A stretch of DNA of 64,000 bases from Collinsella aerofaciens ATCC 25986 (GTDB lineage Bacteria; Actinomycetota; Coriobacteriia; Coriobacteriales; Coriobacteriaceae): contig NZ_CP048433.1 in the NCBI RefSeq assembly GCF_010509075.1, forward strand, positions 372,001 through 436,000. Direction: 5' to 3'. Positions within the stretch are counted from its first letter, which is position 1. Each line of letters opens with the position of its first letter. Positions 1 through 64,000 of the stretch are shown here, one piece after another. The position numbers and the translations under genes are program-made. The notes beneath the pieces were generated by a model. The model did no database searches and was not told where the DNA came from. It saw only the letters and a program-made list of their open reading frames with translations.

Positions 1-71
1 GGAGGATTTTGTCCTAAAACGGTGTGCGGCCCCTCGTTTGGTACACTTAAAAGTACTGGACAAGTGAAGAG

Positions 72-986
72 ATGGGGGAGAACGTGCTCAAGTTCGGTAC
101 CTACGTCCGTGTTGGAAACGCGGCCGAAGCCTATGAGCTCTTACAGAAGAACCGCAACAACAAGATTGTGGGCGGCGGCATCTGGATGCGCCTGGGTTCG
201 CGTCGCGTGGCGACGGCGATTGACCTTTCGGCCTGCGGACTCGATCAGATCGAGGAGACCGAGACCGAGTTTCGCATCGGTGCCATGTGCACCCTGCGCC
301 AGCTCGAGCGTCATGCTGGGCTCAACGCGCTTGTCAACAATGTCTTTGAGTTCGCCGTCCACGACATCGTGGGCGTGCAGCTGCGCAATACCGCCACGGT
401 GGGCGGCAGCATCTACGGCCGCTTTGGTTTTTCGGACGTGCTCTCGGCCTTTTTGGCGCTCGATTCGTATGTTGAGCTGACGGGCGCCGGCCGCGTGCCG
501 CTCGCCGAGTTCGTCGACATGGGTTACGTGCGCGACGTGATCGAGCACATCGTGGTCGTTAAGCACGACTATCGTGCAAGCTACGAGGCTGTGCGCAAGG
601 CCGCGACCGACTTCCCCTCGCTCAACGTCACCGCCGCCTGGTGGGACAACAGCTGGCATGTCACCGTGGGCGCCCGCCCGCTGCGCGCGACCCTGCTGCA
701 GGGTGAGGCATGCGGCCTTACCGCCGAGCAGCCTTCCGAGGACGAGCTACGCGCCCTGGCCGCGTCCGTACGCGCGCTGAGCTATGGCACCAACCTGTGG
801 GGCTCGGCCGACTACCGCCGCCGCATCTCGGCCCCGCTCGCCATCCAGGCTGTGCGTCGCGCCGCCGGCATCGAGCTTTCGGCCGCGCTTGCCCGCGAGC
901 TCGAGACCGTGCAAGTGCCTAAGTTCGCCACGGACGAGTATTCCTGCCGCCGCGTGCCCGGCGTCGATTCTAGTGAGGTGCGCTAA
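72..986 (+). CDS. Xanthine dehydrogenase family, FAD-binding subunit
   Basis: This 304-residue protein is the FAD-binding medium subunit of a molybdenum hydroxylase, which passes electrons from the Fe-S centres to an acceptor. The visible signs are the FAD-domain glycine motifs: VGGGIWMRLG near residue 35 and NTATVGGSIYGRFGFSD near residue 110. The length fits the family, which is usually about 290 residues. The ATG at 72 is the only ATG after the in-frame stop at 48-50, but its ribosome binding site is weak. The stop overlaps the start of the next gene by one base (TAATG), so the two are translationally coupled. The substrate cannot be read from this subunit. Confidence 0.85.
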   Translation: MGENVLKFGTYVRVGNAAEAYELLQKNRNNKIVGGGIWMRLGSRRVATAIDLSACGLDQIEETETEFRIGAMCTLRQLERHAGLNALVNNVFEFAVHDIVGVQLRNTATVGGSIYGRFGFSDVLSAFLALDSYVELTGAGRVPLAEFVDMGYVRDVIEHIVVVKHDYRASYEAVRKAATDFPSLNVTAAWWDNSWHVTVGARPLRATLLQGEACGLTAEQPSEDELRALAASVRALSYGTNLWGSADYRRRISAPLAIQAVRRAAGIELSAALARELETVQVPKFATDEYSCRRVPGVDSSEVR

Positions 987-3817
987 TGGCTGCCAAACTC
1001 ATCGATCTTTCCTTTACGCTCAACGGCCGCAAGGTCAAGGTCCAGATTGCCCCCGACACCATGCTCTTTGCGCTTTTGCGCGAGCAGGGTTGCGCGTCGG
1101 TGCGCTGTGCCTGCGAAACCACCAACTGCGGCCTGTGCACGGTGTGGCTCGACGGCGACCCGGTGCTGAGCTGCTCGGTTCCCGCCGCGCGCGTCGAGGG
1201 TCGCTCCATCACTACGCTCGAGGGCCTCAAGGCCGAGTCTGAGGCGCTCGCCCGTGCGATGGCTGCCGAAGGCGCCGAGCAGTGCGGTTTTTGCGCCCCC
1301 GGCCTTATCATGAACGTGCTGGCGCTCGCCCGCGCTGCCAAGGAGGACCCGAGCCTCGTCGCCACGCGCGAGGAGCTCTCGCGCCAGCTCGCCGGTAACC
1401 TCTGCCGTTGCAGCGGCTACGAGAGCCAGCTGCGCGCCATCGTTCGCTTCCTCAACGAGTCTGGCGTGCAGGTGGGCTTTGAGATGCCCGAGCTGCCGGT
1501 CAATAACACCAGCTGCGATGGCGTCTCGTATAAGCAGATCACTCACAAGCAGCCCAAGAAGGACTCGAAGGCCCTGCTCGAGGGGCGTCCCGTCTACACG
1601 GGCGATATGGTGCCCGCCGGTGCGCTCATCGTCAAACTCAAGCGCAGCCCCTATGCCCGCGCCAAGATCCGCTCCATCGATACGTCGCGCGCGCTGAAGG
1701 TGCCCGGCGTCGTGGGCGTCTACACCTACGAGGACGTGCCCAAGCGCCGCTTTACCATCGCCGGCCAGAGCTATCCGCAGCCGAGTCCCTACGACCGCCT
1801 GATTCTCGAGAACCTCGTCCGTTACCAAAACGAGGAGGTGGCGATCGTCGCCGCCGAGACTGAGGAGGCTGCCGACAAGGCGCTCAAACTCATTAAGGTC
1901 GACTATGAGGTGCTTGAGCCGCTGCTCGACTTTACCAAGGCACTCGATAACGACATCGTGGTTCACCCCGAGGGCGACGTGACCTTTATGTTCCCGCAGG
2001 GCGGCGACGTTCCGCGCAACCTGGTGTGCAGCGGCACGAGCGACTTTGGCGACCTTGACGAGGCCTTCGCCCAGAGCGACATCGTCTTTGAGCGCACCTA
2101 CACCAGCCAGGCCACGCAGACCGCACCCATGGAAACCTTCTGCGCCTTCGCGACAACCGACGCGTTCGGGCGTATCTCGGTGACCACCTCTACGCAGGTG
2201 CCCTTCCACGTGCGCCGCATGGTCGCGCAGTCGCTCGATATCCCGCAGTCGCAGGTGCAGGTCATTAAGCCGCGTATCGGCGGCGGCTTTGGCTCCAAGC
2301 AGACGGGCTGCTGCGAGATCTTTGTTGCGTTTGTGACCCAGCAGACCGGCCGTCCGAGTTACTGCTGCTACACCCGTGAGGAGACCATCACCGCGGGCAA
2401 CTCGCGCCACCAGATGCAGATGACCGTTAAGCTGGGCGCCATGAACGACGGCACCATCACGGCCATCGATTTGCACACGCTGTCCAACGCCGGCGCGTAC
2501 GGCGAGCACGCCACCACGACGATCGGCCTTTCGGGTCACAAGAGCCTGCCCATCTACAACCACGTGAAGGCGAGCCGCTTTAGCTGGGACGCCGTCTACA
2601 CCAATACCAACCGCGGCGGCGCGTATCGCGGCTACGGTGCCACCCAGGGCCAGTTTGCCGTGGAGAGTGCCGTCAACGAGCTCGCCGACATGTTGCACAT
2701 GGACCCCGCCGACCTGCGCCTTAAGAACATCGTGCGCGAGGGCGAGATCATGCCGCAGTACTACAACGAGAAGCTCAACGCCTGCGCGCTCGACCGCTGC
2801 CTGCTGCGCGCGATGGACATGATCGGTTGGCGCGACAAGCCGCTAGCCGTCGACCTGGGCGACCGTGTGCGTGCTCTGGGCTGTGCGCTCACCATGCAGG
2901 GCTCGGGCATCTCCAACGTGGACATCGCCGGCATCGACATGCGCCTGGAAGAGGACGGCTTCATTACCATCGGCACCGGCGCCACCGATAACGGCATGGG
3001 CGTCGACACGATCCTGGCGCAGATTGCCGCCGAGGAGCTGGGCGTTGAGAGCTCGCTCATTGTGGTGCGCGGCGTGGACACCGACGTGTCGCCGTTCGAT
3101 GCCGGCTCGTACGCGAGCTCGGGCACGTACGTGACGGGCCTGGCAGCCAAGAACGCCGCGGCCGAGCTGCGCGAGAAGATTTGTGCCAAGGCTGCCCAGA
3201 TGTGGGACGTGGACGCCGCCGATGTGGTCTTTGATGGTCAGTACGTGCGCCTGTCCGACGAGCGTGCCGCGCGCGAGCAGAACCGCTACCTCACGCTGCG
3301 CGACTTTGCCAACCTGTGCGTCAAGAACATCACGGGCGGCGACGCGCTCACCTCGCATGCCTCTGCCTGCCTGCCCGTTTCGCCTCCGCCGTTTATGGCC
3401 GGCATTGCCGAGGTCGAGGTCGACAAGGCCACCGGCAAGGTGACCGTGGTGGATTACGTCGCTGCCGTTGACTGCGGCACCGTGATCAACGAGGCGCTCG
3501 CGCGCGTCCAGGCCGAGGGCGGCATTGCCCAGGGTATCGGCCACGCGCTCTACGAGATCGTCGAGCACGATGAGCGCGGCCGCCTGCGCACCGGTAACTT
3601 TATGAGCTATAAGTTGCCCACGCGCCTGGATATCGGCAGCATTCGCGTGGCCTTTGAGCCGAGTTACGAGCCGACGGGTCCGTTTGGCGCCAAGTCGATC
3701 GGCGAGGTCGTCATCAATACGCCGCTCGCCGCCGTTGCCTCGGCCGTGGCGCACGCCACCGGCCACCAGGTTCGATCGCTGCCGATCACGCCCGAGAAGG
3801 CCCTGCTGGGGGAGTAG
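986..3817 (+). CDS. Xanthine dehydrogenase family, fused [2Fe-2S] and molybdopterin subunit
   Basis: A 943-residue fusion of the small Fe-S subunit and the large molybdopterin subunit of a xanthine dehydrogenase-type hydroxylase. Residues 1-155 hold both [2Fe-2S] sites: C43-x4-C48-x2-C51 with C63 (plant ferredoxin type), then C100-x2-C103 with C140-x-C142. The rest is the aldehyde oxidase/xanthine dehydrogenase domain, with GGGFG near 432-436, GAYRGYGATQGQ near 547 and the expected catalytic glutamate at E907 in GAKSIGE. With the upstream FAD subunit it gives a complete electron path from Mo through Fe-S to FAD. In many bacteria these are three separate genes. Purine, nicotinate or another N-heterocycle are all possible substrates. 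Confidence 0.88.
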   Translation: MAAKLIDLSFTLNGRKVKVQIAPDTMLFALLREQGCASVRCACETTNCGLCTVWLDGDPVLSCSVPAARVEGRSITTLEGLKAESEALARAMAAEGAEQCGFCAPGLIMNVLALARAAKEDPSLVATREELSRQLAGNLCRCSGYESQLRAIVRFLNESGVQVGFEMPELPVNNTSCDGVSYKQITHKQPKKDSKALLEGRPVYTGDMVPAGALIVKLKRSPYARAKIRSIDTSRALKVPGVVGVYTYEDVPKRRFTIAGQSYPQPSPYDRLILENLVRYQNEEVAIVAAETEEAADKALKLIKVDYEVLEPLLDFTKALDNDIVVHPEGDVTFMFPQGGDVPRNLVCSGTSDFGDLDEAFAQSDIVFERTYTSQATQTAPMETFCAFATTDAFGRISVTTSTQVPFHVRRMVAQSLDIPQSQVQVIKPRIGGGFGSKQTGCCEIFVAFVTQQTGRPSYCCYTREETITAGNSRHQMQMTVKLGAMNDGTITAIDLHTLSNAGAYGEHATTTIGLSGHKSLPIYNHVKASRFSWDAVYTNTNRGGAYRGYGATQGQFAVESAVNELADMLHMDPADLRLKNIVREGEIMPQYYNEKLNACALDRCLLRAMDMIGWRDKPLAVDLGDRVRALGCALTMQGSGISNVDIAGIDMRLEEDGFITIGTGATDNGMGVDTILAQIAAEELGVESSLIVVRGVDTDVSPFDAGSYASSGTYVTGLAAKNAAAELREKICAKAAQMWDVDAADVVFDGQYVRLSDERAAREQNRYLTLRDFANLCVKNITGGDALTSHASACLPVSPPPFMAGIAEVEVDKATGKVTVVDYVAAVDCGTVINEALARVQAEGGIAQGIGHALYEIVEHDERGRLRTGNFMSYKLPTRLDIGSIRVAFEPSYEPTGPFGAKSIGEVVINTPLAAVASAVAHATGHQVRSLPITPEKALLGE

Positions 3818-3841
3818 TGGATCAGCGAGCAAGTCGTAATT

Positions 3842-3871
3842 GGCGGGGCGGGGTAATTCGCCCCGCCTTTT
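3842..3871 (+). terminator. Intrinsic terminator after the Mo-hydroxylase operon
   Basis: An 8-bp GC stem, GGCGGGGC at 3842-3849 with GCCCCGCC at 3860-3867, is followed by TTTT. It lies 25 bases after the stop codon. Confidence 0.8.
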
Positions 3872-3957
3872 GTACTCGTGGTGAGGTCGTGAGCCTGTAA
3901 AAGGTGTGCGTGCGCTTGCCGCTCGTATCTGCTATCATTCCTAGTCTGTGCGCTCAT

Positions 3958-4041
3958 GCGGGCGTGGCGGAATTGGTAGACGCGCCAGATTTAGGTTCTG
4001 GTGGGATTCCCGTGAAGGTTCGAGTCCTTTCGCCCGCACCA
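3958..4041 (+). tRNA. tRNA-Leu (anticodon UAG)
   Basis: A class II tRNA with a long variable arm. The acceptor stem pairs GCGGGCG (3958-3964) with CGCCCGC (4031-4037), followed by discriminator A and an encoded CCA (4039-4041). The anticodon stem is CCAGA/TCTGG with loop TTTAGGT, so the anticodon is UAG and reads CUN leucine codons. The T loop GGTTCGAGTCC is present. It lies 90 bases before the trigger factor start and may share a transcript with it. Confidence 0.95.
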
Positions 4042-4131
4042 ACGCACCCGCGTCGGCTTATGCCCTCGCGACGCTTGTTGCATAAAGGTACCAGCACCTC
4101 AGATAAGCTGGGCAGTATGAGGAGGAACGTG

Positions 4132-5430
4132 TTGAACATCACCGCTTCTGACGTCAAGGACGCCAAGCTCACCGCTACGGTCACCATCCCGGCCGCCGAC
4201 GTCGACGCCGCGATCAAGAAGGCCTACAAGGACACCGCCAAGAAGTACCGCTTCCCGGGCTTCCGCGCCGGTAAGGCCCCCCGTCCGGTCATCGACTCCG
4301 CTCTTGGCGCCGAGGCTACCCTCGCTCAGGCCACCAACGACCTGATCGCCGCCAACGAGCCCGCCGTCCTCAACGAGCTGGACATCGTCCCCACCAAGAA
4401 CGGTGACTACAAGGAGCTCGACCTCGCCAAGGATCACGAGGACTACACCTACACCGTCGAGTTCTCCCTGCGTCCTGCTGCCGAGCTCTCTTCCTTCGAC
4501 GCTGTCGAGATCGAGATGCCCCCTGCGGAGGTCACCGAGTCCGAGATCAACAACCAGGTCGAGATGCTCCTCAACTACCGTGCCACCTTCGAGGACGTCG
4601 AGGGTCGTGCCGTCGAGGCCGAGGACTACGTCACCGTCGACCTCAAGGCCGTCGAGAACGCCGACAACTTTGCCGCCGAGGGCCGCATGCTCATCGCCGG
4701 TAGCGACAGCAACCCCGCCGAGTTCAACGAGGCCCTGATCGGCGCCAACGTTGACGACGTCAAGACCGTCACCTGGACCGACGAGGCCGAGGAGGGCGAG
4801 GAGGCCGAGACCCACACCGTCGAGGTCACCGTCAAGGGCATCAAGGTCCGCAACACCCCCGAGCTCACCGACGAGCTCGTCAAGTCCGACTTTGGCTTTG
4901 ACAGCATCGACGCTATGCGCGACGCCATCAAGATCGAGATCGAGCAGGACAAGGCTTCTCGCCTGCCGGCCGAGAAGGAGAGCCGTTGCGTCTCCGCTCT
5001 CGCCGAGCGTCTGCAGCTCGACGAGATGGACGCCGACTACGAGCAGTCCGTCTTTGAGGAGCTCGGCCAGAACTTCCTGTCCAACCTCGCTGCCCGTGGC
5101 ATGACGCTGGACACCTGGCTGCCCGCTTCCGGTCTGACCATGGAGCAGTTCATCGGCGACCTGCACAAGCAGGCCAACGACGTTGCCCGTGAGTCCCTGG
5201 CTCTGGACGCCCTCGCCCGCGAGCTCAAGATCGAGGTCACCGAGGATGACATCAACGCCGAGTTCGAGAAGGCCGGCGTCAAGGACGTCGAGGCTTCCAA
5301 GGCCGAGTTCATCGCCGATGGCCGCATGCCTGCCGTCCGCGAGTCCATCCGTCGCTCCAAGGCCGTCGACCACCTGGTCGAGAACGCCAAGGTGACCGAG
5401 GTCGACGAGACCGCCAAGGACGCCGAGTAA
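4132..5430 (+). CDS. tig: Trigger factor (ribosome-associated chaperone and prolyl isomerase)
   Basis: Trigger factor binds at the ribosome exit tunnel and shields nascent chains. The N-terminal ribosome-binding signature GFRAGKAPR is at about residues 43-51. A central FKBP-like domain follows (VTVDLKAVE region, near 165), then a long helical C-terminal chaperone domain. I chose TTG at 4132 because AGGAGG at 4120-4125 sits six bases upstream. GTG at 4129 and ATG at 4117 are in frame, but the ATG lies before the ribosome binding site. This start gives 432 residues, typical of the family. The gene precedes clpP and clpX, a common order. Confidence 0.95.
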   Translation: MNITASDVKDAKLTATVTIPAADVDAAIKKAYKDTAKKYRFPGFRAGKAPRPVIDSALGAEATLAQATNDLIAANEPAVLNELDIVPTKNGDYKELDLAKDHEDYTYTVEFSLRPAAELSSFDAVEIEMPPAEVTESEINNQVEMLLNYRATFEDVEGRAVEAEDYVTVDLKAVENADNFAAEGRMLIAGSDSNPAEFNEALIGANVDDVKTVTWTDEAEEGEEAETHTVEVTVKGIKVRNTPELTDELVKSDFGFDSIDAMRDAIKIEIEQDKASRLPAEKESRCVSALAERLQLDEMDADYEQSVFEELGQNFLSNLAARGMTLDTWLPASGLTMEQFIGDLHKQANDVARESLALDALARELKIEVTEDDINAEFEKAGVKDVEASKAEFIADGRMPAVRESIRRSKAVDHLVENAKVTEVDETAKDAE

Positions 5431-5506
5431 TTCTCGCCACCTTGCCCGCGAGCGCATGCGTGCGCCCGTGATGGGGTAAAGTTATACACCGGTTATCCGG
5501 TTGCTT

Positions 5507-5550
5507 CGTACGGTGCCAGCCAATGCATAGCATGCGGGCACCGTACGTTT
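5507..5550 (+). terminator. Hairpin between tig and clpP, probable terminator
   Basis: An 11-bp perfect stem, CGTACGGTGCC (5507-5517) with GGCACCGTACG (5537-5547), is followed by TTT. A small palindrome, ACCGGTTATCCGGT, lies just upstream near 5488. The T run is short, so the hairpin could instead be part of the clpP leader. Confidence 0.6.
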
Positions 5551-5592
5551 ATCTAGAACCACTATTGGTCCGTAAGAGAAATGGAGATGCGT

Positions 5593-6213
5593 ATGATCGC
5601 TAAGTTCGATTCCGCCCTCGTGCCATACGTTATCGAGCAGACGCCGCGCGGCGAGCGCAGCTACGATATCTATTCGCGCCTGCTCAACGACCGCATCATC
5701 TTCTTGGGCGAGGAGATCAACTCCGTCAGCGCCAACCTGGTCGTTGCCCAGCTGCTGCATCTTGAAAGCCAGGATGCCGAGAAGGATATCTCGCTCTACA
5801 TCAATTCGCCCGGCGGCGAGGTCTACTCCGGCTTGGCGATTCTGGACACCATGAACTTCATTAAGCCGCAGGTCTCCACCATCTGCGTCGGTATGGCCGC
5901 GTCCATGGCCGCCGTGCTGCTTTCGGCCGGCGCCAAGGGCAAGCGCTTCTGCCTGCCGCACTCCAAGGTCATGATTCACCAGCCCAGCGGCGGTGCGCAG
6001 GGCCAGCAGACCGAGATCGAGATCGTGGCCGAGGAGATCAAGAAGACCCGCCGTGAGCTCAACCAGATCCTGTCCGACGCCTCGGGCCAGCCCATCGAGA
6101 AGGTTCAGGCCGATACCGAGCGTGACAACTACCTCACGGCTGTCGAGGCCCTCGACTACGGCCTAATCGACCGTATTGTCACCTCGCGCGACCTCGCCGC
6201 GAAGGACGCCTAG
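5593..6213 (+). CDS. clpP: ATP-dependent Clp protease proteolytic subunit
   Basis: This is the serine peptidase that forms the ClpP barrel and degrades proteins unfolded by ClpX or ClpC. The catalytic triad is complete: S104 in GMAASMAA, H129 in MIHQPSGG and D178 in TERDNY. The length of 206 residues is standard. ATG 5593 is preferred because GGAG at 5583-5586 is six bases upstream, although in-frame ATGs at 5581 and 5587 would add two to four residues. The stop is one base from the clpX start, so the two form an operon. Confidence 0.95.
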
Positions 6214-6214
6214 G

Positions 6215-7624
6215 ATGGCCGGTAACATGCAGGACGGCTTCGACGAGAACGGCAACCCCATCCGCTGCTCCTTCTGCGGAAAAGAGCAGGGCCAGGTCCG
6301 TCGTCTCGTAAAGGGCCCGACCAACATCTTTATCTGTGACGAGTGCGTCGCCGCCTGCTCCGAGATCCTTGAGGAGTCGCTGGCTTCGGACTTTATGGAC
6401 GCCGCCCGCAACGGCAAGCTGCCGGGCTTCCTCAACGATCACGGCCAGGCTGCCGGGCAGCCTGCCGTGGATCCCGAGGCCGAGGGCTTTGAGCTCGAGG
6501 ACGATGCCCGCCAGGTCATTACGCATGTGCCGACGCCGCACGAGATCTATGACGAGCTTTCGGCCTATGTTATGGGCCAGGAGGACGCCAAGCGCGCCAT
6601 GTCGGTGGCCGTGTACAACCACTATCGTCGCGTGATCGAGGGCGGCGCCGCGGTGTCTGCCTTTGACGACGACATGGGCTCGCAGTTCGACGACGATATG
6701 GACAAGGTAGAGCTCGCCAAGTCCAACATCTTGCTGCTCGGTCCCACCGGTACCGGTAAGACCCTGCTGGCCCAGACGCTCGCGCGCATCCTCGAGGTGC
6801 CGTTTGCCATCGCCGACGCCACTGCGCTTACCGAGGCCGGCTACGTTGGCGAGGACGTGGAGAACATCCTGCTCAAGCTCATCAATGCTGCCGATGGCGA
6901 TATTGAGCGCGCTCAGGTGGGCATTATCTACGTGGACGAGATCGACAAGATCGCCCGCAAGGCCGAGAACCTCTCCATTACCCGCGATGTCTCGGGTGAG
7001 GGCGTTCAGCAGGCGCTGCTTAAGATTCTTGAGGGCACGGTGGCCAGCGTTCCGCCCACTGGCGGCCGCAAGCATCCCCAGCAGGAGCTGCTGCAGATCG
7101 ACACGACCAACATTCTGTTTATCTGCGGCGGTGCCTTTGTGGGTCTGGACAAGATCATCGCCGATCGCGTGGGCAACAAGGGCGTGGGATTTAACTCCGA
7201 GATCGCCGGCCCCACCTCGGTCGACGAGAACGACCTGCTGCGCCAGGTGCTCCCGCAGGACCTCAACGCCTTTGGCATGATTCCCGAGTTCGTTGGCCGC
7301 ACGCCTGTCGTAACCCAGACGCAGGCGCTCGACGAGGACGACCTGGTGTCGATTCTGACCGAGCCCAAGAACGCCGTGGTGCGCCAGTACCGTAAGATGT
7401 TCCAGCTTGAGGACGTTGAGCTTGAGTTTGAGGACGCGGCCCTGCACGAGATCGCCCGCATGGCGCTCGCCCGCAAGACCGGCGCCCGCGGCCTGCGCTC
7501 CATCTGCGAGGACGTGCTGCAGCAGACGATGTTCGACCTGCCCAGCGAGGAGGGTGTTTCCAAGGTCATCGTGACCGAAGCCTCCGTAAAGGGCGAAGAG
7601 CAGCCCCAGCGCATCTACGGCTAA
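6215..7624 (+). CDS. clpX: ATP-dependent Clp protease ATP-binding subunit
   Basis: ClpX is an AAA+ unfoldase that recognises tagged substrates and feeds them to ClpP. The N-terminal zinc-binding domain uses C18, C21, C41 and C44. Walker A GPTGTGKT lies at about 176-183 and Walker B IIYVDEID near 238-245. The small C-terminal AAA+ subdomain ends in the [10 protein letters not shown] type of motif. At 469 residues it is slightly longer than E. coli ClpX, owing to an acidic linker after the zinc domain and an insert rich in D near 145-160. The ATG lies one base after the clpP stop. Confidence 0.95.
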
Positions 7625-7647
7625 AACCTGTCAAAACGTTTTTGTCG

Positions 7648-7682
7648 ATAGCCTCCGATCACATGCGGTCGGAGGCTATTTT
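7648..7682 (+). terminator. Intrinsic terminator after clpX
   Basis: An 11-bp perfect stem pairs ATAGCCTCCGA (7648-7658) with TCGGAGGCTAT (7669-7679) and runs into TTTT. It closes the clpP-clpX operon. Confidence 0.88.
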
Positions 7683-7775
7683 ATATATACGCAATAACCC
7701 CAACTACCTGTGTTATTCTGTGTGTTTGTTTAAGCCTCAGCGAAGTCATATCAGACTGAAGTAATCGATACCTAA

Positions 7776-7890
7776 GGGGAGGAATGTAGGCCCGATTTTC
7801 GTAGATTCCGCACGAGCCGAAGACCACTTAATGTGGTCTTCGAGCGAGTCAGGACTTGACCGAGCGAAAATCGGGCCTACATTCCTCCCC
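7776..7890. repeat. Nested palindrome upstream of valS
   Basis: Two perfectly complementary 26-base arms (7776-7801 and 7865-7890) enclose a second perfect hairpin, CGAAGACCAC / GTGGTCTTCG (7818-7827 and 7833-7842) with loop TTAAT. The right arm ends 20 bases before the valS ATG, next to the ribosome binding site GGGAGAG. If transcribed, it would be a large structured leader. No T-box motif is present. The loop is the reverse complement of the loop in the element after valS. Confidence 0.85.
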
Positions 7891-7910
7891 GGCGGGACAG
7901 GGAGAGATAT

Positions 7911-10607
7911 ATGGAAGAGATGCCCAAGAACTACGATCCGTCGACCAACGAGCCGGCGATCCTGCAGAAGTGGCTCGACGGCGGCTACTACAAGCGCCGT
8001 GAGGGCGTGGGCGACTGCACCGTCACCATTCCGCCTCCCAATGTGACCGGCAAGCTCCACATGGGCCACGCCACCGATGACTCCATCCAGGACGCCATCA
8101 TCCGCATGGCCCGCATGCGCGGCAAGTCCACGCGCTGGGTGCTCGGCACCGACCACGCCGGTATCGCCACGCAGACCAAGGTCGACAAGAAGCTCAAGAG
8201 CGAGGGCATCAGCCGCCTGGAGATTGGCCGCGACAAGTTTGTCGACGCCTGCTGGGATTGGACCCACGAGTACGGCGGCATCATCGTCGAGCAGATCAAG
8301 CGCATGGGCTGCTCCGTCGACTTCGACAACGAGCGCTTTACCATGGACGAGGATTACGCCCAGGCCGTGCGCAAGGTCTTCTGCGACTGGTACCACGACG
8401 GCTTGATCTATCGCGGCAAGCGCATCGTCAACTGGTGCCCCAACTGCACCACCGCCATCTCGGACGACGAGGCCGAGTACAAGGACGAGAAGGGCCACCT
8501 GTGGCACCTGCGCTACCCGCTGACCGAGCCGGTCAACGGCCAGGACTACATCGTCGTCGCCACCACGCGTCCCGAGACCATGCTCGGCGACACGGGCGTC
8601 GCCGTTTCCCCGAAGGACCCCGAGAAGGCCGCCTTTGTGGGTAAGACCGTCAAGCTCCCCATCGTCGACCGCGAGATTCCCATCTTTGAGGATTGGCATG
8701 TCGACGCTAACTTTGGTTCCGGCTTCGTCAAGGTCACCCCGGCCCACGACCCCAACGACTACGCCATGGGTCAGGCCCACGACCTGCCGCAGATCAATAT
8801 CTTCGACGAGCACGCGGTGGTCGTCGAGGGCTATGGCGAGTTCACCGGTATGACTCGTGAGGAGTGCCGCGAGGCCGTCATCAAGTGGTTCGAGGAGCAC
8901 GACCTGCTCGATCACGTCGAGGACCTCGATCACTCCGTCATGCACTGCTACCGTTGCGACGCCGCACTGGAGCCGTGGCTGTCCGAGCAGTGGTTCGTCG
9001 CCGTCGATAAGCTCAAAGGGCCGGCGCTCGACGCCGTCAACTCTGGCAAGGTCACCTTCCACCCCGCGCGTTGGACGCAGACCTACACCACCTGGATGGA
9101 GAACCTTAAGGACTGGTGCATCAGCCGCCAGCTGTGGTGGGGCCACCGCATCCCCGTGTTCTACTGCGAGGACTGCGGCTGGGAGGACGCTCTTACCGAG
9201 GACACCGATGTGTGCCCCAAGTGCGGCGGCCATCATGTGCATCAGGACGAGAACGTGCTGGACACCTGGTTCAGCTCGCAGCTGTGGACCTTCGCCACGC
9301 AGGGCTGGCCGCAAAAGCCGGAGCTGCTCGAGGGACATCACCCCACGACGGCGCTCGTCACCGCCCGCGACATCATCGCGCTGTGGGTCGCCCGCATGGT
9401 CATGAGCTCGCTGTACTTCCTGGACGAGGTGCCGTTTAAGGACGTCGTCATCTACCCGACGATTCTTGCCAAGGACGGAAGCCGTATGTCCAAGTCCAAG
9501 GGCAACGGCGTTGACCCCATGGACCTCATTGGCATGTACGGCGCCGACGCCATGCGCTACAACCTGCTCACGCTGTGCACCAACAATCAGGACGTCAAGT
9601 TCGACGCGAACATCGACAAGAAGACTAAGAAGCTTATCGACAGTCCGCGTACCGAGCAGGCCAAGTCGTTTGTGACCAAGATCTGGAACGCGAGCCGCTT
9701 CCTGCTCATGAACATGGAGGGCTACACGCCCGGCGAGCCCGTCGTGGAGACGCCGGCAGACGCTTGGATGTTCAGCCGCCTGGCCAAGGCCGTGAAGATG
9801 GTCACCGAGGGTATCGAGAACTACACCTTTGGCGACATGGCCCGCGGCGTGCAGCAGTTCTTCTGGAACGAGGTCTGCGACTGGTACGTCGAGGTCACCA
9901 AGGCCCGCTTGAAGGGCGAGGGCCGTCTGCAGGCGCAGCGCAACCTGATTTTTGTGCTCGACACCTCCATTCGCCTGATGCACCCGCTCATGCCGTTTGT
10001 CACCGAGGAGATCTGGGACAACATGCCGGCGAGCGTGCTCGACCTGGATGCCGAGGGCAACGTGGACCGCGCCGAGGCGCTCATGATCGCCAAGTGGCCC
10101 GAGCCCGCCGACTACGCTAAGTATGTTGACGAGGACGCCGAGCGCGCGTTTGAGCTGTGCCGCGCCGTCGTTTCCGCCGCCCGCGCCACGCGTTCGCGTT
10201 ACCGCTTGAGCCCCAAGGCCGAGCTCGACGTGGTCGTGCGCGCCGGTGCCGAGGACATCGAGAAGCTCGAGAGCCTGCGCTCGACGATTGAGCCGCTGGC
10301 GAACACTGCTTCTCTGGTCATGGGCACCGACGTTGAGAAGCCGGCTGCGAGCATCGCCGTGGTCGACAGCGGCGTCGAGGTCTTTGTGGTGCTCGAGGGC
10401 AAGGTTGACCTTTCGGCCGAGAAGGCGCGCCTGGAGAAGGAGATCGCCGCGGCCCAGAAGGAGCTCGCCGGCTGCGAGAAGACACTCGCCAACGAGGGCT
10501 TTGTGGCTAAGGCCGCGCCCGCGGTGGTCCAGAAGAAGAGGGACCGTGCAGCTGAGCTCAAGGAGATCTTGGCGGCGCTGACTGCTCAGGTTGCAGACTT
10601 CTCGTAG
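7911..10607 (+). CDS. valS: Valyl-tRNA synthetase
   Basis: A class Ia synthetase that charges tRNA-Val and edits misactivated threonine. The HIGH-type signature is PPNVTGKLHMGHA with H50 and H53; the KMSKS-type signature is RMSKSKGN near residue 524. The editing (CP1) domain lies between them, and two zinc-ribbon-like CxxC pairs occur near 419 and 433. The C-terminal coiled-coil arm typical of ValRS (KVDLSAEKARLEKEI onward) ends the protein. At 898 residues the length is normal. The ATG at 7911 is preceded by AGGGAGAG. Confidence 0.95.
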   Translation: MEEMPKNYDPSTNEPAILQKWLDGGYYKRREGVGDCTVTIPPPNVTGKLHMGHATDDSIQDAIIRMARMRGKSTRWVLGTDHAGIATQTKVDKKLKSEGISRLEIGRDKFVDACWDWTHEYGGIIVEQIKRMGCSVDFDNERFTMDEDYAQAVRKVFCDWYHDGLIYRGKRIVNWCPNCTTAISDDEAEYKDEKGHLWHLRYPLTEPVNGQDYIVVATTRPETMLGDTGVAVSPKDPEKAAFVGKTVKLPIVDREIPIFEDWHVDANFGSGFVKVTPAHDPNDYAMGQAHDLPQINIFDEHAVVVEGYGEFTGMTREECREAVIKWFEEHDLLDHVEDLDHSVMHCYRCDAALEPWLSEQWFVAVDKLKGPALDAVNSGKVTFHPARWTQTYTTWMENLKDWCISRQLWWGHRIPVFYCEDCGWEDALTEDTDVCPKCGGHHVHQDENVLDTWFSSQLWTFATQGWPQKPELLEGHHPTTALVTARDIIALWVARMVMSSLYFLDEVPFKDVVIYPTILAKDGSRMSKSKGNGVDPMDLIGMYGADAMRYNLLTLCTNNQDVKFDANIDKKTKKLIDSPRTEQAKSFVTKIWNASRFLLMNMEGYTPGEPVVETPADAWMFSRLAKAVKMVTEGIENYTFGDMARGVQQFFWNEVCDWYVEVTKARLKGEGRLQAQRNLIFVLDTSIRLMHPLMPFVTEEIWDNMPASVLDLDAEGNVDRAEALMIAKWPEPADYAKYVDEDAERAFELCRAVVSAARATRSRYRLSPKAELDVVVRAGAEDIEKLESLRSTIEPLANTASLVMGTDVEKPAASIAVVDSGVEVFVVLEGKVDLSAEKARLEKEIAAAQKELAGCEKTLANEGFVAKAAPAVVQKKRDRAAELKEILAALTAQVADFS

Positions 10608-10626
10608 TTCTTACTGAGGGGCGCGT

Positions 10627-10727
10627 CCCGACGCTTTGCTCGCTACTGCGGACAGTCCTGCGCAAGACGGACAGCACATTAAGTGCTGTCCTTTGCGTGC
10701 GGAACTTGTATCGAGCAAAGCGTCGGG
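10627..10727. repeat. Nested palindrome downstream of valS
   Basis: The 16-base arms CCCGACGCTTTGCTCG (10627-10642) and CGAGCAAAGCGTCGGG (10712-10727) are perfect complements. They enclose GGACAGCAC / GTGCTGTCC (10669-10677 and 10683-10691) with loop ATTAA. The architecture matches the element upstream of valS, but the arm sequences differ. The inner core CACATTAAGTG is the reverse complement of the upstream core. The rest of the 10608-10887 gap shows only a terminator-like hairpin. Confidence 0.82.
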
Positions 10728-10832
10728 CCGCTCCTAGTTCGTTTACGTGGTTGTTTGCATCTGGCGTGTTAGGGCCACTTGGTTGTGGCCTTGATCTTGC
10801 TGCAAGCGGTGTTTGGCTGATTTTGTCAACGC

Positions 10833-10865
10833 GAGGGGCTCATTATTTTTGATGGGCCTCTTTTT
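10833..10865 (+). terminator. Probable terminator before folC
   Basis: GAGGGGCTCAT (10833-10843) pairs with ATGGGCCTC (10852-10860), with a 2-base bulge and one G-T pair, and is followed by TTTTT. It probably ends the valS transcript. Confidence 0.5.
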
Positions 10866-10887
10866 CTGTTATGGGGGACTTTGGGTT

Positions 10888-12231
10888 ATGGCTAAGCGTT
10901 CGGGGTCGTATGTCGTTCCTTTCTCGTTTGAGTTGCTTTCGTTTGGTGAGTCTGTTGGGCTTGCTGCTGATACGGGGCGGATTTCTGGGGATGCTGGGCC
11001 TCTGCTTGAGACGGTTGTCGATATGCTCGATGAGTTGGGGCGCCCGGACGAGTACTTTGATTGCATTCAGGTCGCCGGTACCAATGGCAAGACTTCGACC
11101 ACACGTTTTTCGGCTGCTGTCCTTTGCGGCGAGGGGCTCAAGACCGCGCTGTATACGTCGCCGCAACTGGTGCGCTATCCCGAGCGCATGGAGGTTGACG
11201 GGCGTGTTGTGAGCGACGAGGCCTTTGCCCGTGGTGTTTCTGCCGCTGTTGAGGCGGGACATCGAGTGAATGCGCGTCGTATTGCGGCGGGGGAGCGCGC
11301 GTACACCATTACGCCGTTTGACCTGTTGACGGCTGCTGCACTTGTGGTGTTTGCCGAGGCTCGCGTGGATGTTGCCGTGCTTGAGGTTGGCATGGGCGGA
11401 CGCTGGGATGCTACGAGTGCGACCGATCCCGTCGCCGTTGCCATTACCGGCATTGGGCTCGACCACACACGTATTTTGGGCGATACGCTCGAGGCCATTG
11501 CGGGGGAGAAGGCCGCGGTCATCAAGCCCGGACGCTTGGTTGTGCTGGGCGAGGGCACGCATGAGCCGAGCGTTCAGCGCGTGATGGATGCCCGTTGTCG
11601 AGAGTGCGGCATTGTGCCGCTCGTGGTGAGTCATGCCACGACTAAGGTGCCGGTGCATGTGGGCGACACGGTTGAGTTTAGCTGCACCACGCCACGTGCG
11701 ATCTATACGTCGAGCATGGTCAAGCCGGCCTATCAGCCGCAGAATGCTGCGTGCGCGATTATGCTCTGCGAGGGGTATCTGGGTCGCGAACTCGATCATG
11801 ACAAGCTCGATGCGTCGCTTATGGGCTGCCCCACGCCGGGCCGATTTGATGTGCTGGGGACCGATCCGCTTAAGCTGATCGACGCCTGCCATAACCCCCA
11901 GAGCTGCGAGAACTTTGTGAGCGCGCTGGACGAGATCGATCCGTGTGTTGAAAATCGCCCCACGCTGCTGTGCGCCGCGCTGGCAGACAAGGACGTGGCG
12001 GGTATCGTTGACGTGCTGATCCCGGCTTTCCCGCGCGTGGTCGTGACGCAGACCGATTCCGATCGCGCCCTGCCGGCAGAGGAGCTCGCCGCCCTCGTTG
12101 ATGCCGATAAGCTCGCGGGCGTATACCCCAGCGTTTCCGAGGCCCTCGCAGCTTTCGAGGCTGCGGGCGAGCCCTTCGTAGCAGCCGGCACCATCACCCT
12201 AGCCGGCGAAGTAGCCGGCCTGCTCCGCTAA
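10888..12231 (+). CDS. folC: Folylpolyglutamate synthase / dihydrofolate synthase
   Basis: A Mur-ligase-family enzyme that adds glutamate to folates, and in many bacteria also to dihydropteroate. The ATP-binding P-loop is AGTNGKTS at about residues 63-70, and the ligase signature VLEVGMGGRWDATS lies near 168. The C-terminal domain carries DACHNPQS near 331, the FolC-type D-x-x-H-N-P. From ATG 10888 the protein has 447 residues, within the family range. A ribosome binding site, GGGGGA, lies nine bases upstream. Longer starts at TTG 10813 or ATG 10852 would run through the terminator hairpin and are unlikely. Confidence 0.9.
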   Translation: MAKRSGSYVVPFSFELLSFGESVGLAADTGRISGDAGPLLETVVDMLDELGRPDEYFDCIQVAGTNGKTSTTRFSAAVLCGEGLKTALYTSPQLVRYPERMEVDGRVVSDEAFARGVSAAVEAGHRVNARRIAAGERAYTITPFDLLTAAALVVFAEARVDVAVLEVGMGGRWDATSATDPVAVAITGIGLDHTRILGDTLEAIAGEKAAVIKPGRLVVLGEGTHEPSVQRVMDARCRECGIVPLVVSHATTKVPVHVGDTVEFSCTTPRAIYTSSMVKPAYQPQNAACAIMLCEGYLGRELDHDKLDASLMGCPTPGRFDVLGTDPLKLIDACHNPQSCENFVSALDEIDPCVENRPTLLCAALADKDVAGIVDVLIPAFPRVVVTQTDSDRALPAEELAALVDADKLAGVYPSVSEALAAFEAAGEPFVAAGTITLAGEVAGLLR

Positions 12232-12245
12232 CCCATCCCCTCAGC

Positions 12246-12312
12246 AGTTGCGGTGAAATACGGACTGTTTTACAAGCCAGAAGCCTCAAACAGTCCGTAT
12301 ATCACCGCAACT
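12246..12312. repeat. 67-bp palindromic element, copy 1
   Basis: Arms of about 25 bases begin with AGTTGCGGTGAAATA and end with ATCACCGCAACT, around a short loop. Three more copies of exactly 67 bp occur at 19291, 22185 and 63521. It lies 14 bases after the folC stop. Confidence 0.88.
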
Positions 12313-12325
12313 CAAAAGCAGTCTA

Positions 12326-12348
12326 TTTGGGACGGGGCTTTTTTAGCT
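12326..12348 (+). repeat. GGGACGGGGC motif, companion of the 67-bp palindrome
   Basis: A 23-base motif of the form TTTGGGACGGGGC-T-rich-TTAGCT. Related copies lie at 21896-21918 (same strand), 22278-22300 and 63606-63627 (opposite strand). Three of the four sit within about 30 bases of a 67-bp palindrome. The G-rich stretch followed by T residues is terminator-like. Confidence 0.65.
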
Positions 12349-12374
12349 GCCCTGTGCTCCGAGTTGACTCGCTT

Positions 12375-12534
12375 GCCACGAAGTGGGCCTATCTACTACG
12401 TTTGACCGGTTACCCCCGACCATACGGAACATCGCGAAATTAAAACCGCAGGTAGACGGCTTGCGTTTTTTGCGAAAACTCGGTTATGGTCGACCCATGC
12501 GGGTTAAACGTAGTAGATAGCCCGTTTTCGTGGC
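12375..12534. repeat. Long hairpin element with conserved core, copy 1
   Basis: Nearly perfect 33-base inverted arms lie at 12375-12407 and 12502-12534, with an inner stem CGACCATA / TATGGTCG (12417-12424 and 12485-12492). Inside is a 32-base core at 12431-12462 beginning ATCGCGAAATTAAAACCGCA. The same core, with one mismatch, recurs at 22039-22070 inside arms of unrelated sequence. It fills much of the 12232-12730 gene-free gap. Confidence 0.82.
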
Positions 12535-12548
12535 GCGACGTAATAGCA

Positions 12549-12579
12549 ATGTGACAAAGGGACCGCCCCGTTGTCACAT
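12549..12579. repeat. Short palindrome with GTGACAA arms
   Basis: ATGTGACAA (12549-12557) and TTGTCACAT (12571-12579) are perfect complements around a GC-rich loop. No second copy was noticed in this window. Confidence 0.6.
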
Positions 12580-12665
12580 AGATACGTCACCTGATTTCTC
12601 CCGTTTACGAAGCCATTTATGCCGCTTAACCTGTAGCATATTGCAAACCTCCATCGGCGAAGGAT

Positions 12666-12717
12666 ACGCTCAACTTAACTTGCCAATCGGACCAGTGCTG
12701 TTTGGTCCGTTGAGCGT
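12666..12717 (+). promoter_or_regulatory. Two-tier leader hairpin of the surface-protein gene
   Basis: An outer stem ACGCTCAA (12666-12673) / TTGAGCGT (12710-12717) stacks directly on an inner stem CGGACCA (12688-12694) / TGGTCCG (12703-12709). It ends four bases before the ribosome binding site GGGAGG of the 12731 start. It could control translation or mRNA stability. There is no T run, so termination is unlikely. Confidence 0.55.
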
Positions 12718-12730
12718 GTCGGGAGGAAAC

Positions 12731-15700
12731 ATGAACAGAAGGCATGTCAACGTGGCCATTACCGCGGGTTTGGCTCTGACGATGACGGTCGGCTCGGTGC
12801 CGCCGCAGGCGTTCGCCGAGATGATGCAGGGTGATACTACCCAAGTCGTTGCCGAGCAAAGCGATGCGACGGGTGCGGCTGCCACGTCTGCGGACACCGG
12901 TCAGGCAACCTCGCAAGACCAGAGTGAAGACAAGATCGCCTCTTTTGCCAGCCTGAACGAGCTACATGTTGCCGAGGGATCCGACGCCACGCTGACCCAA
13001 ACTGTAACGGCAACCTACGAGAGCGGTACCACCAAGCAGGAAAACGTCATCTGGAAGCTGAACGGCGCCGATGCTCCGGCAACCTTGGCGCAGCTGCCTG
13101 CCGGCTCGTATGAGTTTGAGGGTACCGTCGACGGCACCACGCAGACGGTCAAGCAGCGCGTGGTTGTCGAAGCTGTTACGGCGGACCCGGCAGTGGTAGA
13201 TCCGGCGGCAGTAAACGCCCCTGATGTCACAGAGACGAGCAACGAAAGTGGCATTACGGTCGAGTCGATCGACGCCAACCCGATTCTGGAAAAATATGTC
13301 GGTGCCGATTACTACGGCCAGATCCAATCTTCGAGCGTTAAGGTAAAGCTGTCGGATGGCACCGAGACCTCGGCGTATGTTGATTGGGACGAAAAGTCGC
13401 AGACGGCATTTGATACGGCGACGGAGGAATCCGAAGTCCCCATTACCGGACAGATTACCGGCGTTAGCGTGAACAACAACTGGATCACGCTCGCGGAGCC
13501 GTACGAAGTGAGCGGTGTACTTAAGGTGTACGTTCCCCGTTCAACCAGTAATGGCTCATGGGTATGGACTGCAGCTAGTATTGCTCCCGCGCTTCCGTCC
13601 AGCATTTCGGTCAATTATTCAAATGGTCAATCTTATACATGCCCTGTTGAGTGGAATGAGATCTCGGCTGATCAGTACCAAAAGGAAGGAACCTTTGTTG
13701 TCGAGGGACATTTGAAGAGCTATCCCTCTATGCTCGCACAGTGCACGGTCGCAGTCCGCTCTGTTAAGAGCGTCCAGACCGAGTTGACGTGTACGACCCT
13801 AACTGGTGAGGTCCCGTCTCTGCCGTATTCTGCTTCGGTTGTCTTTGATAGCGGGGCCACCGAGCAGATCCCGGTGTCTTGGGATTCTTTCGACGCGTCG
13901 CTTTACTCTAAGGTGGGCTCGTTTACGGTTAAAGGTAAACTAAACGGTTTTGATTACCGTGAGGTTACCTGCACCGTTACCGTCAAAGATCCTAAGGACG
14001 TACTCGATCTTAATTCTCTGAGGTTCGAGCGCGTGGTCGGCGACATTTCTCCTCTTAGCACGTATGTCTATTTCCCGTTTACGCAGTCAAATAACACTAC
14101 ATACACCCAAGGTTATCAGGTTAACTGGGACAACGCCGACGTGTCTCAATTCCAAAAGGCAGGCACCTATACGGTCACGGGCACGCTTGTGACATATAAC
14201 GAATCTTCAGCCGCTAATGGCCTAAAGGTAACTGCTCAGGTCGAGGTCAAAGAAGTTGCCTCTATCGACGCTCTTGCTCCCGTTAACACGCCCGTCGGCG
14301 TACGTCCTACAACGGGCGGCGGTCTTCCCTACAGCGTTGAGGTTGCATTCACCGACGGTACAAAGAAGCAGTGCAACATTGCGTGGGACCCTATTTTGGA
14401 CACGCAGGTGGCAAGTGAGGGATCGTTTAAGCTTTCCGGTTCGCTGTCGTATTGGACCAATACCTCATCTTCATCGTCTACTCAGGTGGAGCTGGGTGAC
14501 AGCAACCGAGTCACGGCGACCATCTCCGTCCGCGCCCTGCAGATGCCTTCCTCGACATCGACAAGCACGCTTATCGGTTGCCAGCCTAATATGCCGGGTT
14601 CAATCGAGGCCACGATGTGGAATGGCTCGCGAGGCAATTTCCCCGTTCAGTGGTCGACGATTAGTCAGGACGCCCTAAAGAACCTTGGCCAGATTACGGT
14701 TAGCGGATATTTTACCGGCTCTAACATTCCGGCTACGGCGACGGTCAACGTCTGCGATCTCGAGGACAGCAACATCGGCAAGATTGCTTATGTTCCCGGC
14801 GCCGGACTTCTGGCTCCGCGCTACACATCCACGCTGTATTTGTCGGATGGCAGCTCGTTCTATCCCCAGTATTCGTCGGGGCAGCCTTATAGCTGGGATG
14901 AGTTTCCTCAAGAACTGCTGGACGGCAAGCCTGGCGAGTACGAAATTACCGGTACTATCACTGGCTCGCTGGCGAAGGTCAACGCGATCGCGGTGTGCAG
15001 TGAGGTCAAGGGCGTCAATAACTATAGCGAGAATGGCGTGACGCTTGGGCAGTCGTACGAGGACTGGCGCGTTATTTACCCCGGTGAGGAAGTCAATCTG
15101 GACTACTTCTACGTGTCCGGCGTATTGCAGGATGGAACGACTTTTGACAGTCTCGGCGTCAACTGGGATACCTACGATAGGTGCCCCCAGAAGGACTGCA
15201 CGATTACCGGAACGGTCGCCGGAACGAATATCCCCGTGAAAGTGCACGTCATCGTGACTAAAAACTGGGAGGCTCAGCCACAAACCATTACAGTGCTCAA
15301 GGGCAGCGACGGCACCGCCATGCTTCCCGGCTATGTCGAACTTATCAGCCCCGATGCGGCAGAACATCCGGACTATTCGCACAAATACGCCGAGACCAAG
15401 TGGAACACGAAGGGCTTCGATTGGACCCAGGGCGGCGTGGTACGCGGCACTGCAACAATTAGCTTTAATGCAGGGTACGGCATGCAGACTGTCGACGTTC
15501 CGATTACTGCCACCGTTAAGATCGCGAGTAAGGCAACCTCGGTTCAGGGCGGAACCATATGGACCGTCCCCGGCACCAAGCCGATGCTGCCGGAATACCT
15601 TGAGGTTCGATACGACAACGATGTGTCTTCTGAGCCCCAGCGCGAAAAGGTCACATGGGACCGTGTCGCCGAAGACGCTTATGCCAAGGACGGTTCGTTT

Positions 15701-18700
15701 AAGGTGAAGGGCAAGCTCCAAGGTGGTGCCGAGGCGACAATCACTGTTGACGTCTGTTCCGTCATCTCCGTTGCCGTTCCTGAGCGCATTAATACGGCCA
15801 GCGGTGTTTTCCCCGAGCTGCCGTGGAATGTCTCGGTTGCCACGAGTGACGGCAAAACTCATAATGCCCAGGTTCAATGGGATTACGTTCGTCCCTCGGT
15901 TTATACCGGAGAGCCGGGTCAGGTCACGACAGTGTCTGGCACGCTGTTTGCAAGCGGCCTCGACGGATACAGTGACGGCACTAACACCGGTCTCACTGTT
16001 CAGACCAAGATCGTTATCCAAGGCGTTGAGAAGGCAATCGATAACGGCGAGACCGCAGTGACCACCAAGGCGGGCACTGCGCCTGCTATGCCGTCCAAGA
16101 TTGCGGTCGAGATGAGCGACGGCTCCGTTTCGACGGCGGCTATTGATTGGGATCCGATCGCGCCCGAGAAGTACGAGCGGCCTGGCACGTTCTATGTGAC
16201 GGGCCATGTGGTCGGCTTTGATGCCGCTGCTGTTATGGCGCTGCTTGACGATGACGGCCAAAAGGTCGGCGTGGATGAGAACGGCAACGTGACCGCCAAG
16301 GTGACGGTTGCCGACAAGAAGGCGAAGAAGGTTGCGTTGCAGCCCGAGGCAGTCGTGGTCAACACCACGGTCGGATCGATGCTGGAGCTGCCAGATGCCG
16401 TGTCCGTATATTTCTCGGATGGCTCAGCGCGGGATACTCGGGGCAGTTTGGGCGGCATCGAGATCGAAAAGTGGACCGACACCGACGGCATCGACCTCTC
16501 CAAGCCGCTCGCCAAGAAAGGTACGTATAAACTCGTCGGCAAGCTCAAGGATGTCGACAATGTCAACGCTATCGTGTACGTCAACGTCTCCGAGGCGCCG
16601 CGAACCATCACCAAGCTCGAGGCCAAGTCGTTTAGCGTTGCCAGTGGTACGTCCAAACAGGAACTGTACGCCCAGATGCCCAAGCAGGTTGTTGCGACCT
16701 ATTCCGATGGCTCGACCGATCTGCTTGACATTGACGTTTGGGATCTTTCTAACGTCACGGACAAGCTGCTCAACGAAACCGGCACCGTGGAGATCACGGG
16801 CACGGTTAAGCTCAACGGCGCTAAGGTGACCTGCAATGTGACCGTGGTGGATCAGGAGGCCCAGACGCCCGACTACGTTGAGCCGATCGATGTTATTGAG
16901 ATTGCGGACAATGCCAAGGTCAGCGACCTTATGGATAAGCTGCCGTCCAAGGTGACGGTTGTCATGAAGGACGGCAAGACCAAGAAAGAGACGCCCGTTA
17001 AGTGGTCTCAGGTCGACAGCCTGGGCCGTGCCGGCACCGAGTTTGAGGTCACGGGTCTAACGGACAACGGCATGACCGTAAAGGCTCAGGTCAAGGTGAC
17101 GGCGCATATCGTGGATTTTGATACCGTTGACGAGATTGAGGTCGAGCGCGATACCAAGGCGGCTGATGCGTTGGCCAAGCTGCCCGCCACGGTCACGGCG
17201 TTCTACTCTGACGATACCGATTCCGAAGCCAAGGTAGCGTGGGATACCAAGGGTCTCTCCGACAAGGACTTTGCCAAGGAAGGTGAAGTTACGGTTAAGG
17301 GCACGGTTGCCGGCACGGATCAGAAGGCGGAGTGCACCATCAAGGTCGTCAAACCGCTTCGTGAGATTCCTGATCACCTGGCTGGTACGGTTGACGCTGT
17401 GACGCTCGACGACGGGGCGAAGCCCGAGGCTGTTGTGGCCGCCCTGCCCAAGACCGTGAAGGTCGCCATGAAAGACGGATCCGAGGTCGATTCGAAGATC
17501 GATTGGACTGCTCCCAAGGACGCCGTCACCATTAAGAATGACGGTACAAGCTTTGTCGTTACGGGCAAAACCTCAGTTGGCGGCTTTGAGGTAAAGGCTA
17601 CGGTCAACCTGGTGCCGGTCGTTGAGAGCGTCGCTGACATCAAGCTTTCGGTTGCTCGCAACACTGCCGCCGACGACATTGCCTTGCCCACCCAGGTGAC
17701 GCTTAACATGTCTGATGGCTCGACGAAGGCCGCTGCCGTCACGTGGGATAAGACCCCGCTCACGGCAGATGCCTTGGGCAAGCTGGGTGACATCGCACTT
17801 GAAGGCGCGGTCGAGGGCTCTTCGGTCAAGGCCAAGTGCACGGTGATGGTTGTTAAGAGCGATGCCGAGATTCCGGCGTCCGTTGAGCCTGTCGAGGGCG
17901 TTAGCGTTCCCGAGGGCGCATCGGCCGATGCCGTGCGAGATGCGCTCAAGGGCGTGAAGGCGACCGTTCGCATGAAGGACGGCAAGACGACGGCGGAGTC
18001 CGAGATCACTTGGACTGAGGTTCCTGCCGCGGCCGACACGTACGGCAACAGCGTCGTCGCCAAGGGCGTGACGGTGAACGGCAACCTGTCTGTCGAAGTT
18101 GTCGTCACCTCCACGACGACGATCAATAAGGTAGCCGAGGTACCGCAGATTACGGTCGAGCGCGATGCCAAGGCCGACACCGTGACGGGACAGCTGCCCA
18201 AGAAGGTTGCCGTGACGTACTCCGATGGCCACACGGATGAGGCGGCGGTCACATGGAATACGGATGGCCTGGACAAGCAGCTTGCCGCTGTCGGCGAACA
18301 CACGATCGAGGGGTCAGTTGAGGGCACGACGCTCAAGGCGGCCTGTAAGCTGGTCGTCGAGACGCCGGCAAGCGAGATTCCCGTGAGGCCTGCGACGTTC
18401 GCTCCCGTTGAGGTGTTTGAGGCAAGCTCTGCCGACGATGTGCTCAAGGCGCTGCCCAAGAAGGTCTCCGTGATGATGAAGGACGGCAGCCAGGAGGACT
18501 ACGACGTCGATTGGGAGAATGTTCCCGCACTGGATTGGGGTGCCGATGATGTGACCGTGGGCGGTAAGGTTCGCGGTACGGAGCTTACGGTCAGCTGTAT
18601 GGTACGCGTTAAGCCGCGCCCGGCAGCCAGCGGGCTTGTTATCGTTGACCAAAACGGCAAGGCTACGACTGCCGAGACCATGCTCAAGGTAGAGCGCGGC

Positions 18701-19183
18701 AAGGAGATTGACCTTGCTGCCGCGGCGCGCAATGCTGCCGATGGCGCGCTGCTGCGTGGAACCGTGACGTGGACCTCGTCCGACCCGACGATCGCTACGG
18801 TCGAGAACGGTAAGGTCAAGGCCCTCAAGAACGGAACCGTCGTCATTACCGCGACGATGCCCGTTGACGGCGATGCCGCGGCGATTGCGACGCTTGCCGA
18901 GGATGGCGCTACGGAGACGCCAGCGCCTCAACAGCTCACCGCTTCGGTTACCGTCGAGGTTGTTGAGCCTGCTGTCGTGCAGAAGCCGACGGGCGGCAAG
19001 GATAACGGTGCCAAGCCCGATGCTAAGGATCCTTCGGGCAAGAAGAATGGCAAGAAGGCCGCTAAGGGAAGCCTGGCCGAGACGGGCGACAATACTGCTG
19101 TGACCGTCGCGGCGCTTGGCGGAACCGGCCTGCTGGCTCTTATCGCCGCAGCGATCGAAAAGCTGCGTCATCGCGCGGAGTAA
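12731..19183 (+). CDS. Giant cell-wall-anchored protein with about 22 Ig-like (Big_4-type) repeats
   Basis: A 2150-residue exported surface protein. The N-terminus is a signal peptide (MNRRHVNVAITAGLALTMTV, AFA-type cleavage near residue 34). The bulk is roughly 22 divergent units of 75-95 residues, each with the pattern YSDG-x(4-8)-V-x-WD-...-G-x-V-x-G, as in bacterial Ig-like group 4 domains. Near 1970-2040 is one Big_2-type unit (TVTWTSSDPTIATVENGKV). The C-terminus has a K/G/D-rich linker, the sortase motif LAETG (an LPxTG variant), a hydrophobic helix and the basic tail KLRHRAE. ATG 12731 follows GGGAGGAAAC. No catalytic domain was recognised. A role in adhesion, as a stalk or in glycan binding is inferred. 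Confidence 0.85.
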   Translation: MNRRHVNVAITAGLALTMTVGSVPPQAFAEMMQGDTTQVVAEQSDATGAAATSADTGQATSQDQSEDKIASFASLNELHVAEGSDATLTQTVTATYESGTTKQENVIWKLNGADAPATLAQLPAGSYEFEGTVDGTTQTVKQRVVVEAVTADPAVVDPAAVNAPDVTETSNESGITVESIDANPILEKYVGADYYGQIQSSSVKVKLSDGTETSAYVDWDEKSQTAFDTATEESEVPITGQITGVSVNNNWITLAEPYEVSGVLKVYVPRSTSNGSWVWTAASIAPALPSSISVNYSNGQSYTCPVEWNEISADQYQKEGTFVVEGHLKSYPSMLAQCTVAVRSVKSVQTELTCTTLTGEVPSLPYSASVVFDSGATEQIPVSWDSFDASLYSKVGSFTVKGKLNGFDYREVTCTVTVKDPKDVLDLNSLRFERVVGDISPLSTYVYFPFTQSNNTTYTQGYQVNWDNADVSQFQKAGTYTVTGTLVTYNESSAANGLKVTAQVEVKEVASIDALAPVNTPVGVRPTTGGGLPYSVEVAFTDGTKKQCNIAWDPILDTQVASEGSFKLSGSLSYWTNTSSSSSTQVELGDSNRVTATISVRALQMPSSTSTSTLIGCQPNMPGSIEATMWNGSRGNFPVQWSTISQDALKNLGQITVSGYFTGSNIPATATVNVCDLEDSNIGKIAYVPGAGLLAPRYTSTLYLSDGSSFYPQYSSGQPYSWDEFPQELLDGKPGEYEITGTITGSLAKVNAIAVCSEVKGVNNYSENGVTLGQSYEDWRVIYPGEEVNLDYFYVSGVLQDGTTFDSLGVNWDTYDRCPQKDCTITGTVAGTNIPVKVHVIVTKNWEAQPQTITVLKGSDGTAMLPGYVELISPDAAEHPDYSHKYAETKWNTKGFDWTQGGVVRGTATISFNAGYGMQTVDVPITATVKIASKATSVQGGTIWTVPGTKPMLPEYLEVRYDNDVSSEPQREKVTWDRVAEDAYAKDGSFKVKGKLQGGAEATITVDVCSVISVAVPERINTASGVFPELPWNVSVATSDGKTHNAQVQWDYVRPSVYTGEPGQVTTVSGTLFASGLDGYSDGTNTGLTVQTKIVIQGVEKAIDNGETAVTTKAGTAPAMPSKIAVEMSDGSVSTAAIDWDPIAPEKYERPGTFYVTGHVVGFDAAAVMALLDDDGQKVGVDENGNVTAKVTVADKKAKKVALQPEAVVVNTTVGSMLELPDAVSVYFSDGSARDTRGSLGGIEIEKWTDTDGIDLSKPLAKKGTYKLVGKLKDVDNVNAIVYVNVSEAPRTITKLEAKSFSVASGTSKQELYAQMPKQVVATYSDGSTDLLDIDVWDLSNVTDKLLNETGTVEITGTVKLNGAKVTCNVTVVDQEAQTPDYVEPIDVIEIADNAKVSDLMDKLPSKVTVVMKDGKTKKETPVKWSQVDSLGRAGTEFEVTGLTDNGMTVKAQVKVTAHIVDFDTVDEIEVERDTKAADALAKLPATVTAFYSDDTDSEAKVAWDTKGLSDKDFAKEGEVTVKGTVAGTDQKAECTIKVVKPLREIPDHLAGTVDAVTLDDGAKPEAVVAALPKTVKVAMKDGSEVDSKIDWTAPKDAVTIKNDGTSFVVTGKTSVGGFEVKATVNLVPVVESVADIKLSVARNTAADDIALPTQVTLNMSDGSTKAAAVTWDKTPLTADALGKLGDIALEGAVEGSSVKAKCTVMVVKSDAEIPASVEPVEGVSVPEGASADAVRDALKGVKATVRMKDGKTTAESEITWTEVPAAADTYGNSVVAKGVTVNGNLSVEVVVTSTTTINKVAEVPQITVERDAKADTVTGQLPKKVAVTYSDGHTDEAAVTWNTDGLDKQLAAVGEHTIEGSVEGTTLKAACKLVVETPASEIPVRPATFAPVEVFEASSADDVLKALPKKVSVMMKDGSQEDYDVDWENVPALDWGADDVTVGGKVRGTELTVSCMVRVKPRPAASGLVIVDQNGKATTAETMLKVERGKEIDLAAAARNAADGALLRGTVTWTSSDPTIATVENGKVKALKNGTVVITATMPVDGDAAAIATLAEDGATETPAPQQLTASVTVEVVEPAVVQKPTGGKDNGAKPDAKDPSGKKNGKKAAKGSLAETGDNTAVTVAALGGTGLLALIAAAIEKLRHRAE

Positions 19184-19222
19184 GGCTACGAGCTTAGAGC
19201 GTTAGGGCTCTAGGACATAGGA

Positions 19223-19270
19223 AGGCCTCCCGGTACTCGCGAACCACGAGAGCCGGGAGGCCTTTCTTTT
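19223..19270 (+). terminator. Intrinsic terminator after the surface-protein gene
   Basis: An 11-bp stem, AGGCCTCCCGG (19223-19233) with CCGGGAGGCCT (19253-19263), is followed by TTTCTTTT. Confidence 0.9.
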
Positions 19271-19290
19271 GCTGCTCTGGTCCCCTTGGC

Positions 19291-19357
19291 AGTTGCGGTG
19301 AAATAGGGACTGTTTTATGGGCTAGAAGCCTTAAACAGTCCGTATCTCACCGCAACT
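19291..19357. repeat. 67-bp palindromic element, copy 2
   Basis: It starts AGTTGCGGTGAAATAGGGAC and ends CTCACCGCAACT, the same length as the other copies. It lies between convergent genes. A degenerate GGGACGAGGC motif follows and is interrupted by the IS insertion at 19387. Confidence 0.88.
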
Positions 19358-19386
19358 TAGTTTGGGGGCTTGGGGACGAGGCTAGT

Positions 19387-20748
19387 GGTGACGCATAATT
19401 TCTTTCGCAAATTGACAACCGCATAGCGGAACACGGCCCGCGCCCCGTCATATGATTTCTAGCGACTAAACAACAAATCACCGACGAAGGGGGCACGGGC
19501 CGTGTCTGCGAACATCGTATCAGTCGACGAGGAGTCGCTGCGCAACGACATAAAGAATCTGGTGAGGAAGACCGTCGAGGAGACGCTCAACGCACTGCTC
19601 GACGAGGAGGCGTCCGAGCTCGTCGGGGCCGAGCGCTACGAGAGGACGGCGGGCCGGGAGGCCTACCGCAGCGGCCACTACACGAGGAGGCTCGTCACGG
19701 GCGCCGGGGAAGTCGAGCTCAGCGTGCCGAAGCTCCGCGGGGCGACCTTCCAGACGGCCGTCATCGAGCGCTACCGCAGGCGCGAGACCTCGGTCGAGGA
19801 GGCCATCGTCGAGATGTACCTGGCGGGCGTCTCCACCAGGAGGATCGAGGACGTCTCCGAGCTCCTGTGGGGAGCGCCGGTGTCCTCCGGCACCGTCTCC
19901 AACCTCAACGAGAGGGCCTTCGCGTCCATCGAGACATGGCGGCAGAGGCCGCTCGAGGGCGGCTACCCCTACGTCTTCGTCGACGGTATCTACCTCAAGC
20001 GCAGCTGGGGAGGGTCCTACGAGAACGTGGCCGTGCTGGTCGCCATCGGCGTCAACTCCGCCGGCGACCGGGAGGTCATCGGCTGCTCCGAGGGGTACAC
20101 CGAGTCCGCGGAGTCCTGGCGCGAATTCTTCTCCTGGCTCAAGGGACGCGGGCTCTCCGGCGTACGGCTCGTCACCGGCGACAAGTGCGCGGGGATGCTC
20201 GGTGCGCTCGAGGAGGTGTTCCCCGGGGCCCGCTACCAGCGCTGCACGGTGCATTTCTACCGCAACGTGCTGGGAAGGGTTCCCGTGACCAGGCGGAAGG
20301 CCGCGGCGCGCATGCTGAAGGCGATCCACGCGCAGGAATCGCGCGAGGCATGCGCCAGAAAAGCCGAGGAGGTGGCGGAGGAGCTGGAATCGATGAGGCT
20401 CGGGGCGGCCGCGAGGACGGTGCGCGACGGGTTCGCCGAGACGCTTGCCTACACGGAATTCCCACCGGAGCACTGGCGCCGGATCAGGACGAACAACGGG
20501 ATCGAGCGCATCAACCGCGAGATCAGGAGGAGGACGAGGGTCGTCGGGACCTTCCCAGACGGCAATTCGGCTCTGATGTTGGTGACGGCGAGGCTGAAGT
20601 ACATAGTGGAGCACGAGTGGGGCAAGAGGAGGTACTTGGACATGTCGAAGCTGGAGGAGATGGACGAGCTGAGGGGAAAGGCGGAGGGCTAGAAGAGGAC
20701 GGGGCCGGAGACGGCTAAATCAATTTGCGAAAGAATCTTGACGGTACC
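19387..20748 (+). mobile_element. IS256-family insertion sequence, copy 1 (intact, 8-bp target duplication)
   Basis: The element is 1362 bp. Imperfect 29-bp terminal inverted repeats both begin GGT and share TTCTTTCGCAAATTGA internally. It is flanked on both sides by the 8-bp direct repeat AGGCTAGT (19379-19386 and 20749-20756), the size expected for IS256-family targets. The right-hand duplication contains the stop codon of the M24 peptidase gene, so the insertion abuts that gene without breaking it. A second copy with an identical transposase lies at 43246-44607 in the opposite orientation. Confidence 0.95.
19502..20692 (+). CDS. IS256-family (Mutator-type) transposase
   Basis: A 396-residue DDE transposase. 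The acidic triad is visible as D in YVFVDGIYL, D in LVTGDKCAGM and E in NNGIERINREIRRRTR, the last being typical of IS256/Mutator enzymes. Its reading frame is intact, with a GTG start seven bases after GGGGG. The protein is identical to that of the second copy, which suggests recent transposition. Confidence 0.95.
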   Translation: MSANIVSVDEESLRNDIKNLVRKTVEETLNALLDEEASELVGAERYERTAGREAYRSGHYTRRLVTGAGEVELSVPKLRGATFQTAVIERYRRRETSVEEAIVEMYLAGVSTRRIEDVSELLWGAPVSSGTVSNLNERAFASIETWRQRPLEGGYPYVFVDGIYLKRSWGGSYENVAVLVAIGVNSAGDREVIGCSEGYTESAESWREFFSWLKGRGLSGVRLVTGDKCAGMLGALEEVFPGARYQRCTVHFYRNVLGRVPVTRRKAAARMLKAIHAQESREACARKAEEVAEELESMRLGAAARTVRDGFAETLAYTEFPPEHWRRIRTNNGIERINREIRRRTRVVGTFPDGNSALMLVTARLKYIVEHEWGKRRYLDMSKLEEMDELRGKAEG

Positions 20749-20751
20749 AGG

Positions 20752-21840
20752 CTAGTCTAGGCGGAGCGGATCGTGGGGGTAGGCGTTGAGAATCTCGACG
20801 CCGTTCTCGTTCACCAGGGCTAGGTCCTCGATGCGGACGCCGGTGTGGCCGGGGAGGTAGATGCCCGGTTCGATGGAGAAGGTCATGCCTGGCTCTACGA
20901 CCTGCTCGTTGACGAGCGAGACATCCCCCGGCTCGTGGTCTTGCAGGCCGATCGAGTGCCCCAGGCGGTGCGTAAAGTACTGCCCATAGCCTGCATCCTC
21001 AATCACGTTGCGCGCGGCACGGTCCAGGTCGCACATGCGCACGCCCGGGGCGATGAGTGCTTCGGCGGCCTCGTTGGCGCGGCGCACGATGTCGTAGATG
21101 CGCGCGGTCTCCTCGTCCGGCTCGCCCCAAAAGAACGTGCGTGTCATGTCCGAGCAGTAGTTGCGATGGCGCCCGCCAATGTCGAACAGCACCACGTCGC
21201 CGCGCTTGAGTACCGTATCGTCGGGCTCGTGGTGCGGGTCGCCGGCGTTTGCGCCAAAGCTTACGATGGGCGGAAAGCTAAATCCCTCGCAGTCATGCTT
21301 GCGATACAGGCCGAGCATCTGGTCGGCAATCTCGCGCTCCGTCACGCCTTCGTGGACGAGCTTGATGGCGTCGGCCATCACGGCGTCGTTAGCGGCCGAG
21401 GACGCGCGCATGAGCTCCTGCTCGGCGGCATCCTTGTGGGTGCGCGCGGCGGTGACGGCAAAATCGCCTAGGAAAAACTCGCTGGCGGCATGACGTTCCA
21501 TGAGCGGCATCAAAAAGCCTGAGCGCATGACGGTGTCGATGCCGAGCGGCTTGGTCGGATCGACCTCGCGAGCGATGGCGTCGGCCACGATATCGGTATC
21601 GGTGTGGTAGGCAACGCGGGCATTGTCGTACTCGGGCAGCTGATGCAGCGCGTTAACCAAGATCACCGGCTCGGCACCACGCGCGAGCAACACGCCGCAA
21701 AAACGCTCGAACATATCGGCATAAAAGCCGGTCAGGTAGTAGATCGACCACGGGTCGTTTACGAGCAGCTGTGCGCCGGGGTGCTGAGCCTCGAGCGCAT
21801 CGAGCACGCGCGCCACACGCTTGTCATCGACATGTGCCAT
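20752..21840 (-). CDS. M24-family metallopeptidase (Xaa-Pro aminopeptidase/dipeptidase type)
   Basis: A 362-residue cytoplasmic peptidase of the pita-bread fold, expected to cleave peptides with proline in second position. The N-terminal creatinase-like domain covers residues 1-130 and the catalytic domain follows. All five metal ligands are visible: D in LFDIGGRH, D in CSDMTRTF, H in RLGHSIGL, E in SIEPGIY and E in RIEDLAL. ATG 21840 is preceded by AAAGGATG. The stop codon lies within the target duplication of the adjacent IS. It shares no operon with its neighbours. Confidence 0.88.
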   Translation of the reverse strand: MAHVDDKRVARVLDALEAQHPGAQLLVNDPWSIYYLTGFYADMFERFCGVLLARGAEPVILVNALHQLPEYDNARVAYHTDTDIVADAIAREVDPTKPLGIDTVMRSGFLMPLMERHAASEFFLGDFAVTAARTHKDAAEQELMRASSAANDAVMADAIKLVHEGVTEREIADQMLGLYRKHDCEGFSFPPIVSFGANAGDPHHEPDDTVLKRGDVVLFDIGGRHRNYCSDMTRTFFWGEPDEETARIYDIVRRANEAAEALIAPGVRMCDLDRAARNVIEDAGYGQYFTHRLGHSIGLQDHEPGDVSLVNEQVVEPGMTFSIEPGIYLPGHTGVRIEDLALVNENGVEILNAYPHDPLRLD

Positions 21841-21895
21841 GAAACATCCTTTCGCTAGGGTGCCACCATGGTATCCCCAATGCCAGGGTAGTCAA

Positions 21896-21918
21896 TTTGC
21901 GACGGGGCTATTTTAGCT
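21896..21918 (+). repeat. GGGACGGGGC-type motif, second copy
   Basis: A variant, TTTGCGACGGGGCTATTTT followed by AGCT, in the 468-base gap between the M24 peptidase and DUF1667 genes. It matches the motif at 12326-12348 with few changes. Confidence 0.6.
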
Positions 21919-21981
21919 GTGTCCAACATGCAGAATGATCGGGCAAAAGTAGTCATAAGAGGGCCGTTCCAAATGGGCTGG

Positions 21982-22142
21982 TTTCAAAAGTATGGCGGAT
22001 TACGGGGCTGGACCTGTATTACTTGACCATGGGAAAAAATCGCGAAATTAAAACCGCAGGTAGAAGGCTTATCAAAACTTGAAAATGGCCGGTATGGATG
22101 GAGGTCTCCGAGCCAGCCCCGTAATCCGGCATAGTTTTGAAA
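21982..22142. repeat. Long hairpin element with conserved core, copy 2
   Basis: Inverted arms of 30 bases (21982-22011 and 22113-22142) match at 28 positions and share no sequence with the arms of copy 1. The 32-base core at 22039-22070 matches the core at 12431-12462 with a single change, and the preceding TGACCAT/CGACCAT is also shared. It lies in the gap between divergent functional units and codes for nothing recognisable. Confidence 0.82.
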
Positions 22143-22184
22143 TGGCACTAAAGTAGGCACAAGCTAAATAACGATTCCAAAAAA

Positions 22185-22251
22185 AGTTGCGGTGGAATAG
22201 TTCCTGGATACCGGGGTTTTGGCGGAAATCAGGAACTATTTCACCGCAACT
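22185..22251. repeat. 67-bp palindromic element, copy 3
   Basis: It starts AGTTGCGGTGGAATAGTTCC and ends GGAACTATTTCACCGCAACT. The middle differs from the other copies while pairing is kept. An opposite-strand GGGACGGGGC motif follows at 22278-22300, flanked by GTAGCTAA / TTAGCTAC, which probably forms the terminator of the minus-strand operon. Confidence 0.88.
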
Positions 22252-22308
22252 GAGGAGGGCAGGGTGGATGGCGGGGTAGCTAAAAGAGCCCCGTCCCTAA
22301 TTAGCTAC

Positions 22309-22707
22309 TTAGACTCGGTCGATGTCCATGCTGGCGATGAGGTCGATGTCGGTGTCTAGGAGGTTCTCTAGCACGACGTCGCCCATGCGGATGGGGGCGT
22401 TGACGACTAGGCCTCGGATGAGGTTTATGGCCTGGGCGTGGAGTGCCAGCGGGATGGCTTCGGCCGTGCGCACGGGCAGCAGCGCCTCGTCGCCGCCGGA
22501 TACGGCCACAGTTGTGGTGAGCACGCGCATGGGGCAGGTGAGTTCCTGGTGTGCGAACTTATCACTGCGCGGGCAGCTGTTGCCGGTCACGGAGCGGACC
22601 TCTACCACGGAGCCATTGGCATCACGCTTGACCTCCACGGTTAGGAGGCACTCGGATGGGCAGGTGGTGCAGTTGAACTGCAGCGTATCGATTGCGTTAT
22701 TGCTCAT
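22309..22707 (-). CDS. DUF1667 domain protein (partner of a GlpA-like oxidoreductase)
   Basis: A 132-residue protein of the DUF1667 family. The cysteines C13-x2-C16-x3-C20, then one in GNSCPRS and one in LTCPM, suggest an Fe-S or zinc site. In Firmicutes and Actinobacteria this family regularly follows two FAD-dependent oxidoreductases, as here. It is the last gene of a three-gene operon and begins three bases after the preceding stop. Its biochemical function is unproven; an electron-transfer or assembly role in the complex is inferred. Confidence 0.82.
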   Translation of the reverse strand: MSNNAIDTLQFNCTTCPSECLLTVEVKRDANGSVVEVRSVTGNSCPRSDKFAHQELTCPMRVLTTTVAVSGGDEALLPVRTAEAIPLALHAQAINLIRGLVVNAPIRMGDVVLENLLDTDIDLIASMDIDRV

Positions 22708-22710
22708 GAG

Positions 22711-24093
22711 CTATGCCTCCTCGATGGGATCGACGGACAGGACAATCTCGCTGGCACCCAGGTCGAGTGCGCGTTGAATCACCTTTGCCGTCAGCGGGAA
22801 GCTTTCCATTACGCTTGGCTTAAACGGACGGACTTTGCCGGCAAATAATTCTTCGCCGTTAACCAGGAGGCGCACTCGGGCGGCATCGACTGGCCGGCGC
22901 ACGCGGAAGTTGACCTTGGTGAGCGCCGCGGCCGTGATGCGTCCCGGCAGTGCGTAGCCGGCAATGCCGGCGGGGGAGACCGCGAGCTCGCAGCTCGCGC
23001 TCACGGCGTCCGTCCCAGCGCCCGTGCCGCTACTCAACGCCCATGCCGCCGCAGCCGCGCCGGCGCGCTCGGACTCGGTCGTCACATTGTCTGCCAGGTC
23101 GTGCACGTGCAGCACGTTGCCGCAGGCAAAGATGCCCGGCACGCCCGTCTGCAGGCTCTGGTCCACCACGGCACCGCGCGTGCGGGGATCCAACTCAACG
23201 CCGGCGCCCACCGAAAGCTCGTTCTCGGGAATCAACCCCACCGAAAGCAGCAGCGTGTCACACGGGACGACGCGCTCGGTCCCCGGAATGGGCGCCTGGT
23301 GCTCGTCGACTTGGCTTACCTCGACGGCCTCCACGCGGTCGTGCCCGATCACGCGCGTGACGGTGGTCGACAGATGCAGCGGAATGCCAAAATCGTCCAG
23401 GCAGTTCTTCACGTTGCGACGCAGGCCGTTGGCGTACGGCATGAGCTCGTACACGCCTTCGACCGAAATCCCCTCGAGCGTGCAGCGGCGTGCCATGATC
23501 AGCCCGATGTCACCCGAGCCCAAAATGACGGCGCGCGAGCCGGGTTTGAGGTTTTCGATATTGATGTATCGCTGCGCCAAGCCTGCCGTAAACACGCCGG
23601 CGGGCCGGCTGCCGGGAATCTTGATCTCGCTGCGGGTGCGCTCACGGCAACCCATGGCAAGGACGACCGCGCGCCCGGTGAGTTGCAACATGCCGGTGGC
23701 GCTCATGAGCATGACGGTGTGGATCGCGGCGTTGCCTGCGTCCGCTGCGCCTGAACCCCCGTCAACCCCAATCACCATGCTGTCCAAGAACAGCGCAATG
23801 TCGGCTTCGCGCACCTGGTCGATAAACCGCTGCGCGTATTCGGGGCCGGTGAGTTCCTGCTTAAAGTGCGACAGACCAAAGCCCGGGTGAATGCACTGGC
23901 GGAGGATTCCGCCCATGTGCCGCTCGCGCTCCACAATGGCCACCCGCGCGCCGGCCTTGTGAGCGGCAAGCGCGGCTGCCATACCGGCAGGTCCGCCGCC
24001 GATAACGACCACGTCGAAGGCCTGCGTCGGCACGGCGCCCGCGGCAGCAATCTCGGCGTCGCGTTCAGCGTCCATCTCGATATCCGTCGCCAT
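22711..24093 (-). CDS. FAD/NAD(P)-dependent oxidoreductase (GlpB-position subunit)
   Basis: A 460-residue pyridine-nucleotide-disulfide-type flavoprotein. The FAD dinucleotide fold VVIGGGPAGMAAALAAHKAG lies near residue 29, and a second glycine fold, AVILGSGDIGLIMARRC, binds NAD(P). VPGIFACGNVLHVHD near 330 is the FAD-closing motif. The gene lies one base after its partner and upstream of DUF1667, so the three products probably form a complex. In this arrangement it may pass electrons from the substrate-oxidising subunit to NAD(P) or another acceptor. Confidence 0.85.
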   Translation of the reverse strand: MATDIEMDAERDAEIAAAGAVPTQAFDVVVIGGGPAGMAAALAAHKAGARVAIVERERHMGGILRQCIHPGFGLSHFKQELTGPEYAQRFIDQVREADIALFLDSMVIGVDGGSGAADAGNAAIHTVMLMSATGMLQLTGRAVVLAMGCRERTRSEIKIPGSRPAGVFTAGLAQRYINIENLKPGSRAVILGSGDIGLIMARRCTLEGISVEGVYELMPYANGLRRNVKNCLDDFGIPLHLSTTVTRVIGHDRVEAVEVSQVDEHQAPIPGTERVVPCDTLLLSVGLIPENELSVGAGVELDPRTRGAVVDQSLQTGVPGIFACGNVLHVHDLADNVTTESERAGAAAAAWALSSGTGAGTDAVSASCELAVSPAGIAGYALPGRITAAALTKVNFRVRRPVDAARVRLLVNGEELFAGKVRPFKPSVMESFPLTAKVIQRALDLGASEIVLSVDPIEEA

Positions 24094-24094
24094 C

Positions 24095-25552
24095 CTAGCG
24101 CACCCCCTTCAAAGGTCCCTCGACCAGCCAAGAACCGGCATCCTCCAGCAATACCTCGCTGGGCTCGCAGTCCAGCTCGCGCGCCATAATCGCCACCACG
24201 CGGCTCTGGCAAAAACCGCTCTGGCATCGACCCATACCCGCACGGCAGCGGCGTTTGACGCCCTCGACCGAAACTGCGCCTGGGTGGCGTCGAATGGCGG
24301 CGACAATCTCGGCCTCGGGCACCGTCTCGCAGCGGCAGACGATTTGTCCCCACGCGGGGTCGGACTCGATTAGTTCTTCCTTGCGCGCAAGCGGCGCACG
24401 GTCAAAGTCGTCCGGTGCGCGGCGAATCGGATTCCAGTCGGCCCGTTCGCGCAGCTCCACACCAGCCTCGCGCATCACCTGCTCCATGTGCTCGGCAATG
24501 GCCGGTGCACTCGCCACGCCCGGCGACTGAATGCCTACCGCTTGGAACAGCCCCGGCACTACGGTCGACTGCCCAATAAAGAACTCGTTCGTCCCCTTAA
24601 TGACCGGACGCCCGCCGGCAAATGCGCGCACCACGCGGCGCGTGTCCAGATCGGGCACCAGCTTGCGCGCGCCGGTTAGCAGTGCGTTCACATCGCCCGC
24701 GTAGGTCTGCGTGTCGCCCGGCTCGCGAATGGCGGCCGTCGCGGTGATCACTGTGTTTCCGTGCACGGTGCCCGTGACGATGACGCCCTTCGACACCGGC
24801 GTCGGCACGGGGTAGAGCGGCATGAGTGTGCGCGGCTCCTTGTCCAGCACCACGATGTTGCCCTGGCGCCAGACCATCTGGAACTCCTCGGCGCCCGCCA
24901 TATGCGAGATGTCTGCGGCGCCGTTGCCCGCGGCGTTAATGAGGTAGCGGCAGCGCACATCGCCGGCGGGCGTCGTCAGCGTAAAGCGCACGGCCTCAGC
25001 GCCTTGGTTGGCAACCTCAATCGCCTCCACCGGCGCGGATCGCATAAACGTCACCCCGTTGGCGACGGCGTTCTCCAGCGCGGCGATGGCGACCTCGAAC
25101 GGATCGACAAACCCAGTCGAGGGGCACCACAACGCGCACGTTGCATCGGCACTGGCGCGCGGCTCTAATTCGTGGATGCGATCGGGTCCAACGATCGACA
25201 GCTCGGGCACACCGTTGACATGGCCGTTGCACCGCAACTGCTCCAGGTGCGCACGGTCCTCGCTGTTAAAGCCCAGCACCATCGATCCGGTTCGGCGGAA
25301 CAAGAAGCCCAGCTCCTGCGCCCATGTACCGTACAACTCGCAGCCACGGGCATTGACCTGCGCCTTTACCGTGCCCGGCGCCGGATCATAGCCGGCGTGC
25401 ACCAAGCCGCCGTTGGCCTTCGACGCGCCCAGCGAAATATCGTTGGCCGCCTCGACCACGCAAATGGAAAGGTCGTATCGCGCGAGCTGCCGCGCGATAG
25501 CGCATCCGGTGATGCCCGCGCCCACAATCGCGATATCAAACGTTTCTGTCAC
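24095..25552 (-). CDS. GlpA-like FAD-dependent dehydrogenase with BFD-type [2Fe-2S] domain
   Basis: A 485-residue flavoprotein of the glycerol-3-phosphate dehydrogenase/DAO family. It has an N-terminal FAD fold IAIVGAGITGCAIARQLARY and a C-terminal BFD-like domain with cysteines in IVCRCETVPE and RCRAGMGRCQSGFC, which bind a [2Fe-2S] cluster. GTG 25552 follows GGGAGG. This is the first gene of the operon. Glycerol-3-phosphate is the likely substrate by family, but 2-hydroxyacids such as 2-hydroxyglutarate are possible. The palindrome TTGACAGGCTGTCAA lies 18 bases upstream of the start. Confidence 0.85.
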   Translation of the reverse strand: MTETFDIAIVGAGITGCAIARQLARYDLSICVVEAANDISLGASKANGGLVHAGYDPAPGTVKAQVNARGCELYGTWAQELGFLFRRTGSMVLGFNSEDRAHLEQLRCNGHVNGVPELSIVGPDRIHELEPRASADATCALWCPSTGFVDPFEVAIAALENAVANGVTFMRSAPVEAIEVANQGAEAVRFTLTTPAGDVRCRYLINAAGNGAADISHMAGAEEFQMVWRQGNIVVLDKEPRTLMPLYPVPTPVSKGVIVTGTVHGNTVITATAAIREPGDTQTYAGDVNALLTGARKLVPDLDTRRVVRAFAGGRPVIKGTNEFFIGQSTVVPGLFQAVGIQSPGVASAPAIAEHMEQVMREAGVELRERADWNPIRRAPDDFDRAPLARKEELIESDPAWGQIVCRCETVPEAEIVAAIRRHPGAVSVEGVKRRCRAGMGRCQSGFCQSRVVAIMARELDCEPSEVLLEDAGSWLVEGPLKGVR

Positions 25553-25569
25553 AATGCCTCCCAGACGAG

Positions 25570-25584
25570 TTGACAGGCTGTCAA
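25570..25584. promoter_or_regulatory. Perfect palindrome, candidate operator of the GlpA-like operon
   Basis: TTGACAGGCTGTCAA is a perfect 7-1-7 palindrome between the promoter region and the ribosome binding site of the 25552 start. The matching regulator is not identifiable in this window. Confidence 0.5.
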
Positions 25585-25717
25585 TAAGACTATCCTACGG
25601 TCTGCGCACCCCCAGCGCGGCGGCAATGCGGCGAACAGCCCCGCAACACCCGCCAACGGCAGGCGAGGGGAGACCCGGCAACGTCGACAAGCTCGTCTGC
25701 AGACAACTACGGCAACC

Positions 25718-25866
25718 GTTCGTCTCGATCTGTAACATTTAGACGAGGATTTGGGTCCCAGTTGTTACTGATTGAGACATTTGCCATGCGGGTCCTCCGT
25801 TTGTCTCGATCTGTAACATCTAGACCCGGATTCCGCTCCCACCTGTTACAGATTGAGATGTTTGTG
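25718..25866. repeat. Two tandem palindromic repeats, period 81 bp
   Basis: Two copies begin with GTCTCGATCTGTAACA (25722 and 25803) and end with GTTAC-GATTGAGA. Each copy is itself an imperfect inverted repeat, because TCTC-GATCTGTAACA is complementary to TGTTACAGATTGAGA. They fill the 25553-25958 gap before a small membrane-protein gene. Confidence 0.78.
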
Positions 25867-25958
25867 TCTGCGCCAGCCCCGCCCCTAGCCGTGGTCCCAT
25901 ATAAACAAACCCCGTGGTAAACTTTACCGGACTGTTAATATTCCGAAAGGTACCCCTA

Positions 25959-26390
25959 ATGTCCAAGTACATCTCCGAGCTCATGTCGCCGCAGCTTATG
26001 GGCGTCATCTATGCCTTCGTTGGCTTTATCATCGCCCTGTATGTGCTGTCGGTCGTCTATGTGTTTATCGACGCTCGCCGCCGCGGCGCCAGCGCCTACG
26101 TGGCATGGGGCATCATCGCCCTCATCCCGTTTGTGGGCCTCATCGCCTACCTGGTCCTGCGTCCGCACTCCTACGCGGCCGACCGCGAGGAGCAGGAGCT
26201 GGACATGGCCCTGCGCGAGCGCCAACTTGCCCAGTACGGCACCTGCCCGCAGTGCGGCGCGCCCATCGAGAAGGACTTTGTCGTCTGCCCCGTGTGCGAC
26301 ACCCAGGTTCGCAACGTGTGCCCCAGCTGCCATCGCCCGCTCGATGCGCACTGGAAGGTTTGCCCCTACTGCCGAACTCGCATCCAGTAA
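25959..26390 (+). CDS. Small membrane protein with C-terminal double zinc ribbon
   Basis: A 143-residue protein. Residues 8-32 and 46-66 are two transmembrane helices (MGVIYAFVGFIIALYVLSVV and YVAWGIIALIPFVGLIAYLV), followed by a charged linker. Four CxxC pairs (CPQCGA, CPVCDT, CPSCHR, CPYCRT) form two zinc ribbons. The start at ATG 25959 follows GAAAGG; the frame is open 15 codons further upstream without a good binding site. The gene stands alone. Function is unknown; the layout suggests a membrane-tethered zinc-ribbon adaptor. Confidence 0.75.
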   Translation: MSKYISELMSPQLMGVIYAFVGFIIALYVLSVVYVFIDARRRGASAYVAWGIIALIPFVGLIAYLVLRPHSYAADREEQELDMALRERQLAQYGTCPQCGAPIEKDFVVCPVCDTQVRNVCPSCHRPLDAHWKVCPYCRTRIQ

Positions 26391-26509
26391 CGCATCCATC
26401 GCCGGGCCGGCTGCAAGCCACGGGCACCGCGCGCCACGCGCAAGCCGCACGTGCAGCCCACGCGCGCCCCGCAGCCCCGCCCCACACGATGAAGCATGCG
26501 TAGAAAATC

Positions 26510-26540
26510 GCCCGCCGTGCCATTAAGGTGCGGCGGGCGC
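26510..26540 (+). terminator. GC-rich hairpin before thrS
   Basis: GCCCGCCG (26510-26517) pairs with CGGCGGGC (26531-26538) and is followed by only a weak T stretch. It is a possible terminator of the zinc-ribbon gene. Confidence 0.5.
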
Positions 26541-26611
26541 TTGTATACCAAGGCAACCTGCCTATAATGATGCAAGTCAAAAACGCCGAGCGCATCGCAC
26601 GCACTTGCATC
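26541..26611 (+). promoter_or_regulatory. thrS promoter and leader hairpin
   Basis: The -35 TTGTAT (26541-26546) and -10 TATAAT (26563-26568) are 16 bases apart. The predicted transcript starts with a perfect 9-bp stem, GATGCAAGT (26569-26577) / ACTTGCATC (26603-26611). No T-box sequence (AGGGTGG) is present, so threonyl-tRNA sensing by the usual riboswitch is not supported. Confidence 0.6.
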
Positions 26612-26638
26612 AGGCATCCGAGAGGAGAAAACATACCC

Positions 26639-28402
26639 ATGAAGGCACTCTACAATGACGGTTCGGTGGCCGAGCTCCCGCAGGACGAGGTCACGCACGT
26701 CATCCGTCACTCTGCCGCGCACATCATGGCGCAGGCCATCAAGCGCCTGTACCCCCAGGCCGACTTTGCCTACGGCCCCGCGACCGACAACGGCTTCTAC
26801 TACGACGTCGACCTGCCCGAGGGCGTTAAGATCAGCGAGGACGACTTCCCCGCGATCGAGGCCGAGATGAAGAAGATCGTTAAGGAGAACCTCAAGTTCT
26901 CCGTGTATGAGAAGCCTCGCGCCGAGGCCATCGCCCTTATGGAGGAGCGCGGCGAGAAGTACAAGGTCGAGCACATCGGCGACCTGGACGACGACGCCCG
27001 CATCACCTTCTATCAGCAGGGCGACTACATCGACATGTGCGTCGGCCCCCACATCTGCTACACCAAGGCCCTCAAGGCCTTTAAGCTCACCGGCGTTTCG
27101 GGCGCCTACTGGAAGGGCGACAAGGACAACAAGATGCTCACCCGCATCAACGGCGTCGCCTTTGCCACCAAGGAAGAGCTCGACGAGCACATGCACATGC
27201 TGGAGGAGGCCAAGAAGCGCGACCACCGCAAGATCGGCCGCGAGATGGACCTCTTTATGATGCGCGACGAGGCCCCCGGCTTCCCGTTCTTCCTGCCCAA
27301 CGGCATGATTCTTAAGAACACGCTGCTGGACTACTGGCGCGAGATTCACCACAAGGCCGGCTACGTGGAGATTTCCACGCCGCTTATCATGAACAAGCAG
27401 CTGTGGAAGACCTCGGGCCACTGGGACCACTACAAGGACAACATGTACTCCACCGTCATCGACGACGAAGAGTACTGCATTAAGCCCATGAACTGCCCGG
27501 GCGGCGTGCTGGTGTACGCCTCCAAGCCGCACTCCTACCGCGAGCTGCCCATTCGCGCCGGCGAGATTGGCCTGGTGCACCGCCACGAGCTGCGCGGTGC
27601 CCTGCACGGCCTGTTCCGCGTGCGCTGCTTTAACCAGGACGACGCCCACCTGTTTGTGCGTCCCGACCAGCTGACCGACGAGATCGTGGGCGTGGTCAAC
27701 CTCATCGACTCCGTGTACCAAAAGTTTGGCTTTAAGTACCACGTTGAGCTTTCTACCCGTCCCGAGGACTCCATGGGTTCGGACGAGGACTGGGCTCGTG
27801 CCGAGGAGGGCCTGCGCACCGCTCTGGAGCAGCTGCACATGGACTACGAGGTCAACGAGGGCGACGGCGCCTTCTACGGCCCCAAGATCGACTTCCACCT
27901 GGAGGACTCGCTCGGTCGTACCTGGCAGTGCGGCACCGTCCAGCTCGACTTCCAGATGCCGCTCAACTTTGATCTGGAGTACGTGGACGCCGACGGCACC
28001 AAGAAGCGCCCCATCATGCTGCATCGCGTGTGCTTTGGCTCCATCGAGCGTTTCATCGGTATTCTGATTGAGCACTTTGCGGGCAAGTTCCCCACCTGGC
28101 TGGCTCCCGTGCAGGTCAAGGCGCTTCCCGTCTCCGAGAAGAGTCGCGACTACGCTCACGAGGTGTGCGCCAAGCTGGAGGAGGCCGGCATCCGCGTGGT
28201 CTGCGACGATCGCGACGAGAAGATCGGCTACAAGATCCGCGAGGCCCGCAGCATCGATCGCGTGCCCTACATGCTCATCCTGGGCGAGAAGGAGGTCGAG
28301 GCCGGCAACATCTCCGTCCGCGACCGCTCTAACGAGACCGTTCAGATGAGCGTTGACGAGTTTGTGGCCAAGGTGCTCGAGGAGATCAAGACTCGCGCCT
28401 AA
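26639..28402 (+). CDS. thrS: Threonyl-tRNA synthetase lacking the TGS domain
   Basis: A class II synthetase that charges tRNA-Thr and hydrolyses Ser-tRNA. The editing domain is present, with H24-x3-H28 and C134-x3-H138. The catalytic core shows MNCPGG, RHELRGALHGLFRVR with QDDAH (motif 2), and MLHR (motif 3); these include the C, H and H zinc ligands. The anticodon-binding domain ends the protein. At 587 residues it lacks the roughly 60-residue N-terminal TGS domain of the E. coli enzyme (642 residues). ATG 26639 follows GAGAGGAG at a rather long distance. Confidence 0.94.
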   Translation: MKALYNDGSVAELPQDEVTHVIRHSAAHIMAQAIKRLYPQADFAYGPATDNGFYYDVDLPEGVKISEDDFPAIEAEMKKIVKENLKFSVYEKPRAEAIALMEERGEKYKVEHIGDLDDDARITFYQQGDYIDMCVGPHICYTKALKAFKLTGVSGAYWKGDKDNKMLTRINGVAFATKEELDEHMHMLEEAKKRDHRKIGREMDLFMMRDEAPGFPFFLPNGMILKNTLLDYWREIHHKAGYVEISTPLIMNKQLWKTSGHWDHYKDNMYSTVIDDEEYCIKPMNCPGGVLVYASKPHSYRELPIRAGEIGLVHRHELRGALHGLFRVRCFNQDDAHLFVRPDQLTDEIVGVVNLIDSVYQKFGFKYHVELSTRPEDSMGSDEDWARAEEGLRTALEQLHMDYEVNEGDGAFYGPKIDFHLEDSLGRTWQCGTVQLDFQMPLNFDLEYVDADGTKKRPIMLHRVCFGSIERFIGILIEHFAGKFPTWLAPVQVKALPVSEKSRDYAHEVCAKLEEAGIRVVCDDRDEKIGYKIREARSIDRVPYMLILGEKEVEAGNISVRDRSNETVQMSVDEFVAKVLEEIKTRA

Positions 28403-28436
28403 GGTGACGCCAAAGGTTTATAAACCGCATGTATAC

Positions 28437-28470
28437 GCGGCTGTCCCATGCACGGGGCAGTCGCTTTTTT
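28437..28470 (+). terminator. Intrinsic terminator after thrS
   Basis: GCGGCTGTCCC (28437-28447) pairs with GGGGCAGTCGC (28454-28464), including two G-T pairs, and is followed by TTTTTT. Confidence 0.88.
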
Positions 28471-28599
28471 ATGCCGAGCAAGGGGCTGGGAAGGATTAGT
28501 TGCAGTTGCGCAACGCTCACAAGATGCCAACAACCCCCGTAACCGTTTGGTAAAGCAGAAATGTCCCCGTAACAATCCAATATTGCCCATATATAAGAA

Positions 28600-28624
28600 A
28601 AGCCGCTGGTAGAGCGGCTTTTTT
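28600..28624 (+). terminator. Intrinsic terminator just before the inverted-repeat promoter region
   Basis: AAGCCGCT (28600-28607) pairs with AGCGGCTT (28613-28620) around GGTAG and runs into TTTT. The 130 bases between this and the thrS terminator hold no gene I recognise; a small RNA ending here is possible. Confidence 0.85.
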
Positions 28625-28637
28625 GTTGCGCAAAAAT

Positions 28638-28759
28638 GTACAGGTTTTTGTAGTGGGGTATGGAGATGTGTCCGCTCGCGCCGCAATTTACGCAATCTGG
28701 GAAAACGGTCTGGATTTATTCGTATAATAAGCTTCGTCGAAAGATACAAAAACCTGTAC
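28638..28759. promoter_or_regulatory. Candidate invertible promoter of the exopolysaccharide operon
   Basis: A perfect 15-bp inverted repeat, GTACAGGTTTTTGTA (28638-28652) and TACAAAAACCTGTAC (28745-28759), extends imperfectly outward (CGCAAAA on both sides). It encloses 92 bases with a -10-like TATAAT at 28723-28728 pointing towards the antiterminator gene. The -35 is poor. The geometry matches phase-variable promoters of capsule operons, but inversion itself cannot be seen in one sequence. No recombinase gene lies in the window. Confidence 0.5.
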
Positions 28760-28850
28760 TTTTGCGACTGCGCCTAGCTGCGAGCGAGAAGCCTGTTCTA
28801 AACGCCCCTGCATTTGCGTGCATCGCAAAGCCAAAAGAGGGGGCGAGAAC

Positions 28851-29441
28851 ATGGAACAGACGGCACGGCGCCAAGAGCAGCTGCCGGGCGCATTTAACGG
28901 CGTCACCACCAACAGCCAGCACGGTCGCGTCCGCTGGTATCTGGTCCACACCCCCAATGGAAAAGAGCGTGAGACCTGCGAAAAGGTCCGCTGCATTATC
29001 CCGCACAATTTGATGCAGGACGCTTTTGTGATGCAAAAGGAGTTCTGGTTTAAGCGGGACGGCGCCTGGTCGCTCCAAACCAAACCCATGTACAAGGAAT
29101 ACTTCTTCGTCGCCACGCACGATGCCGCTGCGCTCGATAGGGCTTTGGCCCAGCTGAGCTTTGGATGCCGCATCGCCGGCAGTAGGGAGCGGGCGTACAT
29201 GCCCATGCCGGACGATGCACAGGACTGGTACCGCAGCGTGCTGGACGAAGACGGCGTGGTGCGCAACAGCGTTGCGCGCATCGAAGACGGCGTGCTGCAC
29301 ATAGAACAGGGCCCACTTGTGGGGCAAGAGGCCCGCGTGCACAAGATCGACCGTCGCAAGCGCTGGTGCCTGGTGGACGTAGGCGAAGGCGATTCCAGCT
29401 TTAGGGAAGTGCTTCCGCTCGACGTTCCCATCAAGACGTAA
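28851..29441 (+). CDS. NusG-like processive antiterminator (LoaP/UpxY type)
   Basis: A 196-residue specialised NusG paralogue. The N-terminal NGN domain starts at VRWYLVHTPNGKERETCEKV (about 27-46), the typical opening of LoaP, UpxY and RfaH. The C-terminal KOW domain is around GPLVGQEARVHKIDRRKRW. Such proteins load on RNA polymerase near the promoter and allow read-through of long polysaccharide operons. It is the first gene of an 11-gene glycan operon, which supports this role. ATG 28851 follows GAGGGGGCGAG. Confidence 0.85.
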   Translation: MEQTARRQEQLPGAFNGVTTNSQHGRVRWYLVHTPNGKERETCEKVRCIIPHNLMQDAFVMQKEFWFKRDGAWSLQTKPMYKEYFFVATHDAAALDRALAQLSFGCRIAGSRERAYMPMPDDAQDWYRSVLDEDGVVRNSVARIEDGVLHIEQGPLVGQEARVHKIDRRKRWCLVDVGEGDSSFREVLPLDVPIKT

Positions 29442-29449
29442 GGGAGACG

Positions 29450-30277
29450 TTGCACCGGCTGTTCGTTCGCATTTTTGAATTTACCGATTGGGGGGGGGTC
29501 CTGGAGGACAGGGCCGTACGTTGGATTTTGGCTGCTAAAGAAGTAACAGAGAGCTGTGTGCCTGCGGGGGCGGCGCTTATCGCTCAGGCCATGGACCGGC
29601 GCGAAGGCGCCGGCCGCTACAAGGCCATGCAATCCATCATGGAATGGGACCGCTCGCGACTGGCCTATAGGGCCGTGAAGCGCACGTTCGACATCGTTTT
29701 CAGCGGTGCCGTGCTGGCCGTCATCGCCATCCCCAGCCTGGTTTTAGCAGCGGCCATCCGCATCGAGAGCGAGGGCAACCCCTTCTACAGCCAGATCCGC
29801 GTGGGCCAGACCCGCCCCGACGGCAGCCTGACCACCTTCCGCATGTGGAAGTTCCGCAGCATGTACAAGGACGCCGACGAGCGCCTCGCCGAGCTCAAGG
29901 ATCAGAACGAGATCGCCGGCGCCATGTTCAAGATGAAGGAGGATCCCCGCGTCACCAGGATCGGCAGGTTCATCCGCAAGCATTCCATCGACGAGTTCCC
30001 GCAGTTCCTGAACGTGTTCCTGGGGCAGATGTCCGTGGTTGGGCCCAGGCCGCCGCTGCCGAATGAGGTGGCACAGTACACCGAGTACGACCTGCAGCGT
30101 CTGGCCGTGAAGCCCGGGATCACCGGCTGGTGGCAGGTCACGGAGCGCAACTTGACCGGGCTCGACGGCATGGTCCGCCGGGACCTGGAGTACATCGCCA
30201 AGCGCGGCCCCATAACGGACCTCAAGATCGTCGTCCTCACGGTGATCGAGGTCTTCACCGGCAAGGGTGCGTGCTAG
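29450..30277 (+). CDS. Undecaprenyl-phosphate sugar-1-phosphate transferase (priming enzyme)
   Basis: A 275-residue bacterial sugar transferase (WcaJ/WbaP C-terminal type) that puts the first sugar phosphate on the lipid carrier. One membrane helix (VFSGAVLAVIAIPSLVLAAA, about 83-102) precedes the catalytic core with FRMWKFRSMYKDAD, EFPQFLNVFLGQMSVVGPRP and KPGITGWWQV. The start is uncertain: TTG 29450 has AGGGAG just upstream, while ATG 29591 lacks a binding site. Between them lies a run of nine G (29490-29498), which would be coding if the TTG is used. The stop abuts the next start. Confidence 0.88.
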   Translation: MHRLFVRIFEFTDWGGVLEDRAVRWILAAKEVTESCVPAGAALIAQAMDRREGAGRYKAMQSIMEWDRSRLAYRAVKRTFDIVFSGAVLAVIAIPSLVLAAAIRIESEGNPFYSQIRVGQTRPDGSLTTFRMWKFRSMYKDADERLAELKDQNEIAGAMFKMKEDPRVTRIGRFIRKHSIDEFPQFLNVFLGQMSVVGPRPPLPNEVAQYTEYDLQRLAVKPGITGWWQVTERNLTGLDGMVRRDLEYIAKRGPITDLKIVVLTVIEVFTGKGAC

Positions 30278-31402
30278 ATGCGCATCGCGATGATCGGACA
30301 CAAGAGATACGGCTCCCGCGAGGGAGGCGTGGAGGTCGTCGTGACCGAGCTCGCCCGCCGCATGGCGGCGCTAGGCCACGAGGTCACCTGCTACGACCGC
30401 TCCGGCGCGGACGTCATGACCGGCGACGCCGCGGACTGCCGCGAGCGCGTCGTCGACGGCGTGCGCGTCGTGCCGGTTAAGACAATCGACAGGAAGGGCC
30501 TCGCCGCCCTCTCGTCCTCATATTTTGCTACCAAGGCGGCTATCAAGGACCGCCCCGACGTGATCCATTATCACGCCGAGGGCCCTTGCGTGCCGCTCGC
30601 GCTGGCCAAGCACGCTGGCATTCGCACCGTGGCGACCATCCACGGCCTGGATTGGCAGCGTGCCAAGTGGGGCAGGCTCGCCAGCACCTACATCAAGATG
30701 GGGGAGAAGACCGCCGCCACCAAGGCCGACGGCCTTATCGTCTTGTCCAAATCGGTCCAGTCCTACTTTCAGGACGTCTACGGCCGCACGGCGACGTTCA
30801 TCCCCAACGGTATCGAGCCGAAGCAGCCGAGGCCGGCCAACCGGATAAAGGAGAAGTGGGGGCTCGATGCGGGCTCCTACCTGCTGTACCTGGGCAGGCT
30901 CGTCCCCGAGAAGCGGCCCGAGCTCCTGATCGAGGCCTTCGAGAAGTTCGACACGGACAAGAGGCTCGTCATCGCCGGCGGCGGATCGGACACCTCCGAG
31001 TACGAGGCGTCCCTTCGCGAGGCCGCCCAGGGCGACCCCCGCGTCCTCTTCACCGGGTTCGTCAACGGCGAGCCCCTGGAGGAGCTGTACTCCAACTGCT
31101 ACGCCTACGTGCTGCCCTCCGACGTGGAGGGCATGCCCATGAGCCTGCTGGAGGCCATGGCATACGGCCGCTGCTGCGTGACGAGCGACATCCCCGAGTG
31201 CGCGGACGTCCTCGCCGGCAACGGCGTGACGTTCGAGAAGGGCAGTGCCGATTCCCTGCAGGCCGCGCTGCAAGGCCTACTTGCTGAAGGCGACCGCGGG
31301 AGAGTCCTTGGCGGGGCCGCCAAGGCGCATGTCGAGAAAACCTGCAACTGGGATTCCGTCATCGAGCGGACCCTTGCCGTCTACGGGGGTGAAGGCCTAT
31401 GA
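30278..31402 (+). CDS. Glycosyltransferase family 4
   Basis: A 374-residue GT-B retaining transferase. The N-terminal MRIAMIGHKRYGSREGGVEV is the acceptor-side glycine loop. The C-terminal nucleotide-sugar site has YLLYLGRLVPEKRPELLIEA, then VLPSDVEGMPMSLLEAMAYG with the E-x7-E motif. It is expected to extend the lipid-linked repeat unit on the cytoplasmic face. It begins at the base after the upstream stop and overlaps the next gene by four bases. The donor sugar cannot be told. Confidence 0.88.
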   Translation: MRIAMIGHKRYGSREGGVEVVVTELARRMAALGHEVTCYDRSGADVMTGDAADCRERVVDGVRVVPVKTIDRKGLAALSSSYFATKAAIKDRPDVIHYHAEGPCVPLALAKHAGIRTVATIHGLDWQRAKWGRLASTYIKMGEKTAATKADGLIVLSKSVQSYFQDVYGRTATFIPNGIEPKQPRPANRIKEKWGLDAGSYLLYLGRLVPEKRPELLIEAFEKFDTDKRLVIAGGGSDTSEYEASLREAAQGDPRVLFTGFVNGEPLEELYSNCYAYVLPSDVEGMPMSLLEAMAYGRCCVTSDIPECADVLAGNGVTFEKGSADSLQAALQGLLAEGDRGRVLGGAAKAHVEKTCNWDSVIERTLAVYGGEGL

Positions 31403-32682
31403 GGATCCTTCTCGTAAACAAGTTCCACTACCGCAAGGGCGGTGCGGAGACCTATTACCTCACCGTCGGATCCGAGCTTGAGCGCATGGGGCATGAGGTG
31501 GCCTATTTCTCGATGAGGCACCCTGACAACCTGCCCTGCGGGTGGGATAAGTATTTCGTGACGCAGCGCGAGTACAACAACGTCAAGAATCCGCTCAAGG
31601 CGGCGCGCGACGGCATGGCGCTGATTTATTCGCCAGAGGCGAAGCGCAACTTCCAGGCCCTCTGCGAGGAGTTCCGCCCCGATGTCGTCCACCTCAACAA
31701 CGTGCACAGGCAGATCACGCTATCCATTCTCGACGCCCCCTACCTGAGGGAGAACAAGGTTCCGGTCTTCTACACGGCCCACGATTACGTGACCGTCTGC
31801 CCCGGCTATCTCATGCTCGACGGCGACGGGCGCGTCTGCGACGCGTGCCTCGAGGACGGGCGCTACCGCCACTGTATCGAGCGCCGCTGCGTGAAGGGCT
31901 CGCGCGCGAAGAGCGCGCTGGCGGCGATGGAGGCGTCCTTCAACAGGGCCCATAAGTCAAACCGAAGGATCGACAGGGTAATCGCCCCCTCCAGGTTCAT
32001 GCGCTCCAAGCTCATCGAGGGCGGTTGGCCCGAGGACAAGGTCGTCTTCCTGCAGAACTTCGCCGACGACGCGATCCTCGACCGCGCGGCGAATGCCGGG
32101 GCGGATGCGACCGACAGGGAGAACCCCTACCTCCTGTTCTTCGGGCGGCTCTCTGCCGAGAAGGGCGTCGACACGCTGCTGAGGGCCTTCGATGCCGCCT
32201 TGCCGAACCTTCCGCAGGGCATGCGCCTGGTTGTCGTCGGCGACGGCCCGGATGCCGCCGAATTCAAAACGCTCGCGTCTTCGTTGGGCTGTGCGTCTCG
32301 CATCGAGTTCGCCGGTTATCAGACCGGTGGGGCACTGCAAGCGTATGTGGAGAGAGCGTCTCTCGCCATCGCGAGTTCGAGATGGCGAGAGAACATGCCG
32401 TACTCGATCGTGGAGGCTTTCGCTGCCGGCACGCCCGTCGTTGGCACAAATATTGGCGGAATCCCTGAGTTGGTCGACGAAGGGAAAACGGGGTTCATTT
32501 GCGAGCCCGGGGATGTCCCGTCGATGGCGGATGCCATCTTGCGCGGCACGAGTGCGTTCTTGGACCGGTCCGCTTACTCGATGCTTCAGCGCAACTGCCG
32601 CTCCTACGTCATGGAAAACTGCTCGCGCGAGAAGTTCATGAACGACCTCGTGAACCTGTATAAGGAGTCAATCGATGGCTAA
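31399..32682 (+). CDS. Glycosyltransferase family 4
   Basis: A 427-residue GT4 enzyme. It opens MRILLVNKFHYRKGGAETYY, has a cysteine-rich stretch near 132-158 (CPGYLMLDGDGRVCDACLED) seen in a subset of GT4 proteins, and carries LLFFGRLSAEKGVDTLLRAF and the E-x7-E region YSIVEAFAAGTPVVGTNIGG. ATG 31399 overlaps the preceding stop, and its own end overlaps the next start by eight bases. It acts in repeat-unit assembly; linkage unknown. Confidence 0.88.
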   Translation: MRILLVNKFHYRKGGAETYYLTVGSELERMGHEVAYFSMRHPDNLPCGWDKYFVTQREYNNVKNPLKAARDGMALIYSPEAKRNFQALCEEFRPDVVHLNNVHRQITLSILDAPYLRENKVPVFYTAHDYVTVCPGYLMLDGDGRVCDACLEDGRYRHCIERRCVKGSRAKSALAAMEASFNRAHKSNRRIDRVIAPSRFMRSKLIEGGWPEDKVVFLQNFADDAILDRAANAGADATDRENPYLLFFGRLSAEKGVDTLLRAFDAALPNLPQGMRLVVVGDGPDAAEFKTLASSLGCASRIEFAGYQTGGALQAYVERASLAIASSRWRENMPYSIVEAFAAGTPVVGTNIGGIPELVDEGKTGFICEPGDVPSMADAILRGTSAFLDRSAYSMLQRNCRSYVMENCSREKFMNDLVNLYKESIDG

Positions 32683-33688
32683 CGGCCATAACAGCATCAA
32701 GAGGATCGTGCACCGCTCCTGCGAGGAGATCGGCGCCACGTTCCGAATCGCCAGGGCCACGTCGTGGCCCGAGGCGATCAACACGTTTCGGGCGAAGCTC
32801 GACATCCAGGTCATGAGCCGCAACGGGTACAAGGAACCGCCTGCGGTAAGGGGGCGGTTGCTGCGCAAGCACGAGACCGTGCTCAAATATCTCGAGAACC
32901 GCTTCGGCGATTTCTTCGAGTCATACGACTACGATGCGCCGCTGCCGCCGTCCGATCCCGCCCTCGAGGGGAAGATCTGGATGTGCTGGTGGCAGGGCGA
33001 GGAGAACGCGCCCGAGATCGTGAGGGCGTGCATCGACTCCGTGCGCCGCAACGCCGGCGGGCACGAGGTCATCGTCATAACGGAAGAGAATCTCTCCGAC
33101 TACGCTCATATCCCCGATTGGGTTTTCGACAAGGTGCGCGCGGGTGTCATGTCGCGCACCCATCTTTCTGACCTTTTAAGGCTGTCCCTGCTCGCGGAGC
33201 ACGGCGGCCTGTGGCTCGACGCGACGTTCTTCTGTACCGGCTCGCTCGATGAGTACATGGACCTTCCGATTTGGTCCATCAAGCGACCCGATTATCTCCA
33301 CGCATCCGTTGCCTGTGGCATGTTTGCCAACTACTCGCTTGGTTGCGATTCGTCTAACCGTCGGGTGTTCGCAACGCTTAGGGACTTTTACCTTGAGTAT
33401 TGGGCCCAGAGTAATGAACTTGTGGATTATCTGCTCACCGACTATCTCATCGTCCTGGCTCAGCGCCGTGACCCCTCGATCGCCGCGGCGTTCACGTCGA
33501 TTGGGTCCAACAACCCCCGTTGCGACGATCTCATCTCGCTGCTGGACGAACCCTTTGACCGGCACGTCTGGGACGGACTCACCTCTGACACAAGGTTGTT
33601 CAAGCTTTCATGGAAGCAAGATTATCCGAGCCAATCCAATGGAATTGAATCTTTTTATGGCGCTCTGGTTTGTGGCGACTGTCGCTAG
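32675..33688 (+). CDS. Capsular polysaccharide synthesis glycosyltransferase (Caps_synth/GT32-like)
   Basis: A 337-residue protein of the capsular polysaccharide synthesis family. KIWMCWWQGEENAPEIVRAC near 104 and the catalytic region LSDLLRLSLLAEHGGLWLDATF (165-190, with the D-x-D-like LWLDA) are typical. It overlaps the preceding gene. Base composition changes within the gene: the first 190 codons are GC-rich and the last 120 AT-richer, like the genes that follow. This suggests a recombination junction inside or near the gene. Confidence 0.82.
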   Translation: MANGHNSIKRIVHRSCEEIGATFRIARATSWPEAINTFRAKLDIQVMSRNGYKEPPAVRGRLLRKHETVLKYLENRFGDFFESYDYDAPLPPSDPALEGKIWMCWWQGEENAPEIVRACIDSVRRNAGGHEVIVITEENLSDYAHIPDWVFDKVRAGVMSRTHLSDLLRLSLLAEHGGLWLDATFFCTGSLDEYMDLPIWSIKRPDYLHASVACGMFANYSLGCDSSNRRVFATLRDFYLEYWAQSNELVDYLLTDYLIVLAQRRDPSIAAAFTSIGSNNPRCDDLISLLDEPFDRHVWDGLTSDTRLFKLSWKQDYPSQSNGIESFYGALVCGDCR

Positions 33689-33706
33689 GTTAGTGAGGAG
33701 GGCATT

Positions 33707-34714
33707 GTGGCTAATCCCCTTTTAAGCATAGTGGTTCCCATTTACAACTCATCCGAGACGATTGAGGAATGTGTCGCTTCTCTTGTTTCGCAAACCATTA
33801 ATGACCTGGAGATTTTACTCATCGATGACGGGTCTACAGACGATAGTCTTGAGAAGTGCAAAAAGCTTGCATCCAAGGACAATCGCATCAGGGTTTTCAC
33901 AAAAGAAAATGCGGGCCAGGGAATTGCGCGTAATTATGGTTTAGATTTAGCGACTGGGGAATTCATTGCTTTTGTCGATTCAGACGATACCTGTACGAAG
34001 GCAATGTATGAAACGTTGCTGAGCAGGGCAAGAGATTCCGGTAGCGATGTCGTCGTTGGCGGTTACTGTGATTTATTGAATGGCGCGGTTGTTGAGAGTC
34101 ATCCAGCTGGGTCAATGGAACTGCGCAGTAAAGACGAAATTGATAGGTACATGGCGGATTTGGTATCCACGCCAGGCCATGATGATAGTGCGGGCTGTAT
34201 CGCTGTTTGGGACTCTGTTTACCGTCGACTGCTGATTGAAGAGAATGGGGTTCAGTTTCCGTCAGAAAGAGATGTCTACTCAGAGGATCTAGTTTTTAAG
34301 CTTAGAGCTCTCGCTTCTTCTTCGAGTGTCAGCGTCGTTCCCAATTGTTTGTACGAATACCACGTTAGTGGCAAGTCTTATTCAAAATGCGTGAATGACG
34401 ATGTTCTTAAAAGGATAAATGCTCTAAGCCAAGTTCTTGCGGATGAGTTTGATCGGAGACTGGATAGATTCGATTTCCGTAAGAGAAATGCAGGCAGGGC
34501 TTTTGCGTCGCTTAGATTTTCTTTGAGGCGCGTTCCTTGCGGTGCTGGTCGTACGGCTTTTTTCGATGCCCTTGTAAATGATGAAAAGCTATACAACTGT
34601 TTGTCAGCCTATCAGTCGTCGAGCTTAATTAATGCAGCAATTTATAAATTGCTGTTAACAAGAAAACCTCGATTAATTTCAGCTGTATTCAATCTAATTG
34701 CCCTGAAAGGATAA
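33707..34714 (+). CDS. Glycosyltransferase family 2
   Basis: A 335-residue GT-A enzyme. It shows LLSIVVPIYNSSETIEECVA at the N-terminus, LLIDDGSTDDS near 38, and the D-x-D-like FVDSDDTCTK near 87. GTG 33707 follows GAGGAGGG. It is clearly AT-richer than the first four operon genes and probably acquired. It adds a sugar to the repeat unit; donor and linkage unknown. Confidence 0.86.
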   Translation: MANPLLSIVVPIYNSSETIEECVASLVSQTINDLEILLIDDGSTDDSLEKCKKLASKDNRIRVFTKENAGQGIARNYGLDLATGEFIAFVDSDDTCTKAMYETLLSRARDSGSDVVVGGYCDLLNGAVVESHPAGSMELRSKDEIDRYMADLVSTPGHDDSAGCIAVWDSVYRRLLIEENGVQFPSERDVYSEDLVFKLRALASSSSVSVVPNCLYEYHVSGKSYSKCVNDDVLKRINALSQVLADEFDRRLDRFDFRKRNAGRAFASLRFSLRRVPCGAGRTAFFDALVNDEKLYNCLSAYQSSSLINAAIYKLLLTRKPRLISAVFNLIALKG

Positions 34715-34716
34715 TT

Positions 34717-35811
34717 ATGAAAGTCGGAGTCATTACATTTCATCGTGCCATTAACTATGGAGCCGCTTTGCAGACCTATGCTTTGCAAAAAGCCTTGGCA
34801 GGGCTGGGTTTCGATTCCGAAGTTATTGATTATCGTTGCGATCATATGGAAGAGTTGTATAAACTAGTCGGCGGCTTTTCGACGAAATCTGTTAAACAAA
34901 ACATTCGTAGCTTCATGAATTATTTTCCCGCAAAGAGAAAAATGAAGAGCTTTCGTTCGATGATAAATGAAAATATGAAGTTAAGCCCCATGTATGACTC
35001 TACAACCATCAATCAGTCGAACGAGCGATACGACGTGTTCATTACTGGTAGTGACCAGGTGTTTAATTATGCCTGTTCTGATTTTGATAAGAATTACTTC
35101 CTATCATTTGTCGATGACAAACAGAAGATTAATTCGTATGCTGCATCGTTCGGTATTAGCGATATTCCGGTTGAGTATCGGGCGGAATATGCTCGACTGT
35201 TATCTCGGTTTAATCATATTTCGGTTCGTGAGGAGTCTGGTAAAAAAATGGTCCGCGAGCTTGCGGGCAAAGATAGTGAACTGCACGTCGATCCTGTATT
35301 TTTGCTTGATGCGGCAGAGTGGTCGCGGCTCGCTAAAGACCCTGACTTCGACAACTATATCCTCATCTATCGCCTCAACAAGTCGAATGTCATTAATGAT
35401 TTTGCAAGGTTGTTAGCTAAAAAGACCGGTAAGAAGATTGTAAACATAGGTCAAGATTATATTGACAGGTTGAAGAACCGCGATTTTTACGGTGGAATGG
35501 ACACTTCGGTACAGGAATTCCTTGGCCTGTTCAAGAATGCTGACTATGTTGTAACTAATTCTTTCCACGGAACTGCTTTTTCCATTATCTTTGAGCGTCA
35601 GTTTTACGTAGAAACTAAGCAAAAAGATTTCAAGAAGAACGATCGTGCTGAGAATCTGTTGAAGTTGACTGGTCTTACTGACTCCATTATTGAATCCTTG
35701 GATGACTGTGAATTAGATATATCCCGCGATTTTTGTACGGCCCGCAAGGTAATTGCTGAGGAAAAGGTTCGTGCTCTTTCTTATCTGAACGGTATTTGCA
35801 CCAATGAATAG
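34717..35811 (+). CDS. Polysaccharide pyruvyl transferase family protein
   Basis: A 364-residue member of the polysaccharide pyruvyl transferase family (CsaB/WcaK type), which adds ketal pyruvate to sugars from phosphoenolpyruvate. The family opening MKVGVITFHRAINYGAALQT is clear, and FITGSDQVFNYACSDF near 109 and VTNSFHGTAFSIIFERQF near 279 match known motifs. It starts two bases after the preceding stop and overlaps the next gene. Pyruvylation would give the polymer negative charge. Confidence 0.84.
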   Translation: MKVGVITFHRAINYGAALQTYALQKALAGLGFDSEVIDYRCDHMEELYKLVGGFSTKSVKQNIRSFMNYFPAKRKMKSFRSMINENMKLSPMYDSTTINQSNERYDVFITGSDQVFNYACSDFDKNYFLSFVDDKQKINSYAASFGISDIPVEYRAEYARLLSRFNHISVREESGKKMVRELAGKDSELHVDPVFLLDAAEWSRLAKDPDFDNYILIYRLNKSNVINDFARLLAKKTGKKIVNIGQDYIDRLKNRDFYGGMDTSVQEFLGLFKNADYVVTNSFHGTAFSIIFERQFYVETKQKDFKKNDRAENLLKLTGLTDSIIESLDDCELDISRDFCTARKVIAEEKVRALSYLNGICTNE

Positions 35812-37045
35812 AGCACGACAATTAATCTCATCTGTTCCAATTGAAGATTTCTTTATACCGTTTCTGTTGCTGATATTAGTTTTTTCTACCAACAACCGTC
35901 TTATCTTGATCATGAAACCTGTCGCTTTACTCATGATCTCTGTGTCGCTATTTCTCTCGCTAGCTTCGAAAAGGAGGTTTAGCAAGGGGGCACCTTTGAA
36001 ATACCTGTTCTGCGCGTTTGTGTTTCTAATTGGATTCAGTTTTACTTATACAGGAGATCGTTCTGCTTTTAAGAATTACATTCCTTATATACTTGCCGCT
36101 CTTGTCATTGTTCTATTTGAATACGATGACTATTTTTATTCTATTTTCTACAAATTATTTAATTTGTTTTTCTGGATTTTTATTGCGTCGATGTATTTAG
36201 AGTTACTAAATCCAGGCTTGTTCAGGTCAGTATTTTCATTTTTGTCTTTGGGGAAAAATTTAGTTGTAAGATCGACTGATGGTGTAGCAATTGCTGGACT
36301 AGCATTCGAAAAGGCAGATGCGGCATTTCTCTGCAACTTAGGGCTCGGAGTTCTTTTTGCGAAAATTTTTAATCGTGGACTTAACCTGAGTCAACTCTTT
36401 CAGTTGGGTATTGTATTCGGCGCGTTGATGATGACCGGCAAACGCACCTTATTTCTGATTCCCTTAGTCAGCATCGTCGCCTTCGCTTTGTTTTTCTCTC
36501 GAAGTCATAGAGTGGCAAAAGCTATGGCGGTCCTACTTGCGGTGTTTGTGTGTCTGGCTGTTACGTATACGTTTGTTCCTCAAGTTTCGCTTGTGTTTGA
36601 GCGTTTTTTAGCTGACAACGGAGATCCATTAAGCGGTAGAGAAGTTTTTTGGACATATGCAATGGAAATGTTTAGAAGTTCTCCGTTATTGGGAGAGGGT
36701 TTTCTGTCATTCAATGCATATGTGAACAGCAGGGGCTTCTTATACTACGGTGAACCTTGGCAATTTCAGGCGCATAACGTTTACTTGCAACTGCTTGCTG
36801 AGCTTGGAATCGTTGGGCTTTTGTTGTTTGTCAGCATGTTGGCCATTTTGATATTTGGTTTTGGCCGTTCTGCAAAGAAGGATCCAAATATATTCAATCT
36901 AACGGCATTTTACTGGGCTGTTCTTATCGCGATATATAGCATGACGGGCAACACAATTTACTATGCCTGTCAGTTGATGGTATTTGCTGTAGTAGTCAAC
37001 ATTTATTTGAAATATATAAGTCCTAGGGAGGGTTATTCTAAATGA
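35804..37045 (+). CDS. O-antigen polymerase/ligase-like membrane protein (Wzy)
   Basis: A 413-residue protein with about ten hydrophobic segments. Near 275-330 is the periplasmic-type loop with LSGREVFWTYAMEMFRSSPL and FQAHNVYLQLLAELGIVGLL, typical of the Wzy_C/O-antigen ligase family. It is the likely polymerase that joins repeat units outside the membrane. It is low in GC, as is usual for Wzy. It overlaps both neighbours by a few bases. Confidence 0.8.
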   Translation: MNRARQLISSVPIEDFFIPFLLLILVFSTNNRLILIMKPVALLMISVSLFLSLASKRRFSKGAPLKYLFCAFVFLIGFSFTYTGDRSAFKNYIPYILAALVIVLFEYDDYFYSIFYKLFNLFFWIFIASMYLELLNPGLFRSVFSFLSLGKNLVVRSTDGVAIAGLAFEKADAAFLCNLGLGVLFAKIFNRGLNLSQLFQLGIVFGALMMTGKRTLFLIPLVSIVAFALFFSRSHRVAKAMAVLLAVFVCLAVTYTFVPQVSLVFERFLADNGDPLSGREVFWTYAMEMFRSSPLLGEGFLSFNAYVNSRGFLYYGEPWQFQAHNVYLQLLAELGIVGLLLFVSMLAILIFGFGRSAKKDPNIFNLTAFYWAVLIAIYSMTGNTIYYACQLMVFAVVVNIYLKYISPREGYSK

Positions 37046-37983
37046 ATCCGTTAGTTAGCATAATTACCCCTGCTTATAACGCGGGGGGCTATCTGGATTC
37101 TTTCTTCCTATCTGTCTTAGAGCAAGATTACGATAATTACGAGATGATTATCGTTAATGATGGATCAACTGATGATACAGAGAATAAGATCCTCTCATAT
37201 AAAAAACTGTTCGATCGTCGGGGCATACGATTCGTTTACTTGAATCAAGAAAACGGTGGACAGGCGAAAGCGCTGAACTTGGCATTTCCGCATATTCGTG
37301 GCGAATATTTCATCTGGCCTGATTCCGATGATGTTCTCTGCCCAGATAACATCTCAGCAAAGGTCAAGTTCATGACCGCCCATCCCGATTATGCTTTGGG
37401 TATTTCGTGGGCTGAATATATTGATGAAGCTGGGAATAGCCTTGGGCTCTTAAAGCGGGTTCCTGATAAGAACGATAATCTATTTCGGGACTTGTTGATT
37501 AGTAAAAATGTATATTTTTGCCCTGGTATTTACATAATGAAAACTTCGGCATTTGTTGAATCTTATCCCGCTCTGGCGATTGATGAAAGCCGTGCTGGGC
37601 AGAACTATCAACTGCTCTTGCCTATGGCCTATGGATATCAATATGGATACATTGACAAAGTTCTGTACAAATATGTTCTGCATCCCTCTAGTCATTCAAA
37701 CGACGGTCTCCAAAATGAAAATATGCAATTGAGACGGTTTGAGGAGCATGAGCGCTTATTGAAACGTTTGATTGCATCCATCTGTTCCGAGGGCGATAAC
37801 GCAATCTATCAAAAGTTGGTTGCTGTCCATTTTGCGCGGCTGTATCTACGAATAGCAAATCAGCATTGCGACGTTGTTAAAGCGCGTGATTGTTTTGCTA
37901 GATTGATTCGGTTAAAAGCTGCTTCGCTTAAGGACTGTGCGTATGCATGCGCTACGGCGATGGGTTTATCTTTAAAGAAGTGA
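37042..37983 (+). CDS. Glycosyltransferase family 2
   Basis: A 313-residue GT-A enzyme with VSIITPAYNAGGYLDSFFLS at the start, MIIVNDGSTDDTENK near 35 and FIWPDSDDVLCPDN near 88 (D-x-D region). ATG 37042 overlaps the wzy-like stop by four bases. This is the second GT2 of the operon. The set of GT4, GT4, Caps_synth, GT2 and GT2 plus the priming enzyme suggests a repeat unit of about six sugars, if each acts once. Confidence 0.86.
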   Translation: MNPLVSIITPAYNAGGYLDSFFLSVLEQDYDNYEMIIVNDGSTDDTENKILSYKKLFDRRGIRFVYLNQENGGQAKALNLAFPHIRGEYFIWPDSDDVLCPDNISAKVKFMTAHPDYALGISWAEYIDEAGNSLGLLKRVPDKNDNLFRDLLISKNVYFCPGIYIMKTSAFVESYPALAIDESRAGQNYQLLLPMAYGYQYGYIDKVLYKYVLHPSSHSNDGLQNENMQLRRFEEHERLLKRLIASICSEGDNAIYQKLVAVHFARLYLRIANQHCDVVKARDCFARLIRLKAASLKDCAYACATAMGLSLKK

Positions 37984-37988
37984 GATGA

Positions 37989-39500
37989 ATGGGAAGAACG
38001 AGTAAATTTGTATTAAATTCCGCTTCGACGGCTTTGTTGCAAGTAGTGACGATGGTGGCCGGGTTCATCACTCCCCGCTTTTTACTGATGGCATACGGAT
38101 CCGATGTTAACGGTCTTATTTCCTCCATCAACCAGTTTATTACTTACTTTAATCTGGTCGAAGCGGGGCTCTCGAGCGCGGCCGTATATTCGCTTTATAA
38201 GCCAATCGCTGAAAATGATCATGGCAAGATAAATCGCATCGTAACCGCGGCTCGTAATTTCTATATAAAATCAGGCTTCATTTTTGTTGGCCTAGTTTTT
38301 GTTCTGGCAATAGTCTATCCGTGGATTACCCATACTGAGGTCTTGGATCATCAGACTATTTTTCTTCTTGTGTTGGTTCTTGGCGTAAACGGAGCTTTGG
38401 AGTTTTTTACTCTTGCAAAATATAGAGCTTTGCTGACCGCAGACCAAAAAACTTACGTAATTTCTTTTGCATCGATCGTATATACGATTCTAAACACTGT
38501 AATCGTTGTCGTAATGTCGATGCTTAGGGTTAATATTTTAACTTTACGCGTCGTTGCATTGCTTTCAATATTTGCGCGTAGCATGATCTTGTTCGTTTAC
38601 ATCAAGTTAAACTATAAATTCATTCGCTATGACGCTGATCCGGACTATGCAGCAATGGATAAGCGTTGGAGTGCTTTATACCTCCAAATTGTGCAGACCG
38701 TGCAAAATGCATCGCCCGCTGTATTAATCACCTTATTCTCGACCCTTAAAATGGTGAGCGTTTATTCTGTATATAACATGGTCATGTCAGGTATTAACGG
38801 AATAATGTCAGTTTTCTCTACGGGTGTGTCTGCTGGTTTCGGAGAGCTGCTGGTCAAGGATGACAGGCGGGCCTTTACGAAGGCGTATAGGGATTTTGAA
38901 TATCTCTACTACGTAATGGCAAGCGTGGTTTATGGCGTAACGCTTGCTACAATCCTGCCGTTTGTTCACGTATACACTCATGGCGTAACGGATGTTGAAT
39001 ACACGAATCTATACTTCGCCTTGTTGTTTGTTTTGAACGGCGTATTTTACAACCTCAAGACTCCGCAGGGCATGCTGGTTATTGCGGCGGGCCTATATAA
39101 AGAAACAAGGATTCAAAGCACCATTCAAGCGGCTATTTTACTTGTGGGAGGTGTAATTCTTGGGTTCAAATTCGGTTTAATCGGCGTAATGGCGGCCTCT
39201 TGTTTGTCTAACCTCTACCGTTGTATCGATTTGCTTTTCTTCATTCCAAAAACGGTAACGCATCTTTCGCTCGGACCAACTTTTAAAAATATGATAGAGA
39301 TGTTGTTTATGGTGGCGGCAATAGCTATCGTGTCGCATTTTATTTTTAGCACCTGGCCGGGAAGTCTTCTGACATGGCTCTTGTATGGAGCCTGCAATCT
39401 CGTTTTGGGCCTAGCGATCGTTCTCGGTTTCCATGCCGTATTTGAGCACAAGAGCTTTCATATCATCATTGATAGGCTAAATTCGCTATTGGGGAGGTAA
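37989..39500 (+). CDS. Polysaccharide flippase (Wzx, MOP superfamily)
   Basis: A 503-residue protein with 12-14 predicted membrane helices, starting NSASTALLQVVTMVAGFITP, a typical Wzx opening. It should flip the lipid-linked repeat unit to the outer face for polymerisation by the 35804-37045 product. ATG 37989 comes five bases after the preceding stop. Low GC, as in the neighbours. Confidence 0.86.
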   Translation: MGRTSKFVLNSASTALLQVVTMVAGFITPRFLLMAYGSDVNGLISSINQFITYFNLVEAGLSSAAVYSLYKPIAENDHGKINRIVTAARNFYIKSGFIFVGLVFVLAIVYPWITHTEVLDHQTIFLLVLVLGVNGALEFFTLAKYRALLTADQKTYVISFASIVYTILNTVIVVVMSMLRVNILTLRVVALLSIFARSMILFVYIKLNYKFIRYDADPDYAAMDKRWSALYLQIVQTVQNASPAVLITLFSTLKMVSVYSVYNMVMSGINGIMSVFSTGVSAGFGELLVKDDRRAFTKAYRDFEYLYYVMASVVYGVTLATILPFVHVYTHGVTDVEYTNLYFALLFVLNGVFYNLKTPQGMLVIAAGLYKETRIQSTIQAAILLVGGVILGFKFGLIGVMAASCLSNLYRCIDLLFFIPKTVTHLSLGPTFKNMIEMLFMVAAIAIVSHFIFSTWPGSLLTWLLYGACNLVLGLAIVLGFHAVFEHKSFHIIIDRLNSLLGR

Positions 39501-39508
39501 ATAAGGTA

Positions 39509-40678
39509 ATGGTTGAACTATTTGAAAAGGCTGAACAGTGCTGTGGGTGTACGGCATGTCTAAACATATGTCCGAAGCAGGCGATCTCCATGCTGGAGGA
39601 CCAGAAAGGCTTCCTCTATCCCAAGATTGATGGTTCAAAGTGTGTAGAGTGCGGTCTATGTCAAAAGGTCTGTCCTTTTAAGGTTGATGGATTAGCGGGC
39701 GGTAAGTTTTCAAAAATTGCCTACGCGGTCAAAAATAAAGACAATACTGAACGTGCGCAAAGCAGTTCTGGTGCGGTATTTATCGAAGTTGCTAAAGCTG
39801 TGCTTGGGTCTGACGGCGTTGTGTATGGCGTTAGGCTTGATGATGTGCACCGTGCGATGCACGACAGAGCTAGCTCAATTGAGTCTGCTAGGAAGTTTCA
39901 GGGCTCAAAATACGTGCAGAGTTATAAGGGGAGTATCTTCCAAGAGATTAAGCGCGATTTGAAAGCCGGCAATACAGTTTTGTTTACGGGAACACCTTGC
40001 GAAGTCGCTGGATTGAAGCGCTTTCTTGGAGTTCCTTACGACAATCTCGTGACGGTGGATATTATTTGCCATGGCACTCCAAGCCCCGGTTCTTTTGATG
40101 ACCATATTCGAGCTTTGGAGAAGAAATATTCCTCAAAGATTTCCAAGATTAGCTTTAGAAATAAACAATACGGCTGGAGAAACCAAGAACTTTGGATAAA
40201 GTTCAATAATGGTGAAATTTACCATAATCCCATTTGGGAAGATGAATACTATCGCCTCTTTACTGGAAATTACCTATTGAGAGATTCATGCTATTCGTGT
40301 CCCTTCGCCAGTATGAACCGCCCGGGAGATATCACAATTGGCGATTTTTGGAACATAAATAACGTGAAGCCGGATTTCGAAGACAAGCTTGGCGTTTCTT
40401 CAATCATAGTTAATACCGAAAAGGGGCAAGATCTGATTACTGAAATTTTGACTTCTTTTGAGTATTTTGAAGTTAGCTTGGATGAGTGCACGCAGCGCAA
40501 CCTTCAAGCTCCGTCCCCTAAACCAGATGATTTTGATTCCTTTAGGGCCGATTGGGAGCAGCATGGGCTCGACTATTGTCGAAAGAAATATGCTTCCATG
40601 GGATTTGGGGAGAGGATTAGACGCACTCTATCCCCTGTTAAAAAGAGGGTAATGAAAGTAATAAAGCGAGGTATATAG
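39509..40678 (+). CDS. Coenzyme F420 hydrogenase/dehydrogenase beta-subunit family Fe-S protein
   Basis: A 389-residue protein. Two 4Fe-4S ferredoxin motifs open it: CCGCTACLNICP (about 11-22) and CVECGLCQKVCPF (about 45-57). The F420 hydrogenase/dehydrogenase beta domain follows (VLFTGTPCEVAGLKRFLG, IICHGTPSPGSFDDHI), with further cysteines in DSCYSCPFA. Homologues are common in glycan operons next to pyruvyl transferases. F420 use is not implied. A redox or sugar-modifying role is inferred. It is the last gene of the operon. Confidence 0.82.
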   Translation: MVELFEKAEQCCGCTACLNICPKQAISMLEDQKGFLYPKIDGSKCVECGLCQKVCPFKVDGLAGGKFSKIAYAVKNKDNTERAQSSSGAVFIEVAKAVLGSDGVVYGVRLDDVHRAMHDRASSIESARKFQGSKYVQSYKGSIFQEIKRDLKAGNTVLFTGTPCEVAGLKRFLGVPYDNLVTVDIICHGTPSPGSFDDHIRALEKKYSSKISKISFRNKQYGWRNQELWIKFNNGEIYHNPIWEDEYYRLFTGNYLLRDSCYSCPFASMNRPGDITIGDFWNINNVKPDFEDKLGVSSIIVNTEKGQDLITEILTSFEYFEVSLDECTQRNLQAPSPKPDDFDSFRADWEQHGLDYCRKKYASMGFGERIRRTLSPVKKRVMKVIKRGI

Positions 40679-40700
40679 GAATAATTGCGCGTTTACATTA

Positions 40701-40732
40701 GGGGTATCAGTGGCGATTGATACCCCTTTTTT
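40701..40732 (+). terminator. Intrinsic terminator of the exopolysaccharide operon
   Basis: GGGGTATCA (40701-40709) pairs with TGATACCCC (40718-40726) and runs into TTTTTT. Confidence 0.92.
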
Positions 40733-40962
40733 CAGTCGTTTAAATTTAACAACGAATTTAATCGACAGAACAGAGTACGTGTCCGATTGACCAGATCGCG
40801 TCGAAAAAGTTGGTGTAAGGATGGCTGTTAGCGCCGGGCGATTTTAGCCGCTAATAGTCAAACTATTTTGACCAATCCCGGTCACCGAATAATGGCCACC
40901 GTGCCTCCCCGCCGCCACTACGCTGGTGGTGCCAACACGCCGGCGTTAGGAGGACCATTGAG

Positions 40963-42270
40963 GTGAACGAGAGACACGATGACCTACAGGAGATTATAGA
41001 CGCGGCGCTCCGGGAGATGGCCGCGGAGGAGGGCGACGGGTTCGACCCGCAGGCATGCAACCTCGCGGAGTTCTGCAGGAGGACGGGGCTCACCCGCTCC
41101 CGCGCGAGGACGGTCAGGGCACACGGGTTCAGGGCCCTGCCCCACGGGAACAGCGGGAGGAGGGCCGCGCCGGGCGTGCTCGCCGGCCACACCGGCCTGG
41201 TGGACGACCTCCTGCGGAAGGGCGTCACCAACTCGCAGGTGATATTCGAGCGGCTGCTCGGCCAGGGCTACGCCGGCGGCCTCACCACGGTGAAGACCTA
41301 TATCGCCGCGCACCGGGACCTCGTGCCCGCGAAGAGGCGGCAGGCGGCCCCGCAGGGCTGCCGCGGCCAGCGCTTCAGGACGGCGCCCGGAGAGGCCTAC
41401 CAGATGGACTGGGGCTTCGTCGCGGTCGAGCGCCCCGGCGGGGAGCGGGCGCGGATCGCCTGCTTCGCCATGGTCTGCCACCATTGCGGGGGCGCCCACG
41501 TCGAGTTCTTCCCGAACGCGCGCCAGGAGAACCTCCTCATCGGGATGCTGCACGCGTTCTCGGCGCTGGGCGTGCCCGCGACCGTGCTCACCGACAACAT
41601 GAAGAGCGTGGTCGTCCGCCGCGATGCCGACGGCCGGCCCGTCTGGCAGGCCGACTACGCCGAGTTCATGGGCGTCGTCGGCTTCCGCACCAGGCTGTGC
41701 AGGCCGCGCCACCCCTATACGAAGGGCAAGGTGGAGAGGCTCGTCCGCTTCGTGAAGGGGAACTTCCTCGCGGGAAGGTCCTTTACCGACCTTGACGCCC
41801 TCAACCGGGAGGCCGCCCTCTGGTGCGCCGAGCAGGGAGGCCGCTGGCGGCGCGCGGCGGCATGCGTCCCGATGCGCGAGCACGAGGCGGCGTGCTCGGC
41901 GAACACCAGGCCGCTCGAGGTCACGGCCGAGGTCGAGCGGTACCTGTGCCCGCGCCGGAAGATCTCCTTCGACGGCTTCGTGAGCTTCGAGGGGCACCGC
42001 TACGGCGTGCCCTACTGGTACGTCCGCCGCGAGTGCAGGGTGAACCGGGAGGGGCGCGTGGTGCACATATACAGCGACGACCTCTCCCGCGAGCTCGTCG
42101 CCCACGCCGTCGGCACCGGCGCCGACAGCTGGTGCGAGGGGCAGTGGGAGACATCGCCGGCGCAGCCCGAGGAGCTGCCGACCCAGCCGGTGGGGACCGT
42201 GGTCGAGCAAATCGCCCCGCCCAGGACGAAACCCGGTTTCGAGAGGTTCGACTTCGGGAGGGCCGAATGA
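40963..42270 (+). CDS. istA: IS21-family transposase IstA
   Basis: A 435-residue DDE transposase. The triad is visible in AYQMDWGFV, VLTDNMKSV and YTKGKVERLVRF. The N-terminal helix-turn-helix region (LAEFCRRTGLTRSRARTVRA) binds the ends. GTG 40963 is nine bases after AGGAGG. The stop overlaps the istB start (ATGA). Confidence 0.93.
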   Translation: MNERHDDLQEIIDAALREMAAEEGDGFDPQACNLAEFCRRTGLTRSRARTVRAHGFRALPHGNSGRRAAPGVLAGHTGLVDDLLRKGVTNSQVIFERLLGQGYAGGLTTVKTYIAAHRDLVPAKRRQAAPQGCRGQRFRTAPGEAYQMDWGFVAVERPGGERARIACFAMVCHHCGGAHVEFFPNARQENLLIGMLHAFSALGVPATVLTDNMKSVVVRRDADGRPVWQADYAEFMGVVGFRTRLCRPRHPYTKGKVERLVRFVKGNFLAGRSFTDLDALNREAALWCAEQGGRWRRAAACVPMREHEAACSANTRPLEVTAEVERYLCPRRKISFDGFVSFEGHRYGVPYWYVRRECRVNREGRVVHIYSDDLSRELVAHAVGTGADSWCEGQWETSPAQPEELPTQPVGTVVEQIAPPRTKPGFERFDFGRAE

Positions 42271-43094
42271 TGGCGGGCGCGGGGGCGAGCCCCTACGAGC
42301 TCGCGAGCGACGCCGCGTCGAGGCTCGGGATCGCCGTCGGGGCGGAGGAGCTCGCGACCCTCGCCTCGGACCTCGACCTCGGCGACGGGGAGATGGCCGC
42401 CGTGGCAGCCACCTTCTCCTACCTTGCGGAGAAGAGGAGGCTCGCCTCCATCGAGACGCTGCTGAGGCTGAGCAGGCTGCCCAGGCGCGAGCCCAAGACC
42501 TTCGAGGGCTTCGACTTCTCCAGGATCCAGGGCCGGGACGCGGCCGCGCTGGGCAAGCTCCCGTCGCTGGCCGACCTCTACGCGCACCGCAACGTCGCCT
42601 TCGTCGGGCCCGGCGGCATAGGGAAGACGCACCTCGCGCAGGCCTACGGGCGCGAGTGCTGCATGCGGGGGCTCAAGACCTACTACATAAAGGCGACCGA
42701 GCTCAGGGACAGGTTCCAGAAGGCCGTCCAGCGGGGAAACACCTCGCGGGTCGTCTCCTCGCTCGTCAAGCCGTCGTGCCTCATCGTTGACGAGGTGGGG
42801 AGATGCGTCTACGACAGGCCGTGCACCGACCTGTTCTTCGATGTCGTCGACAGGCGCTACGAGAAGGAGGGGCCGAACGCGATGGTCCTCACGAGCAACA
42901 TCGCCCCGAGCGGGTGGGATGAGTTCTTCACGGGCGACGACACGCTCCTCTGCGCCCTCGACAGGCTGTTCGACAAGGCGTCGGTGTTCGTGATGCGGGG
43001 CCCGAGCTACCGCGGCAGGGGGCTTGACACCTACTCGGTGGAGGCCGTCCCCCAGGCGGTGAAGGTGAGGGGGATCCAGCCCGAGGGGATGTAG
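42267..43094 (+). CDS. istB: IS21-family helper ATPase IstB
   Basis: A 275-residue AAA+ ATPase that aids target selection by IstA. Walker A is GPGGIGKTH near residue 115 and Walker B is LIVDEVG near 172. ATG 42267 or 42270 overlaps the istA stop; GGGAGGG lies upstream. Confidence 0.93.
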   Translation: MMAGAGASPYELASDAASRLGIAVGAEELATLASDLDLGDGEMAAVAATFSYLAEKRRLASIETLLRLSRLPRREPKTFEGFDFSRIQGRDAAALGKLPSLADLYAHRNVAFVGPGGIGKTHLAQAYGRECCMRGLKTYYIKATELRDRFQKAVQRGNTSRVVSSLVKPSCLIVDEVGRCVYDRPCTDLFFDVVDRRYEKEGPNAMVLTSNIAPSGWDEFFTGDDTLLCALDRLFDKASVFVMRGPSYRGRGLDTYSVEAVPQAVKVRGIQPEGM

Positions 43095-43245
43095 GAATGC
43101 GATAGGAAAGTCATAGATGCGGGCGTGTTGGCTAAAATGGGTCGGCCGGGATTGGTCAATCTCGGCCGACTATATTTGGCTAAATTATTCCGACGCTAAC
43201 ATGGCTTCCCAGCGCCCGTTCAACGAAGAACGGCCTTCGTCCTAA

Positions 43246-44607
43246 GGTACCGTCAAGATTCTTTCGCAAATTGATTTAGCCGTCTCCGGCCCCGTCCTCT
43301 TCTAGCCCTCCGCCTTTCCCCTCAGCTCGTCCATCTCCTCCAGCTTCGACATGTCCAAGTACCTCCTCTTGCCCCACTCGTGCTCCACTATGTACTTCAG
43401 CCTCGCCGTCACCAACATCAGAGCCGAATTGCCGTCTGGGAAGGTCCCGACGACCCTCGTCCTCCTCCTGATCTCGCGGTTGATGCGCTCGATCCCGTTG
43501 TTCGTCCTGATCCGGCGCCAGTGCTCCGGTGGGAATTCCGTGTAGGCAAGCGTCTCGGCGAACCCGTCGCGCACCGTCCTCGCGGCCGCCCCGAGCCTCA
43601 TCGATTCCAGCTCCTCCGCCACCTCCTCGGCTTTTCTGGCGCATGCCTCGCGCGATTCCTGCGCGTGGATCGCCTTCAGCATGCGCGCCGCGGCCTTCCG
43701 CCTGGTCACGGGAACCCTTCCCAGCACGTTGCGGTAGAAATGCACCGTGCAGCGCTGGTAGCGGGCCCCGGGGAACACCTCCTCGAGCGCACCGAGCATC
43801 CCCGCGCACTTGTCGCCGGTGACGAGCCGTACGCCGGAGAGCCCGCGTCCCTTGAGCCAGGAGAAGAATTCGCGCCAGGACTCCGCGGACTCGGTGTACC
43901 CCTCGGAGCAGCCGATGACCTCCCGGTCGCCGGCGGAGTTGACGCCGATGGCGACCAGCACGGCCACGTTCTCGTAGGACCCTCCCCAGCTGCGCTTGAG
44001 GTAGATACCGTCGACGAAGACGTAGGGGTAGCCGCCCTCGAGCGGCCTCTGCCGCCATGTCTCGATGGACGCGAAGGCCCTCTCGTTGAGGTTGGAGACG
44101 GTGCCGGAGGACACCGGCGCTCCCCACAGGAGCTCGGAGACGTCCTCGATCCTCCTGGTGGAGACGCCCGCCAGGTACATCTCGACGATGGCCTCCTCGA
44201 CCGAGGTCTCGCGCCTGCGGTAGCGCTCGATGACGGCCGTCTGGAAGGTCGCCCCGCGGAGCTTCGGCACGCTGAGCTCGACTTCCCCGGCGCCCGTGAC
44301 GAGCCTCCTCGTGTAGTGGCCGCTGCGGTAGGCCTCCCGGCCCGCCGTCCTCTCGTAGCGCTCGGCCCCGACGAGCTCGGACGCCTCCTCGTCGAGCAGT
44401 GCGTTGAGCGTCTCCTCGACGGTCTTCCTCACCAGATTCTTTATGTCGTTGCGCAGCGACTCCTCGTCGACTGATACGATGTTCGCAGACACGGCCCGTG
44501 CCCCCTTCGTCGGTGATTTGTTGTTTAGTCGCTAGAAATCATATGACGGGGCGCGGGCCGTGTTCCGCTATGCGGTTGTCAATTTGCGAAAGAAATTATG
44601 CGTCACC
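43246..44607 (-). mobile_element. IS256-family insertion sequence, copy 2 (no target duplication)
   Basis: The same 1362-bp element as 19387-20748, in opposite orientation, with both terminal repeats complete. The flanking octamers differ (CGTCCTAA at 43238-43245 and TAGTCAAC at 44608-44615), so the expected duplication is missing. It truncates an S8 peptidase gene on its upper side and lies 44 bases from the IS21 element on its lower side. This points to a deletion or recombination after insertion. Confidence 0.93.
43302..44492 (-). CDS. IS256-family (Mutator-type) transposase, second copy
   Basis: A 396-residue protein identical to the product of 19502-20692, with the same DDE residues and GTG start. 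The intact frame suggests it is active. The pair of inverted copies bounds 22.5 kb and could support inversion by homologous recombination. Confidence 0.95.
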   Translation of the reverse strand: MSANIVSVDEESLRNDIKNLVRKTVEETLNALLDEEASELVGAERYERTAGREAYRSGHYTRRLVTGAGEVELSVPKLRGATFQTAVIERYRRRETSVEEAIVEMYLAGVSTRRIEDVSELLWGAPVSSGTVSNLNERAFASIETWRQRPLEGGYPYVFVDGIYLKRSWGGSYENVAVLVAIGVNSAGDREVIGCSEGYTESAESWREFFSWLKGRGLSGVRLVTGDKCAGMLGALEEVFPGARYQRCTVHFYRNVLGRVPVTRRKAAARMLKAIHAQESREACARKAEEVAEELESMRLGAAARTVRDGFAETLAYTEFPPEHWRRIRTNNGIERINREIRRRTRVVGTFPDGNSALMLVTARLKYIVEHEWGKRRYLDMSKLEEMDELRGKAEG

Positions 44608-45281
44608 TAGTCAACCCCTTGATCGCGATTGCATTTTGGAAAGTAGCAAAGGGTTGCCCGTGCGACAGAAGGATGAGTGTTTCTGACGGCTGGAATCGGT
44701 ATCTTGTAGTTGTATGTTTCGTAATCGGTGACGGTCCCCGTAATGAGGAACTTAATTTCATCGTTTCTGCTTTTAATTACATCGTTAATATGAATCGGTA
44801 CTACACCATAGCCAAGAGTGTTCATATCCGAATGCTGATTCCATGATATTGATGAATCGATCAAGAGCGCCTTCGCTGACTCGCAGCTAAGGTGCATTTT
44901 GTAGATTAGATAAGCTGCTTTTCTTGCGACAAGGGGCGCTGCGAGGGATGTGCCCATATCCGTTTTTGGCCTGTCGCTTCCATAGCAGTTGAGCGGTTCG
45001 TCTATGTCTCCACCATAGTATGAAACATCGGGCTTATGCTGAAAATGGAGCACAGGACCTCTCCGAGTATATGAAGCGGGACTTTTATCACGCCTTACCG
45101 AGTTGACTACGAGAGCGTTGACGGAGTCCGCTGGAGACCCTATTCGGTCTGTTGAGCCATCGTGATTGTTTGTGCCGGCAACGACAAACAGAACATCATA
45201 TTCTGCCTGCAATTTATCTAGTAGGGCGGCTTCGGGTGATTGTATGTAAAGGGGAGGCGTTAATGCGCCTGGCTTGGAATG
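44607..45281 (-). pseudogene. Remnant of an S8 (subtilisin-like) peptidase gene
   Basis: The open frame encodes a fragment with the oxyanion-region VLFVVAGTNNHDGS and the catalytic-serine motif DMGTSLAAPLVARKAAYL. The Asp and His regions that should lie N-terminal are absent, because the frame meets a stop at 45282-45284. The C-terminus is cut by the IS copy, and the final TAG straddles the IS border. Larger relatives of about 700 residues often pair with an AAA ATPase. This remnant cannot make an active enzyme. Confidence 0.75.
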
Positions 45282-45290
45282 TCATATTGA

Positions 45291-45335
45291 GTTGCCAATT
45301 GGCAACAAGTCGAATATAGTTAGCATTATGCTAAC
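45291..45335. promoter_or_regulatory. Two palindromic operator candidates of the TAC module
   Basis: GTTGCCAATTGGCAAC (45291-45306) and GTTAGCATTATGCTAAC (45319-45335) are perfect palindromes 12 bases apart, just upstream of the toxin start. MqsA-type antitoxins autoregulate by binding paired palindromes in this position, so they are good candidates. Promoter boxes are not clear. Confidence 0.65.
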
Positions 45336-45347
45336 TAAGGGGTGGTT

Positions 45348-45695
45348 ATGAATCGAACCAAGCTCCGACCGACATATTCACTTGACGAAGCGAAGTCTTT
45401 GGCTTGCTCGGGAAAGATGATTGTAAATGGTAGGGTGCGCAGACACCTGATGAATCAGTTTGGTTATTTGGACATCGATCATTTCCTTGCTGACCTATTT
45501 GATTATCTGAAGCCTGATGATTTTAGAAAATCCATCGCGCTCGATATGGATGGACCTCTGCATGATGTTTACGCAGATGTCTACGTGTGCCGAGATTTTG
45601 AATGCGAGGATTGGTACGTTAAGTTTTCAATTGATTCCGAAGGCAATGCGCATTTAAACGTTTTGTCTGCGAACATCGATGGATACATTCATTAA
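45348..45695 (+). CDS. mqsR: MqsR-family toxin (RelE-like mRNA interferase)
   Basis: A 115-residue protein similar in pattern to MqsR: TYSLDEAKSLACSGK near 10, then a helical segment, DFRKSIALDMDG near 63 (MqsR has DFYKSM), LHDVYADVYVC and a final WYVKFSIDSEG strand. MqsR cleaves mRNA. ATG 45348 is five bases from AAGGGG. The toxin-first order and the zinc-finger/HTH antitoxin ten bases downstream support the call. I did not verify catalytic residues. Confidence 0.72.
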   Translation: MNRTKLRPTYSLDEAKSLACSGKMIVNGRVRRHLMNQFGYLDIDHFLADLFDYLKPDDFRKSIALDMDGPLHDVYADVYVCRDFECEDWYVKFSIDSEGNAHLNVLSANIDGYIH

Positions 45696-45705
45696 AGGAG
45701 GAGTC

Positions 45706-46218
45706 ATGCGTTGCATGGAATGCGGCAAAGAAATGCAATTTACCACGGCGCCAATGACTGAAATTTACCGTGGCGAGAAAATTACCGTAAAAGGAATTGA
45801 GCATTATGTTTGCGAGTGCGGTAACGATGAAATGACTACTACAGAGGCGACTAAGCTTGCCCATGCACTGGCTTCCCAATATGCTAAGGCTCATGAACTT
45901 TTATCTCCCTCGGATATAAAGGATTTGCGCTCCGATCTTGGTTTGACTCAGCATGAGTTTGAGTCGCTATTAGGGGTTTCAAAACCCACGGCGTCTCGTT
46001 GGGAGAACGGGGCATCGCAGCAATCTATTACCGCAAATAACCTTATGAAGCTCATTCGAGATGTTCCTGAGGTGCGCACTTATCTGGGACTTTCTTCTGG
46101 TGAGATGGCCTCAAGACTTAATGCGTCACGATTTTCGGTGATACTGGGAGGAGAAGCCCCGGCTTATAGGGACTCGGCTCCTTTGGCAGATGAGAATGCC
46201 TTTCGATTGGAGATGTAA
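45706..46218 (+). CDS. mqsA: MqsA-like antitoxin: YgiT zinc finger, HTH domain and C-terminal extension
   Basis: A 170-residue protein. The N-terminal zinc domain has C3-x2-C6 and C36-x-C38 (RCMECGKEM and YVCECGNDE). The XRE-type HTH spans about 70-115 (LRSDLGLTQHEFESLLGVSK, SRWENG). E. coli MqsA has about 131 residues, so the last 45-50 residues are an extension. In TAC systems such a tail binds the SecB-like chaperone. ATG 45706 follows AAAGGAGG. The next gene starts at the base after the stop. Confidence 0.82.
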   Translation: MRCMECGKEMQFTTAPMTEIYRGEKITVKGIEHYVCECGNDEMTTTEATKLAHALASQYAKAHELLSPSDIKDLRSDLGLTQHEFESLLGVSKPTASRWENGASQQSITANNLMKLIRDVPEVRTYLGLSSGEMASRLNASRFSVILGGEAPAYRDSAPLADENAFRLEM

Positions 46219-46644
46219 ATGGAATCGCTTCAGAAGCAACGCATTGAATCTCCGTTGATTACATGCGTGACCAGAAAAGTGGACAGTTTATCATTTGATG
46301 GCGGGATGATTCCGAAAGAGGGCGTCAATAAGTCTGACGTTGAATGCAACGTCCGAAATGCTATTACCAGTGCATTTTCGGACGAAAACGGAGTCAGGTT
46401 TCGTCAGCTCAACTTAGTTATTGAGCTTTTACCTGGCGATGAGGGCCATTATTACCGTTCCGAAATATCCGTTTCTGGCATATATCGCGCTCCTGCGGAT
46501 TTAGATGACGACGCTTTTGACAGGGAGGCACTTAGCACAGGAATGCAGGACCTGTATTCCTATGCAAGGGGCATTATTGAAAATGTCGCCGCTGGTGGAG
46601 TATGGGGCTCACTTTATCTGCCACAGATTGGATTCACTATCTAG
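46219..46644 (+). CDS. SecB-like chaperone of a toxin-antitoxin-chaperone module
   Basis: A 141-residue SecB-fold protein. The end LYSYARGIIENVAAGGVWGSLYLPQIGFTI matches the SecB signature (FPYAR, then the LPPINF-type strand). The middle shows the SecB-like beta strands (LNLVIELLPGDEG, YYRSEISVSGIYRAP). Gram-positive bacteria usually lack general SecB. Its position directly behind an MqsRA pair indicates a TAC chaperone that stabilises the antitoxin. A free-standing export role is unlikely. Confidence 0.75.
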   Translation: MESLQKQRIESPLITCVTRKVDSLSFDGGMIPKEGVNKSDVECNVRNAITSAFSDENGVRFRQLNLVIELLPGDEGHYYRSEISVSGIYRAPADLDDDAFDREALSTGMQDLYSYARGIIENVAAGGVWGSLYLPQIGFTI

Positions 46645-46708
46645 CTCTTGATGTCCCCACATCCTCTAAAAAAGTTCTTAAAACAGCCTTAAAGGCGTTC
46701 CAGCTCGC

Positions 46709-46727
46709 GTTGACAGCGTAAAATACG
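46709..46727 (+). promoter_or_regulatory. Promoter/operator region of the Pel operon
   Basis: A consensus -35 TTGACA (46709-46714) is followed at once by the palindrome GCGTAAAATACGC (46715-46727). The -10 is unclear (TATGAA near 46737). The palindrome within the spacer would suit a repressor. Confidence 0.45.
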
Positions 46728-46772
46728 CATGTTTGACTATGAACGAAGTGGATTTTAGGGGAGGGGTGCGCC

Positions 46773-48911
46773 ATGGAGGTGCTGGTTGTTGGCAACACCG
46801 CATATGTTGACGATGACTTTTGTGCCAAGGCGTTCCCCGGGGACCATGTCCAGGTCGTCGCTGCCGCGGAAGCGCGCCGCGATGAGTCATCACCCCATGC
46901 CTCGTGGAAAGAGCTTCTGCAACACCTGGATCAGGCCTACGAGTTCGAACGCGTGGTCTACCTGTCTAATTACCTTACCCCGCATACCGATATCGTGGGC
47001 GATATCGAGCTGCTGCGCTCGGTCTTTCGTGCGTGCGCGGGTCGCCGGGTCCAACTGCTGTATGTAGCGGGGCCCGCGGGTGCCGAGGGTGCCGCCGATG
47101 CCGCGGGGCGAACGGGCAAGGGCATTATCGCGCACGCAGCCAACGACCTGTGCCGCTACTACGCTGCTCGCGAGGGCGTTCAGACCAAGATCCTGCGCGT
47201 GCCGTTCCTGTATACCGCGTCTGCCACGCTGGAGGACCCGTTTTTGGTGCCGCTGTTCGACGCGTGCTCAACTGGATCGGTCGCTCTGCAGGGCGCGCAG
47301 GATGCGGCGTTTCCCCTGCTGTGTGCCGAGGAGCTTGCGGTGCTGGTGCGCCGCATCTTCGATAGCTGGGATGGTAACTTCGAGACGCTCGACGTTGCCG
47401 ATACCTTCCATCACACGGCGGGTGAGGTGGGCGAGGCTCTCAAGGCGCTGTTCCTAGGGCTCTCGGTTGCCTATGGCGATTCTGCCGGCTACGCCATGCC
47501 CGTCAGCGACATCGTTCGCGTTCGTTATGGTTGGTTTCAGCGCTACGACCTGATGCGCGATCTTTCGACCATTCAGGCGCGTTGGGATGCCGGTCGCGCG
47601 AAGAAGGTCAACCCCTTGCGTGCCGCCATCGACCGCATCCAGATGCGCTCGCTGCCCATCAAATGCCTGGAGACGGGGGTTGCCTGGGTTCTGTTCGAGG
47701 TGCTGGAGCATCTGTTCTCACAATCGGCCCAGCTCAACGTGCTCGATTATCGCCTGCTCTACGTGGTGTTGATCGGCACGCTGTATGGCTTGGACTTTGG
47801 CCTGGTTGCGGCGCTGCTGGCGTCGGTGGGTTTGGCCGCGAGCTACTTTACTCAGTACGGCTATACCTTCCAGGGCCTGTTCTACGAGCCGTCCAACTGG
47901 CTGCCGTTTATTGCGTACTTTGTTGTGGGTGCCGTGTGCGGCTATGTCCAGCTGCGCAACAGCGAAGCCATTAGGGCGGAGCGCGATCAAAACGAGCTCG
48001 TGCGCAACCGCAATACGTTCCTTACGCAGCTCTACCACGACGCGATCGAGGACAAGCGCGCGTACAGGCGCCAGATCGTGGGTCGCCACGACAGCTTTGG
48101 CAAGATCTTTGCCGTGACGCAGGAGCTCGATGTGCTCAACCCTCGCGACATCTATCGCAAGTGCTGCGAGCTTCTGGGTGAGATCCTCGAGAACGATTCG
48201 GTGGCGATCTACCATGTTTCGGGCGGGGCATTTGCACGCCTGGTGGCAGCAAGTCCCGCGATTGCCGAAGATGCCGCACGCTCGCTCACGCTTGAGCAGC
48301 TTGCACCTCTTTTGGGCGACGGGGGTCGTTCGAACCTGTGGGTGAACCGCGAGCTGACGCCGGGACTTCCCATGTTTGGATACACGATCGAGCGCGACGG
48401 GGCACCCGCCGTGTTGATCTTTGTGCGTAGTGCGGCCGAAAACCAAATGACCCTCTATTATCAAAATCTGTTCCGCATCTTGTGCGGGCTGGTCGAAAGC
48501 GCGCTGGGCCGTGCTTTTGACTATGAGGCGGTGGCGCAGGATAAACGCTGCGTTGGCGGCACTTGCGTGCTCAAGCAGGCTGCCTTTGGCCAAGAGCTCG
48601 CGGCGGAGCAAGCGCTGGCAGATAACAAGATGGGGAGTTTTTTGCTCCTGCGCGTGGTACCGGGCGTGGAGCCTGTCGGCGAGCTGGTAGGCGCAATTGG
48701 GTCGGCAATCCGCGAGAGCGACGCGGCGGGCTTGGTCGACGGCGACGTGCTCTATCTGCTTATGCGCCAGGCAAAGGCGTGCGATCTGCCCATTATCCGC
48801 GAGCGCCTGAGCGCAAAGCGGATTGCGGTGGAGCCCGTCGACGGCGAGGACATCGTGGCGCTGCTGCAGCACATCTCTTACACCGGTGACGGTGAGGGGG
48901 ATGGCGCTTGA
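46773..48911 (+). CDS. pelD: PelD-like c-di-GMP receptor with N-terminal NAD(P)-fold domain
   Basis: A 712-residue membrane protein. Residues 1-280 resemble a nucleotide-sugar epimerase/SDR fold (MEVLVVGNTAYVDDDF, then a VLRVPFLYTA-type strand). About four membrane helices span 290-405, then a GAF-like region (410-580) and a degenerate GGDEF domain. In the last, R647-E-S-D650 lies five residues before DGDVL, where GGDEF should be: the I-site RxxD is kept and the active site lost, as in PelD. It should switch on Pel synthesis when c-di-GMP binds. ATG 46773 follows GGGGAGGGG. Confidence 0.8.
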   Translation: MEVLVVGNTAYVDDDFCAKAFPGDHVQVVAAAEARRDESSPHASWKELLQHLDQAYEFERVVYLSNYLTPHTDIVGDIELLRSVFRACAGRRVQLLYVAGPAGAEGAADAAGRTGKGIIAHAANDLCRYYAAREGVQTKILRVPFLYTASATLEDPFLVPLFDACSTGSVALQGAQDAAFPLLCAEELAVLVRRIFDSWDGNFETLDVADTFHHTAGEVGEALKALFLGLSVAYGDSAGYAMPVSDIVRVRYGWFQRYDLMRDLSTIQARWDAGRAKKVNPLRAAIDRIQMRSLPIKCLETGVAWVLFEVLEHLFSQSAQLNVLDYRLLYVVLIGTLYGLDFGLVAALLASVGLAASYFTQYGYTFQGLFYEPSNWLPFIAYFVVGAVCGYVQLRNSEAIRAERDQNELVRNRNTFLTQLYHDAIEDKRAYRRQIVGRHDSFGKIFAVTQELDVLNPRDIYRKCCELLGEILENDSVAIYHVSGGAFARLVAASPAIAEDAARSLTLEQLAPLLGDGGRSNLWVNRELTPGLPMFGYTIERDGAPAVLIFVRSAAENQMTLYYQNLFRILCGLVESALGRAFDYEAVAQDKRCVGGTCVLKQAAFGQELAAEQALADNKMGSFLLLRVVPGVEPVGELVGAIGSAIRESDAAGLVDGDVLYLLMRQAKACDLPIIRERLSAKRIAVEPVDGEDIVALLQHISYTGDGEGDGA

Positions 48912-49813
48912 TCTCGCTTGTCGTTGCTGCCGTCTTGCTGCTGATTCATGCGCTGGTTTGCCTGATGCTGTGGACGCTCATGAAGCTGGGCCTGCTGCCG
49001 GTGCGCGGACACATGCTGGCTGTGATAGTGCTGGTGCCGCTGTGGGGCCCGTTGCTGGTGGTTCTGCTATCGGTCCGCAGCGCGGTGTTTTGCGAGGGGC
49101 TGAAAGAGTCTGCGCTGGAGTCGCTGCGCTTCAACGACGACCTGCATCGCAGCATCTTGGTGCACGACCGTGACGCCGATGCAGGCGTGGTCCCGCTCGA
49201 GGAGGCGCTCATCGTCAACGACCCGGCATACCGGCGCCGTCTAATGCTTTCCATGCTCACCGAGGAGCCCGACGCGTACCTGGCGCAGCTACAGGCGGCT
49301 AAGCTTAACGACGACGTTGAGGTGGCGCACTATGCCGCGACGGCGGTGGCGCAGATCTCCAAGGAGTCCGACCTTAAACTGCAGCAGCTGGAGCGTGCCT
49401 TCAAGACGGACCCGAGCGCGCAAAACCTCAACGAATACTGCGATTTTCTTGGTGAATACTTGGGCTCGGGTTTGGCTGAGGGGCGCGTGGCTCAGATTCA
49501 GCGCCAACAGTACGCGCGCCTGCTTGCGCGTCGCTGCGAGCGCGAGGACACCTTTGAGCTGCGCATTCGATATGCGACGGCGCTGGCCGATGTCGGACAG
49601 ATCGACGAGGCGCAGGCCGTGATCGACCAGCTGGTGTTCGACGTGCCCGAGGAGCAGGAGGTTTGGATGCTTTGCCTGCGCCTGGCCGTGATGCGCCGCG
49701 ACGGTGACGAGGTTCACCGTGTGACCGATGCGATTCACAAGCAACATGTGTATTTGAGCGCCGACAACCGCGAAAAGTTGGCGTTTTGGCGCGACGGGGA
49801 GGAAGCCAGATGA
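48908..49813 (+). CDS. pelE: PelE-like membrane protein with TPR region
   Basis: A 301-residue protein with two N-terminal membrane helices (ISLVVAAVLLLIHALVCLML and MLAVIVLVPLWGPLLVVLLS) and a helical, TPR-like cytoplasmic part (LQQLERAFKTDPSAQNLNEY, VGQIDEAQAVIDQLVFDVPE). This layout matches PelE, which links PelD, PelF and PelG. TTG 48908 overlaps the pelD stop. Position in the operon supports the assignment more than sequence does. Confidence 0.72.
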   Translation: MISLVVAAVLLLIHALVCLMLWTLMKLGLLPVRGHMLAVIVLVPLWGPLLVVLLSVRSAVFCEGLKESALESLRFNDDLHRSILVHDRDADAGVVPLEEALIVNDPAYRRRLMLSMLTEEPDAYLAQLQAAKLNDDVEVAHYAATAVAQISKESDLKLQQLERAFKTDPSAQNLNEYCDFLGEYLGSGLAEGRVAQIQRQQYARLLARRCEREDTFELRIRYATALADVGQIDEAQAVIDQLVFDVPEEQEVWMLCLRLAVMRRDGDEVHRVTDAIHKQHVYLSADNREKLAFWRDGEEAR

Positions 49814-51690
49814 GCGTGGTGCAACATATCCGCGACCGTGCGGGCCGCTTTCGTTGGATGGGACTGCTTGTAGTGTGGGCGGTCTTTATTGCCATGGCCG
49901 CCGTGCTGCTGGTGGAGCGTGCCGGCGTGCAGTACAGTGCGGGCCAGCATAAGCTGGGAATGCTTGCCGCCAACGATGCGGTGCCTGCCTCCTCGGCAAT
50001 CTTTGGCCAAAAGCCCACATGCCTGGTCATTACCGATTCCGATCAAGCTGGCGTCGAGGACGTAAAGGAACAGTTCGACCAGATTTTGCTGGACATGAAG
50101 ATCGCGCACCGCGACGTGGACCTTGCCCTGGATGGTGCGGATGCCATTCCCTCGCTGACCTCCTTCGATCGCGTGATTGTGCTTATGCCCTCGCTTGACG
50201 GACTGGGTACGCATCTGACCGATCTGATGAGTTGGGTGAGTGCGGGCGGCTCACTCATGCTGGGCATGACGCCAGATAACTCGAACTGCCTGCAGGCTAT
50301 TGCTTCCAAGCTTGGGATCGAATCGGCCGGATATGACTATGCGACAGCCGAAAGTATCGTTCCGAGCGAGGACTTTATGCTGGGCGGGGGAGAGCGCTAC
50401 GAGTTCTCAGACCCCTTCGATTCTTCGCTTTCGGTTTCATTGCGCGAAACGGCGCACGTCTGGGCAAGGACCGGTGACGCGGGCACGCCGCTCATTTGGT
50501 CTAACGATTGCGGCAGTGGTCACACCGTGGTGTGCAACATTGGCATTTACGACAAGGTCATGCGTGGGTTCTATGCTTCGGCCATAAGCTTGCTGGGTGA
50601 TGCCACTGCCTATCCGGTCATCAACAGCGCCGTGTTCTATTTGGACGACTTTCCTAGCCCCGTGCCCTCGGGCGATGGTACTTATATCAAGCGTGACTAC
50701 GGCCTTTCCATTGCGGATTTTTACACCAAGGTCTGGTGGCCCGATCTGCAAAAGCTCGCGCAAAAATACGGCATTCGCTATACCGGCGTGATGATCGAAA
50801 ACTACGAGGACGCGGTCAACCAGACCGAGCCCACGCGCCAACCCGATACCACGCAGTTCCTCTATTTTGGCGGCATGCTGCTGCAGATGGGCGGAGAGCT
50901 GGGCTTTCACGGCTACAACCATCAACCGCTCGCGCTCTGGGACATCGACTACGGCACTTTGTACGACTACAAGACGTGGAAGAACAAAGAGACGCTCGTC
51001 GCTTCGCTCAACGAACTTATCGCGTTTCAGGACGAGGTCCTGCCCAACGCTCATGGCTCGGTTTACGTGCCGCCGTCGAATATCCTTTCGGCCCGCGCGC
51101 GCAAGCTCATCGGCACCGACGTTCCGCGCATTAAGACCATTGCCAGTACGTATTTTGAGGATGGCACCGACCTGCCGTACGTGCAGGAGTTTGGCGTGGC
51201 GAGCGATGGCATTGTGGAGCAGCCACGTATTGTTTCGGGCGGCATGGTCGACGATTCCTATATGCGCCTGGCAGCCGTGTCCGAGCTCAACATGCACTAC
51301 GTGAGCACGCACTTTATGCACCCGGACGACCTGCTCGATCCCGATCGCGGCGCCAAGGATGGCTGGGAAGTCTACAAGGGCGGCCTGACCGACTACCTGG
51401 ACTGGCTTACCAAGTCTGCGCCCGACCTGCGCCGCCAGACCGGCTCGGATTGCTCGGGCGCCATTCAGCGCTTTTCGTCGGTTACGGTGAGCTTGGATAC
51501 CAGTGCGGATGCCTGGACGCTCAGCCTGGGCAATTTCCACGACGAGGCTTGGCTCATGTTCCGCGCCAACGACGGCGAGCCGGGCGCAGTCACGGGTGGC
51601 GAGATTACGCATCTGACGGGCGACCTGTACCTGATCAAGGCCACGGACAAGACGGTGACCATTGCGCGCAAGGAGGGTAGCGACAAATGA
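49810..51690 (+). CDS. pelA: PelA-type polysaccharide deacetylase, membrane anchored
   Basis: A 626-residue protein with one N-terminal anchor (GLLVVWAVFIAMAAVLLVER) and an extracytoplasmic deacetylase domain. Likely metal and catalytic motifs are FYLDDFPSPV (about 279), GFHGYNHQPL (about 366) and STHFMHPDD (about 498). Gram-positive Pel clusters encode a PelA deacetylase without the hydrolase domain of Pseudomonas PelA. Start ATG 49810 and stop overlap both neighbours by four bases. Confidence 0.8.
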   Translation: MSVVQHIRDRAGRFRWMGLLVVWAVFIAMAAVLLVERAGVQYSAGQHKLGMLAANDAVPASSAIFGQKPTCLVITDSDQAGVEDVKEQFDQILLDMKIAHRDVDLALDGADAIPSLTSFDRVIVLMPSLDGLGTHLTDLMSWVSAGGSLMLGMTPDNSNCLQAIASKLGIESAGYDYATAESIVPSEDFMLGGGERYEFSDPFDSSLSVSLRETAHVWARTGDAGTPLIWSNDCGSGHTVVCNIGIYDKVMRGFYASAISLLGDATAYPVINSAVFYLDDFPSPVPSGDGTYIKRDYGLSIADFYTKVWWPDLQKLAQKYGIRYTGVMIENYEDAVNQTEPTRQPDTTQFLYFGGMLLQMGGELGFHGYNHQPLALWDIDYGTLYDYKTWKNKETLVASLNELIAFQDEVLPNAHGSVYVPPSNILSARARKLIGTDVPRIKTIASTYFEDGTDLPYVQEFGVASDGIVEQPRIVSGGMVDDSYMRLAAVSELNMHYVSTHFMHPDDLLDPDRGAKDGWEVYKGGLTDYLDWLTKSAPDLRRQTGSDCSGAIQRFSSVTVSLDTSADAWTLSLGNFHDEAWLMFRANDGEPGAVTGGEITHLTGDLYLIKATDKTVTIARKEGSDK

Positions 51691-53114
51691 GAATCTGCTT
51701 GGTACTCGAGGGTTGCTACCCCTATGTACACGGCGGCGTATCCACCTGGATGCACGGCTACATTACGGCCATGCCCGAGCACGAGTTCGTGCTGTGGGTG
51801 ATTGGCGCGCATGCTGCCGACCGCGGCAAGTTTGTCTACGAGCTGCCCGGCAACGTGGTCGAGGTGCACGAGGTGTTCCTGGACGATGCCCTGCGGCTTT
51901 CGGGCGAGCAGCACGAAGCCAGTTTTAACGACCGTGAGCGCGAGGCGCTACGCCGCCTGGTGTCGCTCTCCAATCCGGATTGGGACGTGCTGTTCGACAT
52001 TTTCCAGCGCCGTCGCGTGCATCCGCTCTCGTTTTTGCAGAGCCGCACGTTTATGGATATCTTTCGCGACGTGTGCCTGGCCGAGTATCCCTACACGCCC
52101 TTTGCCGATGCATTCCACACCATGCGCTCCATGTTGCTGCCCGTGCTCTACCTGTTGGGCAGCGAGGTGCCGGTGGCAGATGTGTACCATGCCATCTCGA
52201 CCGGCTACGGTGGCCTGCTCGCCTGCCTGGGCTCAAGCGTTCACCATGCGCCGGTGCTGCTGACCGAGCATGGCATCTATACCCGCGAGCGCGAGGAAGA
52301 GATCATTCGCGCCGATTGGGTGGTGCCGTCGTTTAAGGACCGCTGGATTCGCTTTTTCTACCTGCTTTCGGAGGAGATCTACCGCCGCGTCTTCCGCGTG
52401 ACGAGTTTGTTCCATAACGCCCGCAAGACGCAGATTGATATGGGCTGCGATGCGGACAAATGCCTGGTCATCCCCAACGGCATTCAGTTCGACCGCTTTA
52501 AGGACATTCCCTTAAAGCCCGATGACGGCTGGGTGGACATTGGCGCGGTGGTGCGCCTGGCGCCCATCAAGGACGTCAAGACTATGATCTATGCCTTCTT
52601 TGAGCTGCACGAGCGACTGCCCAAGGTGCGCCTGCACATCATGGGCGGCGTGGACGACGAAGAGTACGGCGCCGAGTGCCACGCGCTGGTCGATACCCTG
52701 GGCGTGCGCGACCTGATCTTTACCGGTCGCGTCAACGTGGTCGAGTACATGGAAAAGCTCGACTTTACTATTTTAACGAGCATCTCCGAGGGCCAGCCGC
52801 TCAGCGTGCTGGAGTCGCTTGCCGCGCGCCGTCCCTGCGTGACGACCGAGGTGGGCTGCTGCCGTGAGCTGCTCGAAGGCGCTCCGGGTGACGACTTTGG
52901 CGTGGCGGGATTTGTGACGCCGCCCATGTATCGCAAGGGCTTGGCCGATGCCATGGAGCGCATGTGCGTGAGCCGCGCCCGTCGCATTGAGATGGGGGAG
53001 CGCGGGCAGCGTCGCGTTGCCACGTACTATTTGCACGAGCAGATGCTCGCCAACTATCGCGCGCTGTACGACGAGACGGCGTGTGCGTTTAACCTGCCCA
53101 GAGAGGGGGAGTAG
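51687..53114 (+). CDS. pelF: PelF glycosyltransferase (GT4, Pel polymerase)
   Basis: A 475-residue cytoplasmic GT4. The PelF-type opening LVLEGCYPYVHGGVSTWMHG is very clear. Later motifs are LLTEHGIYTREREEEIIRA, LVIPNGIQFDRF and LTSISEGQPLSVLESLAARR (E-x7-E). PelF uses UDP-GalNAc/GlcNAc in Pseudomonas. ATG 51687 overlaps the deacetylase stop, and PelG follows three bases later. Confidence 0.9.
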   Translation: MRICLVLEGCYPYVHGGVSTWMHGYITAMPEHEFVLWVIGAHAADRGKFVYELPGNVVEVHEVFLDDALRLSGEQHEASFNDREREALRRLVSLSNPDWDVLFDIFQRRRVHPLSFLQSRTFMDIFRDVCLAEYPYTPFADAFHTMRSMLLPVLYLLGSEVPVADVYHAISTGYGGLLACLGSSVHHAPVLLTEHGIYTREREEEIIRADWVVPSFKDRWIRFFYLLSEEIYRRVFRVTSLFHNARKTQIDMGCDADKCLVIPNGIQFDRFKDIPLKPDDGWVDIGAVVRLAPIKDVKTMIYAFFELHERLPKVRLHIMGGVDDEEYGAECHALVDTLGVRDLIFTGRVNVVEYMEKLDFTILTSISEGQPLSVLESLAARRPCVTTEVGCCRELLEGAPGDDFGVAGFVTPPMYRKGLADAMERMCVSRARRIEMGERGQRRVATYYLHEQMLANYRALYDETACAFNLPREGE

Positions 53115-53117
53115 CCG

Positions 53118-54662
53118 GTGGCCGGAATCGGTTTTGAGCTCAAGCGCCTGTTTAGGCGCAAGGGCCTGTTTGCCACGATGCGCGCTTACGGCTACGCCGG
53201 CATTGTGTGCACGGGCCCGATGCTGTTGGGCGTGCTGCTCCAGGTGGGCATCTTGGTGCTGTGTGGTCTGTGGGGCGTGGGCCGTGCCAACCAGGATCTG
53301 CTGGTGTGCATGGTGACCTACACGCTGCTGGCGTCGCTTACGCTCACGAGCTTTTTCTCCATGCCGGTCACACGCTTTTTGGCTGACATGCTCTTTGCCG
53401 AGCGCGAGGATGAGATCTTGCCTTCGTTTTGGGGATCTAATGCCATCATGCTCGTTGCTGGCACCGTGCTCTACGGCGCCTTTTTGCTGTTCTCGGGCGC
53501 CACACTGCTGCAGGGACTGCTGTGCCTGTGGCTGTTCAACATTATGATCGTCAACTGGAACGGCATGAGCTACCTCACCGCCATCAAGGATTACCGCGGT
53601 ATCCTGTGCAGCTTTGCGGCTGCCATTGGCGTCGCGTGCCTATGCGCCCTGGCCGCGCTGGCACTGGGGCTGCCGCCGGTCGAGGGCCTGTTGGCATCAA
53701 TTGCTCTGGGCTACGGCGTCATGCTTGCCTGGGACGTGGTTCTGCTATACCGGTATTTTCCTCAGAGCGACCGCAGCCCCTGGCTCTTTTTGCAGTGGCT
53801 CGATCAGTTTATGCCGCTGGCGCTCACGGGCCTGTTAACCAATCTGGGGCTCTTTGCGCACCTGGTGATTATTTGGGCCGGTCCCATTGGCGTGCAGGTC
53901 AAGGGCTTCTTTTATGGTGCGCCCTACTACGATGTGCCGGCGCTCATCGCGTTTTTGACCATCCTGGTCACGACCGTCAACTTTGTGGTCTCGGTCGAGG
54001 TCAACTTCTATCCGCGCTATCGCGACTACTACAGCCTGTTCAACGACGGCGGCGTGGTGGGCGACATTGTGGTGGCCGAGGAGGAGATGCTCTCCACGCT
54101 TAACAGCGAACTGCGCTTTTGTGCGCTCAAGCAGCTGTTTGTGACCGCGGCGGTCATTTCGCTCGAGACCACGGTGCTGTCGGCCCTACCGTTGGGCTTT
54201 AACAACCTGATGCACGGGTATTTTCGCGCGCTGTGCGTGGGCTATGGCCTGTATGCCGTGGGTAATACGGTGATGCTCATCTTGCTGTACTTTACCGACT
54301 ATAAGGGGGCCGTGCTGGCTTCGGGCCTGTTTGCCGGTGTGGCCGGGCTGGCGACTGCTGTGTCGTTGCTTTTGCCGCAGCAGTTTTACGGCTTTGGCTT
54401 TTTGTTGGGTGCGGCGGTGTTTTTTATCGTGGCGCTGCTGCGGCTCGATACCTATACCGCTAACTTGCCGTATCGTATCCTGAGCCAGCAGCCCATTGTG
54501 GCGACCGACAAAACGGGTTGCTTTACACACCTGGGCCGCTTGCTCGACCGTGCCGAGCAGCGCTATGAGGAAGGTCGCCATAAGGGTGAGCCGCATGGTG
54601 CGTTTGAGCGCGCAGTAGTTCACGTGTATCGCAACCATTGGGGAGGTTCTGATGACCGATAG
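53118..54662 (+). CDS. pelG: PelG membrane transporter
   Basis: A 514-residue protein with about 12 membrane helices. The start MAGIGFELKRLFRRKGLFAT followed by YGYAGIVCTGPMLLGVLLQV is characteristic of PelG. It works with PelF, PelD and PelE to pass the polymer across the membrane. GTG 53118 follows GAGAGGGGGAG. Its end overlaps the CotH gene by 11 bases. Confidence 0.9.
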   Translation: MAGIGFELKRLFRRKGLFATMRAYGYAGIVCTGPMLLGVLLQVGILVLCGLWGVGRANQDLLVCMVTYTLLASLTLTSFFSMPVTRFLADMLFAEREDEILPSFWGSNAIMLVAGTVLYGAFLLFSGATLLQGLLCLWLFNIMIVNWNGMSYLTAIKDYRGILCSFAAAIGVACLCALAALALGLPPVEGLLASIALGYGVMLAWDVVLLYRYFPQSDRSPWLFLQWLDQFMPLALTGLLTNLGLFAHLVIIWAGPIGVQVKGFFYGAPYYDVPALIAFLTILVTTVNFVVSVEVNFYPRYRDYYSLFNDGGVVGDIVVAEEEMLSTLNSELRFCALKQLFVTAAVISLETTVLSALPLGFNNLMHGYFRALCVGYGLYAVGNTVMLILLYFTDYKGAVLASGLFAGVAGLATAVSLLLPQQFYGFGFLLGAAVFFIVALLRLDTYTANLPYRILSQQPIVATDKTGCFTHLGRLLDRAEQRYEEGRHKGEPHGAFERAVVHVYRNHWGGSDDR

Positions 54663-56421
54663 AATGATGTCCCGCCGTCGCCTGTTTGAGGCGGCTGCCG
54701 GTGCGCTGTTGCTTTCGGGCTGCTCGGTGCAGGAAGACTCCTCGACCAAAAAGGTCAAAAAGCAGGACAAGATTAAAAAGGCCGAGGCCTCCGATCAGTC
54801 CAAGCATCTTCGCGATAAAGATGAGCTGTACGAGGTCTACGACGACTCGGGTATTGTGACCATGTACCTGACGGTCTCACGCGGCAACAGCTCCGAGAAC
54901 ACCGACCACAGCTGGGCCGAGATCAACACGTACTCGGTGTATGACTATGCCGACATGGGCGTGACGCGCTATCAGGTTATGGGCCTGCTGCAGCTGGGCG
55001 ACGAAGACGGCCCGGTGGCCGGCGAGGTTGGCTATGGCGAGGAAGCGCCCAATGCCACCGTGCAGGTGCGCGGTCAGACATCGAGCAACAACTCGCAAAA
55101 GAATTACAAGGTGGAGCTCAAAAAGGGCAAGGGTACCTGGCGCCAACAGCGCGCGATTGCGCTCAACAAGCACATGGGCGAGGGTATGCGTTTTCGCAAC
55201 AAGATGGCCTACGACCTTATTCGCGGGATTCCCCAGATGATGGGCCTGCGCACGCAGTTTGTGCATCTGTGGGTGTGCGACCAGACCGAAAAGTCCAACG
55301 ACACCTTTGAGGACTATGGCTTGTTTACGCAGGTGGAGCAGCTCAACAAGACGGCGCTTAAGGCACATGGCCTGGATAAGAACGGGCATCTGTACAAGGT
55401 GAACAGCTTCGATTTCCATCGCTGCGAGGACACCATTAAGCTTGCTGACGACCCCGACTACAACCAGGCAAACTTTGAGGGCATGCTCGAGATTAAGGGC
55501 GATTCGGACCACACCAAGCTCATCGAGATGCTCGATGCGCTCAACGACGAATCGCAAAAGATCGACGACGTGCTCGGCACCTACTTTGATACTGAGAATC
55601 TGGTCTATTGGCTGGCGTTTCAGATTCTGACGGGCAACTGCGATACGCAGAACCGTAACTGCTATCTGTACAGCTCGCTCAACTCAAATACCTGGTACTT
55701 TTTAGATTGGGACAACGACGGCATGCTGCGCAAGCTGGAGCTGTCTCTTACGGGGTTCTCGGACTATGCGAGCTGGGAGCGCGGCGCAAGCAACTACTGG
55801 GGCAACGTACTGTTCAATCGTGCGCTGCGCAGCAAATCGTTTCGCAGCGAGCTCGACCGCGCCGTCAAGGACCTGCGCTCGTATATGACCGAGGCACGCC
55901 TGAGCAAGATGATCAAGCACTACCGCGAGGTGACTGAATCCCTGGTCTTTGCTTCGCCCGATATCGACCATCTGCCTGTCACCAAGGACCAATACGAGCA
56001 GATCGCCGTGGCGATTCCCTCCGAGATCGAGGAGAACTACAAGAGCTTTCGCGAGAGTTTTAAAAAGCCCATGCCGTTCTACATCGGCGTGCCGCAGATC
56101 GATAACGGTAAGCTGCGCATTAACTGGGATGCGTCCTACGACTTTGAGGCGCGCGACATTCGCTACACCGTAGAGCTTGCGCGCGACTATGCCATAAGCG
56201 ACGTGGTCTTTAAGGCCGAGGACGTGCTGCTTCCCGAGGTGACCTGCGATGCGCCCGATGCCGGCCAGTATTTTGTGCGCGTGCGTGCCACCAACTCCGA
56301 CGGTTATAGGCAAGATGCGTTTGACTACTATGTGACTGACGACGGCAAGCACTACGGCATGAAGTGTTTTTACGTGCAAGACGGCGGTAAGGTCGTGGAG
56401 GACACGTATGAGGAGGGCTAG
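54652..56421 (+). CDS. CotH-family lipoprotein (kinase-like fold) with Fn3-like tail
   Basis: A 589-residue lipoprotein: lipobox LSGC with Cys24, then a lysine-rich spacer. The CotH domain includes RGQTSSNNSQKNYKVELKKG, RNKMAYDLIRG and YFLDWDNDGML (the metal-binding D-x-D region). The last 90 residues look like an Fn3/Ig module (KLRINWDASYDFEARDIRYT). CotH proteins are atypical extracellular kinases. Here it is translationally coupled to pelG, which suggests a role in modifying or anchoring the matrix; the substrate is unknown. Confidence 0.82.
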   Translation: MTDRMMSRRRLFEAAAGALLLSGCSVQEDSSTKKVKKQDKIKKAEASDQSKHLRDKDELYEVYDDSGIVTMYLTVSRGNSSENTDHSWAEINTYSVYDYADMGVTRYQVMGLLQLGDEDGPVAGEVGYGEEAPNATVQVRGQTSSNNSQKNYKVELKKGKGTWRQQRAIALNKHMGEGMRFRNKMAYDLIRGIPQMMGLRTQFVHLWVCDQTEKSNDTFEDYGLFTQVEQLNKTALKAHGLDKNGHLYKVNSFDFHRCEDTIKLADDPDYNQANFEGMLEIKGDSDHTKLIEMLDALNDESQKIDDVLGTYFDTENLVYWLAFQILTGNCDTQNRNCYLYSSLNSNTWYFLDWDNDGMLRKLELSLTGFSDYASWERGASNYWGNVLFNRALRSKSFRSELDRAVKDLRSYMTEARLSKMIKHYREVTESLVFASPDIDHLPVTKDQYEQIAVAIPSEIEENYKSFRESFKKPMPFYIGVPQIDNGKLRINWDASYDFEARDIRYTVELARDYAISDVVFKAEDVLLPEVTCDAPDAGQYFVRVRATNSDGYRQDAFDYYVTDDGKHYGMKCFYVQDGGKVVEDTYEEG

Positions 56422-57199
56422 CGCGCTGCTTGAGCGCTTGGCGGCTCCGCCTGTACGTACCACGCAGGAGCGTTACCGCCACGAGCTCAAATATCTCATT
56501 AACGAGGGCGAGCACTCCGCGCTTGCCTGTCGCATGGCGCCGGTTTTTAAACTGGACAAGCATGCGCGGGCGGGTGGTTACACCATTCGCAGCCTGTATT
56601 TTGACGACTACTGCAACTCGGCCTACGAGGAAAAAGACGCCGGCATTCTCATGCGCAAAAAGTATCGCGTGCGCATCTATAACGGCAGCGACAAGGTGAT
56701 TAAGCTTGAGCGCAAAAAGAAGTACGGCAGCTGGATCTACAAGGAGGACGCGCCGCTTACGCGCGGCGAGTTTGAGCAGATTCTGGCTGGCGACTACGAC
56801 TTTTTGCTGAGGAGTCCTTATCCGCTCTGTCGCGAGTTCTACATCGAGTGCATCTGCAACATGATGCGCCCGCGGACCATCGTGGACTACGAGCGCGAGC
56901 CGTGGGTGATGGATGAGGGCACCGTGCGCATTACGTTTGACATGAACGTGCGTGCCGCGGTGGGAAGCTTCGATATCTTTGTCGCGACGCTGCCCGCGTT
57001 GCCGGTCCTGGAGCCCGGCAAGCTGGTGATGGAGGTCAAGTTTACGGAGTTTTGTCCGCAGCTGGTGCGCGATATGGTGCCGCCGGGCGCGGCCGAACTC
57101 ACGGCGGTCTCTAAGTACTGCCTGTGTTATGACAAGACCGCCTACCTGCGCGGATTTAATTACTGGGAATCGGATTTTGAGAACCGAGGGGATATTTAG
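56408..57199 (+). CDS. VTC-domain protein (polyphosphate polymerase-like)
   Basis: A 263-residue protein of the VTC/CYTH-like tunnel fold. Visible motifs are RYRHELKYLIN at the start, TIRSLYFDD, RKKYRVRIYN, KLERKKKYG, RPRTIVDYEREPW and VMEVKF, giving the rows of basic residues and acidic metal ligands of VTC polymerases. Eukaryotic VTC4 makes polyphosphate. Bacterial versions next to CotH and DUF4956 genes are common, but their product is not established. It overlaps the CotH gene by 14 bases. Confidence 0.82.
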   Translation: MRRASALLERLAAPPVRTTQERYRHELKYLINEGEHSALACRMAPVFKLDKHARAGGYTIRSLYFDDYCNSAYEEKDAGILMRKKYRVRIYNGSDKVIKLERKKKYGSWIYKEDAPLTRGEFEQILAGDYDFLLRSPYPLCREFYIECICNMMRPRTIVDYEREPWVMDEGTVRITFDMNVRAAVGSFDIFVATLPALPVLEPGKLVMEVKFTEFCPQLVRDMVPPGAAELTAVSKYCLCYDKTAYLRGFNYWESDFENRGDI

Positions 57200-57202
57200 A
57201 CC

Positions 57203-57869
57203 ATGAGCACCAGGGACTTTTTTAAGAACTCCGTCTTGGAGGCGTTTGGCCAGGTCGACCCTGCCAAGATTGGCCTGTCGCTGCTCGTGGCGCTCGGCAT
57301 GGGCATCCTGATCTATTACGTGTACAAGCGCTTTTTTTACCGGCGTGGTGTATTCGCGCAGCTTTGCCGTGACACTCGTGGGCATGTGCGTGCTTACCTG
57401 CATGGTCACGCTCGCGATCTCGACGAACGTGGTCATCTCGCTCGGTATGGTCGGTGCTCTGTCTATCGTCCGCTACCGTACAGCGGTCAAGGACCCGCTC
57501 GACCTGCTGTATCTGTTTTGGGCCATTACCACGGGCATTACGGCCGGTGCCGGCATGTATGCGCTCGTGGGGCTAACGGCCGTGGTCATCGTGGTGATGA
57601 TCGCCGGCTTTGCGAGTCATCAGGACAAGGCGCGCGTGTACATGATGGTCATCCACTACACGGGCCAGACCACGGGCGACGATATCGTGCGCGCGTTTGG
57701 CCGCACCAAGTTTACGGTGAAGTCCAAGACCATGCGCGGCGACAAGGTCGAGATGACCGTCGAGGTGTTCTCGGACGGCGTTGACATGCCCTATGCGGAC
57801 GCCATTCGCGCGCTCGATGGCGTGGAGGACCTGACGCTCATCCAGTACAACGGCGAGTACCACGGCTAA
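57203..57869 (+). pseudogene. DUF4956 membrane protein, interrupted by a frameshift in a T7 tract
   Basis: The first 45 codons (MSTRDFFKNSVLEAFGQVDP, then a helix GLSLLVALGMGILIYYVYK) lead to CGC-TTTTTTT-ACC at 57329-57341. Removing one T joins this frame to the second part, which holds the DUF4956 core GVVYSRSFAVTL and SLGMVGALSIVRYRTAVKDP, two further helices and a soluble tail. The joined product would have about 221 residues. The break may be a mutation, a sequencing error or a site of transcriptional slippage. The gene belongs to the CotH-VTC-DUF4956 set. Confidence 0.78.
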
Positions 57870-57874
57870 CTTTG

Positions 57875-57989
57875 TTCCGGCGTTTTAACAAACGCCGGAC
57901 CGCTCGACGCTGCGCGGGCATCTGCCGGGCTCTTATATTCCGGCGTTCTGCCGAACGCCGGACCGGTCGACGCTGCGCGGGCATCTGCC
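57875..57989. repeat. Two 52-bp direct repeats with hairpins
   Basis: Copies at 57875-57926 and 57938-57989 share GACGCTGCGCGGGCATCTGCC and each begins with a hairpin of TTCCGGCGTT / AACGCCGGA type. A third small palindrome, GCGTAC-ATAAA-GTACGC, lies near 58018. They fill the 300-base gap after the Pel operon and may end its transcription, although no T run is present. Confidence 0.7.
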
Positions 57990-58141
57990 AGGCGATCTGC
58001 CGCTCAAACCGTCGCTCGCGTACATAAAGTACGCTTCGCTCCTCTTTCGCGGCACCTCGCCACGGCAGCTGCCCGCTCGCTGACGTTTGCTCGACCTGGA
58101 TGGGCGAGTTGATTCATTGAGCGCGTTCGCGGGTATTATGG

Positions 58142-58155
58142 TGAAAGCGATTTCA
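58142..58155. promoter_or_regulatory. LacI-type operator, probable autoregulatory site
   Basis: TGAAAGCGATTTCA is a palindrome with the central CG of LacI/GalR operators. It lies three bases after a -10-like TATTAT (58134-58139) and 15 bases before the regulator start, so the regulator would block its own promoter. Confidence 0.7.
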
Positions 58156-58170
58156 ATGACAGGGGTGCTC

Positions 58171-59151
58171 GTGGTAAAGATGAAAGATGTGGCCGAGCTT
58201 GCGGGCGTTTCGAGCGCCGCCGTCTCGCGCTACCTCAACGGTGGATATATCTCGGCGGACAAGGCCGAGCGCATTAAGCAGGCAATCGAGTTGACCGGAT
58301 ACGTGCGATCCAGCCAGGCTCGCGCGCTGCGCACCGGTTCCACCAAGCTCATCGGCGTCATCGTGCCTAAGATCAACTCGGAATCCGTGAGCCGCATTAC
58401 CGCTGGCATTGGCCAGGTGCTCGGTCGCCGTGGCTACCAGATGCTGCTTGCCAACACCGACAATGCGCCCGATCGCGAGCTCGAATACCTCGATTTATTC
58501 CAAAACCATCCGGTTGATGGCATTGTGCTGGTGGCAACCATGATCACCGACGAGCACCGTCGGGCGATTGACTCGTGCCGCGTGCCCATTGTGCTGATCG
58601 GTCAGCATGTCGAGGGCGCGGCGTGTGTCTATCACGACGATTACGAGGCTGCCTTTGAGCTGGGCCGTGCGCTTGCGGGTCGCGTGGACGGCAAGATCGC
58701 CTACATTGGAGTTTCCGAAGAGGACCGCGCGGCCGGTTTCGACCGTCGTCGCGGTTTTGAGGCCGGCTTGCGCGCCGCGGGCGCGGTGCTTGATCCGAGC
58801 CTGATTCGCCAGGGGTCATTTACGCTCGACTCGGGCTATCGCGCTGCGCGCGAACTGCTCTCCGTCGATCCCGATGTTTCGTTTATCGCGTGCGCGACCG
58901 ACACTATGGCGGCCGGCGCCCTGCGCGCTTTTGACGAGCTGCGCGGCGTGGGCGAGGGCGTGCGTCGCGTGAGCGGTTTTGGCGACAACGCGTTTTTGCG
59001 CGCGCTGACGGGCGGCATTCCCACCGTGCATTATGGCTACCTGACCAGTGGCGTTGAGGCGACCAATATGTTGCTCAACGCGCTCGATGGCGAGGAGGGG
59101 GAGAGCGGTCTCAAGACGCTCAAGCTCGGCCATCAGCTTATGAATGTCTAG
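58171..59151 (+). CDS. LacI-family transcriptional regulator of the sucrose locus
   Basis: A 326-residue repressor. The HTH is MKDVAELAGVSSAAVSRYLNG (about 4-24), with the hinge helix near QARALRTGST and a periplasmic-binding-type effector domain. GTG 58171 has AGGGG five bases upstream; ATG 58180 is possible. It precedes a sucrose-type PTS and a GH32 gene. Operators of one type occur before both this gene and the PTS gene, so it most likely controls both. The effector is probably a sugar phosphate or sucrose/fructose. Confidence 0.88.
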   Translation: MVKMKDVAELAGVSSAAVSRYLNGGYISADKAERIKQAIELTGYVRSSQARALRTGSTKLIGVIVPKINSESVSRITAGIGQVLGRRGYQMLLANTDNAPDRELEYLDLFQNHPVDGIVLVATMITDEHRRAIDSCRVPIVLIGQHVEGAACVYHDDYEAAFELGRALAGRVDGKIAYIGVSEEDRAAGFDRRRGFEAGLRAAGAVLDPSLIRQGSFTLDSGYRAARELLSVDPDVSFIACATDTMAAGALRAFDELRGVGEGVRRVSGFGDNAFLRALTGGIPTVHYGYLTSGVEATNMLLNALDGEEGESGLKTLKLGHQLMNV

Positions 59152-59239
59152 GCCTTGGGCACGTCTGCCTGCCTCTGAGACCCCTGTTTTTGCTTCAAAA
59201 CTACCTTTCGCCGGCTTTTTCCTACCGTTCACCCTACTA

Positions 59240-59305
59240 TGAAAACGATTACAGTCATATCAAACTGAAAACGATTACAGTCATATCAAACTGAAAACGA
59301 TTACA
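59240..59305. promoter_or_regulatory. Three tandem LacI-type operators before the PTS gene
   Basis: TGAAAACGATTACA occurs at 59240-59253, 59266-59279 and 59292-59305, an exact 26-bp period with identical spacers. The site matches the LacI/CcpA-type consensus and resembles the operator before the regulator gene. Confidence 0.85.
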
Positions 59306-59361
59306 GTGTAAGTGTCAAAGATGGCCGGGTGCTGATGCGCCCGTTGGAGGAAAGGGAAGTC

Positions 59362-60762
59362 ATGGACTACCGCAAATCAGCCCAAGAGGTGCTCGACAAT
59401 GTTGGCGGCGCCGACAACGTTGTTTCGGCCGCACACTGCGCCACGCGTCTGCGCCTGGTGATTGCCGATAATTCCAAGGTTAACAAGGAGGCCATCGAGA
59501 ATGTCGATGGCGCCAAGGGCGTCTTTGAGGCCCAGGGCCAGCTGCAGATTATTTTTGGCACCGGCACCGTCAACAAGGTCTACGAGGAGTTCATCGCGCT
59601 CAGTGGCGTCGAGGCTGCCACCAAGGCCGAGGTCAAGGAGGCCGCGGCGCAGCAGCAGAACATCTTTATGCGTGCCATTAAGGTGCTCGGCGACGTCTTT
59701 GTCCCCATCATCCCCGCCATCGTGGCTTCGGGCCTGCTGCTGGGCATTATGAGCGCCCTCAACTTCATGGCCTCCAACGGCTTTATCGCGCTCGACACCA
59801 ATAACTTTATTTATAAGATCGCCGACTTGGTCTCGGGCACGTCCTTTGGCATTCTGCAGATCCTGATCGGTTACTCCGCCGCTAAGGCCTTTGGCGCCAA
59901 CCCGTATCTGGGCGCTGTCGTCGGTGGTGCATTCATCAACTCCTCGCTGCAGAGCGCCTACACGGTTGCTTCCGAGGGCGTTCAGACCATGGTTACCGTT
60001 ATTCCCGGTGTGTACAGCTTTGAGTGGGTCGGCTATCAGGGCCATGTGATCCCCATCGTTATCGCCTGCGCCATTCTGGCCTTCCTCGAGAAGCGCCTGC
60101 ACAAGATCGTTCCCGAGATGTTCGACCTCTTTGTGACTCCGCTCGTCTCGGTGTTCGTGACCGTGCTCGTGACGCTCGTTGCCGTCGGCCCCATCTTTGT
60201 CTGGGCCGAGAACGCCATCCTCGGTCTGATCCAGGCCCTGCTGACCCTGCCCTTCGGCATCGGTTCCTTTATCGTCGGCCTGTTCTATGCCCCCACGGTC
60301 GTTACCGGTATCCACCAGATGTACACCGCCATCGACCTGGGTCAGCTTGCCCAGTACGGTGTGACCTATTGGCTGCCCATCGCCAGTGCCGCCAACATCG
60401 CCCAGGGTGGCGCCGCACTCGCCGTTGCCTTTAAGACCCGCGATGCCAAGATCAAGGGCCTGGCGCTTCCTTCGGCCCTGTCCGCCTTCATGGGTATTAC
60501 CGAGCCTGCCATCTTTGGTGTGAACCTGCGCTTCTTTAAGCCCTTCATCGCCGGCTGCATCGGCGGCGGTTGCGGTGCCCTGGTCTGCGCACTCACCTCG
60601 CTTGCTGCTTCCGGCACCGGCGTTACCGGCATCTTCGGTATCCTGCTGTGCCTGGCCCAGCCCGTGCAGTACGCGATCATGTTTGCGGTCGCCGCGCTGG
60701 TTTCCTTTGCCGTCTCGTTTGTCCTGTACAAGGACGAGCCCAAGGCTTCCGAGCAGGCCTAA
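59362..60762 (+). CDS. scrA: PTS sucrose-type transporter subunit IIBC
   Basis: A 466-residue phosphotransferase permease. The IIB domain carries the phospho-cysteine in SAAHCATRLRLVI (about residue 26). The IIC domain has about ten helices, beginning VLGDVFVPIIPAIVASGLLL. No IIA domain is fused, so IIA-Glc must come from elsewhere, as for ScrA. ATG 59362 follows GGAGGAAAGGGAAG. With the GH32 gene downstream, sucrose uptake as sucrose-6-phosphate is the best reading; trehalose or beta-glucoside is less likely. Confidence 0.86.
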   Translation: MDYRKSAQEVLDNVGGADNVVSAAHCATRLRLVIADNSKVNKEAIENVDGAKGVFEAQGQLQIIFGTGTVNKVYEEFIALSGVEAATKAEVKEAAAQQQNIFMRAIKVLGDVFVPIIPAIVASGLLLGIMSALNFMASNGFIALDTNNFIYKIADLVSGTSFGILQILIGYSAAKAFGANPYLGAVVGGAFINSSLQSAYTVASEGVQTMVTVIPGVYSFEWVGYQGHVIPIVIACAILAFLEKRLHKIVPEMFDLFVTPLVSVFVTVLVTLVAVGPIFVWAENAILGLIQALLTLPFGIGSFIVGLFYAPTVVTGIHQMYTAIDLGQLAQYGVTYWLPIASAANIAQGGAALAVAFKTRDAKIKGLALPSALSAFMGITEPAIFGVNLRFFKPFIAGCIGGGCGALVCALTSLAASGTGVTGIFGILLCLAQPVQYAIMFAVAALVSFAVSFVLYKDEPKASEQA

Positions 60763-60780
60763 GAGCTTTTGATTGAGGGG

Positions 60781-60810
60781 CGCCCGCGGGTTGTATGCTC
60801 GCGGGCGTTT
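60781..60810 (+). terminator. Hairpin between the PTS and GH32 genes
   Basis: CGCCCGCG (60781-60788) pairs with CGCGGGCG (60800-60807) and is followed by TTT. It may give partial termination, lowering GH32 expression relative to the transporter. Confidence 0.6.
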
Positions 60811-60868
60811 CCAGCATCGGGCGCCGATCTCTGGTGCCTTGTAACTTTCGATCTGTTAGGACTTTGAT

Positions 60869-62410
60869 ATGTCTAATGCACTTGGTCGCGATCTTGCAAA
60901 GCTGGTTGCCGCTGTTGACGCCGCCGCCACTGAGTGCGGTCATGGCGCGTATGGCCAGCGCTTCCATATTATGCCGCCGGCGGGTTGGCTCAACGACCCC
61001 AACGGTCTTTGCCAAGCGGGCGGCGTGTTCCACGCTTATTTTCAATATGCGCCGTTTGATGTCGAGGGCGGCGTTAAGGCCTGGGGTCATGCCACAAGCC
61101 GCGACCTTATGAACTGGGAATATGTTGGCGCCCCGCTGTTGCCCGACGAGCCGTTTGATTGCCATGGCGTGTATTCGGGCTCCGCGCTTGCCGAGGACGG
61201 CCGCATTCGCGTACTGTACACAGGCAACGTTAAACTCTCCGATGCAGACGGCACGTACGACTACGTCAATACCGGCCGCCGCGCCGATACTGTTTATGTC
61301 GAGAGCGTTGATGGCCTTGCCGGTCGGGAGTTCAGCCAAAAGCGTGTGGTGCTGGCGTCCGAGGATTATCCCGAGGATTTGACCTGCCATGTGCGCGATC
61401 CCAAGGTGTGGCGCGATGATAATGGGCGTTACCACATGGTGCTGGGCGCGCGTCGTCGCGTGGATGGGCCGCATGTCGATAGTCGATTTTGCGCCATGCA
61501 CGGCGAGGGTGCCGGGCGCGATGTGGGCGAGATCCTGGTGTATGGCTCGGCCGATATGCTGAGTTGGGAGCTCGAGAGCCGCGTGTCTACCCCCGAGCGC
61601 TTTGGCTTTATGTGGGAGTGCCCGGGGTATCTGGAGCTTGAGGCGGATGGCGGCGTGCCGGCAAGGTTTCTGTCTTTCTCTCCCCAGGGGCTCGAGGGCG
61701 ACCGTTGGGACCGCGGCAATGTGTATGCAGCGGGCTACATGCCCGTTACGGGTAACATTACGGGTGGCAAGGACGCTTATGAGCTGGGCGAGTTCCGCCT
61801 GTGGGACGCCGGCTTTGACTTCTATGCTCCGCAGGAGTTCACGGCCGAGGACGGTCGCCACATTCTGATCGGCTGGATGGGCATGCCCGATGAGCCGACC
61901 TATGGCAACGCGCCCACCGTGGCGTGCGGCTGGCAGCACTGTATGACGGTGCCGCGTGAGCTTACAGCCGGTGCTGGCGGCGTGGTGCTGCAACAGCCGG
62001 CGCGCGAGATCGAGCGCCATTATGCCTCGGTGCGTGTGGGGGCGGGCTCGTTGGAGGTCGCCGGCGACGCCTGCTTTGACGTTGTTGTCGACGGTGTCGA
62101 CGGCGCGTTCACCGCGACCGTTGACGGCGAGCTGAAGCTGGCGTTTGTGCCCGCCGAGGGCGAACTGCCCTCGCGCTTTGAGATGCGATTTACCGATGAG
62201 GGTCGCGCTTCTGCCGGCTGCGGTCGTACCGTGCGCTGGGAGCCCGTCGACGAGGTTCGTAACGTGCGCATTGTTGGCGATGTCTCGTCGGTCGAGGTGT
62301 TTGTGAATGATGGCGCGCTCGTGTTCTCGACGCGCATCTATCCTGAGGCCTATGGCGTGACCGTTGACGCTCTGGGCGCGAATGTGACCTACCACGCGCT
62401 CAACATCTAG
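60869..62410 (+). CDS. scrB: Glycoside hydrolase family 32 (sucrose-6-phosphate hydrolase)
   Basis: A 513-residue GH32 enzyme. The nucleophile motif is GWLNDPNG (about 38-45), the stabiliser CHVRDPKVW (about 172-180) and the acid/base WECPGYLEL (about 250). A C-terminal beta-sandwich follows. There is no signal peptide, so it is cytoplasmic and fits cleavage of sucrose-6-phosphate delivered by the PTS. Short fructans are also possible substrates. Confidence 0.9.
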   Translation: MSNALGRDLAKLVAAVDAAATECGHGAYGQRFHIMPPAGWLNDPNGLCQAGGVFHAYFQYAPFDVEGGVKAWGHATSRDLMNWEYVGAPLLPDEPFDCHGVYSGSALAEDGRIRVLYTGNVKLSDADGTYDYVNTGRRADTVYVESVDGLAGREFSQKRVVLASEDYPEDLTCHVRDPKVWRDDNGRYHMVLGARRRVDGPHVDSRFCAMHGEGAGRDVGEILVYGSADMLSWELESRVSTPERFGFMWECPGYLELEADGGVPARFLSFSPQGLEGDRWDRGNVYAAGYMPVTGNITGGKDAYELGEFRLWDAGFDFYAPQEFTAEDGRHILIGWMGMPDEPTYGNAPTVACGWQHCMTVPRELTAGAGGVVLQQPAREIERHYASVRVGAGSLEVAGDACFDVVVDGVDGAFTATVDGELKLAFVPAEGELPSRFEMRFTDEGRASAGCGRTVRWEPVDEVRNVRIVGDVSSVEVFVNDGALVFSTRIYPEAYGVTVDALGANVTYHALNI

Positions 62411-62448
62411 GCGATTCGTCGCATATCGGCGCTATACTGCAGCCGTAG

Positions 62449-62484
62449 CCCACGATGCGGGTAACATCCGCATCGTGGGTTTTT
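62449..62484 (+). terminator. Intrinsic terminator after the GH32 gene
   Basis: A 12-bp perfect stem pairs CCCACGATGCGG (62449-62460) with CCGCATCGTGGG (62468-62479) and is followed by TTTTT. Confidence 0.93.
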
Positions 62485-62505
62485 GTTTTGGAGGGAAGGT
62501 GCCGT

Positions 62506-63498
62506 ATGGGCGTACAGCAGTTAGAAGAGGCCTGGGCTGCAAGGGCCGGCGCGCGTGAGGCGCGGTTGCTTGCGGCCTCGCATGTTCCGGCGGCGCTGTC
62601 TCTGTTGGGGATTGTGCGTCCCGGTGACCGCCTGGTGGCCTTTGCGGACGACTTTGCCGATGCGTTTGCGAGCGGCTTTGATTGCTGCGATGTCGCGCTG
62701 GTGGGCTCGCCGTCCGCCGAGGCGTTTGCCGCTGCGTCCGAGGGCATTGATGCTTTGTTTGATGCCGAGGGTCCGCACCTGTGGTGGTTCGTCAACTCCA
62801 TCGGCGGGTTTGGTCTGCGTGTGCCCGATCTGCGCGCTCTGGGCCGCGCTGCTCGTGAGGCCCATGCGCTGTTTGTGGTGGATAACACGGTGGCGTCGGC
62901 TTTTGGCTGCGATCCGCTGCGTTTGGGTGCCGTGCTGTCGCTCGAGGCGCTCGACCGCGTGTGCGCCGGCAAGGCTCCGCGCAAGTTGGTTGCCGTATCG
63001 GTCGCGCGCTCGCAGCTCAAGCGCCATCGCGTGGATGCTGCGGCTGAGTGCGCACATGCCCTGCTTGATGGCCGTGGCTTGGCCAAGCTTGATTTGCCTG
63101 CTGACGAGGCCGGTGTGCTGGAGCGCGGGCTGGACTCGCTCGATGTCCGCATGCAGGCACACTTCGACCGCGCCCGTGCACTGGCCGAGTATTTGGTCGC
63201 CAATGAGATGGTGCGCGACGTGCGCTATCCCGGGCTGAGCTCGCATCCCGACCATGCCATCGCGACAGGAATCCTCGAGCACGGCTTTGGTCCGGCAGTT
63301 GAGTTTGATCTTATCGAGCGCAGTGCGGGTGATCTCTTCGATGCTTTGCCGGGGGAGTTTCGTACATTGCCCGCCGGCGGCGCAACGACGCGCCTTTCGG
63401 CTCCACACGGCAAGCAGGGGAGCACCATCCGCCTCTTCGCCGGAAGCGATGACCCCTTGATCGTGGCCGCCACCCTAGATAATGCCCTCCGCAAGTAG
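62506..63498 (+). CDS. Degenerate Cys/Met-metabolism PLP-enzyme homologue
   Basis: A 330-residue protein with the fold of cystathionine gamma-synthase-type enzymes: VVDNTVASAFGCDPL near 142, ERGLDSLDVRMQAHFDRARA near 206, VRYPGLSSHPDHA, and the IRLFAGSDDP ending. The usual S-x-T-K lysine site reads SVARSQLK, so the PLP lysine seems replaced by R168 (K172 is the nearest lysine). The N-terminal Y-S-R-x-x-N-P-T segment is missing. It may lack normal catalysis. ATG 62506 follows GGAGGGAAGG. Confidence 0.7.
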   Translation: MGVQQLEEAWAARAGAREARLLAASHVPAALSLLGIVRPGDRLVAFADDFADAFASGFDCCDVALVGSPSAEAFAAASEGIDALFDAEGPHLWWFVNSIGGFGLRVPDLRALGRAAREAHALFVVDNTVASAFGCDPLRLGAVLSLEALDRVCAGKAPRKLVAVSVARSQLKRHRVDAAAECAHALLDGRGLAKLDLPADEAGVLERGLDSLDVRMQAHFDRARALAEYLVANEMVRDVRYPGLSSHPDHAIATGILEHGFGPAVEFDLIERSAGDLFDALPGEFRTLPAGGATTRLSAPHGKQGSTIRLFAGSDDPLIVAATLDNALRK

Positions 63499-63520
63499 CT
63501 AAATCATCCTCGACTCCATA

Positions 63521-63587
63521 AGTTGCGGTGAAATAGGGATTGATTTACGGCTTTAACCGCATAAACAGTCCCTATTTCACCGCAACT
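63521..63587. repeat. 67-bp palindromic element, copy 4
   Basis: It starts AGTTGCGGTGAAATAGGGAT and ends CCTATTTCACCGCAACT. It lies between two convergent genes, and an opposite-strand GGGACGGGGC motif follows at 63606-63627. Confidence 0.88.
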
Positions 63588-63631
63588 TATGAGAAGGGGT
63601 TGTGTGGCTATAAGGCCCCGTCCCAAATTAG

Positions 63632-63985
63632 CTACTTTTTAATACTTGCGATGAGGTCGTTTGCTTTGGTGGCAATGACGTTGTTGATGTCGGCCTGCAG
63701 CTCCTCGTAGACCGCTATGGCTCGCTCGCCGGCGGGGGTCAGGGTGGACCCGCGGGCGCCGTCGCGCTCGATGAGCTTGCAGCCCAGCTGTCCTTCTGCC
63801 TCGTTCACAATGCGCCAGGCCTTGGAATACGCCATGCCCATGCTCTTGGCGGCGCGGTTGAGCGAGTGCTCGCGGGCGATACCCTGCAGCAGCAAGACGC
63901 AGCCGTGGCCGAACACGCCCGGCAGATCTTTGTCGCACGACTGAATGACCAGTTTTGCCGTCGTCTTGTACTCCATGCGCTCCAC
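63632..63985 (-). CDS. ModE-like winged helix-turn-helix regulator
   Basis: A 117-residue DNA-binding protein with the ModE/LysR-type N-terminal wHTH: GHGCVLLLQGIAREHSLNRA, AKSMGMAYSKAWRIVNEAE, then the wing LIERDGARGSTLTPAGERA. There is no molybdate-binding (Mop) domain. It starts with GTG 63985 after GGAGAG; ATG 63976 is an alternative. Such short forms may respond to molybdate or act as general regulators. The Mo hydroxylase at 72-3817 is some 60 kb away, so a link is speculative. Confidence 0.82.
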   Translation of the reverse strand: MERMEYKTTAKLVIQSCDKDLPGVFGHGCVLLLQGIAREHSLNRAAKSMGMAYSKAWRIVNEAEGQLGCKLIERDGARGSTLTPAGERAIAVYEELQADINNVIATKANDLIASIKK

Positions 63986-64000
63986 GTCTCTCCGCTAAAG

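Follow-up and report, generated by a model that had tools for sequence, protein, structure and literature searches.

A probable MqsRAC-type toxin–antitoxin–chaperone module beside the pel genes of Collinsella aerofaciens

The described systems closest to the locus studied here are toxin–antitoxin–chaperone (TAC) modules built on MqsR and MqsA. An MqsRA TAC of Vibrio cholerae is described as controlled by its cognate chaperone (PMC5105189, 2016). MqsRAC of Escherichia coli is reported to protect against T2, and this protection is lost with extra chaperone (PMC9519451, 2022). Further TACs are described with their triggers: CmdTAC is triggered by the capsid protein of T4 (PMC11618068) and HigBAC by the tail protein of lambda (PMC11980606, citing Mets 2024). 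A sequence-only reading of the present locus had held that MqsRA-type TACs are reported more rarely. This has to be qualified, since the 2016 and 2022 papers present one that is chaperone-controlled and one that is anti-phage. No account of TACs in Collinsella or Coriobacteriia was found in the literature covered, although most subscription papers lay outside its scope and absence is thus unproven. MqsRAC-type modules are now added from Coriobacteriia, a Gram-positive group with gut members. The system is of a known kind, in a bacterial group where it has been little noticed so far.

The window is the whole stretch of DNA analysed, 64,000 nucleotides of C. aerofaciens ATCC 25986. Three packed genes had been placed at 45291..46644, and this was borne out: three intact, co-directional ORFs lie tightly packed on the forward strand with gaps of 10 and 0 bases, and the start proposed earlier coincides with the beginning of a palindrome at 45291. 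The features are, in window positions:

45291..45306, no strand: perfect 16-bp palindrome GTTGCCAATTGGCAAC, a possible second operator, the same in the sister copy
45317..45337, no strand: 21-bp palindrome with the core TAGC-N5-GCTA at 45321–45333, the probable MqsA operator
45348..45695, + strand: MqsR-family toxin, 115 aa, ATG start at 45348 (an alternative GTG at 45342 is possible)
45706..46218, + strand: MqsA-family antitoxin with zinc finger and HTH, 170 aa
46096..46215, + strand: antitoxin C-terminal tail, residues 131–170, a candidate chaperone-addiction (ChAD-like) region
46219..46644, + strand: SecB-fold TAC chaperone, 141 aa, beginning right at the antitoxin stop

A plausible ribosome-binding site, judged by eye from the sequence, precedes each of the three ORFs. 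A near-identical module, with a 96% identical chaperone, is present in Collinsella sp. TF06-26 (genome G018, locus L002). The sister copy thus belongs to the genus of the window, in line with the Coriobacteriia-like genome that had been suggested. No PADLOC model matched the toxin or the chaperone.

The toxin scored 29.2 bits against PF15723 (MqsR; cut-off 26.2). A profile built from 35 Coriobacteriia toxins (A3) found E. coli MqsR in the PDB (3hi2) with an E-value of 1.9e-12. Both matches place the toxin in a type II family. As a single sequence (phmmer against the PDB), the toxin found no MqsR, and the best row was ribosomal eS4 (E 0.036); no MqsR model of NCBIfam was matched. Apart from S4e proteins of the ribosome, that PDB search gave nothing but a weak third row. 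All 35 aligned rows agree at D77, Y90, K92 and G112. In the alignment of A3 to E. coli MqsR, Y90 falls on the tyrosine of the Y-L-K stretch, which we take to be the catalytic residue there. Another MqsR is reported to have been made non-toxic by substituting its predicted catalytic tyrosine (PMC10440598).

The antitoxin matched PF15731 (MqsA) with 55.2 bits (cut-off 30) and TIGR03830 with 91.2 bits (cut-off 61.8). It also matched E. coli MqsA/YgiT in the PDB (2kz8 and 3gn5, E 5e-6). By family and by the gap of 10 bases, the next gene after the toxin encodes its cognate antitoxin, in an operon predicted from the layout. The assignment of the pair as MqsR-like and MqsA-like was therefore confirmed by three profiles above their cut-offs.

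One alternative is that the toxin is inactive and the module is kept for the antitoxin and the chaperone. The toxin differs from the sister copy by four nonsynonymous and two synonymous changes, and a HigBA-type module has decayed at the same site in another genome (see below), as this alternative would allow. The resulting dN/dS of 0.54 is uninformative because it comes from only six changes. Moreover, the toxin ORF is intact in both genomes, and the residues invariant in all 35 rows are kept, including the tyrosine aligned with that of E. coli MqsR. We regard loss of toxin activity as highly improbable.

For the third gene, the SecB profile gave a weak result. As a single sequence, the chaperone scored 17.3 bits against PF02556 (E 0.0045), which is under the gathering cut-off of 26, and the match to the NCBIfam SecB model was weak (E 0.073). 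A phmmer search of the PDB returned no SecB and nothing relevant. The SecB assignment came from the profile search and the fold comparison, and it stands on this part of the check. The predicted structure has the four-stranded sheet and long helix of SecB, and the best fold matches include 5mtw, the complex of the Mycobacterium tuberculosis TAC chaperone with its ChAD. The links to SecB and MqsR are drawn from profiles, and for the chaperone also from the fold. By fold and profile, a SecB-like chaperone directly follows the antitoxin (gap 0).

The antitoxin had been described as having a long C-terminal tail. Counted from the HTH's RWE motif to the C-terminus, TAC MqsA of Coriobacteriia have 65–110 residues in 13 of 13 cases, while MqsA without a SecB gene have 36–58 residues in 20 of 21. 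The single long one has 187 residues, owing to a HIRAN domain. The window antitoxin has 73 residues and thus carries the C-terminal extension. With a limit of 60 residues, which was chosen after the lengths had been seen, a long C-terminus occurs in 13 of 13 TAC MqsA versus 1 of 21 without SecB (Fisher p 1.5e-8), so that the tail is not only present but co-occurs with the chaperone. L020 (antitoxin cut by the contig end), L050 (short frame) and L007 (near-copy) were left out of the MqsA tree and the Fisher test, and the near-identical rows of the window and L002 were both kept. The toxin and antitoxin sets also left out L048, L049 and L051 (long antitoxins, divergent toxins) and L052 (no pair). 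On the MqsA tree, the TAC label needs five changes, of which at least three are forced. The association of tail and TAC has only three to five independent pairs, too few for significance. In the three supported pairs, the tail length agrees in 2.5 on average, is equal in 0.5 and is never opposite.

The tail was modelled together with the chaperone on an alignment of the two with chaperone rows (A6). An alignment of an antitoxin–chaperone fusion with both kinds of rows (A5) was rejected: nearly all chaperones had been placed wrongly on the part for the antitoxin, as a local test also showed, and A6 was therefore used instead. Most of the tail is disordered in the model, the exception being a short strand of low confidence at antitoxin residues 139–145. 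A pLDDT below 50 was found for 45 of the 192 residues, 44 of them in residues 1–51 (tail and join), and no confident docking was obtained.

These data bear on the reading that the locus is an ordinary MqsRA pair, next to which a SecB-like gene lies as a bystander, and that the tail is unrelated to the third gene. The docking that is not confident, the weak Pfam score and the few independent contrasts would suit it. Against it stand the co-occurrence of tail and chaperone just given, the strong constraint on the chaperone (dN/dS 0.08 against the sister copy, compared with 0.15 for the antitoxin), its position abutting the antitoxin and the recurrence of this pairing behind HigBA-like pairs. A bystander is the least probable of the readings weighed here, slightly below an inactive toxin. 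We consider it very likely that the module is an MqsRAC-type TAC, in which the tail would make MqsA unstable without the SecB-fold chaperone and loss of the chaperone would free the MqsR RNase.

The antitoxin ends in RLEM and not in AA. A ClpXP-type AA end is described as common in TACs and does not define them; CmdA, like the antitoxins of other known TACs, is described as ending in a ClpXP signal (LAA; PMC11618068). Counted with L002, L007 and L020 excluded, an AA end was found in 6 of 12 MqsA-type and 16 of 23 HigA-type TAC antitoxins (22 of 35 in all), and in 0 of 22 MqsA without SecB.

We compared the likeness of the tails with that of the chaperones. Across families (276 pairs of MqsA and HigA), rho was 0.017, a value reached in 1966 of 5000 permutations, and transfer of the tail together with the chaperone was therefore rejected as a general rule. 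Within families, rho was 0.24 for both (reached in 78 of 2000 permutations for MqsA and 0 of 2000 for HigA). One cross-family pair stands out: the tails of an MqsA (L045:932–1444, − strand) and a HigA (L071) from two Collinsella genomes share EQW...PGG.AA and score 56, with 50 as the best of 40,000 shuffles. This may be a transferred addiction tail. It is a lead only, because it was picked from 276 pairs.

Upstream of the toxin lie two palindromes. When the letters of the 80-bp stretch were shuffled 5000 times, only 4 shuffles had two or more palindromes with arms of 7 or longer. The core TAGC-N5-GCTA occurs once in the whole window. In the 116,770 bases of 35 mqsR loci, some of them near-copies, it occurs 22 times, always within 150 bp upstream of mqsR. 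It precedes mqsR in 22 of the 35 Coriobacteriia modules, made up of 9 of 12 TACs and 13 of 23 others, and is thus conserved. The 13 mqsR genes without the exact core include that of L002, where one arm base differs. We infer that this palindrome is probably the operator at which MqsA autoregulates. The farther palindrome (45291..45306) is absent from the palindromes listed for loci other than L002. It is possibly a second operator, and MqsA may bind either palindrome.

The right-hand neighbours of the module are the pel genes, which had been named as a Pel operon and are supported as such by a PelF equivalog match. IS-damaged DNA had been proposed to the left, where rve, IstB_IS21 and Transposase_mut domains were found. 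Homology to the second Collinsella copy begins at 45262 and continues across the Pel region, at 93% over 12.6 kb. The first pel protein was matched in 12 of 43 genus genomes. Of the ten other than G000 and G018, seven were compared as loci without the module, and G007, G030 and G013 were left out. In six of the seven, homology begins at 46645–46660, directly after the chaperone stop; in the seventh (G011), it begins at 46714. The GC content is 0.456 in the module and 0.587 in the window. Low GC and a homology edge at the last stop codon are signs of a foreign and mobile module, and the earlier suggestion of horizontal gain is consistent with them. The chaperone had no match at 1e-5 among plasmid and phage records; the antitoxin matched five plasmids and one phage, all partially and below 60% identity. 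These collections therefore give no sign that the module is plasmid- or phage-borne.

The interval from thrS to pel (window 26528–46773) is variable in Collinsella and nearly empty in G020. There, a thrS-like gene lies ~0.5 kb from pel, and some 18 kb of the window interval is therefore extra. In the window, the interval starts with a thrS-like gene (26528–28402, synthetase domains) and contains a polysaccharide cluster, IS21-type and Mutator-type transposases, an IetS-like fragment and the TAC. The polysaccharide cluster (exopolysaccharide or capsule) spans 29450–40678 and has a GC content of 0.499. The IetS-like fragment (44607–45281, − strand) comes from an S8 protease of an anti-phage family and corresponds to roughly the central third of the profile. 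The first part, which the fragment lacks, would fall where the TAC begins, and its end is near the Mutator-type transposase.

At the same spot before pel, G010 (L123, reverse complement 350–1118) carries a decayed HigBA-type TAC with a short HigB-like frame. Its HigA-like frame is 76% identical to that of L071 and finishes with 21 residues that resemble the C-terminus of the L071 chaperone (16 of 21 matching). L101 and L102 look similar to this decayed TAC.

In related genomes, the 12–20 kb leading up to pel or to the TAC contain genes that match defence models, namely PDC-M12A/B (G001), AbiD (G002 and G018) and PDC-S20 (G018). Upstream of pel in G011, models of LmuB, AbiLi and an RT-protease were matched. 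The site is thus both mobile and rich in defence genes, which agrees with the possible defence role that had been put forward.

The mechanism is proposed by analogy with characterised TACs, and it is from such relatives that RNase activity, repression, chaperone need, trigger and defence are carried over to the Collinsella module. MqsA would bind and silence the MqsR RNase and would probably regulate its own expression at the TAGC-N5-GCTA palindrome. The C-terminal tail would make MqsA unstable unless it is held by the SecB-fold chaperone, which would be translated just after MqsA. If the chaperone were drawn off, most plausibly by bulk phage structural protein, MqsA would be degraded. The freed MqsR would then cut mRNA, and growth and phage production would stop.

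A TAC could also act as a sentinel of stress or export with no part in phage defence. Unfolded or unexported host proteins would then titrate the chaperone, and MqsR would slow growth. Such a model is put forward for the M. tuberculosis TAC (PMC3968373, PMC4257090), and neither Pfam nor the family profile gave a further SecB match in the rest of the genome. Against this stand the reported protection by E. coli MqsRAC against T2 (PMC9519451) and triggering of CmdTAC by the T4 capsid protein (PMC11618068), together with the AbiD, PDC-M12, PDC-S20 and RT-protease matches upstream of pel in sister genomes. The sentinel is unlikely, though well ahead of the two alternatives above. By analogy, the Collinsella module most likely encodes an RNA-cutting toxin that stops growth, together with an antidote that needs a SecB-like chaperone of its own, and it may guard against phages. 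Should the sensing model hold, this well-bounded module would allow the phage protein that captures a TAC chaperone to be sought outside Proteobacteria.

A close relative of the chaperone was found in 2 of 43 genus genomes, the window's own included. In the class, MqsR was matched in 35 of 396 genomes (33 above the cut-off); four MqsR-like toxins were missed by this search and reached via PF02556 instead. PF02556 itself matched in 14 of 396 class genomes at E 0.05 and in 3 of 396 above the cut-off. With the family profile (A2), SecB-like matches at E 0.001 or better, some of them fragments, were obtained in 42 of 395 order genomes, the samples of class and order being different. These figures suggest that most such chaperones escape surveys that apply the Pfam cut-off for SecB.

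In the order, 38 SecB-like ORFs, a few of them near-copies or fragments, were classified with local models: 3 lie behind MqsRA (one of them already among the 12 TAC modules), 23 behind a HigBA-like pair and 3 behind an HTH antitoxin only, while for 9 no partner was recognised. When the chaperones are placed on a tree, the label for the partner (13 MqsA, 23 HigA) needs seven changes, at least four of them forced by well-supported branches. Among the 23 HigA rows, L068 and L089 had only an HTH antitoxin recognised. The tree left out L007, L072, a repeat of the G269 chaperone, and L092, L097, L101, L102 and L103, the last five being outside 130–170 aa. From these label changes, we infer that chaperones have been exchanged between the MqsRA and HigBA families. 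This agrees with PMC4257090, where SecB is described as repeatedly associated with TA families.

Other arrangements of MqsA were also seen. On the MqsA tree, L043 and L044 fall on the side of the TACs and have no SecB gene; no chaperone trace was found in their surroundings (14–16 kb) at E 10. In L044 (1853–2707, G293), and also in L059, MqsA carries a C-terminal HIRAN domain (PF08797, 43.2 bits) and is paired with MqsR, with no SecB gene nearby. A stretch of G247 is 77% identical to the L044 fusion and has one in-frame stop. In L048, L049 and L051, an MqsR-like toxin is followed by a zinc-finger/HTH antitoxin of 333–339 aa; of these, L048 was scanned and has a Panacea domain. In L055 (7400–10400, G269), an MqsRA-type and a HigBA-type TAC adjoin in convergent orientation. 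Because the HIRAN fusion of L044 is nested among chaperone-linked MqsA on the tree, the sensor part of MqsA appears to be swappable. Tentatively, MqsA might serve Coriobacteriia as a chassis for interchangeable C-terminal sensors (ChAD-like tail with SecB, Panacea, HIRAN), with chaperones moving between MqsRA and HigBA. The moving chaperones would provide a shared, chaperone-based phage-sensor set of monoderm gut bacteria, some of it at the thrS–pel defence site.

Among known systems, MqsR-PanA pairs are already described (PMC10440598). There too, the antitoxin that neutralises MqsR is of the ZBD-HTH type and has a further element at its C-terminus, but this is a Panacea domain (ZBD-HTH-Panacea), whereas the window module has a tail and a chaperone. 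CmdTAC likewise has an antitoxin and a SecB-like chaperone, for which phage sensing is proposed; according to the same source, its toxin is an ADP-ribosyltransferase, and its antitoxin ends in LAA versus RLEM in the window (PMC11618068). HigBA1-SecB(TA) of M. tuberculosis (Rv1955–1957) is built on HigBA, unlike the MqsRA module of the window, and its HigA1 is described as having two tryptophans that matter, W108 and W137 (PMC6377645, PMC5105189), whereas the window tail has no tryptophan. The two TAC chaperones share 12% identity over the aligned fold. The nearest systems are MqsRAC of E. coli C496_10 (PMC9519451) and the MqsRA TAC of V. cholerae RC385 (PMC5105189). They differ from the window module in that its host is Collinsella and its chaperone reaches only 17.3 bits with PF02556. 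For them, chaperone need and phage protection are reported as shown, whereas for the Collinsella module both are proposed by analogy. By the papers' description, on which this likeness is drawn, all three share the same TA families, a SecB-like third gene and a C-terminal extension of the antitoxin.
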